NCBI GenBank assembly: GCA_036925085.1
Contig: JAUPFP010000115.1
Location: forward strand, 208,639-272,638
Direction of reading: 5' to 3'
DNA length: 64,000 nt
Source of the DNA: Brachycybe producta
Lineage: Eukaryota > Arthropoda > Diplopoda > Playtdesmida > Andrognathidae
In this document: positions 1 to 64,000 of the stretch, one piece after another
How positions within the stretch are numbered: the stretch's first letter is position 1
Layout of the letters: the number at the start of each line of letters is the position of its first letter
Position numbers and translations under genes: made by a program
Notes under the pieces: model-generated
Seen by the model: only the letters and a program-made list of their open reading frames with translations
The model's database searches: none
What the model was told of the DNA's origin: nothing

Positions 1-104
1 ATTTTCAATCTTTCTTATTTTTTTCATATCTTAAAAGTTTATATCGTTTGCTTTTCTGTTTCAAAACCTAACCTAAAACTAAAACTTAGTTTCTTTTTTG
101 TTAG

Positions 105-3100
105 GAAATTAATACGAGTAGTACTCCCGTCCAATTGGTCGTAAGTTCGCACACGACTCCCTTGTCGACAGTTGCTGTCATTCAGACGTCTTCGAGTATG
201 GAAGACTTGCTCAGTTCCGAACAGAGCGGATTGTTGCAAGTCCAGCAGCAGACGGTGGCTATGCAAACGCAATCGACGGTCGCGCCGTCGATCCCTAGAA
301 GTCGTTACAGTTGTTTCCGTAATTTTTTTGGAGATACGGCTACCATAAGTCCATTGACTCCAAGTTTCGGACTCTTGCCTCTCGATGCCGTTACTCCTTT
401 AGATTCGACTCAAAATTGTGCAAATTACGTTACGCCTCCTACTACTTTACTAATTGAAAGCCAACTCGCCGATCAGAAATTAGCAACTAAAAAGGTAATT
501 GTCAATTCAAGCAAAATTATGAGAAATTTGAAAGTACACGTATCGCGTAGTCTCTTATGTACGAGATTGTACAGGTCCTTTGGCAATTGTGGCCCTTTTG
601 GCGCAACTTATTTAATTCTGCAGCCTTAACTTGGAGGCTAGCAGCTTCTAATATAGAAAAAGAACACTCAAAACTGGCGTTTATCGATGTTTGACAAATC
701 GACAGCTAAAGGGAATGTGCTGTTTTTTCTTTAAGGAAAGAAAAACTGAAATTGTTTTGAAATGTTTTTAAATATTTAATTTTGATTTTGATTTTCTTGT
801 CTTTTCATAAACTTTAATTTCAAATTTTAAACTTGAGTGATAAAGAATCTAGAATCTTTTCGTAAAATGTTTTCTGTTCGTATGTTTCTCTCAAGTCTCA
901 GGTCGTACGCAGAAGTCAAACGTTAAACCCTACAAATAATAAACCGACAGTTTTTAGTCAATCTGGTAATGCAAACAACACAACAAAAGTGAACAACATC
1001 GTTTCGTCTCCGACTTCACAAGCCACTCTGCAGCCGAGTGCGATGGCGAGCGTTCGTCGCAGTACGAGGCTTTTCAGTAGTTCTAACTCAGTTAAAGTGA
1101 GTCCAATTCATAAGAGAATCTTGCTATGAACCGAGAGAATGAAATGTTCAAGTTTTCAAACGTCCTTTTTTTTTATTGCTCGTTCGTTAATATAAAAGGA
1201 AAATAACAAAAGTTCGAGTAAAGTTCGTTTCACGTCTTCAAAAACGCCACCTCGTAAAGCGAAAACTAAACTCTCGAAGAACAGCGTGACGCAAGCTACA
1301 TTTAACGAACTTAACGAGATCAACAAGACGGATTCGATGTCTACAGAGAGCAAACCCGGAATCGTAACTGCAACACATCATGCTGTTACGATTCAAAAAG
1401 CAGTCGCTGGTCTGCAATCTTAAGAAATTGTTTCTAGATAGTTTTTTTTTATTATCTTGTTTTGTTTTTCAGAAGGACTGATGTTACTCCTTCAAGATCT
1501 CGGAAAAGCCTATCTATATTTGGCTCAATACGATTGTAAATTAGCCATAAAAGCTTTTCGTTCTTTGCCGTCTCGTCATTACAACACCGGATGGGTTCTA
1601 ACTAATCTCGGAAGAGCACATTTCGAACTTGCCGAATATCAGCAGGTTGATGATTGGAATTTTGTTTCTGATAATGTTGCGTCTAAGATCCTATATTTGT
1701 ATACTTGTTTTGTGTTTTAGGCTGCTGAAATTTTTTCTAAAGTACGCTTGCTAGAACCTCATCGAATGGAAGGATTAGAATATTACAGTACAACTCTTTG
1801 GCATCTACAACGAGAGATTGGACTTTCGACATTAGCTAAAGAGATGACGGATTTCGAAAAGGATTGCCCTCAAGTACTGATGTGTTTTTCACTTATTTTG
1901 TGGTTTTTTTTTGGGGGGGGGGGGGTTATAAAAACTATGTTTTACAACAATGATTTTCATGTTAATTTGTATTTATCAGGCTTGGTGTGCCGTTGGCAAT
2001 TGCTACAGTCTTCAAAAGGAGCATGACACGGCCATTAAATTTTTTCAGCGTGCTGTACAAGTAGATCCAAAGTTTGCTTACGCTTATACTTTGCTGGGAC
2101 ACGAGTACGTTCTCACTGAAGAAATGGATAAAGCCATGTCCTGCTTTCGTAACGCCATAGGGATAGATCCAAGACACTACAATGCTTGGTGATTTAACTG
2201 TCACTTTGTCAAGTTATGGTCGTATGAAGTTACCGTTAAAATATATTTTCGGTTTTTCTAGGTACGGAGTCGGAATGATCTTCTTCAAACAGGAAAAGTT
2301 TCGTCTAGCCGAATTTCACTATAGGAAGGCTGTTTGTATTAATCCGCAAAGTTCTGTTCTGATGTGTCACATTGGAGTCGTATGTTTACATCGAAATTAA
2401 TGACATTATTATCGATATTAAAACATGATTTCGGTTCGTTTTTTTAGGTTCAGCACAACCTTCAGAGGTCAGAATGTGCCTTGGAAACGTTCAATAAAGC
2501 CATAAATTCGGATCCGAAGAATCCACTGTGTAAATTTCAACGTGCTACCGTCTATTTTACAACGGATCGACCTCACGAGGCCCTCAAAGAATTAGAAGAG
2601 CTCAAAGAACTCGTGCCAAAGGAATCTCTAGTTTATTTTCTACTCGGAAAGGTTCTTGTCGTTCATTGTGTCTATTGTTTTATAATCTTGGCAGTTTGTA
2701 TTGATTAAATCGCTTGATTTTATATCAATGATTTAAATCACAATTTAAATTTTAAGACGTGATTTGTTGTTAGAAGAGATTTATGTTCCTTGACAAATCA
2801 CATTATGCTTAACATTGTGTCTATGGCGTCATACAACACTTGCACGTTGGAGTGTTAGAGCCTTTTCACATGGACCACTTTTGATTGGTCGAATTTGGCT
2901 GCAAAATGTTGTCCCTGGTGGCTAGGCTGTGGTTAATATTGTATTGCTAGGGAAAGACGACGGACCTTTGCAACCTTATTCAACTTTGCCGCCGAACTCA
3001 GCCACTAAAAAGTTTTCCATGTGTTAATTGTGTTAATGTAAATTTTTTATGACTTTCTAAGTTGAAAAAAGCGTTTGTGTTGTTTTTTCTAATTTATGTC

Positions 3101-3515
3101 TGAAAATGAAATGATTTTGTTCTTAAATTGTCGTTTTTTTTTTGTTTCTTTTTTTGTTATTGTTTAGGTCCATAAGAAATTGGGCAATACTCATTTAGCT
3201 CTAATGAATTTCTCTTGGGCCATGGATCTTGATCCAAAGGGTGCGAACAATCAAATCAAGGAAGCGATCGACAAACGCTACACGAACGATGACGACGATG
3301 TGATTGCAACAAATCTTACAGGTTTGTAAAAACTTTCGAAGTGTGACATTAAGGTGAAGATTTTTTTTTAAAAAAAAGTGTTTTATCTTTTTTTTTTTTC
3401 TTCCCAAGTAGTACTGGAAGAGAGTAACATGGAGATTATCGATCAGGTCTCCGAACACAGTATTTTAGTTGGTGCCGTTGAATTTCATGAGCCGGCAAAT
3501 GACGAAAGTTTTTGA
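105..3515 (+). CDS. CDC27: Anaphase-promoting complex subunit 3 (CDC27), 3' part of gene
   Basis: CDC27/APC3 is a scaffold TPR subunit of the anaphase-promoting complex, the ubiquitin ligase that drives mitotic exit; it binds the IR tails of co-activators. Ten exons are visible: 105-494, 902-1096, 1199-1409, 1473-1645, 1721-1873, 1980-2188, 2262-2379, 2448-2651, 3168-3321 and 3412-3515. They join in one frame to give 636 residues ending at TGA 3513-3515. The first three encode the Ser/Thr-rich linker (SPLTPSFGLLPL is diagnostic). The rest encode the C-terminal TPR superhelix, including HYNTGWVL, YSTTLWHLQ, IKFFQRAVQVDP, YAYTLLGHE, NPLCKF and LALMNFSWAMDLDPKGANN, followed by an acidic tail ending NDESF. 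The N-terminal TPR block is missing because its exons lie upstream of the window. Three donors are weak: gtctgc at 1410, gttgat at 1646 and gttctt at 2652. The identification is certain; the 1409/1410 donor is the least secure boundary. Confidence 0.96.
2860..3032. mobile_element. Foldback MITE in the CDC27 intron
   Basis: The 516-bp intron 2652-3167 holds a short element with imperfect terminal inverted repeats. The left end reads CACATGGACCACTTTTGATT. The right end, reverse-complemented, begins CACATGGAAAACTTTTTAGT, and both arms continue into a GGCxGCAAA block. The same arm type (ACCACTTTTxAGTGGTCGA) recurs at 11809-11978 and 23922-24295. It is non-coding. I suspect a hAT-type non-autonomous transposon, but I could not define a clean target-site duplication. 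Confidence 0.6.
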
Positions 3516-4712
3516 GGTTAATGTTGTCATGATAAGCTCTGAATCGACAAAAAAGAGGCAGCAGCCAATTTGTACATTTACTTTTTACTAATTTTTTTTT
3601 TTTTTTTTGCATCGGAGGAAACATTTGGGTTTTGTATGTCGATTATTTAAGCGCATGTTGTGGCATCGATGGTAGTCTGTGCATTAATTAAACGTCGAAG
3701 CGATTCATTTGTTTGGATGACGCGACATACGTACGAACACTTGTTGCGATTTTCGTATAAAAAAATCAAGTATTTTGTTGTCGAAACAGACAGAAAATGT
3801 GTTCGACAGCTTTTGGTGCATGTCCGCGTTGGTCGTGAAAAGAACTGTGATTCTAAATTTATATATAGTTAACTAAAACTAAAAGTTTTCACTGCCTGTA
3901 AGGTTTTTTGAGCCTTTAAAAGAATATGAAAAAGAGGGAAAGAAACGTTGCTTATAATTCGTCAAAGCTTCTCTTTTGTGACGTCCTCCAGTATATAACA
4001 TTTTTCCCTGTAACACAATAATCTTCTTAAGATAGTTCTTAAATTCCGTATGTGTCGTAGTAAAATCAGAACATATTTAAAACAAAGAAAATACATATAA
4101 ACTCGACTCGAATCTTGTTCTTTAATTGCCTTTTTTAAAATTTTGTTCTCAATATTGAATTTTTTTTTTGTTTTAAAAGCGAAGAAATTGGCTTAGTTTT
4201 TAGTGAAAAAAAATTTTGGTGCAGTTTTTGTGTTACACAAAAAAATAATTTTATTTTAGGATTATAATATTTTATTTTCAAATTCTTGCTGTGGATGTGA
4301 CATATAGAATAAATCAATGGAGATTTTTCTTTCAAGGGAGAAACGAAAATTTTTAAGACACACTTTATCCGTATTTGTTTTATTTTATAAATATTGGGAC
4401 GTATTTTGACGACATTAGTAAGTGGCTGTGCCCGTTAAAGGGCTGAAAGACGTACTCGGTTATTTGTTTTTCGTTTTGGAATTTTTTTTTAATTGAAAAA
4501 TGCAAAAGATCTTTCCAAGTCACAATTCTAAAAATTGAGTTGTGGAGATTTTGTGGCTCCTTTTTGTATGCGATTCTACATTTATTATTATATATATATT
4601 TATGAGAAGCAGTAATGTTTAAAATCGTGATCAACTTTAATAAATGTCAATAACAAACATTATTAACTTCATTTAGTCATGTCTGCAATGTTAGAAAGGG
4701 GAAATAAATTAC

Positions 4713-4928
4713 AGGTTGTTATAGGCTTTGCAAGAAAAGAAAATATTAAGAAATAATGTCAAAATTTATATTCACCAATCAAATGCAGACTCTTTTTTGA
4801 CAATGTTCTTCATTAGTGCTATCGACAATAATCAAGTGATAGAAGAGGTAAAAGACCAAAAGTAAATACGTGATACAAAGCTTACATGCATCATAATATT
4901 TAATTTTCTTGCAAGACCTATAACAGGG
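4713..4928. mobile_element. Short MITE with about 33-bp terminal inverted repeats
   Basis: The left end TTGTTATAGGCTTTGCAAG matches the reverse complement of the right end, CCTGTTATAGGTCTTGCAAG, and both continue into an A-rich stretch ending AAATATTA. The interior of about 150 bp has no coding potential. The superfamily is not assigned. Confidence 0.6.
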
Positions 4929-5158
4929 TCACCATTCAAACAGGAAATATTGTGGAATTATAAAATTTTCAAAAATAGAAATCTGGCAAATGTAAAAAAC
5001 CCTTAAGAGTCGGGGAAATTTATTTTCGGAAATTCCAGGTCTGCTGATATAATTGATGTTAGTATGGAATAAAAAATATTCAATGCATGGCATTTGAAGA
5101 AAGGGTGAGTGAAATGAGGTCTGTTCACTAGTTAATGTACAATTTATATATGAAAGAC

Positions 5159-5193
5159 GTGGGTACTAGCTACTAGTAGTAGCTAGTTCCCAC
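5159..5193. repeat. Small hairpin (interrupted palindrome)
   Basis: Arms GTGGGTACTAGCTACTA and TAGTAGCTAGTTCCCAC pair with a single mismatch and almost no loop. The hairpin is intergenic and its function is unknown. Confidence 0.6.
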
Positions 5194-5452
5194 GCAAGGG
5201 AAAATGTAATAATACACAGATTATTATTAACAGTATAAAGAAGTTTTTTTACCTGGAAAAGTCAGGAAATTTCAGAAATGAAAAGCGGTATCAAGTTTGG
5301 ATAACATTTTTTTAAAAAAATGTCCCATTTCATTTCACACGTTTTTAGTTCTATAAAACTGAAAATACTGTTAAAAACCTACAACATCATTTATGAACAT
5401 ATTTTTTTAAAACACAGACAACAAAACAACAGAATTTCAAATATTTAACGTT

Positions 5453-5458
5453 TTTATT
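5453..5458 (-). terminator. Poly(A) signal of the FAM133 homologue
   Basis: TTTATT on the plus strand is AATAAA on the minus strand, 133 bp past the FAM133 stop codon. Confidence 0.55.
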
Positions 5459-5590
5459 CATCTTTAACAAGTTTATCAAGTACAGAAACAATATTTTTTG
5501 ATATGAAAAACTCTTCAAACTCGTTTTCTTTCATCTTGTCAATGTTCTGCTAAGTTTGTTTATTCTTAGGAACTTTAAAATTTGTTATTA

Positions 5591-6615
<1,025 letters not shown>

Positions 6616-6974
6616 TTTCAGTTAATTTTCGTTCATTCGCAATGCAATAGTGTGTAAATCACAGAAAAGGCAACATATTCCTTAATATAAAAAACTCCTT
6701 ATAAATGAAGTAGTTGACATTGATCGGAAATAAAAAAAATAGACAAATCCAATTGTTACTCGTTAGGTGGCAGCACAATCTGCTACTAGCCGTTTTAAAA
6801 TTAAACTTGTCTATTTCAATTTGTAGGCGGCTAACCATCCATAAATGTTTAGTTGTTTAGTATTTCAATTTCTTAAAAATATACAACTTAAAAAAATTAA
6901 TATATAAGTATAATTAACTATATAAATTTTAATAAAAGTGAAAAATTGAGTTAAAATGTTTAAAAGAGGTTAAA

Positions 6975-7420
6975 CTTCATCGCGGCTAAATATTTCATCG
7001 GCGGCGACTACGATTTTACCGTCAAGCGGAAGAATACATGTTGTTAGCGTTAACCAATATTTAATTAATTTTACCGTGGCTATTTATGTGACAAAGTACA
7101 TGTACCGTTGAACATAAATTTATTTAAATGTCCTGGCTGAAATAAAGATTGTATGAGCAAAAAAAAATTATAAATTTAGTGTCAACGATGGGACTAAGTA
7201 GTGTCGCGGAAGAGTATTTTATCAGTAGGGATTTTATTATAGGGTGTCCGCCATCTTGTTTAATATATTTTGTTTTATTTTCAATATTTGACCGCCGTTT
7301 TTAATCAATAAAACTCTATATTTAATGTGACATACTTGCATTATTCACCTGAATAAAGCTAAAAGTTATTGGTAAGTTTCATTTATACAAAAATATGATA
7401 AAAACGGATGAAATTCTGTA
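6975..7420 (+). promoter_or_regulatory. Promoter and 5' UTR exon, diverged copy of the beta-catenin promoter
   Basis: It contains CGGCGGCGACTA near 6998, GTGTCGCGGAAGAG at 7201 and CCGCCATCTTG at 7248-7258, a YY1-type initiator element common in metazoan core promoters. A transcribed-looking stretch follows, ending at a strong donor, ATTG|GTAAGTTTCAT, with the exon ending at 7371. The same order of motifs occurs at 12885-13365. The nearest matching acceptor is TTTTCAG at 8561-8567, which would attach an 8-nt leader before the THAP ATG at 8575. Transcription is inferred, not shown. Confidence 0.65.
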
Positions 7421-7432
7421 CGGAATACAGCC

Positions 7433-7513
7433 TCTTTATAGATAGTTTGTAACTATGTATAATGGAGGCTATGATAGCCTCCGTAGTACATAGCTACAAA
7501 CTATCTATAAAGA
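7433..7513. repeat. Nested palindrome
   Basis: The outer arms, 7433-7459 (TCTTTATAGATAGTTTGTAA...) and 7487-7513, are inverted copies of about 27 bp. The inner arms GGAGGCTAT and ATAGCCTCC (7464-7482) are perfect with a one-base loop. The whole could form an 81-nt hairpin or cruciform. It lies in the putative first intron of the THAP gene. Confidence 0.75.
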
Positions 7514-8574
7514 TGGTAAGAGGCTATATTTAAAGCCGTTAAGCTGTGATCACGGATAATGCTATTGTGGGGAGTCAGTTGGACCATAATAAGCCTATGG
7601 GCCTATTATTATAGGTGCTTTGTATGGGGCATAGCCTCCTTCTTGTATAATATGTGGAGGCTGCGGTTGGTGTAAAAATAAACGGAAGCTGGGTTCATTT
7701 TACCCACTTGATTGCAACAACGTGCGTCATTGTTTTGTCGTCTGCTCAGTCTCCTTATCAGCTATAAGGAGCACGGAAAATTTAAAAAAAAATATGCTAA
7801 TTGTGTTTAGACTGTGCGTTTTATGTAATTTTGAAATATGTAATAAAAATGTCCAAACAGCATTTGCGAAAGCAATATAGTTTACGAAACATTTTGTAAA
7901 AATTATTTCTAACAAAAAAAAAAAGTGGATTTTTTTTAAAGAAAGAAATAAAATTATGCAAATTTCCAAAGTTGATGCCATGTAAACGCGTTTTGTGCAT
8001 TTTTATTTTGGCTTAAATGGTTTATTACACATGGCATTCAATATGGTATCCTAGTATATCCAAAAAGGGTTGGAAATGTTATTATTCGTTTTGTGCAGAC
8101 TTTTAGCCTTAATGATAATGTTTCTTGGGAAATATTCATTTTTTACGATCTTATTAGAAAATCAGTCATTCTGAACTGTCACTGTCAATGTGTACCACTA
8201 AATCTGCAAAATGACTGTCATTTTTAGACGATGTACAAAATGCGTAAAAGCATAAAGCTTAAGTACAAAATGTTGTTTAACTGCGTTCTGCAAATAGTCT
8301 TACAAACTACTACTCAAATGGTAGTTTTGTAAATTGACTAGTGAATTTGTTGATTTTGACCCGCCGACACCTTTCGAGGTTTGGTAAAAATGGGGAACAT
8401 TTTATCGTTGAATTGGTACGTGTCTAATTCTACAAGCATTCCAGAGGGAATTTGGCAGAAGGATATTTAGTCTGAATGCTGATTGGAGGCTGTCGACCAA
8501 TGAACTATTTGATTTTGCATTAATTATACAAATTGGTATACTGATCTAAAAACAAACAATTTTCAGATAACATC

Positions 8575-11500
8575 ATGGTAAACTGTTGTGTTGCTGGATG
8601 TAAAACTTGGTCAAACAGTGTAAACCATGGTAGTAAACGACAATCTTTATTCCGATTACCAAAGGTAAACATATTCAGTATTAATACAAAACAACAACAC
8701 AGAATTATGCTTTTGAAGAAACTGGGTAGAGGCTAGATTTATTCAACTTAACCTGCAACTCTAGACTATTTACAAAAGAGCTTTAAGTTGGTTTTAAAGT
8801 GCAGAACCTCTCGAACTCTGAATATTCTGTCTTTTAGGTACAAGATGAAGAGAAATTTGAATAAGTTTTTAGAAACTAGAAAGGTAGCTTAATCAATTAA
8901 ATGTATTTTCTTGGTTGATATAGCTTTCAAAATAACCTTTTTTATATGAGTTTGAAAATGATCCCACTTTAAATAGACGATGCTTTAGCAGTCTATAAAA
9001 AGTTTATTTTGAAAGATATCAATATGAAAATACCCTTTGAGGTTACCCTTCTAGTTTCTAAATCTTAATTTTGCTCCCCAAAGTCAGAATAAGCAGAGTT
9101 CTAAAATCAGTTGTCCATAAACCAGGCTTAAGGCCTTGTTTCCACTTGGGTGAAAATTTGAACTTTTTGAAAATTTTTCAACTGGTGAAAAATTGAACAA
9201 ACGTGATTTCCTTTGCCCTATGATAGTGAATGGGCGAGGGTCACGTGTCTTCAGTTTATCACCAGTTGAAAAATTTTCAAAAAGTTCAAATTTTCGCCCA
9301 AGTGGAAACAAGGCATAAGGATACTCTAGCATCTAACCCGTCGTTTCAATGTAATACAATTAAATATATGCGTTGTGATCTTTTGTTTCCCCTTAGGATC
9401 CAACCTTGTTCGAATACTGGAGAAGTATTATTCCAAAGCGTTACACGTATAGAGAGTTGAGAAAAAATGACGTAGTGTGTGGATTGCACTTTACGAAGGA
9501 CATGATCATCGACTATGAAGACTTTTTGGTTGACGAGAAGAAACACGAAGTTCGGACACGCCCGAAACTTGTTGCTGGTGCTTACCCCACTATTTTTCCG
9601 TTCGCACCCAATAACGTTATTGAAGATTATGCAGCAGTAGAATTTCTAGGATTGAAAGAAGAAGTAGTAGACGAAGAAAAAGAAGAAGAAGAAGATGATG
9701 ATGATGAACAAGAATTTAATATCAAAATACACGATGTTCGAACAATTCTGCCGTCAAGCTCACCAACAGAGGAGCTCCTTCATACTTATAATATAAAAAT
9801 AGAACCAGGTGTCTGCAATGAGGAGACGCTTGAAGAAGAAAAAGAATTCGATATAAAACTGAACAATTCGGCTCCGCTGTCACTTAGCGTGAAAATGGAA
9901 CCATCCTGTGAAACTGATGCAGCAGATGCAGACAATGAATTGGATGTCGAAGTACACAATTCTTCATCATTGTCGCCTGAAAAAGTATCTGATACTTATA
10001 ACGACGAAAAAGAATCGGGTATCGAAAGACGGAGATCTTCACGACGGGCAGTGCCGTTAACACGAGAAAAAGTACTTCCTACGTATAGCAGGAAAAAGGT
10101 ACTAGATGTTTGCAGCAGCAGCAGCAGGTTTGTTGAAGAAAACAAAAGGTCGTTGAAAAAACGACGCAGATCTTCGCCGCTGCCATTGCCGTTAACACGA
10201 GAAAAAGTACTTCACACGTATAGCAGGAAAAAAGTACAAGAAGTAAAAGAAGAAAAGGATACTGATTTGCATAATATTCTATTGCCGTCACCACCACCAT
10301 TAGAGGAACCACAATATACATTTGGCGTCAAAAGAGTACAATATTTGTGCAGTAAATGCGGCAGTATCACACATGCAGAAGAAGAAGAGAAATTTGATAT
10401 TGCAAGTAGTTTCGATGCCGGAACTGATAGTTTAATGAAAGAAAGACATACTTCACTTGTACAAGAAGAAACGAAGTTAGTACCCGATAAAATCACACTG
10501 AATTACCTACCACTTCCACCACGACCACAACTATCGGAAGAATCACGATTTGTTTTGAACGCTAAAAAAGTACTATATGTGTGCGAAGAATGTAGCTTTG
10601 AAACTTTTGAGGATAAAAATGTACAAGTTGGAGATGAATCTCTTTCAAAAGAAAAAGAATTGGATGTCGAAACACAGAATGCTTCGCTGTCGTCACCGCC
10701 ACCAAAAAAATCACGCGATATGTATGGCGTATACAAAGTACGAGATATAGCTAACGACAGTCCTTCGAAAGAAGAATCGTATAACGAAACACCTAATTCT
10801 GTACTGCCGTCACCACCGCCATCTACGGATGATAATATCGGAAGAACTTCACTTTCTCGTGAAGGGAGAAAATTTTTTTTTAAGAAAATTTTACTGCGGT
10901 TGCCTCCACCACCGACACAACAACAACAACAAACACCAGACGAAGCGCAACGTGACGCACAAAACGTACAATTTGTGCACAACAAGAAAGATATTAAGGT
11001 GGAGAATGAAGAAGGAGTGCAATGCGAGCAACTCTATACTAAAACTGGTTATCTTCTAATAAAAGAAATTCAAACTTCACTTTCGTATGAAGAAATAAAA
11101 ATACTTTCCAAGGAAATTACGCTACCCTCGCCGCTTTGGGCGCGACAAACCAATGCTACCGAGTCATTCTTTTTATTCAGTCATATGTCAGAAAACTGTG
11201 ATAATGGCGATGCATTAATGGACAAATGTGTGTTGTATAGTACGGAGAATACGATTCCATCGAAACCCACAATCTCCATAAGAGGAGTAAACCTTCTTGT
11301 TTATAAACAAAATGTATGCCTACAGTATGTTCGGTCTCGCGACGACATCGAGGAGCTCCTAAGATCGGTTGATTTAATCAAGGTGTGTCCTGGAGCAATG
11401 GATGATTTCGGCAAGTCATATTACAGCCCGTTTTGTAAGGGATACAAGAATTCCAGTGCGAAATTTACACGATGTATTGAATGTACCAAGTTTAAAAAGA

Positions 11501-11685
11501 AAAAGTATCAACAGGAACGCAATAAGAAGAAGTTAAAACAGCGCAGACAACTAAGACGTCAGCAAAACGTTTCAAAAATGACGATGGACATGATACATGC
11601 CTGTGGTATCAACGACCGTGCTACGGCAAACAAAATTGAAGAATTAATCCGAAATTTCCACAGGGAGTACGCAAAGTTAGAATAA
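8575..11685 (+). CDS. THAP-domain protein with acidic, Cys-module and SUMO-motif body
   Basis: Two coding exons, 8575-8664 and 9397-11685, join in phase 0 to give 792 residues. Exon 1 encodes MVNCCVAGCKTWSN and exon 2 completes the C2CH THAP zinc finger: C5, C9, C58, H61 (VVCGLHF), then an AYPTIF box. This domain binds DNA in the THAP family. The long body is low in complexity, with acidic runs (about residues 115-135), Pro-rich PSPPP blocks and repeated modules such as PLTREKVLxTYSRKKV (twice) and KRVQYLCSKC / KKVLYVCEEC. Two IKIEP/VKMEP sites and IKVE match the SUMO/synergy-control consensus. Near the C-terminus a Cys cluster (FCKGY...RCIECTKF) leads into a Lys/Arg-rich stretch and a helical tail. 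I see no DDE or RNase-H transposase core, so this looks like a host regulator or a domesticated gene. The 3' UTR is very short. The THAP call is firm; the function is not known. Confidence 0.92.
8784..9110. mobile_element. Foldback family F1, copy 1 (THAP intron)
   Basis: Both ends carry inverted arms: GGTTTTAAAGTG...CTCTCGAACTCTG...AACTAGAAAGGTAGCT on the left, and GGTTACCCTTCTAGTTTCTAA...CAGAGTTCTAAAA on the right. The inner arms centre on AAAGATATCAATATGAAAAT. It occupies much of the 732-bp intron. See the F1 finding for the family. Confidence 0.7.
9131..9316. mobile_element. Foldback MITE with long inverted repeats (THAP intron)
   Basis: The arms begin GCCTTGTTTCCACTTGGG at both ends and continue through GAAAATTTGAACTTTTTG and TTTTCAACTGGTGA, about 65-70 bp at high identity, around a spacer of about 50 bp. 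A single diverged arm of the same family lies at 12038-12130. Confidence 0.8.
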
Positions 11686-11723
11686 AGAGAGTGCGCCATA
11701 TTTGAATTGAAATAGTTTCTGTA

Positions 11724-11729
11724 AATAAA
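11724..11729 (+). terminator. Poly(A) signal of the THAP gene
   Basis: AATAAA lies 39 bp after the THAP stop codon, implying a 3' UTR of well under 100 nt. Confidence 0.65.
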
Positions 11730-11808
11730 GTTTGTTTAAAGGTTTATTGCAAAAGTGTGATGTTTTAGTAAACCACATCTGAGATCCACCAAGAGGACTG
11801 TGTGAGCA

Positions 11809-11978
11809 TTTAGGGTGTTCACAAATGAACGACTTTTAGTGGTCGAAATGGGCAGAAAAAAATCGGGGTTTTTGTCTGGTCATAACCGACCACTTTTTGC
11901 AATTCTCAACTGCTGGCCACTTGCCGACCACTTTTTGTTGTTCACATCGACCACTAAAAGTTACTCGTCTGTGAATAC
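11809..11978. mobile_element. Foldback element, ACCACTTTT family
   Basis: The left arm GTTCACAAATGAACGACTTT and right arm (reverse complement of GTTACTCGTCTGTGAATAC) flank internal repeats of CGACCACTTTTTG. TTTTAGTGGTCGA in the left arm is mirrored by TCGACCACTAAAA in the right. It is related to the elements at 2860 and 23922. Confidence 0.6.
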
Positions 11979-12037
11979 ATTTTGGTAATCACTGATCTAA
12001 CATTGATCATGGACTACTGTTAATGTTTCAACCATTA

Positions 12038-12130
12038 TGCCTTGTTTCCATTGGGGCGAAAATTTTCAACTGGTGAAAAATTGAACCAACGTGCCGCCCG
12101 CCTATGATAGTGAATAGGCGGAGGCAGTAC
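12038..12130. repeat. Single arm of the 9131-9316 MITE family
   Basis: TGCCTTGTTTCCATTGGGG followed by TTTTCAACTGGTGAAAAATT and CCTATGATAGTGAATAGGCG matches the left half and centre of the element at 9131-9316. It is followed by a GC-rich hairpin (GGGCACACGGGGCCCGTGCCC-type, about 12145-12167), after which a GGATTCAAACCCT string resembles a tRNA B box. Confidence 0.5.
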
Positions 12131-12215
12131 CGTCTTTACTATAAGGGCACACGGGGCCCGTGCCCAGAGCCCCCGAGCCCATGCCAGGATTCAAACCCTG
12201 GAGCCACGGGGGACA

Positions 12216-12419
12216 CAGGCAGTTAGAAGTTGGGGAGAACTTCGGTTGGCTCCGCCCTTGTTATGACGACCGGCAACTTCTAATTGGCTGGTTATGTAGT
12301 CTGACGTCACATGCTCCGCCCGTTTCAACGTCGAACCACACAAACCAATTAGAAGTTGCCGGTCGTCATAACAAGGGCGGAGCCAATTGAAGTTCTCTCC
12401 GATTTCTAACTGCTTGCCA
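12216..12419. mobile_element. CRE-bearing foldback element, copy 1
   Basis: The long inverted arms contain CAGTTAGAAGTTGGGGAGAA, CTCCGCCCTTGTTATGACGA and GCAACTTCTAATTGG, mirrored at the right end. The central region contains TCTGACGTCACATGCTC with a perfect CRE palindrome at 12302-12309. A second copy follows 112 bp away. Confidence 0.75.
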
Positions 12420-12530
12420 AGGGACGGCGGCACTTTTAAACAATTTAAAACCTGTCATTAACGAATTTCTAATAATAATAACACGTGTTTATTAGCACAA
12501 GCAGCTCTGCCCAGCACTAGAATTTACAAG

Positions 12531-12725
12531 CAATTGAAATCGGGACAAACAGAAGTTGGCTCTGCCCTTTTTATGACGAACGGCAACTTCTAATTGGTTG
12601 GTTATGTAGTCTGACGTCACATGCTCAGCCCTTTTCAACGTCGAACCACACAACAAACCAATTAGAAGTTGCCAGTCGTCATAAGAAGGACGGAGCCAAC
12701 TTCTGTTTGTCCCGATTTCTAATTG
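12531..12725. mobile_element. CRE-bearing foldback element, copy 2
   Basis: The arms AAATCGGGACAAACAGAAGT and its mirror enclose the same interior as the 12216 element, including TGACGTCA at 12612-12619. A degenerate third fragment (AATTTCTAATTGGTTTGTTA... AAAAGGGCGGGGC) continues to about 12820. Confidence 0.75.
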
Positions 12726-12884
12726 AATGTCTAAAATTTCGGTTGCATCGCCCTTTTATGTGCGGCATCAATTTCTAATTGGTTTGTTACGTTGGTATGA
12801 TGTAATAAAAGGGCGGGGCAAACAAAATTTTTTTTGAAAGAAATTTTAAAAAATATGCAGCAAATAAAGAGACTTGTATAGCCG

Positions 12885-13365
12885 CGGCTAATTATGTCGG
12901 CGGCGGTTAGTCGGTGACTAAAGGAGCGCGGAAGGATACAACTTTATCTGGCATTGTTATCATTTTATCAATAAATTCAAGAATATTAAAAATAAATACT
13001 CTTTTGATATTTTCTTAGAAAATCACGTAATATTTGCACGTGAATTTATTTTGAAATACCAAATGAATTAAATAAGCATTTTATTTGAGAAACATTTTAT
13101 TTTTATAAATGTAAAGGTATTGATGACAGAACTAAGGTGTGCCGCGGAAGATTGTTTATGTTGGGTCAGTAAAAAGGCAGCCCATTAGAATCCGCCATCT
13201 TGAGGTGAATGGTTGGTTTTGTTTTCATTTTCACCGCCTTTTTGTCGATAAAAATTGTACTTTTGAAGTGAAATAGTTGCGTTAGTCATCTGAATCAAGC
13301 AAAAGAAGTATTGGTAAGTTTCATATGTATGCAAATATGATAGAAATAGTTGAAATTGGGGTTAG
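12885..13365 (+). promoter_or_regulatory. Beta-catenin core promoter and 5' UTR exon
   Basis: Motif order is CGGCGGCGGTTAGTC, then TGTGCCGCGGAAGA at about 13138, then CCGCCATCTTG (YY1-type) at 13192-13202. A leader region follows, ending at the donor GTATTG|GTAAGTTTCAT (exon end 13313). The next acceptor in the right place is CTTGAAG at 13792-13798, which opens the exon carrying the beta-catenin ATG. The non-coding first exon is inferred, but the strong donor and the conserved copy at 6975-7420 support it. Confidence 0.7.
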
Positions 13366-13822
13366 AAGAGGTCGAGAGTCTGACGTTTATTAGGATTATA
13401 TTGGGCGGTGGCCCTTGGGTCATCAAAGGGGGTGACAAGTAAAGGGGGAATTACAAGTGGGCGGGTTTAAGATGACAACATCCGGGTTCACAGTCCTTTT
13501 TACTTAGGCGATTTTAGTGGCTTTACATCACGATGTGGTGTATTGAAAGGGGTGTACGAATATGGCGGGTTATCGTGCATTGACATATGGATTTGCCATA
13601 ATGGTTTATATTTGTGTATTCTTTTGTACGATATATTTGGCGTTCAATCTGTACATCACAATTTTACCCCGTTTGAATCGGATACGCCTTTTTTTCTGTT
13701 GTTGAACCGTTATGAGCTTGTTTAACCGGTTAATTGTCGAAATAAGATAAGATAAACGAAATAATGAAAATGAAAATTTTTTCTGTGTTTTCTTGAAGGA
13801 ACTATCGTTTTGAAATCGAAAG

Positions 13823-16800
13823 ATGAGCTACCAAATTCAATCGCCACCTCAAACGGGATCACGTCCGAGTAAGATACATCCTCTTAAAGCTGTATTTATG
13901 TATTGTATTATGAAAATAAATGCGTTAAAACGTAAAATTTGTTGAAATCGACAGGAATTGTTGGGTGCTATTTTGATGAACGGTCGGAACAACGGTAAGA
14001 ATAGTCAGAAGGTTTGGTTTTGTTAAATGAAGCTTGTTGCAGGGGTCTTGGGGCGCAACCCCCAGTTTTTAAAAGTTATTTCATCAAATTAGTTCATTGT
14101 TCCGAGTGATCCCTAATTTGATCAACGGTCCGAACAATGTTCAAATTTGATTTAATAATTCGTTAAAAACTGGGCGGGCTGCGCCTTCCAGACCCGCTAC
14201 GACAAACTTAATTTAACTAAATCTAACCTTCCGACTGTTTCTACTGTTGTTCCTATCCGTTCCGCCGGTCATCAAAATAGCACCCCCGTTAAACTTTAAT
14301 TCGTTCAATACGTGTCCTGCAATTTTCTCTTTTTCTTATGCAAATTTGAGATCAAATATTTAATGCAAGATTTAAATAGGGGGAGACGAGGGGGTTTGTT
14401 GGTTTCATGCATTTTTCTGCAAGTTACGAGCAGCTTTCTTGAAGTTTCCTGCAAACTGTCGTTGTTGTTAATTAATGTAGATACTTCTTAACAGGAATTT
14501 TAACCATTTTTTCCCCTAGTTTCTCACGGTAGTTACGGCGGTCCGAATGAAATGCCGATGTCAAATCCGAAAGAACAAACTTTGATGTGGCAACAAGGAA
14601 GTTATTTGGGTGATTCTGGAATTCATTCCGGAGCTACGACTCAAGCTCCTTCGTTGAGTGGCAAAGAAGAAGATCTCGACAATGAACAGGTTATGTTCGA
14701 CTGGGACCAAGCCGGTTTCGGAACTGGGTTCACTCAGGAACAAGTCGACGGTTTGTTCGTGTTCAAGAACACTCGTTTTTATAGCGTCTTTATAGTTCTC
14801 GATTCAAATTGCTTAATTCTATCCTGATTATGTTTTAGAAATGAATCAACAATTGAATCAGACTCGTTCGCAGCGTGTCCGAGCAGCGATGTTTCCAGAG
14901 ACACTAGAAGAAGGGATTGAGATTCCTTCGACTCAGTTCGATACAGCACAACCGACAGCTGTTCAACGTTTGTCTGAACCGTCACAGATGTTGAAACATG
15001 CTGTCGTCAACCTAATAAACTATCAGGTAACAAGTGTTTCTCTGTCGATATTTGAGGTTGATCAACTTTTGTTCTTGCTGACGGAATCTTAATTTTTTTC
15101 AGGACGACGCCGATCTTGCAACGAGAGCCATTCCAGAATTGATCAAACTGTTAAACGACGAAGATCAGGTCGTCGTGAGCCAAGCTGCGATGATGGTCCA
15201 TCAACTTTCGAAGAAGGAAGCGAGCCGTCATGCGATCATGAATTCACCTCAGGTTAACTTTTTTATTCATTTTAGTTCGATTGAGTTCGAGATTAGACGT
15301 TTTTGTGTGGTTTTTTTAGATGGTGGCCGCTTTGGTTCGTGCAATGTCAAATAGTAACGACCTCGAAACGACTCGTTGTGCTGCCGGAACATTGCATAAC
15401 CTTTCACATCACAGACAAGGACTTCTTTCCATCTTTAAATCGGGTGGAATTCCTGCTTTGGTGAAGCTTTTGAGGTTAGTTTTTTTTTTACTTTTAATAT
15501 TTAAAAAAAAGTGGTGTTTGAAGAGCTTTTACACTTTAAAACCACCTCAATTGCTTTTATTTATTTATATGTATTTTCTATTGTTAGCATGTGTTTTTGT
15601 GTTTTTAGTTTGTTAAATGGCGTTCTTTGTTTTCCTGTGTATGTTTATGTCTTAGTCTGCAACTGTTATAAGTCTTATTTTATTTAAAAAAAAATTTGTT
15701 CAAATGAATTCGAATTTTGAATCGAGTTTCATGTTTTACTGTTTTATTCGTAGCTCTCCAGTCGAATCTGTACTATTTTATGCGATTACAACTCTTCATA
15801 ATCTTCTCCTTCATCAAGAAGGTTCTAAAATGGCTGTACGATTGGCCGGCGGTTTACAGAAGATGGTGGCACTTTTGCAACGTAACAATGTTAAGTTCTT
15901 GGCCATTGTTACCGACTGTCTTCAAATTCTTGCTTACGGAAACCAAGAGAGCAAGGTTTTTCTTGCTTTTGCTAACTATTGTATGTTTTTTTGTGGGGGT
16001 TTTCTAACTGACTCGATTTTGCTTGTGTGTCTATTTTCAAATCCTTAGCTTATTATCCTTGCAAGCCAAGGACCCGTAGAGCTTGTTCGTATCATGAGGT
16101 CCTACACTTACGAGAAGCTGCTCTGGACTACTTCGAGGGTCTTGAAAGTTCTATCGGTCTGTTCTAGCAACAAACCTGCAATCGTTGAAGCTGGTACGTA
16201 ATTACGAAGAAATATCTAGATAAAATCACCAAGGGAATTTTATTTCCTTTGATAAGGTGGTATGCCAGCACTTTCGATGCATCTCGGACATCAGAGCCAA
16301 CGTCTCGTTCAAAACTGCCTTTGGACACTTCGTAACTTGTCGGACGCTGCTACAAAAGTAGGGATTTTCTATTCAATCATCAGTGAATCTATTTTTTTTT
16401 GTTGGTTTTTTTTAATTATATATATGAATGGATTCAAAGCTTTGGGGGGAAAACGAGTCAATCGATTCAATTCGGTCTTCTTATTTGGGTTTATGTTTTT
16501 AGGATCACATGGATGGTCTTTTGCCGCAGTTGGTGCAACTTCTTAGCTCTAACGACATTAACGTTGTAACTTGTGCTGCCGGAATCATTTCCAACTTGAC
16601 TTGTAACAATCAACGTAGCAAAGTAACGGTTTGTCAAGTAGGTGGTGTCGAAGCTTTAGTTCACACCGTCATTCAGGCCGGAGATCGAGAAGAGATCACT
16701 GAGCCTGCTGTAAGTTGTTTTTTAGAACGTTGTCGAGGTGTGTGAGGCAAGTTTAAACCTTCTCGTGTTTGATTGCGTTTTAAGATCTGTGCTCTGCGTC

Positions 16801-19800
16801 ACTTGACGAGCCGTCATCTCGAATCCGAGATGGCTCAGAATGCCGTTCGTCTTAATGGTGGCCTTCAGATTATTGTTAAGCTTTTGCATCCACCGAGCAG
16901 ATGGCCTCTCATCAAGGCCGTAATCGGTCTCATACGTAATTTGGCTCTTTGTCCCGCTAATCACGCTTCGTTGCGCGAACATGGCGCCATTCCACGTCTC
17001 GTTCAGCTTCTCATTCGATCGTATCAAGACACTCAAAGAGTAAATAGTGCTTTTCTTTTTGGTATTTACCGTGAAAACTGCTTAACACGAAATTGAAGAT
17101 ACCGGAATATTTTTTGTGTGTTTAAAGAACATATTTTCAAAACGTATTTTGTAACATCTTTAGGTTAGGAACAATATACGAAAATATTTTAATATTTTAA
17201 ACTTACATCTTCGCTCCGTATTTTTTATACGTGTATCGTGAGTAACAATGTGTGTTCACGCAGGCTACAGAAAGAAAGCGAATTTGAAAAAACCTGGCCA
17301 GTGACTTGTATTTTTTGTGTATAAAAACGGGGTTTTTTTTTACAAAAAAAAAAATACACTCTTAAAGCGAAATTAGAAAAACGAGGTGTTAAATTTTTTT
17401 GTACGTAAAAAAAAAAGATTTTATATAGATTTTTACTCTTGAGACAGAGAAATATTTATTGAAATATTTTTGGGTGATAATTTTATAATTGATAATTTAA
17501 AATATATGGAAAACCCTGTACTGAGAGACAAGACCACAAATATATTTCGTGTTATGTTTTTTGTGTTAAATGGTTCTCACTGTATCTCTGAAGTCGGTGT
17601 TCATTTGTGACGATATTTTTCCCTCCCCGTTGTTATCATTCTAAAGCAACGTTCATCAGTTGCGTCTAATGGTAGCCAACCCGCTTATCCGGACGGTGTT
17701 CGAATGGAAGAGATCGTCGAAGGTACGGTCGGTGCTCTTCACATTCTAGCTCGAGAGGCTCATAACCGAGCGATCATTCGTGGTTTAAGTATCATTCCCA
17801 TCTTCGTACAGGTAATTATCTCGAATTGGTCGTCAATATCCGGAATTGTGATCGTTTTTTGTTTCTGTATTTCATAGCTTCTTTACAACGAAATTGAGAA
17901 CATTCAACGTGTTGCTGCTGGTGTTCTTTGCGAACTTGCTACTGACAAAGAAGGGGCTGAAATGATTGAACAAGAGGGGGCCACCGCGCCACTGACCGAA
18001 CTGTTGCACTCTCACAACGACGGCGTCAGTAAGTTCATTTAAAGTATTTTAATCTGGGGGTTCGGGTTTTTCCAGCTTAGGGTGGAATTTGTTTGCGTTT
18101 GAGGTGTAGAAAAACATTAGAACGCTTTTTTGATTGAAACAATGTTTAATATATTTTCTGTACCGTTGATTTTCGATCTGATTATTCTGCGTTTCCTAAG
18201 GGGAAACACTAAGGAAAAATTGAAAGTATGACCAGTGATAAATATGGTAATTTTGTTTAGTTCTTAAATATAACGCGAGTTCTTTTATGAATTAACTGAA
18301 AAACGTTGCATTATATTTGGGCGAATGCAGTATTTTCATGTTAATATTTTTCAAAATGAACTTTTTATCGGAACGAAAGATATGGTCGTATTCAAACCCT
18401 TTCATGTTTATTTTAATTTTGCTCCAGAAAGACGAAGAATCAGAGTAAAAAATCGTAAAAAAAATAGATCTTTTTGACAGTTTGAAAAGCTGTAATTTGA
18501 CATTTTTTTCCAAAAATTAAGTAAAAAAAAAATTGGTGAAAATCAAGATAACAAAACATTTTCATCTATGATTTTTATAAATTGTGCATTTTATGCCACA
18601 GCTGAGTGTTGCCAATAGATGGCGCAAACTGTACTTAGTGCTTCAATTACAATATGATGACATTTTAAGCAAGATGACTTCCTTCTAGCTTCAAAAAACA
18701 GATGCTTCTTCACTCATTTTGGCGTGTTTTTTTTTCTTCTAACAGGGTATTATTTAACCTTTATAAATTAATGTTGGTGACAACAATTTCAATCTGCGAC
18801 AAAAGGTTCATTTTAAAAGATAAAGATTCTAAAAATTATTTTGAACATTGTTTAAAAGGCGTTCTTGACATTTTTCTGCATCATATTTGAAAAAAATGCG
18901 ACAATCCTCACCATACAGTTTGATTAGGTTCGAGTTTCAGTGAAGAGTTTTAATTATTTTGAGATAGAACATGTTTACGAAATAATAGCACCTTTGACTT
19001 TTTTGTTCGTTCTTTTGTATCGTGCTGGCAGCGGTTTAATTTCTACTTTTTTTTGGTTCTTTTTTTTTCTTGCTGCCAATCTAAAAATGCACCTCTGTAG
19101 GTAATGCATGTTTCAATGCACCCCAACCGTTCTACTAACTAATTTGTGCCGTCGTTGCGATCAACCCTTTTCACATCGGCTTCTCTTCTATTTTACATTT
19201 ACTGATCAGAAACATCCTTCCCCCCACCCCCACCCACTTTTTATTCTTTCATTTCAATTGGTTAGAACATCGTTTTACGATATATACATAAGCTAAAATT
19301 GTTCGTTGTCTCGTTCATTTATTTTTACTCGTTTACGTAAAACTTTAGCTGTTGAAAAGACTCGTCGGGTTTTAATTTATGAGTTATTCAATAGGCCGAA
19401 AGTGGAAGTTTCGTATTTGGCCGGGTTTAAATGATATTTTACTGTAAAAACGCTCGGAAGTTTCCAAAGGGGAACGTGTTGATTTCATTGGCCTAATGTG
19501 TATATGTTGAGCAAGTGGTCTGCACATATTTATAATGAATTTGGGTAGATGTATTTTTTTCTTACCTTCGTGAAGCTCCAAATGTTGATTACTGTTAAGC
19601 CCCAGTTCACGAAGAAGTTAAATGATTCACAAGGGTAATTGTGCACGTTTCTGTATTCACTTGAAAACGTTTTTCGGCTTAATTAAGATGGTTTGTGAAC
19701 AACTGATTTTTGAACACGGGTTTTTCTTCTGGCTTTCTTGTGCAAAAATAAGAAAAATCTTTGAAATGTGGTGTAACTAAAAGGTAACTATCACACTTAA

Positions 19801-22587
19801 GGGTGTTTTCATGTTGATATCTTTTAAAATAAACTTTTTATAGAGAAAAATGAAGAAAAAAAACTTTTGCTTAGCTTTAACTGCTTAAATTTGGGTTATT
19901 TTCATACATTAAAGTATAGTTTGAAAGATATCAACATGAAAATACTCTTAAATGATGGAGGTACACTTATAGTTTCTAAAACACATTCTGGTATCTTTCC
20001 ATTTTGCACAATAATCAGAGTTCGAGTGGCGTTTACACTTTAAAACCACCTTAAGTACGCTTCTGGTTTTCTGTTTATTTTGAGTAAAATTAAGAGGAAC
20101 TTGAAAGTCTTTTAGAAACTAGAAGGGTACCTCAATCATTTCATAGTATTTTCATATTACCTTAAAGTAGTTTAAATACAGACTTTAGAAGACTTTTTGT
20201 CTATGAAAGGTTTATTTTGAAAGATGTCAACATGAAAATACTATCAAGTGATTCAACTGTCTTGTTTCTACTCTTGGAACAAAAAGAGTAAACAGGACTC
20301 AAAAATCAGCTGATAAAAACTGAACTTATGTGCTTCATTTACCCTTCTATTTTTTAAAGAAAATACTTTCGATTAATGTTGTTTCTGAAAGGTAAGAGTT
20401 TAGAGAGTAGAGTTCCGTTCCTTATGAAATTAATTCGTTTTGAAATCGGCACGCTCTCCAGAATAACACGAAAATTTCTTATACATGTATATTTAGGCGA
20501 GAAGTATTTTCTAGTTTTTTAGCTCTTGTTTCTTTTGATGCCACTGGCTTAATTACGATCTTTTCATTAAAAGTATAATAAGTCCAAATCATTTTAAACA
20601 TTAAAACATTATATAAAATATTTAATATTTTACTATATCTTCCTCTGTATAAGTCTGTATTCGAATGGGTGGCGATCCACGATCGATTTCTTTCCTATGA
20701 CTTTCTTATAAAATGTGTTGCCAAATATACGGCCACGTTTTGCAGTTCATTCAACTACATTAGAACCACTTTTTAATCGCCGGTAGGCCACTGGAATGGT
20801 TCGTTTCAGCTACACACGGATCACTTTTTGCGGTCAATTCCGACCGTTAATGCTCGAGCCATACCAAGATGACAAAAGTGCAACATGAGTTCAAGACAAA
20901 CACAACAAAAACGCTAGAAAAAGCAGATTTTTAAAAACGAAACATACCTGAAACTGTCAGCAGTATGCTGAAGATAAAACCGCAACAAATTCGTATGACA
21001 CAGCACAAACAAAATTGGTTTTTGTTTTTGTTTGTATAGCTGTTCTACGTAAACTACGCAACTGTTTTGTTGTTATTTTAATGTTAACTGTCCACACTGT
21101 ACAGACATGAGTTGAAAAAATGTTGCGCAGTACCGAGACAAAAACACAAACCTTTTCATGTTTACCGACTTGAGCCGAGACATGGAATAGTTTGTGAAAT
21201 TGCAGACAAAACAAAACACAAAAGTGACAGAAATGTTTTACAATTGTCGCCAATTTGTCTTGAAACACTTGAGTTTCAGCTTAATGTGGATCGGCCTTAA
21301 TGCTTACTAATCCACTTGATTTTCTTAAATTTGTTTGTTGATGTCATATTCGGACTAGTACAATACTTAAGAATCGGTTGATAACAAAAATTAGTAAAAT
21401 TCATAGAGTTTAAGAAAATCGATTGTGGAACGTTCCCATAACATTTTCTATTGACTAACCGACTATTCAGATATGTTCTGAATTCATAAATAATATATAC
21501 TCTATATTAATTTGCATGTTTCAACTGTGTCTCATCGTCTTCTTCTTTTGGTTTTGGTGTGTCCTTATTTGTTCAATTTGTCTCTTGTCCTGTGTTTGTT
21601 GTTTGTCTCGATTATTTGAAATAAAAAGTTAGTAATTGTATTTTTTGAGAACGAAATTGTGACCTTAATAGACCCGTTTTTGTACTATATGATTCAATCG
21701 TTCTTTTGGATCGTTCAGCTACGTACGCTGCAGCTGTACTGTTTCGCATGTCCGAAGATAAGCCGCAGGATTACAAGAAAAGACTTTCGATGGAACTGAC
21801 CCACTCTCTGTTTAGAGAAGAGCATGGTCCTTGGTCACAGGTGGGTCACTTCATCAAGGGGTCATGATCCCATCGTATCGATTAGCAGTTCTTGACTTCC
21901 TTCTGTTTGTTTTCTGTTCTTTTTGTAACGCGGTTAGGATGTTGCAATGCAGGATGTAGCAATGTTGGCGCCAGACGAAGCATATCACGAACAAATATAT
22001 CACGGTAGTCAAGGTCCACCGAGTGTCCACAGTGGACACGGTAGACCCATCTATCAACAAGGTGACATATAGACCGTTTTTGTTTTGAGAAATGGCTCAC
22101 TAAAATCATGGTAAAACTTGCCAAAGGAAGTCGTTGATAGGAAAACTGCTATTGTAGACTAGATGCTGGTATTACTTAGTTATTTTTTTTTTACGAATGA
22201 TGTCGTTTCGTTGCACATTAGTCTATAATAGCAGTTTTCTTGAAAAATCACATAATTTTTATTTTTTTTTATTTCTATCTATGACTTCTTTTTATTTTAA
22301 ACATCATTTTGATTATCTTTTGATAAGTCTTGTCAGGATTTCAGCGAGAATTTGTTGAAGGTTATCGTCTCTTTATATAAAAAAAAACTCTTTTCGACTT
22401 GCTTTTTTCTTTCGTTCCTAAAGGTTACGATAGCCAGGGACCAATGGACACTGGCAACTATGGTCCTGTCGATTCAATGGACTTAGGTCCTGCGGCAGCC
22501 GACTTGAATTTTGAAAATTTGGATTCGTTGCCGACTCCACCGCCTGATAACAATCAGTTAACGGCTTGGTATGATACGGATTTGTGA
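13823..22587 (+). CDS. CTNNB1: Beta-catenin (armadillo), complete
   Basis: Beta-catenin links cadherins to alpha-catenin and is the TCF co-activator of canonical Wnt signalling. Fifteen coding exons: 13823-13868, 14520-14750, 14839-15026, 15103-15252, 15320-15474, 15754-15955, 16049-16193, 16257-16357, 16503-16709, 16785-17039, 17647-17811, 17878-18028, 21719-21840, 21938-22061 and 22424-22587; all phases agree, giving 801 residues. The N-terminus has the degron [14 protein letters not shown] with GSK3/CK1 sites at about S48, S52, T56 and S60. The alpha-catenin helix ([14 protein letters not shown]) and NLINYQDD follow. The armadillo domain (about residues 160-680) is near-vertebrate and keeps the groove residues of SSNKPAIVE and [12 protein letters not shown]. 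The C-terminal tail is divergent but ends AWYDTDL, a PDZ-ligand type. Most introns are 50-650 bp; that at 18029-21718 is 3.7 kb. The leader ATG is preceded by a 24-nt UTR in its exon. Confidence 0.98.
13963..14286. mobile_element. Foldback MITE in beta-catenin intron
   Basis: Terminal inverted repeats of about 110 bp begin GGGTGCTATTTTGATGA at each end and include GAACAACGGTAAGAATAGTC versus GAACAACAGTAGAAACAGTC. They converge on a CAGTTTTTAA-flanked centre. The element fills half of the 651-bp first coding intron. Confidence 0.8.
17067..17585. mobile_element. Pogo/Tigger-like MITE, copy 1 (beta-catenin intron)
   Basis: The left end TACCGTGAAAACTGCTTAAC and right end GTGTTAAATGGTTCTCACTG form inverted repeats ending at TA, the target site of Tc1/mariner and pogo elements. 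Both ends continue into ACGAAAT/ATTTCGTG. The interior is AT-rich with no transposase. It is homologous to 25249-25747 and nearly fills the intron 17040-17646. Confidence 0.65.
18306..18450. mobile_element. Foldback family F1, degenerate core
   Basis: AGTATTTTCATGTTAATATT...AATGAACTTTTTAT and the outer GAATCAGAGT block remain; both terminal arms are eroded. Confidence 0.45.
19793..20053. mobile_element. Foldback family F1, copy
   Basis: The inner arms TTTTCATGTTGATATCTTTT and GAAAGATATCAACATGAAAA are perfect mirrors. The right outer arm has AATCAGAGTTCGAGTGGCG and ends TTAAAACCACCTTAA. Confidence 0.7.
20085..20315. mobile_element. Foldback family F1, copy adjacent to the previous one
   Basis: It starts AAAATTAAGAGGAACTTGAA, includes TTTTAGAAACTAGAAGGGTA and GAAAGATGTCAACATGAAAA, and ends near AAAAATCAGCTG. 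It is partly diverged. Confidence 0.6.
22140..22241. repeat. Hairpin-forming inverted repeat in beta-catenin last intron
   Basis: The arms GAAAACTGCTATTGTAGACTA and the mirrored TAGTCTATAATAGCAGTTTTC pair over 21 bp with one mismatch around a 57-bp loop. It looks like a small MITE. Confidence 0.65.
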
Positions 22588-23666
22588 GTTATTTCCGTAA
22601 AAGAAAGTAGAGAAAAAAAGCCGAACGTTTTTGGTATTGGCTACTTAACGTAAGTGGGGAATCACTTGACAATCAATGAAGGATTCTTATCGTGAGGTGA
22701 AGGGGTTTCAGGTGATGGTTAATACGATTGTTTGAAAATATGCAAGAGGAAAAAGGAATGAGTTTTTTAAACATGGAAAATTACTTATCGGATAAATTTA
22801 AGTTTTAGAACGATATCTTTGTGCACTTAAATCTCAAGATTTTGATTTGAATCGTTGAAACCAATTCTTCGGTAATTTTTATCTTTAATCTTGTGCAAGT
22901 TTCGAACCTTTCTTCACTTAATGGCTACGGCTACATGAAGCACCTACATTTCTCTTGTTACAATTTCTTAATGTCTCTTCAAAATTTACTGTTACTTCCC
23001 ACTTTTCAAAACACTGATTCAAAACAGTTTTCGTGCATTTGATCTCGATAAATTTTGAGACACTTTTTAATGAGCTTTAATATTTTAACCCATTCGAAAC
23101 TTCGATGTCGTCATTTTTCGTATTGTTTGTATGTTTGTGTGTTTCTGGTTTTGTCCATTTATTCACAAGTGCCATCGTGGTTCAATCGTAAACCAGATTA
23201 TCGGAAAATGTGTTTGGGTCCTTTTTTTATTATATATATATATCTTCGTATTTTATTTTTTTGTATTCATAATCTGTCCGTTTCTGTGTGTCTTGTGTGT
23301 GTTTCTATTGGTAGCTATTGTTTTTATCCACAGGGAAATGAGTGGTTAAAACAAAATTCTGATTTTAGTTTTAGTTAACTTAAGTATTTTGCTGAAGCGC
23401 GCAGCTTACCAACTTATTCTAAAACCGTTGCTTAATGTAATATATAATGCTGAGTTCAAAACATGACTCGAGACAGACCTGCATAGTTAGCAACGTTTTA
23501 GAGTATGGTTGTTAGAAGCAGTTTGGTTGCCAAGATAAATATATAGAGGGCAGCGAAACTCCATAATTAAGAAAAATATAGCCTCGCCTGATGGTTCCCT
23601 TTTTTTTTTATCTTACTTGCCCTTGTGTTTGTATTCTGCTTTATAAAGAGAATTTTAAAACTAGTT

Positions 23667-23695
23667 TACACCACCATTCATTGAATGGTGGTGTA
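23667..23695. repeat. Perfect short hairpin
   Basis: TACACCACCATTCA and TGAATGGTGGTGTA are perfect 14-bp inverted repeats with a one-base loop. It lies about 1.1 kb after the beta-catenin stop. Confidence 0.7.
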
Positions 23696-23921
23696 TTTGA
23701 GAGTTTAGCTTCAACGTTCCCTTATAAAAGTTGGGTATAAGGGCCATGTTCGTTTGGTCATGGGACTGCTGAATGCACGGGAGCGTTTTTCAAAGTCACG
23801 CTTGTAGGCTTTCATCTAATCAGCTGTCGCAGACCAGAATAAAGGAAACCATGTTTAGCTGTAAATAGAGGTCGCGCCATTATTGGTTACACTCAGCTCT
23901 TGGCACGGAATACTCGATATG

Positions 23922-24295
23922 CAGAGCTGTAAGAGCCACTTGGGTGGTTGAGTTCGACTGCAAAATGAAGTCGGCTTCTCACCAAAACCCCGGCCATTTG
24001 AATTGACTGCGGTGGTTGGAATGTTTTGCAAGTGTAGTTCAGTGAACTGCAAACTGGCGACAGGAACGGCCTCAGTAGATGTTCGGTTAAAATGGACTCT
24101 AACGAGGAAACGTTGGTGGTCGTCTGTTGCGGGAATTGTCCTTCTTCCGGTATCAGAAGTTTGAAAGTTGTAGGGAAGCCGTTCTTGTGAAGGATCTGGC
24201 ATCTATCCCTGGCAATATATTGTCAACGACTTAATGACAGCCTAACTTCCGGCAATCGAACTCAACCACTCAAAAGTGGTTTGTGTGCAAAGGCT
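23922..24295. mobile_element. Foldback element, ACCACTTTT family, longest copy
   Basis: The left end has AGAGCCACTTGGGTGGTTGA followed by GTTCGACTGCAAAA. The right end has TCGAACTCAACCACTCAAAA followed by GTGGTTTGTGTGCAAAGGCTC. Mirrored, they give GAGCC...CCACTTxxGTGGTTGAGTTCGA arms. The interior is more GC-rich than its surroundings and contains an open frame that I judge accidental. Confidence 0.6.
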
Positions 24296-25248
24296 CCTAT
24301 TTCAGCTACCTTGATATATTTATCTTGTTGGTTATGAGGAACTTCTAATTTAAAGTGGACGCTTACTACCATGTGTTTGTTTGTTGTCGTTATTTACTGC
24401 TGTATTCCTGCCACTGTTTATCATGCATTTCGAAATTGTGTTATCATTCTCTTGCAGTAGTTTCTTAAGCAACAGGCAAATTTTTCAAGGTTAATCAATA
24501 CATTTTGAATGCATTTTATACCATCACGATCAAAACTAAAAAGGCACAAAAAATAGTTTGTGGTTTTGTTTATTAAGAAGTGAATATATATTTACATCAT
24601 CGAAACACAAATACAGGAAAATCTTTACAATATATATTTTTTTGCTACGAGGCATAATATAAATGCAGCATGGCACTGCCACTATGAAAATCATTAACTA
24701 TTGCGGAACTTTTTAGTTTTACAGGTGTATCGTAATGCATAGATGAAATGTATTTCATTTCCTTTTAGAGAAATTTACATATGTTAAGCTTGTGTTTTAC
24801 GAATAGGTGCATCAGTCCTATTATTCTTATTTTCTGCGCATATTATAATATAAATGTGATTTTTTGCATTAATTATATTTGCAATATGATTGTTTTAGTA
24901 ATATTTTTTACTGTAGAAATATGTATTCAGCACAGTAAAATAAAGTTTACCCATCATTTTACGACATCATTTCTTTTTCTAATTCATCCTTCTTTTATTT
25001 TGAGAGAAACGAGTTGGAGTAATTTGTTTTTAAAGGTTTCTTTATTTAGAGAAAGCTTACACAGAGCATTACCGTTAGTATGGAGAGAAAAAAAAAACGA
25101 ACTTCACATTTTATGTTTTTGTCAGCTAATTATCATAAACAATGGTAATGTTATATGAAAAATTTATTTTGCTTAAATTTATTTAAGCTTAATTCTAGTC
25201 TGGTTATAATTTTGTATGCTGGATTAAACTATTTGTAGAAATACTAAC

Positions 25249-25747
25249 TACGGTGAAAACTGCTTAACACGAAATTGAAGAGATGGAGGAATATTTATCA
25301 TTTTAACTGATTTTCGTGTTTTTATGATATATTTATAGTAAAACAAATAATGCAGACATTATTTTAATATTTAAAACTGGCATCTTAGCTCCGCCTCCTT
25401 TTCGCTAATTTTGGATTGCATAGTTTTCAAATAATAAGTAGTTTTTATGCTTGTGTGTAATTTCGTGCAAGAGAAGGGGTTTTATCGTAAAGAGAATTGG
25501 AAAACTAGGGTCTTAAATTCTGTTTGTGTCAAAAAAGGAATTTACGTAGATTTTTATTTATGGAAGCTAAACAATTATTTTCGTGTTACCCGAAACTGGC
25601 ATCACGAAAATATCGATTAACATAAATAAATTTTTAGCTTAATTCTTAGCTTAGTTTAGTATTAAATGAATTTAAAAAATGAAAAACTGTATGCTAAGGG
25701 ATGAGACCAAAAATATATTTCGTGTTAAACGGTTTTCCACACTGTAT
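25249..25747. mobile_element. Pogo/Tigger-like MITE, copy 2
   Basis: The ends TACGGTGAAAACTGCTTAAC and GTTAAACGGTTTTCCACACT mirror each other and end at TA. The internal CATCTTAGCTCCG and ATGAGACCAAAAATATATTT blocks match the copy at 17067-17585. A fragment with the same ACGAAATTCGTTTTAACAC end lies at 38165-38265. Confidence 0.65.
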
Positions 25748-27079
25748 GTGGGTTTTACAAGATGTTTTTTTAATTGAAATTAGCGAAAGTGTTGAGGTAC
25801 TTTGAGGTTTCTATACAAATTTGGCTTCAGTTTATTACATTATGTAATGATACTAATGAAGGTCGACATTTTGAATGCACATTATTGCACCATTATCTAA
25901 AAAGTAAATGCTGTTAATTTTAATACAAAAGTAACATTTTGCATCATCAGACTTGCAATATACAAAACATTTGTATGTTTTGCTATATAAAGAAAGATAT
26001 GATTATTTTTAGTTGGGTGTCTATTGTTAATTTTACAATTGAATTTTTAAAATATTTACAAATTCATGGTTGATAAAAGAATAAATTTTTTTTTATGAAA
26101 CATTTCACTTAATAGTAATACAGAAATAATTGCATTGTTTATTTTGTGTCATGATTACAACATTTCTTTTACTACTTCTACTCTTTCTACTAAGCTTGTT
26201 ACATCTTTTGTGTGGTTTTGGTTTTATTCAACTTTGCAGCTCAAATTCTTATTTTTTTTAAATAACCACAGACTTTGGAAGATAAAATAAAGTTGTTAGG
26301 AAAACAGCTTTTAAAAAATTTATTATACATACAAGATACCAGAACAAAGAAAAAATCAATAATTTGGTAGGAAGTCATAAATACTTTTGATACACCCTGT
26401 ATTATTTGCTATGTCGAATTTTTAAAGTGACAATAACATGAAAACATTTTGCAATATAAGTAATTATAATCTCTACATACTAGCGAAAGGTGCGAAATCA
26501 TTAGAATTGAAGATTCATTTGTCTCATGTTCTCAACAACTTGTAATTGTTTACTTTTTGAGTTTCCTTGTAAAACTTAAGTGAATCTGTATACATTAAAT
26601 TTATGGCCATTCAAAACCAGACAGTTATTTGTTTTATAAAATGTAGAGAAAGCCTTCGACTTAACTTTAAATTATGCAAAAACAGATTGTAAAATATTAA
26701 AATTTATTTTTTTGTTTCAGCTGTGAAAGATTTCTGCTTTTATACTTATATTCTAAAATATTGCTTTAAAATAAAGCTAAACTTAAAACAAGAATTTATT
26801 AAAATTTTCTGTAGCGTTCTTTTGAGTATTTTTAATTTTTTTTTTTTCATTAAGTAACACACTTTGTGAAGAATTTTTAAGTACTATTTAAATTTAAGCT
26901 TTGCTTTGTCTTAAGTAACGTTTTAGAATATGGCTGTTAATCTCCTTTGAGATGCACAGTTAAGAATTTTAGTTGGTATTTATTCAGTCTTATGTAAGTA
27001 ATGTATCTATGATGTTGGAATGGAAAGTTGGAATTTGTGCATCCCTTTAATATTTTATTCTTTTTTGTGTTGTGAAAGG

Positions 27080-27249
27080 GCATGCTGGGAAATTCGTTGA
27101 GACCATGACCGAATTGGGCTTGATAGGTGTGTGTGATATAGAGACGATTTGGAGAGCAAAGAGAAAAGAACGGGAGTGAGTGAAAGGTGGTTGAGACTAT
27201 GAAGTGGATTCGTTGTTTCGAGGATTACTCATATTGCACATATCATGGT
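27080..27249 (+). promoter_or_regulatory. Candidate promoter / non-coding first exon of the DUF229 gene
   Basis: GCATGCTGGGAAATTC at 27080-27095 resembles the ZNF143/Ronin (SBS) promoter motif, whose core is TCCCAGCATGC on the other strand. A stretch of higher GC follows and ends in the donor ATCATG|GTAAGC at 27249/27250. The next acceptor upstream of coding sequence is ACATCAG at 28329. Its reading frame does not connect to the DUF229 frame, so it would be 5' UTR only. This is inference from motif and position. Confidence 0.4.
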
Positions 27250-28374
27250 AAGCAAAAAGAAACCCCCATTTTGTTATTAATAGATTATAATTATAAATTA
27301 TAATTCTCTTGACATTGTGTTTATAGAGGGTATTATTTTAATAATATGATTTAAGTGCAATAACTACTTGTGATTGCGTAAAACAAATGTTTTGAGGCAT
27401 CGTTTCGTAGGCACAAAAATTACAATATATAAAATGCATAAGCATGGACACATTAAATTTCATGTAATAATAATAATATTCCAAGGTTAATTGAAATCAT
27501 ATGATGTTTTAATTTGAAAGAAAAAGTGATCTGAATTTTTATTCAGATCAAAAATTCTAAACTTAATATTTTTTTCTAGTTTGTAAAATAATTTTTCAGT
27601 TTGTTAGTGAGTCTGTAATTAATTTAATTGACCGAATGAATGGTTCATTTAAAAAAAATTGTTTTAAAAAATTTAAAATACATATTTTTTGATATTTTAA
27701 ATATAAAAGAAATCGATTTTAAACAAAATAAATCTGATTTTTTTTTTCTTCAGAGGAAAATTGCAATTTCTCTTGCAATCCTGAATAATTTTTCTGGTGT
27801 TAAGTCTAAAATTTCTACTTTTTATTTATATAAAAATTTGACTAAAAATGATAAAATGTCATTTTTCTTCCTCTCCAAAAGAAAATTATAAATTTTTATT
27901 TGAAAGGTTTATTTTAAAACTGTTTTGAAAATTTAAAATGTATATTTTTGACCTTACGAATACAAAAATCGATTTTAAATAAAATATGATTTGTTTTTTA
28001 TTTTCATTTTCTTCAGTTTCTTTATATTTGCATTTTTTTTTTTTTACAATTTGGGAATAATTCATTTTTTTTGTGTTTTGTTTAAATTACCTGAATTAAT
28101 GAAGTTTATTTTTGTTTTGTTTTATTTTATTGATTAATTGATAAGTGATACATGAACTGATTGGTTGGTTGTGGATTTTGTTTGATGTGGACGGATCTTC
28201 TACTTGGAAAAGGAAGAGAATGGATTGGAAGGTTAACAAATATAATCTTCATCATCTTTTCTCTCCGCCCTTTTTACTCACCAACCATCACTTGTAAGAA
28301 AAGAAAAAAATCATGTTTTGCACATCAGGAACTGCTGCAGCAACATCACCACCAACTACAGCACTGAGATTATC

Positions 28375-31300
28375 ATGAAAGTCTTCTTGAGAGAGAAAGG
28401 GGAAGATTCCTTGGAAACACACACGATGCAGCCACTGCTAAATGGATCAATAATATCAACATCATTGTTCCAGCCACACAAAAATGGAAATCGTTTTTAT
28501 TCAGGTAAAAATGTGAACACACTTAAATTTTTTTTTTAATTTTAGATGTTTTATCTTAAAATATGCGTGTTTAGTCGATTTATTATAATTATGGGGCACT
28601 TCTAAGTTTAATTTTTCTATCTATCTATCATTACTATTGCTCAACTCACATAATGTCAAGGAACACTTCCAGTTTTTATTATTATTTCCTTTTATTTCAG
28701 TGTCTGGCAAAAATAATTTTTATTAATAACGACAATGTATTTACTGATCTACTACATTTAAAGTTGAGATATGGTAACATGTCTAAAATATAAATATTTA
28801 ATATTAATTACATTAAAGAAAAATGGTTTATGAGCAACTCTTGTCTATGAGGAGTGAAATTAAGATAAACTTGAAAGTGTTTTTAGAAACTAGAAGGGTA
28901 GCTGAATCACTTAAAGGTGGTTTTCATGTTGATATTTTTCAAAAGATAGAAATTAAAAAAAAAATCGTCTGCTTAAAGTTGGATTATTTTCAAACTCATA
29001 TGAAAAGCTTTATTTTGAAAGATATCAACATATTTAAGTGGTTTCTTCGTTTTGCACCTGAACACAATTATCGGAGTTCGAGTGTTGTTAATTATGTGAA
29101 TTAATAGTATATGTAACCTTATGATGTGAATTAAGCTAGTTAGCTGGATGTATGAATAAAACCTGGGGCGAATAGTTCTAGTTCCATTTTTTTTCAATGG
29201 GCCACTTAGGTTGAGGGCCGGTTTTTCAATTAAAGTCCCGATTTTGTCACAAAATTCGATATAAGTCTAAAAATCGCACTGGAAAAAGCTAAAAAAACTA
29301 AGAATAGAAAATCCCAAAAAAAAAAGTAAAATGACACATTTTGGAGAGGAAAACAAAGAATGAAAAACTAGAAAAATAATAAACTAGAAAAATAATATAA
29401 TAATTTTGCTAGTTTCAGACATTTAAAAAAAAACATTTTTGCTCGCTACTCTCGCTAAAAGTTTGTGCAAAATAGCGAAAGGAATTGACACTTTCATTTT
29501 AGGTAAAAATGAAAATAGACCCATGTGTAATTTTGATAATAAAAATAGGCTCACATTTAAAACGGGTGAAGTTGTAGGCATTTTCGTCGTTTAGGCAGTT
29601 TCGTACTCTTTTGTGCCGGGGCAAATAATTTTTCCCCAGGCTGTTTTTTTCTTCTTCTCACAATGCGCTCCTGGATAAGATTTCGCACTTGTGAGGTGCA
29701 AATTAGGTTTGTTTCTATCTACGCTAAACCTACAAGTAACTATTGAACTATCGCTCAAAAGATACATTAGATAATGAAATTATCAGATTGGCTTATGATT
29801 TCAACAAGAATTTCTTTATTAAAAATGCATCCGTTTTAAGTCACTAAATTATTTTGTTGTAATTGGCCAAATACAGTATGTTGTGTATGAAATCTTATTG
29901 CAACACTTTTGGAACGCGTGATTAAAAAAAATAGCTAAATATTTTTGAAATATAGACTCTATCATTGAATATGTTACAAAACATTTAATATTTTCCAACC
30001 TTCAGAATATTCTAAAATATATTATTAAAAATATTGTATAATTATAAGTTTTTTGTGCCAAAACTTAAAAATAAGAGTGTTTCCTCAAATCAATAAAATG
30101 TAATTATTTTTCAAATTTGCTATGTAAAAACAAAAAGAAAAACAGTTAAATTGCAACGTTTTTTTTGGTCAAAAACACTTGAATTATTTTAGAAATATTT
30201 TGAAAACCATTAAATATGTTATAACATATTTAATATGTTAAAATCTATAAAATATGTTAATAATATTACACAGAAAGTTTATATTGTCTAGAATTGACAG
30301 GACACATTGCAGGAAACAAATGAGGCATGTATCTATTTGTCATAAAGTCATGTTATCTAAGAAACTGTTCTCTCCATATATTTTAACTATTAGATGAAAA
30401 AAATTTCACCGAGAAAAGCATTACATGTTCGTAAAACATATAATTATTTCAGTTTTTATAAAACATTTTCGTTTCGTAAAACATATAATTATTTCAGTAA
30501 TCATGTGAATTAGTCTAGTACCGAGCATATTTTCAAAAAAAAAAAAAAAAACGATAATACTCGTAATATTTTGTCATTTAAGATAGTTTATTAACAGCTG
30601 ATTACTCTGTCTTTCTGGAGCAAAATTAATAGAAACTAGAAAGTGTTTTAGAAACTGAAAGTGTAGCTGAATCACTTGATAGTTTTATGTTGATATCTTT
30701 CAAAATAAACTTTTTTTTTTATAAACAAAAAGGAAAAAGATCTCGTCTGCTTAAAGTTGGGCAATTTTCATACACACCTAAAAAGCTTATTTTGAAAGAT
30801 TTCAACATGAAAATATCCTGAAGTGATTGAGCTACCTTTCTAGTTTCTAAAACACATTCAAGTTTCTTGTCATTTTGCACCCTGAAAGACGGGAATAATC
30901 AAGAGTTTGAGAGGCGTCTACACTTTAAAACGAGCTAAAAAAATTTTGAACCACGATATCGATATTGACATCGTGGCTTGAACATTTACAATTCGTTAAA
31001 TTATTGTTTAATTATTCATTCTATTATTTGTATCTTTCAAGAGAATTATAAATTCATTAGCTATTGTTTATTGGTTTTTTTTAAACAATACTTTGAGTAC
31101 ATTTTAATTGTCATTTATGTTTTAGTTACTCGTGTTGCTTAGTTGCTTAAATTAAATACCGGTAACTTAATAAAAATATACAAACAAAAATATCTGTCAT
31201 GTTTTCATCTCTATACGTGATACATGTACTTCAAAATCATTTGATTTTTAGTTTAGTTTTTAGTTTTTAGCACACTCAAGTTTTGGCACGAAATGCTCCA

Positions 31301-34300
31301 TATTAAGAGCCCTTAGTTGAGCAACTTGCGTTAGCTCTTGTTTGTTTATTTTGAGGCAAACGTTTTTGTTTTGTGTTTGAGGGTTGCTACGCTAACTCAA
31401 AGTATGAAATCGAAACAAAAACAATATTAATTTAAATATATACAAATTTTGTCAAATATCATTTTGTGCTAAATTTGTGTTAAGTCCCTATTGAGTCAAT
31501 GATTTATTTAAAATTATAATTTTACGACTACAATTTACAGTTAGACAATTTTAAGAAATTTACATGTCCATGTATATTGTCTATATATTCATATAATTGA
31601 ATTGTTTTATAAGTTACAACCTACATTCGTTTTGTCTTAAAAATATTAAGTTTTAAAACAAAGCAATCTCTGAATGGTTTCTTTTGAAAGTCAGCATTTT
31701 TTTAAAAAAAAATGAGTCATTTGATACTTGCTAAAGGTGAGTATAAGGTTAGGATCATCTTACCTAGTTAAATGCTCTTCAGGGATTCTTACAAATTAGG
31801 AGTAGGCTTCTTAACGAAAAATTAATAATCGATGTCCTCTGACATTTTGTCATTGGTTCTCCAATCTTTTTCTTTTTTGCCAGAAAAAATCGCGGCACAC
31901 TAGTATACAACAGCACACTCTTTGTTAATTTTACTTTTTTCCAATAAAGTTAAAATTTATTTGAAAATATCAAATAAATATAAAATACTAAATATAACAT
32001 CCAAAATGCCTCGGCGCACTTAACAAAATTCATGGCACACTAGCGTGCCGTGAGTTTTTGCTAAGCACTGTGCCGCAATTTTTTTTTTATACTGTGCCAT
32101 AAACAAAAAAAAAATGTTTGGATATCACTGCTTTAGGCATGTGTGACTTTTTTTTTCAGATTGTGATCAGGATGTATTATGTTCAGTTTATTTCCGATTG
32201 ACATTTGAAATTTAAAACAATTTACTAAATATTATTTTTTAAATTTTAATATACTTTTTTCTAAAAAAAAGCCTTTAAAATATTGAAGACAAAAAATTTT
32301 GAACATTTATTTTTCTTTCATGTTATGATGATTGATTATTAGAGCTCGGATTTGTATGCATTATTTAGAATATGTTTCTTAGTCTGTGGCCCACGAGCCA
32401 CTTGTGAATTAACTATCCCGTTATCTACAAGAGATATTTTAAATTTGATTAGCTTATGTCGATAACATGGAACCATTTTTGTTATCTGGCAAATTTGTTT
32501 ATTACCTGAATGTCCCAAAAATGGAAATTATATTGCAGAATGAAATTGGTCTCTAGATTAGTACATAAAGTATTATGAAATATTGTACTTATGTAATATA
32601 GGCGCCTTATCTCTTCTTTCAGCCTAAACTAATAACAAAAAATGAATTTTTTTGTTATTTAATCGTGAACGTTCCACTATAAAAAATACTTTGATGATAA
32701 CGTAGAATATAATAATATCTTAGATAATATATGATACTAGTGGGATAACCCGTCATAAATTACGGATGCAAAATTCACAGGCAATCGTGCGCATGCGCGT
32801 CGTTTTTTTCTTTATTTACTCCTTTCATTTCAATTTCAGTCACCCCCTCCCACTTTTCTCTCTCTCTCCCCTTCTACATTTTCCAACCTTTTCCCCTCAT
32901 CTCCTCCCACTTTTCTCTCTCCCCCTTCTACACTTTCCAAACGTTTCCCCTCACCCCCTCCCATTTTTTTTCTCTTTCCCCCCCCCCCCTTCTACACTTT
33001 CCAAAGGAAGAGTTCAACATATAGTTGACCTTGAGAAAAAAAAACCGGTTCATTTATTCAAATTTATATAAATTCTGACGTGCTTCAATGGTTTTTGTTA
33101 CTCCACACACACACACACACACACATACACAGACCTGGGATATTATATATATAATTGTGGAGATTGTTGTTTAGAAAAAATAAGCGTTAAAGCGAAATGT
33201 AATTACTTTATTTACTGTGATTTTTTTTAATTCTTCAAATTAAAAAAAAAAAACCTGAAGGGATAGATATTTTTGAGCCGGCGAACAGGATCGGCATTTT
33301 TTTTTACAAAGTAGGCAAGTGAATGGCTATGAAATACGACAATTTAATAAAATAATTATTGTTTGGAATTTCATGTTGATTAGTTCAATTAGAATTTAAA
33401 TGTTAGCTAACATTTTGGGATTAACTAAGCAGTTATTGATTAGAGTATAATGTATTTTGGACATTATTACCCATTTACAATTTCATATGGTCCATCTACA
33501 TGTACAAGCCCCACCCCCCAATCGTAAAAATACCCTCATATGATCGAGCTACATAACTAGTTTCTAAAACACATTAAAGTATTTCTTCATTTTGTACCTG
33601 AAAAACAAAATATAAACGCTTGACGTTTTTGTGTTCACATTTTACAAAAACGTCAATGGAGCATATAGCATTAGCCACTGCAGTGGCGTTGTCCTGGTAC
33701 AAAATCAAAATAAATATCCATAAAGCCACTTTCAGTGATTCAGCTACCCTTGAAATACAAAATAAACAAAGATTTAGTCGCATTTTTCTATTTCATTTAC
33801 ATATTTTACATTGGCTACTTATAAAACGTTTTTAAATAAAAAAACAAAATTTGAGCCTTTTTCATAATTATTTTTATATTTGTTTTTCTACTGTAGTTGG
33901 ATCGTCCGTAATGGCACATTTCAGTAACAATCGAAAGAAAATATTCCTCTTTTTATGTGCTTTTATAATGGGGACATGGATCGGAACTTCGCTTCCAAAT
34001 TATAATCTAATTCCTCAAGCATGTTCAACTGTCCAAACTCAAACGACTTTATCACAATACGAGTTGGAGTTTATTCGTAGAAACACAAACGTGACGAAAC
34101 CATATCTAACAACCGTCCACAACACAAGCAACGAAACGGAAAGTAATGTTTTTGAAGTGCCTTCGACAACGTCGTCATCATCATTGATTAGCGTGCCATC
34201 GAATCTAACACAGATTCCTCCAGAGACAACTTTGAATCCTTTGTATATAGTCGACACGCCTTCGTGTCGTATTCCTCATTTCGATCCTTACGATTCTAGC

Positions 34301-37300
34301 GTTCGAGGTGCCATTTCAAAGGTAGAACCTCTTTACTGTGCCAAACAACCTCCGCTGACGTATGTTAAAGACGCCATTCTTTATGTCAATCAAAGTAATT
34401 TAAAATACTACGGCCTGGAGGATGCAACAGATTTGTCCTGCTGCTTTTCGACGGTGACGCGAACGGAAAACGGCAAAACGGACAATGGTTACTTGTGAGC
34501 ATGTTTTTTTTTCTATACACTTTCAGCTCTTTTTTAGTCTAGGGAGACTAAATCAAGAGAAACTAGACCGTGTTTTAGAAACTAGAACGGTAGCTCATTC
34601 AGTTGTGAATATTTTTATAATACGAGCATATATTTCAAAAACACATTCCAGTTTCTCTTCATTTTGCACCTTAATGACGGACTAATCAGTGTTTGAGAGG
34701 CGTTTTGCTCTTTAAAACCACCTGAGAAGTTCCTTTGAATATGTTATAAAATACTTTATAATAAAAAATATTCTATAATTATAGTTCTTTATTCTGCTGC
34801 CTACACTCAAGAACAGATGTTTTGGACGGAAAAACGTGAAGCAAACTTTTTCGAAACAGGATTATAAAAATATTCAAATTGTTTTCGAAACTACTGTAGA
34901 ATACTTCAATATTATACTAAATGTTTTTTTTTAAATGACATAATCTTAAAAAATACACATTTTATGGTAAATTGAAATTGATCCATTTTTAGTTTTTTTT
35001 TTGCAACAACATTTTAGATTTTATTTTGAAAAAAAAGTACTTAGCCAATATCACTAAGTATTCTAGTTTCTAAAACACTTCGATTTTTTTCTTAATATTT
35101 TTCCTGAAAGATTTTTGTCTTAAAACTGAATAATTTCTTTAATGAACTCAGTTTGAAATGATTGTAAGACATTTTTTCTATAATCTTGGCCCAACTTGAT
35201 GTAAGAAGTTTAAAATTGCCATAGCATTATTTTTATTTATAAAGATATCAGCGTAAAAATAGTTTTAGAATAATGATAAACTATTCTAGTTTCTAAGCAA
35301 CTTTGTAATTTATTTTTTGTGTGTAACCGCCTTTAGTGTGGCCATCATGATCATTATCAAATATGAAAATGAGAGAGTGAACAATGAAAATATAAATGAT
35401 TATTCATTGTGTATTTTTAGAAACAATGTTAAGAAGAAATTAAAAGTGTTTTGTTACCGGGTATTGTCAGTGTCCGGAAACATAAAAAAAAACCTATTTT
35501 TAATGAAGAATTTAAGCGTTGATATCTTTTTCATTTTCGTTTTTCATTTAAAGTTGATCGAAAATTCGAAAATGAATCGTTTCATTGCCGTCCAAAAAGT
35601 AAAAATTTAGTTGTTTGAATTTCACAAACTACCGTCAAATAGTTTATTTTTAATTATGAATTATTTTTAAAAGTTGTTTACAAAACGTAAAGAAACCAGG
35701 GGTGTCGTTACAGAAAGTTAATAAAACTCTCATACTATAATGACAGTAAATTGGCTTATCTAGCTCATATTTTCATAAACTTTTAACAGTCACAAAAGCA
35801 ATTTGGTTCCAGGGGCCTCATTACAGAAAAAATCATAAAATTGTGACAATCATACCTTATGATGTTACTGCTTGCTTATATGCTATTGTTTTATGACTTT
35901 TGTAATATGGTGTACACCAGTCTAAGGCAGTCATATGGCAATATTTGTCTTAATAATATTTTGTAATTTGCTTTTTGGACTGTTGCGAGGGTGTGACTCA
36001 TGAGCCTAAATGTGACAATTTACTCTCATATGATAGTCTAATTGTCTTTCTGTTATGTTTTGATGTCTAAGACAACTTTTTTTTATTTATGTGATTAAAT
36101 TATGTTTTTGTTTGTATTTTTTAGAATTTCTAAAAATTGCACTCCATTTGAAACTGCGGTCCATCTGACGGATGAATTCGTCACCGTTTCGTGCGTGTCG
36201 AACGAAGCCGATCAGAAATACACTGACTTCCACTGCACTGTGCCAAAAAAACCAAAAGTACGAAACAAAGTGTCAACTCAGTTTATGGAAAACGACACTT
36301 TTCAGAATGAAACCGAGAGTAAACCTTTCAGTGTTATGTTGATTGGATTAGACGCGGTGTCGCGGTTAAACTTTGAGCGACATTTGATTCAGACTAGAAA
36401 GTTTCTTTTGAAAAAGCTGAATGCTATCGAAATGATGGGTTACAATAAAGTTGGCGACAATACGTTCCCTAACCTCGTGGCACTCTTGACGGGATACAGT
36501 CGCGAGGAATTGACAAAGAATTGCTGGAAGGGAAAAGGATCGTCGTTGGATAATTGCACTTTTATCTGGAGCAAGTTTTCCGAGCTCGGTTATCGAACTT
36601 TGTACGGCGAAGACTGCGTCTCAATTTCTACATTTAATTACTTGAAAGAAGGATTCTATAAGCAGCCCACCGATTATTATTTGCGACCATTTTTTGTGGC
36701 TTCCGAGAATACCATCGGATGGTCAAAGAACCTCAACACGAAGTTATGTTTGGGTCCCCGTCCGATACACGAAGTCAGCCTCGGTTGGGCTCGCGATTTT
36801 ATGAACGTGATGGCCACCGAACCGTATTTTGGTATCCTATGGTCTAACAGTTTAACACACGACGATGCCAATTACGTACAACGAGCGGATCCCTTTCTAA
36901 TAAACATGCTGACAGAATTGACTGACCGGCACAGTCTCAACGATACCATTTTGATCTTTCTAAGTGACCACGGCATACGCTGGGGTCCTTTACGTAACAC
37001 TCGCATAGGACGTTACGAAGAGAGACTTCCGACACTTCTGATATCGCTACCACCGAGATTTCATCGGTTGTTTCCCGAGGCCGCTCGCAATCTGCGTTCG
37101 AACTCGCGTCGGGTAACGTCGACGTTCGATCTGCACAAGACCCTGTTGTCGATCTTAGCGTTGGCCTCCGGTTCCTCGACCGTTCAGAATGTTAGTTTGT
37201 TGTCTCTGAACGGTGATCCAATCATCGAAGCTCGTGGCATTTCTCTCTTCGACGAAGTACCGTTAGATAGGTCTTGCGAGGAAGCCGGTGTCAATGCTCA

Positions 37301-37679
37301 TTGGTGCGCCTGTGATGAAACTATCGCTCTGAGTATCGACTCTGCGAAAGCTTTCGCTTTGGCGCGTTTCGTAGTAAGTAAAGTGAACGATACGATTCAG
37401 CCTTACAAAAAACAGTGCGCCACTTTAAAATTAGATACTATTTTAGGTCTGCTCAGAAAGAGTAGTGTCGAAATGCACGAAAAGATAAAACATGACTACT
37501 ATTACACGGTCACACTCAGTGTCGTACCAAGCGGTGCCGTGTTCGAAGCCACCGTACGAGAGGACGATAAAAAGAAATTTATTCTCGAAGGAGAAATCAG
37601 TCGACTTAATCTTTATGGCAATCAATCGGCTTGTATATCGAATTTAAGTCTTAAAATATTTTGCTTTTGTATTGGCTAA
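28375..37679 (+). CDS. DUF229 family, type II membrane alkaline-phosphatase-fold protein
   Basis: Three coding exons, 28375-28504, 33897-34494 and 36125-37679, join exactly in frame (2283 nt, 760 residues). The first encodes a cytosolic N-terminus starting MKVFLREKGED. The second encodes one membrane anchor (IFLFLCAFIMGTWIG, about residues 59-77) and a Ser/Thr-rich, N-glycosylatable stalk. The third encodes the catalytic-fold domain: MLIGLDAVSRLNFERH (about 314), GYNKVGDNTFPNL (about 350), WSNSLTHDD and LSDHGIRWG (about 521), the metal-site motifs of sulfatase/alkaline-phosphatase superfamily members. DUF229 proteins are widespread in invertebrates but their substrate is not established; a lumenal or extracellular hydrolase or transferase is inferred. 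The first coding exon lies behind a 5.4 kb intron; without it the protein could start at ATG 33911 and keep the anchor. The domain call is firm; the first exon is likely. Confidence 0.9.
28835..29090. mobile_element. Foldback family F1, copy
   Basis: The left arm AAACTAGAAGGGTAGCTGAA with TTTTCATGTTGATATTTTTC, and the inner right arm TTGAAAGATATCAACAT, are present. The right outer arm is shortened but keeps TTTTGCACCTGAACAC and GAGTTCGAGTG. Confidence 0.65.
30600..30937. mobile_element. Foldback family F1, near-complete copy
   Basis: It runs from ATTACTCTGTCTTTCTGGAG through TTTTAGAAACTGAAAGTGTA and TATGTTGATATCTTTCAAAA. The right half then mirrors these: TTGAAAGATTTCAACATGAA, CTTTCTAGTTTCTAAAACAC, TTTGAGAGGCGTCTACACTT. 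This is one of the best copies for building a consensus. Confidence 0.75.
31851..32133. mobile_element. hAT-like MITE
   Basis: The left end CATTGGTTCTCCAATCTTTTT and right end AAAAATGTTTGGATATCACTG are inverted and resemble the CAGTGxTxxxCAAACxTTTTT ends of hAT non-autonomous elements. Inside, GCGGCACACTAGTATAC, GGCACACTAGCGTGCCGTG and CACTGTGCCGC form the usual repeated GGCACACT motifs. A target-site duplication was not clear. Confidence 0.6.
32737..33140 (-). mobile_element. Helitron-like non-autonomous element, copy 1
   Basis: Read on the minus strand it ends with a hairpin (CCGTAATTTATGACGGG), eight bases, then CTAG followed by T, the classic Helitron 3' terminus. The other end is TCCCAGGTCTGTG after A/T, next to (CA)n and (TA)n. 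The interior has CT-rich simple sequence and a perfect NRF1-type palindrome TGCGCATGCGCG at 32788-32799. No Rep/helicase is encoded. Confidence 0.65.
33535..33625. repeat. Foldback family F1, fragment
   Basis: GATCGAGCTACATAACTAGTT, then CTAAAACACATTAAAGT and TTCATTTTGTACCTGAAAAAC, is one right arm. A second fragment, CAGTGATTCAGCTACCCTTG, lies at about 33735-33755. Confidence 0.5.
34545..34727. mobile_element. Foldback family F1, deleted copy (DUF229 intron)
   Basis: The left arm AAACTAGACCGTGTTTTAGA and right arm CACATTCCAGTTTCTCTTCA...TTTGAGAGGCG...TTTAAAACCACCT are retained; the centre is shortened. Confidence 0.6.
35812..36060. mobile_element. CCTCATTACAG repeat, copy 1
   Basis: GGGGCCTCATTACAGAAAAA followed by ATCATAAAATTGTGACAATC and a later TTTTGTAATTTGCTTTTTGG matches a second copy at 55558-55795 in order. 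A shorter relative (GGGGTGTCGTTACAG) starts at about 35699. It is probably a MITE; TIRs are CTCATTACAG/CTGTAATGCAG in the second copy. Confidence 0.5.
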
Positions 37680-40600
37680 AAGTAGTTCTAGTCCATTTTC
37701 AACAATGCCTTTAATGCGGCTTCTTCCGATATTTTTTTCTCGTGATATTGACAATGGTATTCATTACAAAAAGAGAAACATGCACTGAAATAAGTTCCGA
37801 ATTGATTAACTAAACGTCTTCCAAATGTGGCAACATATCTCGTGTTTTCATCTATTGTAATTGCAGTTCCTTTTTTTTTTGGTTTTGTCGTGATACCAAG
37901 TTATGAAAGTGCACAATATCGAAGAATATATATACATGTATATAAAAAAGAGTTCCTGTGTTTGTGCTTCTAATCAAAAGGCATAAATGAGTGTTTGGGT
38001 AAAGTTTACGAGTACAATACTCTTTATTTGAATAAATAAGGCAACTCAACGCATTAAAAGAATTTTTGTACAAGAAAAATCTCTACTGCCATGTGTAAAA
38101 TGAATACATATCGAATTAGATGGCAGTTAACGGATAACACTAAATATATTTTGGTTTTGATTCCTTAGAATAGCTTAAAATTCTTTATCACGAAATTCGT
38201 TTTAACACAAAAACATATCCTGGTCAGTTTCCTTTCGTCTGAAACAGTTTTCACTGTACATCAGCAAAAAAAAAACTAATTACATGAATAATTACGATAA
38301 CTTACATATTTGATAATATTTGGGAATAGTTAATGCAAGTTCTGAGTAGTTTGAAAACAAAAATAGTTTAAAATACAAAAAAAAAAAAAAACAGAATTAT
38401 TAAACAATTAAAAAATAATTACATTTTTCATTAGAAATGGTAAGCTCATTTACAAAGTTTTTTTTCCAGTTACAATAAATAAGAAGTGCTGAATGTACTT
38501 GAAGAAATAATTTAATTAGTAGATTGGCAAATAACTTCCTGTCAGTGATTAACAGCAAAATGTCTGTACAATTTTAATTTATAAGCAGCTTTCTCTCAAA
38601 TGATGATTTTAATGAAAAAAGACTTAATTCATTATTTTTACAACGATTGGAAAATAAATTCTAAATTTTCGATAACAAAATTATAGATTTTTTTCAAAAA
38701 AATTTCAAAAAAAAAAAATCTAAAATTATAGAAAAAAATGTAAACATCAATTTTTTAATGATTTCAGTATTACAGTTAGTACTATACTTTTCCATTATTA
38801 ACATTCCATTTCTATAAAAAAAAAACATTAAAATCCAAAGCACATTTAAGTTAATAATATAAGGAAAGAACTTTTTGCGTTGCCTTATTTATAAATAAAG
38901 GAGAAAACATATCTTTCATTTATTTATTTTTGTAAACTGGCGTAATTTATTTTGCATTTAAGTATTACATTTTCATTTATTATCAAACAAAAATGCAGAT
39001 ATAGAATATGATAATTAATAACATAATCATAAAACTATCATTGCCGTAATAATAACTTACATGTAATAATACTAATAACTAACAATGTGAATGATTGACG
39101 AAATATAATTTATTTCAAATGCAAAATTGTGTTTTATGTAAGTTACATTTATGTTAAGTTATTTTTAATTCTGCTCAGGTTTTGTTGTAGTTTTTTATAT
39201 TGATGTTAAAATGTTGCCAAAAAAATGAGAAATCATGCAAATATCACAAAAAAAAAAAAGAACAACTAGTCATTTTACAATTTTACTAATGTGTAATTTA
39301 TAAATTCTATCCGACTCAATTTACTGTAAGACACATGTCATACTTATAAGTAAGGCAACGGGGGGGGGGGGGGGAAAGGATATTTCTAGATACTATTCTT
39401 AATCAAGAGCCTCTAACCTTGTTCTTTGACTTGAAAATGCATTTTTGGTTGCCTTACTTACAAGTAATTATATTAAATAAACTTCAATTTCATATCATAC
39501 TGTAAATCTACTCTAAATTATAATACAACATGATTTTTTATTATGAAAGTTTTAACTTGATTGAATATAATTTCTTTTGTAATAATATTCTCAACAAATT
39601 GCAAAATAAACAGTAAGAAATACCACTAACTAATACAGTACGTTGCAGGCTTTACATAGTGACCGAATTTAACAAATTTAGATAAATGGTTTCAGTTTGT
39701 GTTTGTAGATGAAAGTATATTAAAGAACTTTATTTAAGGTTAATTAATGTTCATTAGCTATATTATCATTCAAGTGAAAAAAACATTTTTTTTGTATTTA
39801 GTTTTTGCCTAATTTTTAGGTGAACTTTGTTTTAAGTGAAGTGTTTCTACACCTTATTTATAAAAATATCATCGAACCAAAATGTTCTGTAGAAAGTATT
39901 AATAAGGATGTACAAATTATGCTTACAGACTTTTACTTTATAAAATTTGTTACTGTACTGTATAATCTGCGTTTTGTTGAGAGTATCATTTGGTAGCAAA
40001 TTGTATTCTTAACAACATTTGAAGCCAAAAAAAAATGCGTTTTCAGTATATAAACCCATTTTCAATAATTGTTTAAATTTTTTCTGCATATTTGATTATA
40101 AATAATTTCACTTGTGTGAAGCAATATTTATCTACAGTAGGCTTTGTTTGGATAACATTTATAACATATTCATCTTATCATGTAGCAATATGAAATTAAA
40201 TTAAAAAACGAAATTGAATTTGCTTGTATGAATGATGTGCAGCTTAAAAAGAAAATACATATGAGGGGGGGGGGGAAATATTAACCAATACTTAACGGTG
40301 TAAATAATAATGATTTAATGAGAAAATAATTCAATTTGCAAATTTACTATATGGTTACAATAATTAGTAAATAAAACATATCTTGGTGACTATCCTCTGT
40401 GATAATTTAAACAGCCAAAATTCATTGTAATGTTAAGAAAGTCATTAAGTTTGCCTGATTTCTTTCTCACTGTGCATAATGCATAATGTAATTTGTTTTA
40501 TTGTTGTTTGTTGTTGCTAAACATGTTATACAAGTAAAATAAATTTTTTTTTATTACTGTGTACTTTCATATCAGAATGTTTCTGTTATAGTATTGTTGT

Positions 40601-40698
40601 TTTGTATTGAAACAACTTATATTGTTCTACTGTAACAGCATAACAACAAATTTATGGTACAAAAGTCGACATGAGTTTTGCCTTGATTGTTTATGCTG
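37680..40698. other. Intergenic region, DUF229 / ODAD2
   Basis: This is 3 kb of very AT-rich DNA. It contains the DUF229 3' UTR with AATAAA at 38031-38036, a pogo-like MITE end at 38165-38265 and a G15-type homopolymer at about 39360-39374. I looked for exons of the long ODAD2 N-terminus found in vertebrates and saw none. Confidence 0.6.
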
Positions 40699-40712
40699 GT
40701 AACCATGACAAC
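40699..40712. promoter_or_regulatory. Near-consensus RFX X-box upstream of ODAD2
   Basis: GTAACCATGACAAC resembles the palindromic X-box (GTTGCC-AT-GGCAAC). It is 48 bp before the proposed ODAD2 start codon. RFX factors drive motile-cilium genes, so both position and target fit. Confidence 0.5.
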
Positions 40713-40759
40713 ATAAGATGCAATAATATTTTGTCAGTGTTTTTCATGCTCGAAAGTGC

Positions 40760-43700
40760 ATGGAGGTGAGTTGAAATTTAGTACTAGACTTAGTTTTAAT
40801 TATTATTTTTCTTTGTTTCAAAGTTTTTTGTTGTTGATAATTTGGATTCCTACTTCAATGTGTTGTAGTTGCAAGTGACAAGTATGTCCAAGGGGTTGTC
40901 TGTTCCTAGTAATGTTGCGCAAATCAACGATGAATTCTCCTGTGATGAGAATGAAGATGATGATGAGGATGAATTGGACGAATTGTGGGAACAAAGATCC
41001 AAGTTTGATCTTCCGACTGAATATTTTCAAGTGGAGAAACTTTTAAAGTATGCAAAAGTAAGACAAACTTCATGTGTTACTCTTGTTTATTATGATATCA
41101 AGAATTATTAAGTTTCCTTTTGTTTTTAGACGAGTAACCAGGCTGTAACAGTCCTTTCACTGAGCATATTACGAGATATGGATTTAGACGATGTCGTATG
41201 TCAGAGAGCAATCTTAGAATTTGATGGTGTTAAATTGCTTCTAAACATTTTGGACACCAAAGATGAACGTTGCAAGGTATAATAATATATTTTTAAAAAA
41301 GAACTTCTTTGTGTCAGCTTTTTAAAATCAACCTTTACAAATAAATTGAAATTGTGTTGGAAACTAGAGGAGTTGAAGAACAAGCTGAGGGTTATTTTAG
41401 GTTTAGTATCTTTTAGAAAAATTCAAAGAACAAGCTGAGGGTTATTTTATGTTCACATCTTTTAGCAGCTTTCTTTACTGTTCTACTTTTTTACACTTTG
41501 AGCATAACTTTTTAAAATTAAACACTTCATCAAACAAGGCCAAAACATTTAAAAATAAATATTTGATTTTAGGTGTCATCGTTGGCTATTTTGAAACCCA
41601 TTAGTTTGATATCAAAATTTTGTAAACTTATTATTCAACTGGAAGGTGTCCGATCTCTCGTCGACGTTTTAACCGATCAAATGTGTCGAGTCAGAATTCT
41701 GGCTGCTGAAACGTTAGCAAATCTCAGCAGAAATCCTCGTGCTTGTTTTAAAGTTATTCAACACAGTGGAATTAAACATTTGGTATTTATACATACAGTA
41801 TATTCAGTATGTTATCTGTATAATTTGTAATTTAATTAATACATTACTATATTTCTTAGGTTTCTCTCTTGAATGTGGATTCCACATCTGAGTATTGCAT
41901 TGGGATTGGATTACAGACTGTTGATCAAGAGGAATGTTTGGAAGTGGCTCGTTGTGGTTGCCTTGCATTGGCAGCCATAAGTCGAAACATTCGAACCAGG
42001 TGGTTCATTCATGAAGCTGGAATCGTCGCTAATGTTGGAAGTCTTTTAAAAACTTTGGTTAATTCTGATGTCCTTATTCCTGCATTGGACACACTTCAAC
42101 AGTGTTCATCTGAGGTATTTTTTATTATTTAAAGATGGCTCCATACTTGAATCTTCTCCTGCGGTTTTGAGAAAAAAAATGATGTTATGCAAACTTTTTT
42201 TTCAGGAGATACATTACAAAAAAATTCAAAGTTTTTTTAAAAACTAGAATAGCTGGTGATGATGCTAAACGTTTTTTTATGTTGTTATGTTTAAAAATAA
42301 ACTTTTATGAAAATTTGAAAAAGGCGAAATTATTTTTTTGTGAAATCTTGATGAAAAAAATTAAAATAGACATAAATTTTAAATTTTATTACTGACATAA
42401 AAAGCTTATTTTAAAATATCTCAACAACAAAATATTCCTATAGTGATTGCGCTAAACTTCTAGTTTCTAAAACACTTTCAAAGTACCTCTTAGTTTTGCT
42501 CGCAAACGACAGAATATAACCGGAGTTCGATGGACGTTTATAATTTAAAACCACCTTAATAATGAATTTTTTGTTATTTTAAAAAAGAGTTACTTTAGAA
42601 ACTCCATTTTACAAGAAGGAATGCTGGTCCAGTTTGTTACTCTTTTAAGAGATTCTCGAGACGCTGTTCTTTTGACTCATTGTGCGAGCATTATTCAAAA
42701 AGTATGTTTTTACCGATATTTTTATATTTTTGTACATGTCTCATTATTATTATTTTTCAGTGTGCTGAAGACTCTAGCTTTAGAAGAGCAGTTCGTCAAG
42801 TAGAGGGATTACGACCTCTGATGCTGGCCACATCGAAGTGTGAATCTCCGACAATCGAAGAGAACCAGCGGTTTTTGGTTGTTGCATTGACAGGTGCAAT
42901 TTGGAAGTGTTCCATTTGCGAAAAGGAAAATGTTACCGAGCTTCAAAAACTAAACACTGTCGAGATTCTCATAAAAGTTTTAGGAAAAGAAAAAGACGAA
43001 GAAGTAATAACAATACAAAAAAAAAACTATATTGAAAATGCTAGTTGTTTAATATTTTACAATTTCATGTTTTATAGATCTTGTGTAATGTGTGTGGAGC
43101 TTTGGCAGAATGTGTTACGAGCGACGTTCAAAGAAGAATCGTGTCTGCAAAGAGAATTATTCCAAGATTGATCGAACTCTTGCGCCGTACCCATCAACAG
43201 TTGCTGATCAATAATGTCAATCTCATTGCCAAATGTTGCTTAAATGATGAAATCATGAGTCAAATAGAAGATAACGATGGAATCCGGTTCTTATGGTCGT
43301 TGCTTAAACATGATCAACCCAATGTCCAGTCTTCGACTGCATTGGCACTTCATGCTTGTATAGAACAGACTCCAGTAATGAAATTTTAATCTAGTTTGAT
43401 TTGACATTTTATTATTAAACTGAAACTTTTTTAATATTTCATTTTAAACTTTTTTGGTTTATTTACTGTACTTGTCTATCATTTTCATAAATATTAAGTT
43501 GGTTTTCAAGTGTAAACGTCCCATGAAGTCTAGTTAATTTGGCTTCCAGGAGCAAAATTAAGAGAAACTTGAAAATGTTTTAGAAACCTGAATAGTGTAA
43601 TTTCAAGTTGATATATTTTAAAATAATCTTTTTATGTCAGTTATATAATTCCCCAACTTTAAGCAGGCGATATTTTTTATAATTTTTCGTCTTATTTTAG

Positions 43701-45536
43701 ATTTTGTTTCATCAAATTTCACAAAAAACAATTTTGCCTTTTTCAAACTGTCGTAAAGGTTAATTCTAGTGTCAGAAAAACTTTCAAAAATGTTGAAACT
43801 TTAAAAGTTTTAAACAATAAATTAATTTAAATTTAATTTTTTAAAATATATTCTATAATAATTCTTAAATAATATTTTTTAAAAATTTAATTTAAATAAA
43901 TAATAATTTTTTTTTAAAAAAAAGATCGTCGACTTTTTCCAACCCAATATTCATATTCTAACCAAATTTTATTTAATCATTCTAAAGCGTGCCGCAGAAT
44001 TAGTTCGAAACTTTGTTGGTGGACTCGAGTTACTGGTCGGCCTCATGGATTCGCCTCATTTGAATGTTCAAGCGAGCGTTTGTGGAGTGATTGCGGCCGT
44101 AGCTAAGGATATTGATAATTTGGCTGTCATCACAGATAACGGAGTCGTATCAAAATTGGCCCACTTGGCAGAAAACGTACAGTATATGTTTCTTTGTTAT
44201 TGTTTAAATTTTATTTTCTAAAGAATTTCATTGAATTGAAAGGCTGAGGTTGACAGCCGTCTTCAGAGATATTTAGCTGAAGCAATTGCGAGCTGTTGTG
44301 CGTTGGAGTCCAATGCAGCTGCCTTTGGAAAAGAGAACACGGTAGAGCCGTTGATCGTGTTCTTGAAGTCTTCCGACGAAATGGTACGGCGCATGACCGT
44401 CAAAGCACTTGCGTTGTTGTCGAGACATCCGGATAATTGCAAAGTTTTATTATACCAGGATGCAGTCAAGGTAAAAATACATTTGTTAATTTACTTTTTC
44501 TTGTTTAGTTGATGTGATGTTCATACTGAGCCATTTATGTGGCCAAATGGGAAGATCCTCGATCATTAAAGCACAAAATATTTTATAAAAACTAAAGAAC
44601 TTTGCATGTATGAAAATAAATTTAAAAACAAATTAGAAAACATATCTGCACACAACATTAAAAGGTAATCTCTTGGTTTCTTTTAGTTTTTAAATAAAAA
44701 AAAATTGAAAACTGAAAAACTCTCGATACTGGTAACATAAGATGAATATCGAAACATAAAATATTTTCTAAAAACTATACAGCTCTGTAGAAATAAAAGA
44801 AGTTTTACAAGAAAATAGAAAACATAGATACAAACATACTCCTAAAAGGAAATTACTATATATTTTCTAGCTTCTAAATAACAAAATGAAAACTGGGAAA
44901 CTCCCAATGCCCGTTACGTGAGAAGATGAATATCAAAACACAAAATATTTTATGAAAACTGAACAGGAGCTCTGTATAGAAACGAAAGACATTTTTAAAA
45001 TGCGCTAGAAACCATAGCTGCTAACATTACTCTAAAATAATATTTCTGTGAACCTTCAAAATTTTAAATAAACTAATACCTGAGCGTGACACTCCCCCCC
45101 CAATACACGTACCATAGTTTCCAAAGCTTATTCAAATTTTTGTTTTTCCTGTCTTTCTTACGTAAATTTAAATTTGATATTTATCTACATGCAAGCTAAT
45201 TGATTTTTGTTACATATACAAGCATGTTTTTGGCATCTCATATGCAAATTTCTTTAATTTTTTTTAATGCAAGTAGTTTGATTTAAATGAGAATTTCTCT
45301 GCACATTCTCATACAGCTAATTTTTTTTTTTTGCACATATGAATTTTAAGCATAATGTTACAATAAAGATTATTTTTTAAAATAATTATTATTTAACAAT
45401 TTAGATGCTACTAATATTAATTGGCTCGACTGAAGCAGAAATTCAAGAAGATGCAGCTACTGCTTTGGGAAATATCCGACGTTATGCATCGTCACTGATC
45501 AAAAATGTTACTCCTTCAACAGTTATTACAGTATAA
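40760..45536 (+). CDS. ODAD2: Outer dynein arm docking complex subunit 2 (ARMC4), short form
   Basis: ODAD2/ARMC4 is an armadillo-repeat protein needed to dock outer dynein arms on ciliary axonemes. Exons: 40760-40765, 40869-41057, 41130-41276, 41573-41782, 41860-42114, 42588-42701, 42761-43003, 43078-43374, 43988-44176, 44243-44470 and 45405-45536. All introns keep phase 0 and the product is about 669 residues. Diagnostic segments include RSKFDLPTEYFQVEKLLKYA, LEVARCGCLALAA, LTGAIWKCSICEKENVTE, GIRFLWSLLKHDQPNVQ, VRNFVGGLELLVGLM, DNLAVITDNGVV and EDAATALGNIRRYASS. The first coding exon (ATGGAG|gtgagt) is inferred; otherwise ATG 40884 in exon 2 would serve. The roughly 370-residue N-terminal region of vertebrate ARMC4 is absent. 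An acidic EDDDEDELDELWE stretch precedes the repeats. Intron 42115-42587 contains an F1 element, and the 42588 exon uses an acceptor close to it. Confidence 0.95.
42215..42556. mobile_element. Foldback family F1, copy in an ODAD2 intron
   Basis: It runs from TTAAAAACTAGAATAGCTGG to AATTTAAAACCACCTTAA, with inner blocks TTAAAAATAAACTTTT and TAGTTTCTAAAACACTTTCA. It ends about 30 bp before the acceptor of the exon starting at 42588. Confidence 0.65.
43497..43700. mobile_element. Foldback family F1, left half (ODAD2 intron)
   Basis: TTGGTTTTCAAGTGTAAACG, CCAGGAGCAAAATTAAGAGA, TTTTAGAAACCTGAATAG and AAGTTGATATATTTTAAAAT form the left arm. The right arm is lost in AT-rich sequence. Confidence 0.6.
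44471..45404. other. Last ODAD2 intron
   Basis: This 0.93 kb AT-rich intron contains three or four loose tandem repeats of about 130-170 bp built on CACAAAATATTTTATAAAAAC and GAAAACATAGxTxCAxACAT motifs (44560-45060). No coding sequence. Confidence 0.55.
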
Positions 45537-45700
45537 CAGAATGGAATGGACAAAAATGTATATAACATTTTATTACATTTACATCGGTTTGAATTGTGAA
45601 GTGTAAGTTTATATGGTTACTGAGCAATTGAATCTAAAGATGAATGTGAAATACATTTGCCGTCGTAAATTTAATTGGGGCAAATTTGAACATATGTTAC

Positions 45701-45706
45701 AATAAA
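45701..45706 (+). terminator. Poly(A) signal of ODAD2
   Basis: AATAAA lies 165 bp after the ODAD2 stop codon. A minus-strand AATAAA (TTTATT at 45797-45802), 90 bp on, is a candidate signal for the convergent tetraspanin gene. Confidence 0.6.
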
Positions 45707-45845
45707 ATATAATTATACACACATAACACGTGCATCTTATTTTTTTTTTTTTGCCTTAAAAATAAATTATTAACAAGGAAGCATATTCAAACATTCTTTA
45801 TTGAAACAAAAAAATCAAACAAAATATGACATTTACATATTACAG

Positions 45846-45919
45846 AGTGTCTCATAAGTTAGGAGGCATAACACATTGTTGATGGGTATGGTGCTTACTG
45901 ACTTATGAGACATCCTCTA
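45846..45919. mobile_element. Very short inverted-repeat element
   Basis: AGAGTGTCTCATAAGTTAGG and the mirrored ACTTATGAGACATCCTCT flank about 36 bp. It lies between the ODAD2 and tetraspanin 3' ends. Confidence 0.55.
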
Positions 45920-46484
45920 GTTAGTGTATATCATTATAAAAATCATAATTACAAAAACAATTATTGTTTGAATTTTAAACTCACACTTTTGAAATATTTC
46001 TCGATTTTGAAACAACAATAAGTTTTGAGGTTGTTTCTTCTTTTTTTTTTCTCTAAAAAATCAACAAAAACTCAAAAAAAGTGATTTTTTACATAATATA
46101 AATTAAAATCACAGCAAATGTGTGTTGATTTGATACTGTGAGCAGTGAATGATGATGAAAGATGGTTTTTGTGTTCCTAATTTTAAAATATAGTTAATTT
46201 TTTAAATTTTATAGAATTTTGTATTATTTAAAGTCGAAAGAAAGTGAACTTGGTTATATTATTTTGATATTAACGGTACAAAATGTCCCATTTTTCTTTA
46301 GTTTATATACTCCATATATATAGATATTGATTCTGTACAAAAATAGTTACATTTTATTTTAAAAAATAAGGATCTTAATGAAAACTGGGATGATAGGGAA
46401 TGGAGTAAAATGAAGGGCAGATTTGAGTAATGCAAGTGCATCAATGTGAACTTCATTATTTAAACTTACAAAGCAGAACATCTA

Positions 46485-49400
46485 TCAGTTTTTCAAGATG
46501 CTTGCGAGGCAACAGGCGAATACAATACCCAGAATCTAAAAAAAATACGTAAAGATACAAACACTAATTAGATTCAACATTTAAACAACATTTAGAACAT
46601 CAACCTTTGCCATTTTAGTAATTTTAATCAATTTAAGAAGAAAATTTGGTACTTGAACTCTTCAATCAGGGTTCCGATATAATAAAAAAACGTTTATGAA
46701 AGTTATTGATTAAAAACATGATTTTTCTTTGTTGCGCAACCCTGTCGAAGTGCTAAGTTTTCGTTTAAAATTCAAATTAATACGAATAAATTAAGCTGAT
46801 TTTTACTGAAAACGTTCCTTAAGCTCTGATTTTACTGTCTTTTATGATCAAAATTAAGACAGACTAGAACGTGTTTTAGAAACTAGAAGAGTAGCTCAAT
46901 CACTTAAGAGAGGAATTTCATGTTGGTATCTTTTTTAAAAAAAAGCTTTTTATGTCAGTTTGAAATGACTAAACTTTAAGTAAGACAATATTAATTAATT
47001 GTTGACTATAAAAAGTTTATTTTGAAAGATAATAAATATGAAAATACTATTAAGGGATTCAGCTACCCCTTTTAGTTCCTAACACATTTTCAATTTCTTC
47101 TTAATGTTGCTTCTGAAAGTATAGTTCGAAAATTATCTGTTAGAAAACCATCTTAAGCAGAAATTATAATTTAAATAATAATTTTTGCAGCTCGAATAGT
47201 TTTTCGTGCAATTTAAGGTAATTTAAGGTATATTTATAATTTTATTAGAATCGTAAAAGTATCTTTAATAATAGTTTAAAATGAATAGTGTTTGCACTTC
47301 TTGTTTTAAATATAAAGGGAATATGAGATAGTCTGATTTTTTTAAAAAAAATAAGTCATTGTTTTTTATCACTATTCTAAATTTTAAACTCGAAGTTTAC
47401 CTGAATGAATGCAACTCCGATACCAACAGCACCAATGATGACTGCATGACTACTAATTTCATCTTCTAACACTGGTAAACAACCCTAGAATATAACAGAA
47501 AATAAATGATTCTATTAATAAGTGCATCTATTGAATACAAAGGTTATAAAATAAATAATTGATTTTTTTGCATAATTTTTATTATAAATTATAATTTAAA
47601 AAAATTAAACCGCAAATAAAAATTGATTTCAAAAAACGAGAAAAAGCAGTTTTAATTTTCTTAATTTAATTTGAAAAAAAAATGTGCAAAAAAAAAAAAA
47701 GGCAACGAATTAGTTTACAACTTAATATAATTGTAAATTGTTAATTACCGTATCGTAAATCTCGCTTATAATCGTTCCATTTTGACAGTTTGTTACGTTT
47801 TTACAACAGGAATTAGGAACAGGTGTAGAAATTTGATGAGGGTATAAATCTGACCAGTCTTTGTAGTTATTCAATCCACAACAGTGTGACTATTTAGATA
47901 ATAGAATTTTTTTTAAAAATTATATATTAATTTAAAATATAAAATAAATTATTTATATCGATCAATCGATCAGAGTGGCGTTGATTTAAATGACTTTATT
48001 TTTTTTAAAAATTGTTTAATTTTATTTTAGCATTTTTAATGTTTTTACAAACTTGCAGTTAAAATTTCAAATGAAATTTGTGACATTTTAATAATTGGTT
48101 TTCATATTTTGATTTTTTTCTACTTAATTTTTTACAAAACAATAATTTATGACATAGCCAAAAACTTAGAAGACATTTATTTAAATAAAAACATATTTAA
48201 TTAGGAAAAAAATTGACGCGATTAAATAGAATAAAATTAGTCAATTAAATTAGCCACTTTGGTGTTTATTGATGTAAGCGGACAATCAGTTATTCTGCAC
48301 AATTGATAAGTGAATAATTACAATCGGAAACTAAAAAAAAACACCTCGAGAAGATTAAATTGCATATGGCGACCTTTTCAGTAGGAAGGTAAAAAACGTC
48401 AAATATGAATATGTAGACGTCATGTTTGCAATATGGTCACTTCATACAAGGCCCTTCTATAGCCTCATATAAAAGAATAGTCTAAAAGGTGGAGCAAACT
48501 ACCCTTTCAGATTCTTTACAGCATGAAGAAATGGTCTTTAGTTTCCGATTGCACCCACTGCATAAAACCAGGCTGTAAACTACCAACTTAATACTAAACC
48601 TATGGACAATTAATTTTACCGTGTGCTGCATAAGATCCCAATCTTTGGTGATGTCCGTTTGGTTTGCATAATTATATAAATGCAATGTTTTATTCATCTG
48701 ATTTTTGATGCCTACTTTTAATTCGTCACGATAAACAAATGCTGCAATGCCACCAGCAAATTCCACAATGAAGATTAAACTTAAAAATCCAGCAAACTGT
48801 TAAAGAAATAATATTGAAATAAGTGCATATTATTATGTTAATAGTGGACAATTGTTAACTTTTAAATATTTAAGGGCTATCCAACCAAAGATACACACAG
48901 GGAGGTAACTCAACTCCACGTTAAAGAAAAACTTTACAGGTGAGCTTAGCTTTAATTGTATAGGATCTCTCTTCAAGGGTCTAAAAATATTCTTATTACC
49001 TCGAGTTATCTATTAATTATATATTAAATTTAGCAGTAAGTAGACATGGCGCCACCTAGTTGCTACACTCAGCTATGACACAGACAACATAGTAATTTTT
49101 AGTTAATTAAAATGAACAACAAACTTTCACCAGCACCAATGCTAATAAGGAAGAATTTTTAGTTCCCATGATTTCTTTCAAAATAAACCTTTTCATTGAT
49201 AGTTTGAAAATGTTCAACTTTTAAAAAAAATCTAGCTTCACAATCGTAATATGAGTTTTAAATTGCCATCAACAGTTTATTTTAAAAGATATCAATCATG
49301 AAAATACTTTTAATAGATTCATTTACTCTTATAGTTTTTAAGTTTTTTTCTTTTATTTAAATAGAATATTTTTTTGTAATGATTAAATTCGACCAAATTC

Positions 49401-50726
49401 AATTTATTTTGGAAACTAGAAACTAGTTAAATTTTATCATGGGGATTTATGTTTTTTTAAAGTAAACGTTTTGTTGAAATTAATTGGTTCCTTTTCAAAT
49501 TGTCTTATAAGAAGTTTTTTTAAAATAATGATCATGAAATTTCTTTTAACAGTATCTCCTGCTATTCTAGTTACTAAAATCAGTTGAAATTTACATTTTC
49601 TTAATCTTTGCTTGTGAAACAAAGTTTCCAAGAAGAATTTAAATTTTGTCATTATTACTGCGATGGTATACAATATTTAATTCCATGTCCCGGTACTAAC
49701 AGAAAAAGGGATAATAATTAATTAAACAGTTTAAATTGTTGATGTGTTACCGTGTAAAGCATGCATCTGCTTTCTCTTATTGCACCGCAACAACCAAAGA
49801 ATGCTATAACAGTTACGACACAACCGACCACAATAAGTAAAACAGAAACGCCATATAAATTGGTATCGTAAAGGTCGGAAAATTCTGGCTCATTTGCTTT
49901 GACCACAGCTCCAATCACAAGAATGGCAATACCAGAAACCTGTAATAAAAGAGAAAACACAATTGTAATTTTTATTAAAATATATTTTAATTATATAAAT
50001 ACATATCAGTGCCTCAGAGGTAAACTGTGTTAAGTTACCAAACCTAAATTTTACAGAGGTGTCCTTTGAAAATTGTTCTCTTTATTAAAGCGAATAGGAC
50101 TTAATAGTGCACTTAGAGTGCACTAAGACTTAACATAGTATACCACCATAAATACTTTCAGTTATTTAAAATAGGGTAATATTTTCTTCATTGTTTAACC
50201 TACTGGTTTGAGAAACCCTGAAAAAAAAATTGCTTAAAATAAAGTTAAACTTAAACCATTATGCAATTCAAAACTATAGTAAGTCTATGGAAAGTTCCTA
50301 AGTTTTGGCTTGTGGACGTTTTAGAATATGGCCATTAGACTATTTTAAAGAACTTAAATTATTTATTTACTCGTGCTGAATTACAGTCAATAATTAAAAA
50401 ACTTAAATGAGCTTATTTTCAATTTCCAATGTTTTTGTGTTTTGAAAATAATAAACATGTCATGATGTGTATCACTATGGTGATCACTGAATTAGCATAG
50501 GTGCAAAAGTTAGGCTAAATGAGTGATTTATTTACATTTGAAGTTTGTAATGTGGGTTGAGTTGCTAGGAAGCAAATTTAGCTAGTAATAATTATTATTT
50601 TTTAGAAAATAATTTGTGTCAGCTTTTTTTTAATAATAATTATCGTAAAACTGCTATCATTTCAAACAATGTCAAGTTTAGAAATCCAAAAATAATGTGA
50701 TATACACTTTTAAAATATGTATACAT

Positions 50727-50808
<82 letters not shown>

Positions 50809-53800
50809 ATAAACGCCTAGAAAATAAATATGAGTGTAGGTGGCAATATTTTTAATCTTGTTGCTTAGCAAAGCAATTTTTTTTAATCATTATTTTTGGA
50901 GTTGTTTCCTAACAACTTGTATGCCTGTGTAGGACTATTGGTCATTCAGTTTTAGTTGTCAAAATCATTTTCCCACTAATGGTTTACTGACCAGTTTCTT
51001 GTTGTTAGTTACTGAGTTTGAGCATTGATCATATTTATTTAGCTTTGAAGTATAACTGAGTAATCATTGACTATAAAAACTTTCAATTATTGTTTTTAAA
51101 ACTTATCTAGAACTACATTAGGGGTTTTGCACCACTCTAAAATGTGTTACAAATAACTTTATTTTACAACTACATTAAGGTGACTGAATACATATTTATT
51201 ATGTTCTTGTCCCTAAAGATGGCACCACTGCAGTGGTGAACTATGGCGCCAACTATGTTTTATAGGAGGTCTCCCCCCCCCACACCTGCAGTTTTGAGAA
51301 GATTTATTTTTCAAATAATATAATATCAAATAATATTTTTCAATGGCTGTAAAACTAGAATAGTTGGCGATCACTGATAAATTACTTAAAAGTTTCTTCG
51401 TGATGATATCTTTAAAAATAAACTTTTTATATGACAGTTTAAATAAGGCGAAAATAGTTTTTCATGAAATGTCAATGGAAATACCTTAAAATGTTTATTT
51501 TTTAAGATATTGCTAGTTTGCCACGAAAACATTTCTGCATAATCTTCTACCATTCTAGTTTTAAAAACAATTTACAAAATAGATATCTATTCAGCCATCT
51601 TAAGGTAGTTTAAAAGTACAAACGCCTCTCGAAGTCTGATTATTCTGTCATTGAGGTGCAAAAAAGTCATACTTAAGTTTTGTTTGGGGGTGGGTATTTA
51701 TGATTGTGTAATCTAATCTTTGTTTTTTGATAAAAACTTGGTATAAAATAAGTTACCAATAAATTCTTTTTCACTTGAATTAAAAGTAGTTGTAAAAAAG
51801 AAATTGTTTTAAAAATTGTTGCGAGATAATCGCATTTTTCTAATAATAATTTCATATAATTTATTTAACATACTTCATATGAAATTATTGTTTATGATAT
51901 CCACGCAAAAATTAAACATCTGTTCCGTGTTCCGGTTTCTCAATTTATTGTTAAGATGTTTTGGTTCTAATTTATTAGAAATCTTTACACCTCAATTTTA
52001 ATATTGTAGTCTCAACTAAGTTCAAATCTTAGAAATTAATCGTGGCACTTGATCTTCAACTTGATTGAGGTTTTACATAGAAAAACTCACTTTAAAGGTT
52101 ACTGATTAAAACGAAATTTTTCTATGTAGGAAACCCATTTAGAGAGTTCAAGCTTATGTGAATGCTAAGTTTCGTTTCTAAAATTTGGATATAATTAATT
52201 TTCTAATAATTTTTATCAATAAATCTTCAAAACCTGAACTTTTATTTAGCACACAGTATTAAATATTTAAACGTAATTATGGTGTCTAGGAAACGAACCT
52301 TCCAATTCCAAACAGAAACTTAATGTTTTTCTTATTCATGTCATGAAAGCAATTTGTTTTGTTGTCCAGTCCAGTTTGTGTGTGTCCGGTTCGGTGTTTT
52401 GTTATTGTTTTGTTGTTTTCTATAAAAAGTGTGCCAAGCAACCAACTTGTGGTCATTGTCATTTAGGGAGCAATTATATTATGATTGACTTTTCGATAGC
52501 ACCTGGCGTCTCAGCCTTTGTCTGCCAATTTGTATGTTTTCTTGAATAATTATGGTGTATACATGTATATAATATCGTAATCTCATTTGATAAATGTTGT
52601 CGTTTAATAATTCTAGTTTCTTAATGATGAGTGTCTGATGGATGGTAACATACTAACATTTATTATGACATAATGGTATATCCTTGTATAGACAATGGGC
52701 GCATTCGGAAACTGAAGAAAAACCTTCGTGCTGTAAAAAGTCTAGAAGGACGATTGCTCAACCTGATTATTATCTTTAAGGAGCAAAATTAGGAGAAAAT
52801 AAAAGTGGTTTAAAAACTAGAAGTGTGCCTCAGTCACTAAAGGGTATTTTCATGTTGATATCTTTCAAAATAAACTTTTTATAGAGAAAAATTAAAAATG
52901 CTGCTGTCTGTTAAGCTTTTTATCGGCTTGAAGTTGGGTTCTTTTCAAACTCACATAAAAAGCTTATTTTGAAAGATATCAATATGAAAATAGTCTTACT
53001 TGATTGAGCTACCCATTCTAGTTTCTAAAAGTGAAGAGAAACTTGGATGCATCGAAGTTTCTCTCGATTTTGCGCCTGAAAAACAGAATAATCAGAGTTC
53101 AAAAGGCAATTATATTTTAAAACCACATTAAAGAAGAAAAAACAAACAAAAAACAAGTAAGGTAGGGTGGATTAGATGTTTGCTTTTTTTGAGAAGGGTA
53201 GTTGGAGCTAGCATTCCCGGAAACGTTTTCTTTACACTACTTTTCTGTTTACTTTAACAGTTTAAGAATGCTCACAAATGTTTAAAACATAATGTTTTAT
53301 TGTGTTTCAACATTATATAAAAAAAAACCATGTGTAAGGGTACTTTATATTGAAAAAGTATATATTATATTATAAATATTATAATTAATTATAAAATAAA
53401 TTAAATATAAATATATATTTATATTGAAAATCTGCTCAGAATTTTCAACTTAAAAGTTCAAGTCCTAACTTTCTGTTTGCTGCTAATTTTACAGCTCAAA
53501 AATATTTAAATTTATTTTAGTGGGTTTTATAAACGGAAATCAATAGCTAAAAAGTTATAAACTAATTCACATATTCTATTGTTAGAAAAATAAATGAAAT
53601 TCCGTTTAATAACAATCGACTTCATTTAGTTTGAATTATTAAAAATGTTATCATTGTGATAATGAGTACAAATGTATAAATACTATCACACGTAACATTT
53701 TGGTTGTTCACAACTGGCAATTGTTAATTTATTATTATTGAGTTTCTTGTTATTTCATGTTTAAAGATCATTTTTCTTTTCTTTCAGAATATCAAATTTG

Positions 53801-56800
53801 ATAGATCATTTGGTAATATTCTTAGATATTTCATTCTGAAAATATGCTAAGGTTTTTTTTGGTGGAAGTGTTACCAAAATACTTATGGTTGTCGCTAGAT
53901 AATACTCATATATCCACCCACTTTGTCAATATGTTTGTTTTTTCTGTAAAACAAAATGCATCATGAAAGAATTTCTAAAAATGTCAATATCCAATTTCAT
54001 ACAATAGAAATATTATTACATAATAATAATTCGACTGGCTCAGATAAAACGCATTCTGTTAAAAAAAATGATTATCTTACAAACTATAACAGTTACAAAA
54101 TTGTGATTTTAAATAATTGTGAACAGTAAACCATAATTTATTTGATCGTATTGATGAATAATTAATAAAGTTAGTAAAGGGCCTCTCATAACATTTTAGT
54201 TAATTTGATTTTGTCTTTCAAATTATGCGCCATACATCAATCAATAAAATCAATTTTGTAGAATTAATTTGTGCTTGTGTAACATTTTCGTTAAGTTTAA
54301 AACGGTCATTTCAGAAAGGTTTTATAGTTATTTGTTAGGACGATTTCAATTTAACAACAATGTCTTGTTGTACCTGAATGACAATCATTTGTGATCGGGA
54401 GCAATCCCCCCCCCCCCCCCTGCCACATGGCTTTCAAGCTGATTGCAGGTGTACTTAGTTGAATTGATATGAATATTATCGAGTTAGTTTTATAGTGATT
54501 TTCATGGCACGTCAAACTGTTTATACCTAAATTGCGGTTTCAATTTTGTCAAAATAATTTGAGTGTCTGTCTATTTAGAAAAAGGTTTGAGGATATTTTT
54601 TATTAGAGGGGAATAGGAACTATTATAAGTGAATTAATAATATCAGTTGTCTACCACATGGAGGTGACTCAAAAAACTCAAACTGGATGCTAACAATTCG
54701 GAAGTTCCCATTGTGATTGATCTCTTTTGTTGAATGAGTCAATGACTAAATGTCAACATGTTGAACAAACAAATAAACCATGTGACAATCTGATTTTAAT
54801 CTATTTACGTTATTATACAGTTTATGACATGTTGACAAACTCAATATTATACAAAGTTGCAAAATATGTCTATTAGTACATTTCAGACAAAAAAAAAACT
54901 TTAAAAGCAAAATTCGTACCTCGGCTGGAAGTGTGGCACAATTCAAAAAAACACTTTTTTGGGAAAATGAGTTTATTAAGAGAAGATTCAAGGCTTATAC
55001 CTAGTATACACCTGATAAATTAAATGCATTCAAATAATAAATGTGTTCTACAGGGCCCTGTGAAGGGCAAACAAACAGTATGTTGAATTCAATTTCTTCA
55101 TATATAAACTATTGACAAAATATTGATTTAGTATTTCAATTTTAAAATATTAATAATAAAGTCAATTTTTATTTGGGTTCATGTCCTTAACTGGGTTCCG
55201 TATAATTCACCTAAACACATTTAATTTGAATTCATTTAGCTCAAGTGTGTACAAGGTATTACTTTGCTGAGTTTACAAATGCAAAAGCCGTTTTAACTAT
55301 TCACAATGTCTGTTTATTTGGCTCCCCTACAATAGATTGATATAGAAAAATTGCAACTTTAGTCATTTTCCCTAAAAAGTTTTTTTTTTCAGTTGTGCCA
55401 ATCTTCCAGTCGAGGTGCAACTTCATTTCAAAATATTTCAAGAGTAACATTTTATAGTGTTATTGAATAGAGAGCGGATTTAGGTGCAACTTTACATGTT
55501 TGTTTATATACTGATGGAATGAATGTAGCTGTAAACTGTATTTTTCAAAATTAGTACAACAGGGGCCTCATTACAGGAAAAAAGTCATAGAATTGTGACA
55601 GTAATACCTTATGATGCCATTTTTTGTCTGCTATTATTTTATGACTGTCAGGTTATGCTGTACACTAGTCAATAGAAGTAATATGAATAATAATTGTCAT
55701 AATTATATTTTGTAATTTGCTTTTGTGACTGTTACAAGATTATAAGCTAGATATAGCACTTCATTTTCAATAATGGTGTCTGTAATGCAGCTTTTTTAAT
55801 GTATATTTTCCCGTTTTATTAAACAAACAGTGAAAGTTGGTACCACAAAAACTCTGATCTATGCAATACTTATAAAATGATTTTCTTTTTTTTTTTAACA
55901 AAAAATCAATCAAAAATTTAATACAGTTGTTTTGTTTCTAGCTAATTGTAGTTTTTTTCCACTGATATTCACATACACATGCAATCTTGAAATTGAATTG
56001 AATGAAAAAAGGTGGTTCCAAGCAAACACACACACACAATGTGATAACTTTTTTATATTATAATTTTTTTTTGTTACAAGTCCCCATTTGTTGACATTCA
56101 TGTTACTATGACAACAATAGAACCCTCAAGAGTTCTCAAAAATATATAATAGAACTTGTACGTAATTCACCATGAAACTTTGGAACAACCTTTTTTTTTT
56201 TTTCAATTCCCACCCACTATATCTCTTTTTTATTGTTGTTATTTTGTCACACAAAATTTATTTTAAAAAAATTTCTTCTTGACAGAAACCCATTCAGGCC
56301 TTTTTCCGGTATGTTCTCATTTTAAAAATGTTTTTTGTGTTATATTAAACACAGTTTTAATTATTCTGTATTATCATGCGAGACACTATTATTATATATA
56401 GTTTCTCATATGTTGGCAACGAACTGCCCTCATCCCTTCGACTCCACCCACTTTAAATAACATTGATGACCATGAAATCATCAAAATACACTGACATTCA
56501 TGTTCAGTATTATTTGAGAAAGTACACTTCGCGCCATCTCAAATTAATAGGGCCTAAACTTTAAAATTGATGTCACTTAATAATGTTGAGGGGATAAAGA
56601 ATAATGAACTGTGGAGTTGCATTGCAGTGAAAGTTCAGGGGTTGCTTTAGGAACCAACTTAATTAGAATATGTAGACCCTATTTCGTGTTATTGGTATAT
56701 AAGAGGCTCAATTGAATGCTCATTAAATATTTTATATATAATGTATAATTGTGTTGAGAGATTTCACGAAAAAAAAATCTTACTTAGTTTATTTGCAATC

Positions 56801-58779
56801 TCATTGTGTATAATTTGAATGCAAAAAGGATTTCTATGTTCAAAGAAGCATTACGTAGAAATAATAATAAAAAAAGTTAATAATTGAAGAGGGTGTAATT
56901 TTAAAATCTAAACCAAATATAACCAAGAAATAAGATAATTGGAAAGTTTTCAGAATTAGGTTTAAATGAAGAAAAACAGTTTTTTTTAATCTTCGTTGTC
57001 AAGGACAGAAAAAAAAAACATGATAACAAAGAGAACCTTGGATTTAGTGCCATTCAGTATGAATCATTACAAAAATAACTTGCGTTACTGTAATAAAGGA
57101 ATAAGTAGGTTTTGTTTTCTCAAGAAATCAATTGCGTTGTTTGAAGTGACACAATTTTCTTCTTAACTTTTGAGACCTTACCTTTATTTCTCTTATTGAT
57201 TTATTATTATTATTGTTAAATGCCATTATTTAACTCCATTGGAATTTGCTTACATAGTCAGTAAATATAACAGAAAACTAATTTCTGAAAACAGCATGAG
57301 GGTGGGTTGTCAGTAAAGAAAACGTGTCCGGGAGTCTACTTTTCTCAAGAAAGAAGGCATCTATAATACACATACTTGCTTTCTCGAGAAGATTAAAATA
57401 AATTTAGTAACCTTCAGTTTAAGGTCATGTAGACATTGAGAAGAAAATGGCAAAATCAAGCAGATCCGGAATTTTTTTTTTTCATGAAAGAGAGGTGGAA
57501 CCAATTACACTTTCTAGATTCATTACAGCACATATTAACAGCTTTTAGTTTCTGTCTGCGGCTATTGTTTTTTTTTATTAAATAATTTTCTTTTCTAAGC
57601 AGAAACAAAATGGACATTTTGCATGTTTTTTTAAATTAATTTTTCGAGTAATTATTATAAAACTGGCGTACATTTCGGATGACGATTGTAAATTAAAATT
57701 ATTGTAATTCATTCAAAGTTTAATTCAACTTCTTTCTATGAATGATATTAAGTTAGAAACATAAAACTGCAACCTTTAAGCAATGAAATAATTGGGTTCA
57801 AACTTTGATAATTCTTGCTCTAATGGTACTATTGCATATATTCCAGTGAAGTTAGATAAAACTGAAAAAAAAGTCTTAATACTTCTTTTTGCAATATTTT
57901 TGGGGCCTTTTTTTCTTCTTCTTAATTTTACTGCTTTGTTTTCTCTATGTTTTTCTGTTTGCTACTAGAAATGTTTTATATGACAATGTAAACGTATCGT
58001 TATATAGAACACAAATAACATTTTCTCACAAGTGGCCACTGTAAAGCATACTTGACATTTGTATTATAAAAATATTTGTCTAAACATTTGGATGACGAAT
58101 AATGGTCGCTGTTCAAGTAAACAGTAGTCTCTGTTTTGCGGACTTGATACAAAAATGGATGCATTTATTCTCAAACTGATAAAAAAATTTTTTTTTAACA
58201 TAATTTAGGTTGGTTACAGGCTTGAAGCAACTTCAGAAGCAAACACGAAGAGGGCTACTATTCTAGTTTTAGCACAAACTAGAATAGTAGCTAAATCACT
58301 CAATAGTATTTTCATGCTTGATATCTTTTAAAATAAACTTTTTTTTTTATAGATAATAATTTTAAAAAAGCAGCATGAGATAAACATATATATCCAACTG
58401 AAAATATTCCTACGTGACTGAGCTACCCTTTTAGTTTCTAAAACATTTTTCAAGTTTTTGTTAATTATTTGTTCCTGAAAAAGGAAGAATAACCAGACTT
58501 CCAGGAGCCGTTTACACTTTAAAACGAAATTCATTTAAAATCGATGAGAACTATAAAGTCTGTCTGATGTAGAAATTTTAACTTATGTGTTTTTCAAATA
58601 TAATTAAAAAAATTTAATATTTTTAAACAGTAATAAATTACAAGCACTGAGATATTAATATTGGTATTATTATACATATTAATAAACTAAAATATGGACA
58701 AAAAAGAAACGTTACTCACAAAGAAGACAAAGTTGAAAATAAATAGAAGATATTTGACAGTTGAAGCTGTACAACTCAT
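46485..58779 (-). CDS. Tetraspanin, CD63-like
   Basis: Tetraspanins are four-pass membrane proteins that organise signalling and trafficking microdomains. Six exons on the minus strand: 58779-58720, 49939-49751, 48796-48620, 47889-47749, 47484-47401 and 46535-46485, all phase 0, giving 233 residues. TM1 starts MSCTASTVKYLLFIFNFVFF; exon 2 gives the rest of TM1, a short EC1 and TM2 ending GCCGAIRESRCM, the conserved post-TM2 Cys motif. Exon 3 has TM3 and the start of EC2. Exon 4 has the CCG motif (HCCGLNNYKDW) and PNSCC; with the later C and the GC at the start of exon 5 this makes six EC2 cysteines. TM4 ends GIGVAFIQILGIVFACCLAS and the tail is only ILKN. The CD63 lysosomal GYxxM tail is missing, so plasma-membrane residence is possible. 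Intron 1 is 8.8 kb. Confidence 0.96.
46822..47156. mobile_element. Foldback family F1, copy in tetraspanin intron 5
   Basis: The left end CCTTAAGCTCTGATTTTACT with TTTTAGAAACTAGAAGAGTA and the right end ATTCAGCTACCCCTTTTAGT...AGAAAACCATCTTAAG are both present. Confidence 0.7.
49160..49640. mobile_element. Foldback family F1, rearranged copies
   Basis: Intron 3 of the tetraspanin (48797-49750) contains TTTCTTTCAAAATAAACCTT and AAAAGATATCAATCATGAAA, followed by a second partial unit with GGAAACTAGAAACTAGTT and TTCTAGTTACTAAAATCAG. Confidence 0.5.
50731..50811. repeat. (TA)n microsatellite
   Basis: This is about 80 bp of nearly pure TA with single interruptions (TGTA, TTTA). Confidence 0.95.
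51335..51665. mobile_element. Foldback family F1, copy
   Basis: It contains TGATATCTTTAAAAATAAAC in the left half and TTCTAGTTTTAAAAAC in the right. It is followed by an outward-facing end TAAGGTAGTTTAAAAGTAC, ACGCCTCTCGAAGTCTGATT and CATTGAGGTGCAAAA. Confidence 0.6.
52735..53128. mobile_element. Foldback family F1, near-complete copy
   Basis: CCTGATTATTATCTTTAAGG, TTCATGTTGATATCTTTCAA, TTGAAAGATATCAATATGAA, CATTCTAGTTTCTAAAAG and a right end ATATTTTAAAACCACATTAA occur in order. A small internal duplication (GAAGAGAAACTTGGATGCAT) interrupts the right arm. Confidence 0.7.
55558..55795. mobile_element. CCTCATTACAG repeat, copy 2
   Basis: It starts AGGGGCCTCATTACAGGAAA and ends GTGTCTGTAATGCAGCTTTT, so CTCATTACAG and CTGTAATGCAG are inverted ends. 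The interior blocks ATTGTGACAGTAATACCTTA and TTTTGTAATTTGCTTTTGTG match 35812-36060. Confidence 0.55.
58260..58530. mobile_element. Foldback family F1, copy
   Basis: CACAAACTAGAATAGTAGCT, TTCATGCTTGATATCTTTTA, CTGAGCTACCCTTTTAGTTT and ACACTTTAAAACGAAATT are retained in family order. Confidence 0.6.
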
Positions 58780-59166
58780 TTTAAATATATTCAATAATAC
58801 TTTTTAAAACTTCTAAATTATCTAAACTTTTGATGTGATGAAAAAAGTCTTTATCAGCGTATAAATATAATAATTTTATGAGTAATTTTTATAGAAAGAA
58901 AATAAGTCTGTCAAAAGGCTAACAACAACTTCTCTCCTACACGTCCTTATATAAATGTGTTCTATTCACGATAGCTGACATACACTTTTATATGAAATAC
59001 ATGTACACTTTATATACATGTACTGTATATATACACTGTATACACAGTAATCGGTGGTTGGCATGATGACATCATCATTTTTGCATTGTATTTTAAGACA
59101 TTAGATGACGATGTTTCATGTGGTTGTGACAGACGACAGCTCGACGTAATTGATAAAATAGTATAA

Positions 59167-59174
59167 TGACGTCA
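59167..59174. promoter_or_regulatory. CRE palindrome upstream of the tetraspanin
   Basis: TGACGTCA lies about 390 bp upstream of the tetraspanin ATG (minus-strand gene). An AP-1/CRE-like GATGACATCATC lies about 100 bp nearer the start. CREB/ATF binding is inference. Confidence 0.4.
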
Positions 59175-59270
59175 CTGTTTGATATCGATGTACCTTATTC
59201 TACGAAAAAACTGCAACACGCTTTTTAACTGTAAAACAAAATACCTAGCAGATAACTTATTATATATAGA

Positions 59271-59567
59271 CTAGTGGGGTAACCCGTCATAAATGACGGG
59301 AGCAAAATTCACAGGCAATTGTGCGCATGCGCGTCGTTTTTTTCCTTTTTTTACTCCTTTCATTTCAATTTCAGTCACCCCCTCCCACTTTTTCTCTCTC
59401 TCTCTCTCTCTCTCTCCCCCCTTCTACACTTTCCAAAGGAAGAGTTCAACATATAGTTGACCTTGAGAAAAAAAAACGGTTCATTTATTCAAATTTATAT
59501 AAATTCCGACATGCTTCAATGGTTTTGTACAGTGTTACTCCACACACACACATACACAGACCTGGGA
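59271..59567 (-). mobile_element. Helitron-like element, copy 2
   Basis: The minus strand ends CCCGTCATTTATGACGGG (perfect hairpin), TTACCCCA, CTAG, T. The same interior as the 32737 copy follows, with NRF1-type TGCGCATGCGCG at 59322-59333, and the opposite end is the TCCCAGGTCTGTG boundary. Confidence 0.7.
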
Positions 59568-59583
59568 TATTATATATATAATA

Positions 59584-59625
59584 CTAGATCAGTTACCCGG
59601 CGTTGGCCGGGGCAAAATATAAAGG

Positions 59626-59658
<33 letters not shown>

Positions 59659-59661
59659 ATA
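59584..59661 (-). mobile_element. Second Helitron-type 3' end
   Basis: The minus strand reads CCCGGCCAACGCCGGG (hairpin), TAACTGAT, CTAG, T. This is the same architecture with a different hairpin, abutting copy 2 and fused to a (TA)n tract. Confidence 0.55.
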
Positions 59662-60073
59662 TCCCAGGTCTGTGTATCTGTCTGTCTGTCTTTCTGTCTG
59701 AAATAACGCTGTACAACCATTGAAGCACATCGGAATTTATATAAATATAAATAAATGAAGAAATGAACAGCTTTTTTTCTTTCTCAAGGTCAACTATATG
59801 TTGCACCCTTCCCATCCAAGAACCCCATGATATTAAATTGGAGAGGGGGAAAGGTTGGATGGAAAGTGTAGAAGGGGGGCGAGAGAGAAACGTGGAGGGA
59901 GGAAAAGTGGGAGGGGGTGACTGAAATTGAAATGAAATTAGTAAAAAAAAAAAAACGACGCGCATGCGCACACCAGAGAAAATGAAAAACACATTTTCTA
60001 TTTCAAATATAAAAAGGGGAGGGGATAATAGTAGCAAAATTAAACTACAGTTTATCACAGGCAATTGTGCCAT
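59662..60073 (+). mobile_element. Helitron-like element, copy 3 (inverted, 3' end lost)
   Basis: It starts TCCCAGGTCTGTGTATC on the plus strand and carries GGTCAACTATATGTTG, CGCGCATGCGCA (59959-59970) and CACAGGCAATTGTG, but no hairpin/CTAG terminus. Instead it runs into the 17-bp minisatellite. Confidence 0.55.
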
Positions 60074-60074
60074 A

Positions 60075-60355
60075 AAAACAATTAACCCTAATGGAACATT
60101 TTCCTTAAAACCATTTACCCTAATAAAACATTTGCCCTAAAACTATTTGCCCTCAAGGAACACTTGCCCTAAAACCATTTACCCTAAAACTATTTACCCT
60201 AATAGAACATTTGCTCTAAAACAACTCGCCCTAAAACCACTTGCCCTTAAAAACATTTGCCCTAAAACTATTTGCCCTCAAAGAACACTTGCCCTAAAAC
60301 CATTTGCCCTAAAACTATTTGCCCTCAAGGAACATATGCCCTAAAACCAATTACT
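60075..60355. repeat. 17-bp-class minisatellite, CCCTAAAA orientation
   Basis: Units of TTTGCCCTAAAACTA and TTTGCCCTCAAGGAACAC alternate. The unit core TTTGCCCTAAA is the exact reverse complement of the core of the next array. Confidence 0.9.
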
Positions 60356-60374
60356 GTATATTTAGACTACTCAT

Positions 60375-60624
60375 TAGGGGAACATCTCTTTAGGGCAAAT
60401 GTTTTTTAGGGGCAAATGTCCCTTTAGGGCAAATGTCCCTTTAGGGCAAATGTCCCTTTAGGGCAAATGTCCCTTTAGGGGCAAATGTCCCTTTAGGGCA
60501 ATGTCTTTTTAGGGCAAATGTCTTTTTAGGGCAGATGTCTTTTTAGGGCAGATGTCTTTTTAGGGCAAATGTCACTTTAGGGCAAATGTCCCTTTAGGGC
60601 AAATGTCCCTTTAGGGCAAATGTC

Positions 60625-60627
<3 letters not shown>
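60375..60627. repeat. 17-bp minisatellite, AGGGCAAA orientation
   Basis: About fourteen units of TTTAGGGCAAATGTCCC occur, with variants GTCTTT, GTCACT and an inserted G. It is head-to-head with the preceding array. Confidence 0.95.

Positions 60628-60692
<65 letters not shown>
60628..60692. repeat. (TA)n microsatellite
   Basis: Pure TA dinucleotides between two minisatellites. Confidence 0.95.
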
Positions 60693-60697
<5 letters not shown>

Positions 60698-60765
60698 TGT
60701 TGGGCACTCCTGAGTTTGTTGCATTGCTTTTCAGGGCAATTAGATTTTCATTTTTGGCCATTTTC

Positions 60766-61255
60766 GCCGCCATTTTGCGTCCATTTTCGCAGCCATTTTG
60801 TTTCTATTTTCGCAGCCATTTTGTGTCTATTTTCGCCGCCATTTTGTGTCCATTTTTGCCGCCGTTTGGGGTCCATTTTCGCCGCCATTTGGGGTCCATT
60901 TTTGCCGCCATTTGGGGTCCATTTTCGCCGCCATTTTGGGTCCATTTTCGCCGCCATTTTGTCCATTTCACCGCCATTTTGGGGTCCATTTTCGCCGCCA
61001 TTTTGGGTCCATTTTCGCCGCCATTTTGTCTATTTCGCCGCCATTTGGGGTCCATTTTCGCCGAAATTTTGTGTCCATTTCGCAGCCATTTTGTGTCTAT
61101 TTCACCGCCATTTTGTGTATCTTGTTGCCGATTTATCCATTTTCGCCGCCATTTTGTGGCCTTTTCACCGCCATTTTGGGTCCATTTTCGCCGCCATTTT
61201 GGGTCCATTTCGCCGCCAATTTGGGTCTATTTTCACAGCCATTTTGTGTATTTTC
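60766..61255. repeat. 23-bp minisatellite with YY1-like core
   Basis: About twenty units carry a GCCGCCATTTTG core and a GGTCCATTTTC or TGTCCATTTTC spacer. Most units are 23 bp, with several shortened. GCCGCCATTTT fits the YY1 consensus (AAnATGGCGGC on the other strand). Proteins predicted through it are compositional artefacts. Confidence 0.92.
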
Positions 61256-64000
61256 GTTGCCCATTTTTCCCCCCATTTCCCCCCATTTTCACATTTCCAT
61301 TTTTCCCCATTTCTCCCGCCCCATTTCCATTGCCTCATTTCCTTCCAGTTTCCCTTTTTTCCTCCCCATTTTTCCTCATTTCCCCTCCCTCATTTTTCTC
61401 CCATTTTCCTTCCCTCCCCATTTTCCCTCATTCCCCATTTTCCTTTCACCCATTTTCCCCATTTCCTCCCCTTCCCATTTCCCCATTTCCCCCATTTTCC
61501 CCATTTTTCCCCATTCCCTCCATTTTCCTCCATTCCCCATTTCCCCCATTTTCATTTTCCCCATTTTCCCCTCCCAATTTTTCCCCTATTTTCCCCATTT
61601 CCCATCTCCCATTCTTTCTCTCCCATTTTTTCCCCATTTTTCCCCCTCATTTTTCTCCATTCCCCCCATTTCCCCACATTTTCCCTCAAATCCCCCATTT
61701 CCCCTCCCATTTTCTCCCCATTACCGCCATTTCCCATTTCCTTCCTCCTCCCTTCCCCCATTTTCCCATTTTCCCCATTTCCCCCATTTTTCTCCTCCAT
61801 TTTCCTCACTCCCCATTTTCCCCCATTTTCCTCATTTTTCCTCACCATTTCCTCCCATTTTCCCCCTCATTTTCCCTCCTCATTTCCCCCCATTTTCCCC
61901 CTCATTTTTCCCCATTCCCCCTATTTTTTCCCCCACTTCCCCCCATTTTTTCTCCATTTCCCCCCATTTTTCCTTCATTTCTCCCCATTTTTCCCCCATT
62001 CCCCCATTTCCCCCCATTTTTCCCCCCATTTTCTCCCCTTTTCCTCCCATTTTCCTCCATTTTCCCCCCATTTTCTCCCCCATTTTCCTCCACATTTCCT
62101 CCCCCATTTTTCCTCATTTCCCCCACATTTTTCTCCTCCATTTTCTTCCTCCATTTTCCTCCCACCATTTTTCCTTTCATTTCTCCCCATTTCCTTCATT
62201 TCCCCCATTCCTCCCCATTTTCCCCCCTATTTTCCCCAATATGAATCTATTTCCCCCACTGTTTCCTCCCCATTTCCCCCCATTTGCCCCATTTTTCTCC
62301 GCATTTTCCCCCTATTTTTTCCTCATTTTCCCCCCATTTTCTCCCCCATTTTTTCCTCCATGTTCCCCATTTCCCCTCCATTTTCCACCCATTTCCTCCT
62401 CCCCATTTCCCATTTTCCCCCCCATTCCCTCCCATTTTCCCTCCCATTTCCTCTTCCCCCATTTTCCTCTCCCATTCCTTCCCTTTCCCCCATTTTTGCC
62501 CCATTTCATTCCCCATTTTCCCCCATTTTCCCCCCATTTCTCACTCCATTTTCTTCCCCATTTTTCCTTCCATTTTCCCCCATTCCCCCATTTTCCTCCC
62601 CCATTTTTTCTTCCATTCCCCCCTCCATTTTCCTCCCCATTTCCCCCCATTTTTTCCAAATTTCCCCCATTTGCCTCCACCATTTTTTCCCCATTTTCCA
62701 CATTTTCCCCCATTTTCTCTTATTTCCCCCATTTCCCCCATTTCCATTTCCATTTTCCCCCATTTCCCCCCATTTCCCCCCATTTCCCCCTCATTTCTTC
62801 TTCCTTTTCTCCCACCATTTTTCCCCACCATTTCCCCCCACCATTTTATTACACCAATTTCCCCCCATTTTCTCCCCTATTTTTTCCCCAGTTTGCTTTC
62901 CTCATTTTCCCCCATTCCCCCCTCATTTCTTCCATTTCCCCCCACCATTTTCTTCCACCATTTTCCCCCATTCCCCCATTTTCTCTCCCATTTTCCCCCC
63001 AATTTCCCTTTCCCATTTTCCCCCCATTTCCCCCATATTTTTCTCCCCATTTCCCTTCCCATTTTCTTCTCATTTCCCCCGGGTTTTCCTTGTTTTTCCC
63101 CCCTGGTTTTCCCTGTTCCCCCATTTCCCCCCCATTTCCTCCCTATTTCCTCCCCCATTTTCCCCCCATTTTCCACCCCTATTTCGTCCCCCCACTCTCC
63201 CCCCATTTTTTCCCCATTTGCCCCCACTCCTCCCATTTCCTTCTCCCATTTTCTCCCCCCCCATTTCCCCCCCATTTCCACCCCTTTCATTTTCCCAACA
63301 TTTCCCCCCATTTCCCCTTTCCTCATTTCCCCCCCATTTTCTCTCCATTTCCCCCCATTTTTTCTCTCCATTTCCTCCACCCCATTTCCCCCATTTTTTC
63401 CCATTTCCCCCAATTTTCCTCCCATATTCTCCCATTTCCCCCCATTTTCCTCTCCCATTCCCCCCCATTTTTTCCCCATTTTCTCCCTCATTTTTCTCTC
63501 CATTTCCCCCCTATTTTTCCCCCCCATTTTCCTTATTTCCCCCATGTTCCCCCATTTCCTCCCATTTTTCCACCCATTTTCTGTCCCTCCCCCCATTTTC
63601 CCTTCATTTTCTTCCATTTTCCCTCCATTTTTTCCCCCATTTCTCCTCCCATTTTCTCCCCATTACCCCCATTTCCCCCCCCATTTTCCAACCCATTTCC
63701 CTTCCCTCCCTCCATTTTCCCCCATTTCCCCCCATTTTCCCCCATTTTTTTCCCATTTTCTCCCATTTGTTCTCCCCATTTCCCCCCATTTTAACCCCAT
63801 TTCCCCCTATTTTTCCCCCATTTCCTCCATTCCCCCCATTTTCTTCCTCATTTTTCCTCCCATTTCTCCCCTATTTTCCCCCATTTCTCCCCCTTTTCTT
63901 TCTCCCATTTCCCCCTCATTCCCCCCCTCATTTCCTTCTCCCTATTTTCCCCCACCATTTCTCCCCCCTCCCATTTTTCCTTCTCCATTTTTTTCCTCCC
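61256..64000. repeat. Strand-asymmetric C/T/A tract (CCCATTTTCCCC array)
   Basis: At least 2.7 kb, running off the window, of irregular 9-14 bp units with CCATTTT or CCATTTC cores separated by C/T runs. G is almost absent on the plus strand, so the minus strand is G-rich with repeated GGGG runs. It appears to grade out of the 23-bp array. It is not coding. Confidence 0.9.

Follow-up and report, generated by a model that had tools for sequence, protein, structure and literature searches.

Two copies of a promoter and first-exon unit are present in a 64,000-nucleotide stretch of Brachycybe producta DNA (the window), one upstream of a THAP-domain gene and the other upstream of the beta-catenin gene. 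Copy A spans 6981-7415 and copy B 12883-13357; the two are homologous and collinear, and their boundaries are abrupt. The sequence comparisons support a segmental duplication of the unit, which is statistically secure. Along the forward strand, the locus is composed of the end of the CDC27/APC3 gene, copy A, the THAP-domain gene, copy B, and beta-catenin. The CDC27/APC3 gene contains a 68-residue exon that matches CDC27 in the PDB with an E-value of 3.8e-26. We consider it somewhat probable that the promoter was duplicated and that copy A is used by the THAP-domain gene, alone or shared with beta-catenin, and we favor this use over a role of copy A solely as a distal beta-catenin exon. The titles and abstract openings of the literature searched contain no account of this locus.

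The occurrence of the unit twice in one genome, beside two unrelated genes, provides an internal self-comparison of the promoter. The parts that have been kept, namely two GC-rich blocks, GCGGAAGA, CCGCCATCTTG, the leader, the donor, and the first 44 intron bases, are candidate functional bases of the beta-catenin promoter. With the extra copy, a single type of switch may control two genes, or beta-catenin may have gained an additional start. The locus is a concrete case of promoter capture versus an alternative first exon.

Extent and homology of the duplicated unit

The local alignment scores of copies A and B were compared with those of 2000 dinucleotide shuffles per segment. None of the shuffles reaches the score in the distal block, the proximal promoter, the leader, or the intron start. 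This agrees with the earlier note on this DNA, which had proposed that a beta-catenin promoter and first-exon cassette is duplicated and that the homology runs on into the intron. In the alignment of the two copies, intron positions +1 to +44 are 80% identical (35/44). The far-upstream flanks (before 6975 and 12885) and the further intron (after 7420 and 13366) are similar at chance level, with the score reached by 1348 and 1840 of 2000 shuffles, respectively. Because the flanks are at chance and the inside exceeds all shuffles, the ends of the unit were refined from 6975-7420 and 12885-13365 to the boundaries given above. Comparison of the pairwise alignment with shuffled AT-rich sequence had been named in advance as a way to overturn the homology, and the likeness of the two copies withstood it. 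When up to 300 pairs of segments were drawn at random from the window, a single pair outscored A and B (172.5 versus 119), and the same single excess was observed under two other scoring schemes.

The MAFFT alignment of the two copies contains 273 identical positions in 431 aligned columns. The leader is 73% identical (89/122), the distal block has 38 of 58 positions in common, and the proximal segment at 7179-7246 has 37 of 68. The linker is 53% identical (74/139) and by itself weakly above chance, as 4 of 1000 mononucleotide shuffles reach its score. A gap-rich global alignment gives 72% identity, which is an overstatement because shuffles reach 65% under the same scheme. In view of the AT-rich sequence and the linker close to noise, the likeness could also result from chance or from convergence of unrelated AT-rich promoters that use the same factors. 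We regard this explanation as practically negligible, since four separate collinear segments that extend into the intron exceed all shuffles, and the pair of GCGGAAG and CCGCCATCTTG is unique to A and B.

Conservation is much higher in the leader and intron start than in the linker, which indicates that the duplication is old and that its functional-looking parts stayed similar. An old, local, same-strand duplication is the simplest account of the two copies. The clustering of conserved bases over the whole unit, measured as the sum of squared runs, is reached by 27 of 5000 permutations, and the number of bases in runs of at least seven by 96. The longest run (463/5000) is not unusual. Inside the core, the three measures are reached by 139, 441, and 708 of 5000 permutations, and the longest run is again unremarkable. 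Since the clustering is moderate over the unit and less pronounced in the core, it suggests, short of proof, that the conserved blocks are under constraint. It is also possible that copy A is a decaying relic devoid of present function, and that its blocks are a remnant of the duplication, as the near-noise linker and the modest clustering within the core (139/5000) would allow. The relic is improbable, because the donor, leader, motif spacing, and intron start have been retained, whereas the linker and flanks are gone.

Shared sequence blocks

Seven blocks are common to copies A and B, in the same order and at nearly equal spacing, all on the forward strand. The most distal is CGGCGGCG (A 6999-7006; B 12898-12905). 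It is followed by the G(T/C)CGCGGAAGA block (A 7203-7213; B 13141-13151), which includes GTCGCGGAAGA, a sequence that we take to resemble an ETS site. The CCGCCATCTTG block (A 7248-7258; B 13192-13202) presumably corresponds to a YY1-like site in reverse orientation. The leader contains the blocks ACCGCC(G/T)TTTT (from 7291 in A and 13233 in B) and CTGAAT(A/C)AAGC (7349 and 13290). The exon end and donor form the block ATTG|GTAAGTTTCAT (7368 and 13310), and the intron contains AAATATGATA.AAA (7391 and 13333). The end of the CCGCCATCTTG motif is separated from the donor GT by 113 bases in A and 111 in B. The blocks were relocated in both copies, and their order and spacing are as originally described. 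From the shared motifs, we infer that the THAP-domain gene and beta-catenin may be co-regulated.

Copy number in the genome

The searches covered the 295.3-Mb genome from which the window comes, in 442 contigs. Its mitochondrial COX1 can be translated with the invertebrate code, and this and the gene order cox1-cox2-tRNA Lys-tRNA Asp point to an arthropod. Among the best candidates scored, DNA searches with copy B (E <= 0.001) and copy A (E <= 10) each identified exactly A and B. Since each query has two matches, the cassette does not belong to a dispersed repeat. The exact pattern GCGGAAG-N20-50-CCGCCATCTTG matches the genome twice, in A and B, both on the forward strand and none on the reverse. 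Control patterns, including the reversed one, have no genome matches. ATTGGTAAGTTTCAT occurs at eight sites, which are A, B, and six others, versus none for its control. GTGNCGCGGAAGA occurs at six sites versus three for its control, and the excess is not clear.

CCGCCATCTTG alone occurs at 1726 genome sites, versus 29 for the reversed pattern, as might be expected if the cassette were a mobile or repeated element. For context, we inspected 20 isolated CCGCCATCTTG sites taken from the top 100 of the list, all on one contig. A repeat-like (A/G)CAGA tail that is absent from A and B is present at 11 of these sites, so the excess of CCGCCATCTTG is at least partly due to a dispersed repeat and does not support a role of the motif in promoters. 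CGGAAG is found within 150 bases of none of the 20 sites, and at three of them GT(A/G)AGT follows within 389 bases. The interpretation of CCGCCATCTTG as a genome-wide promoter mark was therefore dropped. The mobile element was rejected on the two-copy count, and the foreign tail and missing CGGAAG at the isolated sites also argue against it. A structured RNA gene is likewise unsupported: an Rfam scan of window positions 1-20000 contains no RNA family match overlapping A or B, the consensus fold has an energy of only -4.5 kcal/mol, and one of its 20 base pairs is changed on both sides. We consider an origin of the cassette as either a mobile element or a structured RNA gene highly improbable.

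Copy B and the beta-catenin gene

Copy B (12883-13357, forward strand) is well supported as the predicted promoter, non-coding first exon, and intron start of beta-catenin, on the basis of its homology to copy A and the acceptor at 13797-13798. The putative non-coding exon 1B spans 13192-13313, with its 5' end taken to lie at the CCGCCATCTTG block, and is followed by the donor GTAAGTTTCAT at 13314-13324. The beta-catenin coding exons were traced on the same strand from the ATG at 13823 to about 18029. Splice sites were scored with a model built on 20 introns, which were placed by eye in the CDC27, THAP-domain, and beta-catenin genes, and with a second model of 12 introns. Acceptor 13798 is at percentiles 99.5, 98.3, and 95.5 when 20, 14, or 8 intron bases are modeled, respectively, and its position in the two longer models supports the proposal that the donor of this copy joins it. 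In the 12-intron model, it is at percentile 97.6, and no better acceptor is present in 13340-13822. The assignment of copy B to beta-catenin is well supported because this acceptor is strong and has no better rival nearby.

The armadillo repeats of a 154-residue piece of the downstream gene are most similar to beta-catenin in the PDB, which is the best match (E 7.9e-88), versus an E-value of 1.4e-73 for plakoglobin. A 68-residue beta-catenin exon used as a query identified a single place in the 295.3 Mb genome, which indicates that the coding part of beta-catenin is single at that sensitivity. The leader of B carries a 20-codon upstream frame that is absent from A, and that of A carries an ATG-TGA absent from B; both are relevant if transcription starts upstream. 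Copy A was also considered as a relic of a wider beta-catenin duplication. This was rejected, as a protein search of 3500-13790 gave only matches with E-values of 0.13 and 3.0, the former of which falls inside the THAP reading frame and is at chance level.

The THAP-domain gene and its paralog

The THAP-domain gene (8575-11685, forward strand) encodes 792 residues in two coding exons, 8575-8664 and 9397-11685. Its reading frame is intact from the ATG at 8575. The THAP domain is located at the N-terminus (Pfam PF05485, E 1.3e-11, 45.5 bits versus the Pfam cut-off of 23.9). One paralog is present on contig C3 (THAP E 2.2e-11), and 195 of 421 aligned residues are identical between the two proteins. 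The dS is about 1.1 and the dN about 0.44, with a dN/dS of about 0.40 over 421 codons and 0.27 in the C-terminal domain. Based on these values, both paralogs look maintained under purifying selection.

A cassette was not detected in the 69.8 kb around the C3 paralog, of which about 45 kb are upstream, and the best hits are weak (E 0.005). The possibility that the THAP-domain gene brought the cassette with it was thus rejected, and the cassette belongs to this locus and not to the THAP family as such. Similarly, the rest of the window contains no match to the THAP-domain gene at E <= 1, and a relic of a wider THAP duplication was rejected.

Copy A and its predicted splicing

Copy A (6981-7415, forward strand) was delimited by its homology to B and the genome search, and contains a predicted promoter, non-coding first exon, and intron start. 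It is the nearest candidate promoter upstream of the intact THAP-domain gene, 1.2 kb ahead of it. The putative exon 1A spans 7248-7371, with its 5' end assumed at CCGCCATCTTG, and has stop codons in three frames. Its donor GTAAGTTTCAT (7372-7382) is identical to that of B over 11 intron bases, and both are at percentile 98.3 of GT sites in the 20-intron model and 94.0 in the 12-intron model. The transcription of copy A and its splice partner are predicted here from sequence.

The earlier note had proposed splicing of copy A to the THAP exon at the CAG acceptor 8565-8566. The position is sensible: of eight acceptors examined, 8566 alone leaves an ATG-free stretch before the THAP ATG at 8575. 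The seven others are located upstream, include stronger AGs, and leave 2-22 upstream ATGs. The acceptor itself is weak by sequence. It has a poor pyrimidine tract and is at percentiles 21.7, 52.2, and 89.2 with 20, 14, and 8 modeled intron bases, respectively, and 40.1 in the 12-intron model. Its CAG is kept in the C3 paralog, as CAG|A.AACA..ATCATGG precedes the ATG in both genes, which makes a spliced leader there possible. Ahead of the ATG, the two paralogs align at shuffle level (17.0 versus 17.4 +- 2.7), so the shared CAG may be due to chance. In the C3 gene, positions -47 and -69 are further good candidates for an acceptor.

Alternatively, copy A could serve beta-catenin only, as a distal alternative first exon, with the THAP-domain gene nested in the intron between exons 1A and 2 and equipped with its own promoter. 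We consider this possible, if doubtful. Leaders A and B end in the same donor on the same strand, and the strong acceptor 13798, much stronger than 8566, is downstream of both. Drosophila armadillo has alternative 5' exons, which would be a parallel. A literature search, including PMC2687788, yielded no confirmation of the armadillo exons. The distal exon would require a transcript to cross the whole THAP-domain gene and its AATAAA at 11724, and a separate THAP promoter was not identified in the sequence.

Use of copy A by the THAP-domain gene is consistent with the presence of only two copies, the retained leader and intron start, the strong donors, and the intact THAP frame. Against it are the poor acceptor 8566 and the shuffle-level similarity of the upstream regions of the paralogs, and the THAP-domain gene could be transcribed from a promoter of its own near 8575.

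We hypothesize that the beta-catenin promoter, together with its non-coding first exon and donor, was duplicated long ago, locally and on the same strand, and that about 435-475 bases of the unit are still recognizable. Copy B, presumably the older source copy, would start the beta-catenin transcript, with exon 1B, ending at 13313, joined to exon 2 at 13799, 24 bases before the beta-catenin ATG. Most likely, copy A would drive the THAP-domain gene by promoter capture, alone or together with some beta-catenin transcripts. The THAP-domain gene may have been inserted behind the extra copy and have come to use it. More tentatively, a THAP DNA-binding protein, a putative transcription factor, and the Wnt effector beta-catenin could be activated jointly, and copy A could also yield some beta-catenin transcripts.

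Comparison with known systems

The unit resembles core promoters of the ETS plus YY1 type in having GCGGAAGA and CCGCCATCTTG near the start, which here is presumed, and CCGCCATCTTG is a putative promoter element in this genome. Tandem alternative first exons of one gene similarly consist of two non-coding first exons that have the same donor and share exon 2, whereas here a second, unrelated gene sits between them. In the partial gene duplications with recruitment, or chimeric duplicates, described in the review PMC3449122, a gene fragment is copied and combined with a different neighboring coding sequence. The B. producta locus likewise has a gene fragment copied beside a different coding sequence, but the copied part is a promoter, non-coding exon, and donor devoid of coding sequence, with a putative junction to the THAP-domain gene.

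Conserved intron starts and dispersed sequence

The best-conserved part of the duplicated promoter, non-coding first exon, and intron-start unit (copies A and B) is formed by the first 44 bases of the intron. The alignment of positions 7372–7415 of copy A with 13314–13357 of copy B contains 35 identical bases out of 44, a degree of conservation that exceeds what a donor site would require. TTTCA/TGAAA pairing is retained in both intron starts. Farther into the intron, directly after copy A, lies a near-perfect 40-base hairpin (7433–7513; 90% complementary, 1-base loop) with a below-threshold match to mir-85.

In a genome-wide pattern count of the window's own assembly, CCGCCATCTTG, a block common to copies A and B, outnumbers its reversed control about sixtyfold (1726 versus 29 occurrences). 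We inspected the surroundings of 20 isolated sites on a single contig (C1, loci L017–L036), taken from the first 100 listed. The block continues as (A/G)CAGA in 11 of them, mostly as TTACAGACA, and this extended sequence appears to belong to a dispersed repeat. Among the matches listed in the assembly, a spacing of 23 bases separates certain further CCGCCATCTTG sites.

Inverted repeats

Just upstream of copy B, an inverted-repeat element is present twice, one copy nested within the other (12215–12730), with arms 77–88% and 90% complementary; the structure is MITE-like. The THAP intron harbors a 74-base inverted repeat (9133–9314; 93% complementary), probably a hairpin MITE, which matches MIR6135 on both strands below threshold. 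Sequence resembling the 12215–12730 element is also present, by visual comparison, near the related THAP gene on contig C3.

Other genes and sequences

ODAD2/ARMC4, which docks dynein in motile cilia, is matched by an exon at 43078–43389 (E 4e-24) that lies downstream of a DUF229 gene (36099–37679, E 4e-133). The long, strongly strand-asymmetric array at 60700–64000, with GC skew near −0.95 at 62–64 kb, is low-complexity sequence and not a gene; more than one of its reading frames runs without a stop, over as many as 1016 codons. Elsewhere in the assembly, copies of mitochondrial COX1 on nuclear contigs C1 (12697416–12698753) and C17 are probable nuclear mitochondrial insertions; one is full length with one extra TAA.

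C-terminal third of the THAP protein

The THAP gene and its C3 paralogue share best the C-terminal third of exon 9397–11685 (52% over 171 aligned positions), which in the THAP gene product contains two cysteine pairs. A Pfam search of both genes returned no match in this third. It would be a domain not described before, carried by THAP proteins of the Brachycybe producta genome.
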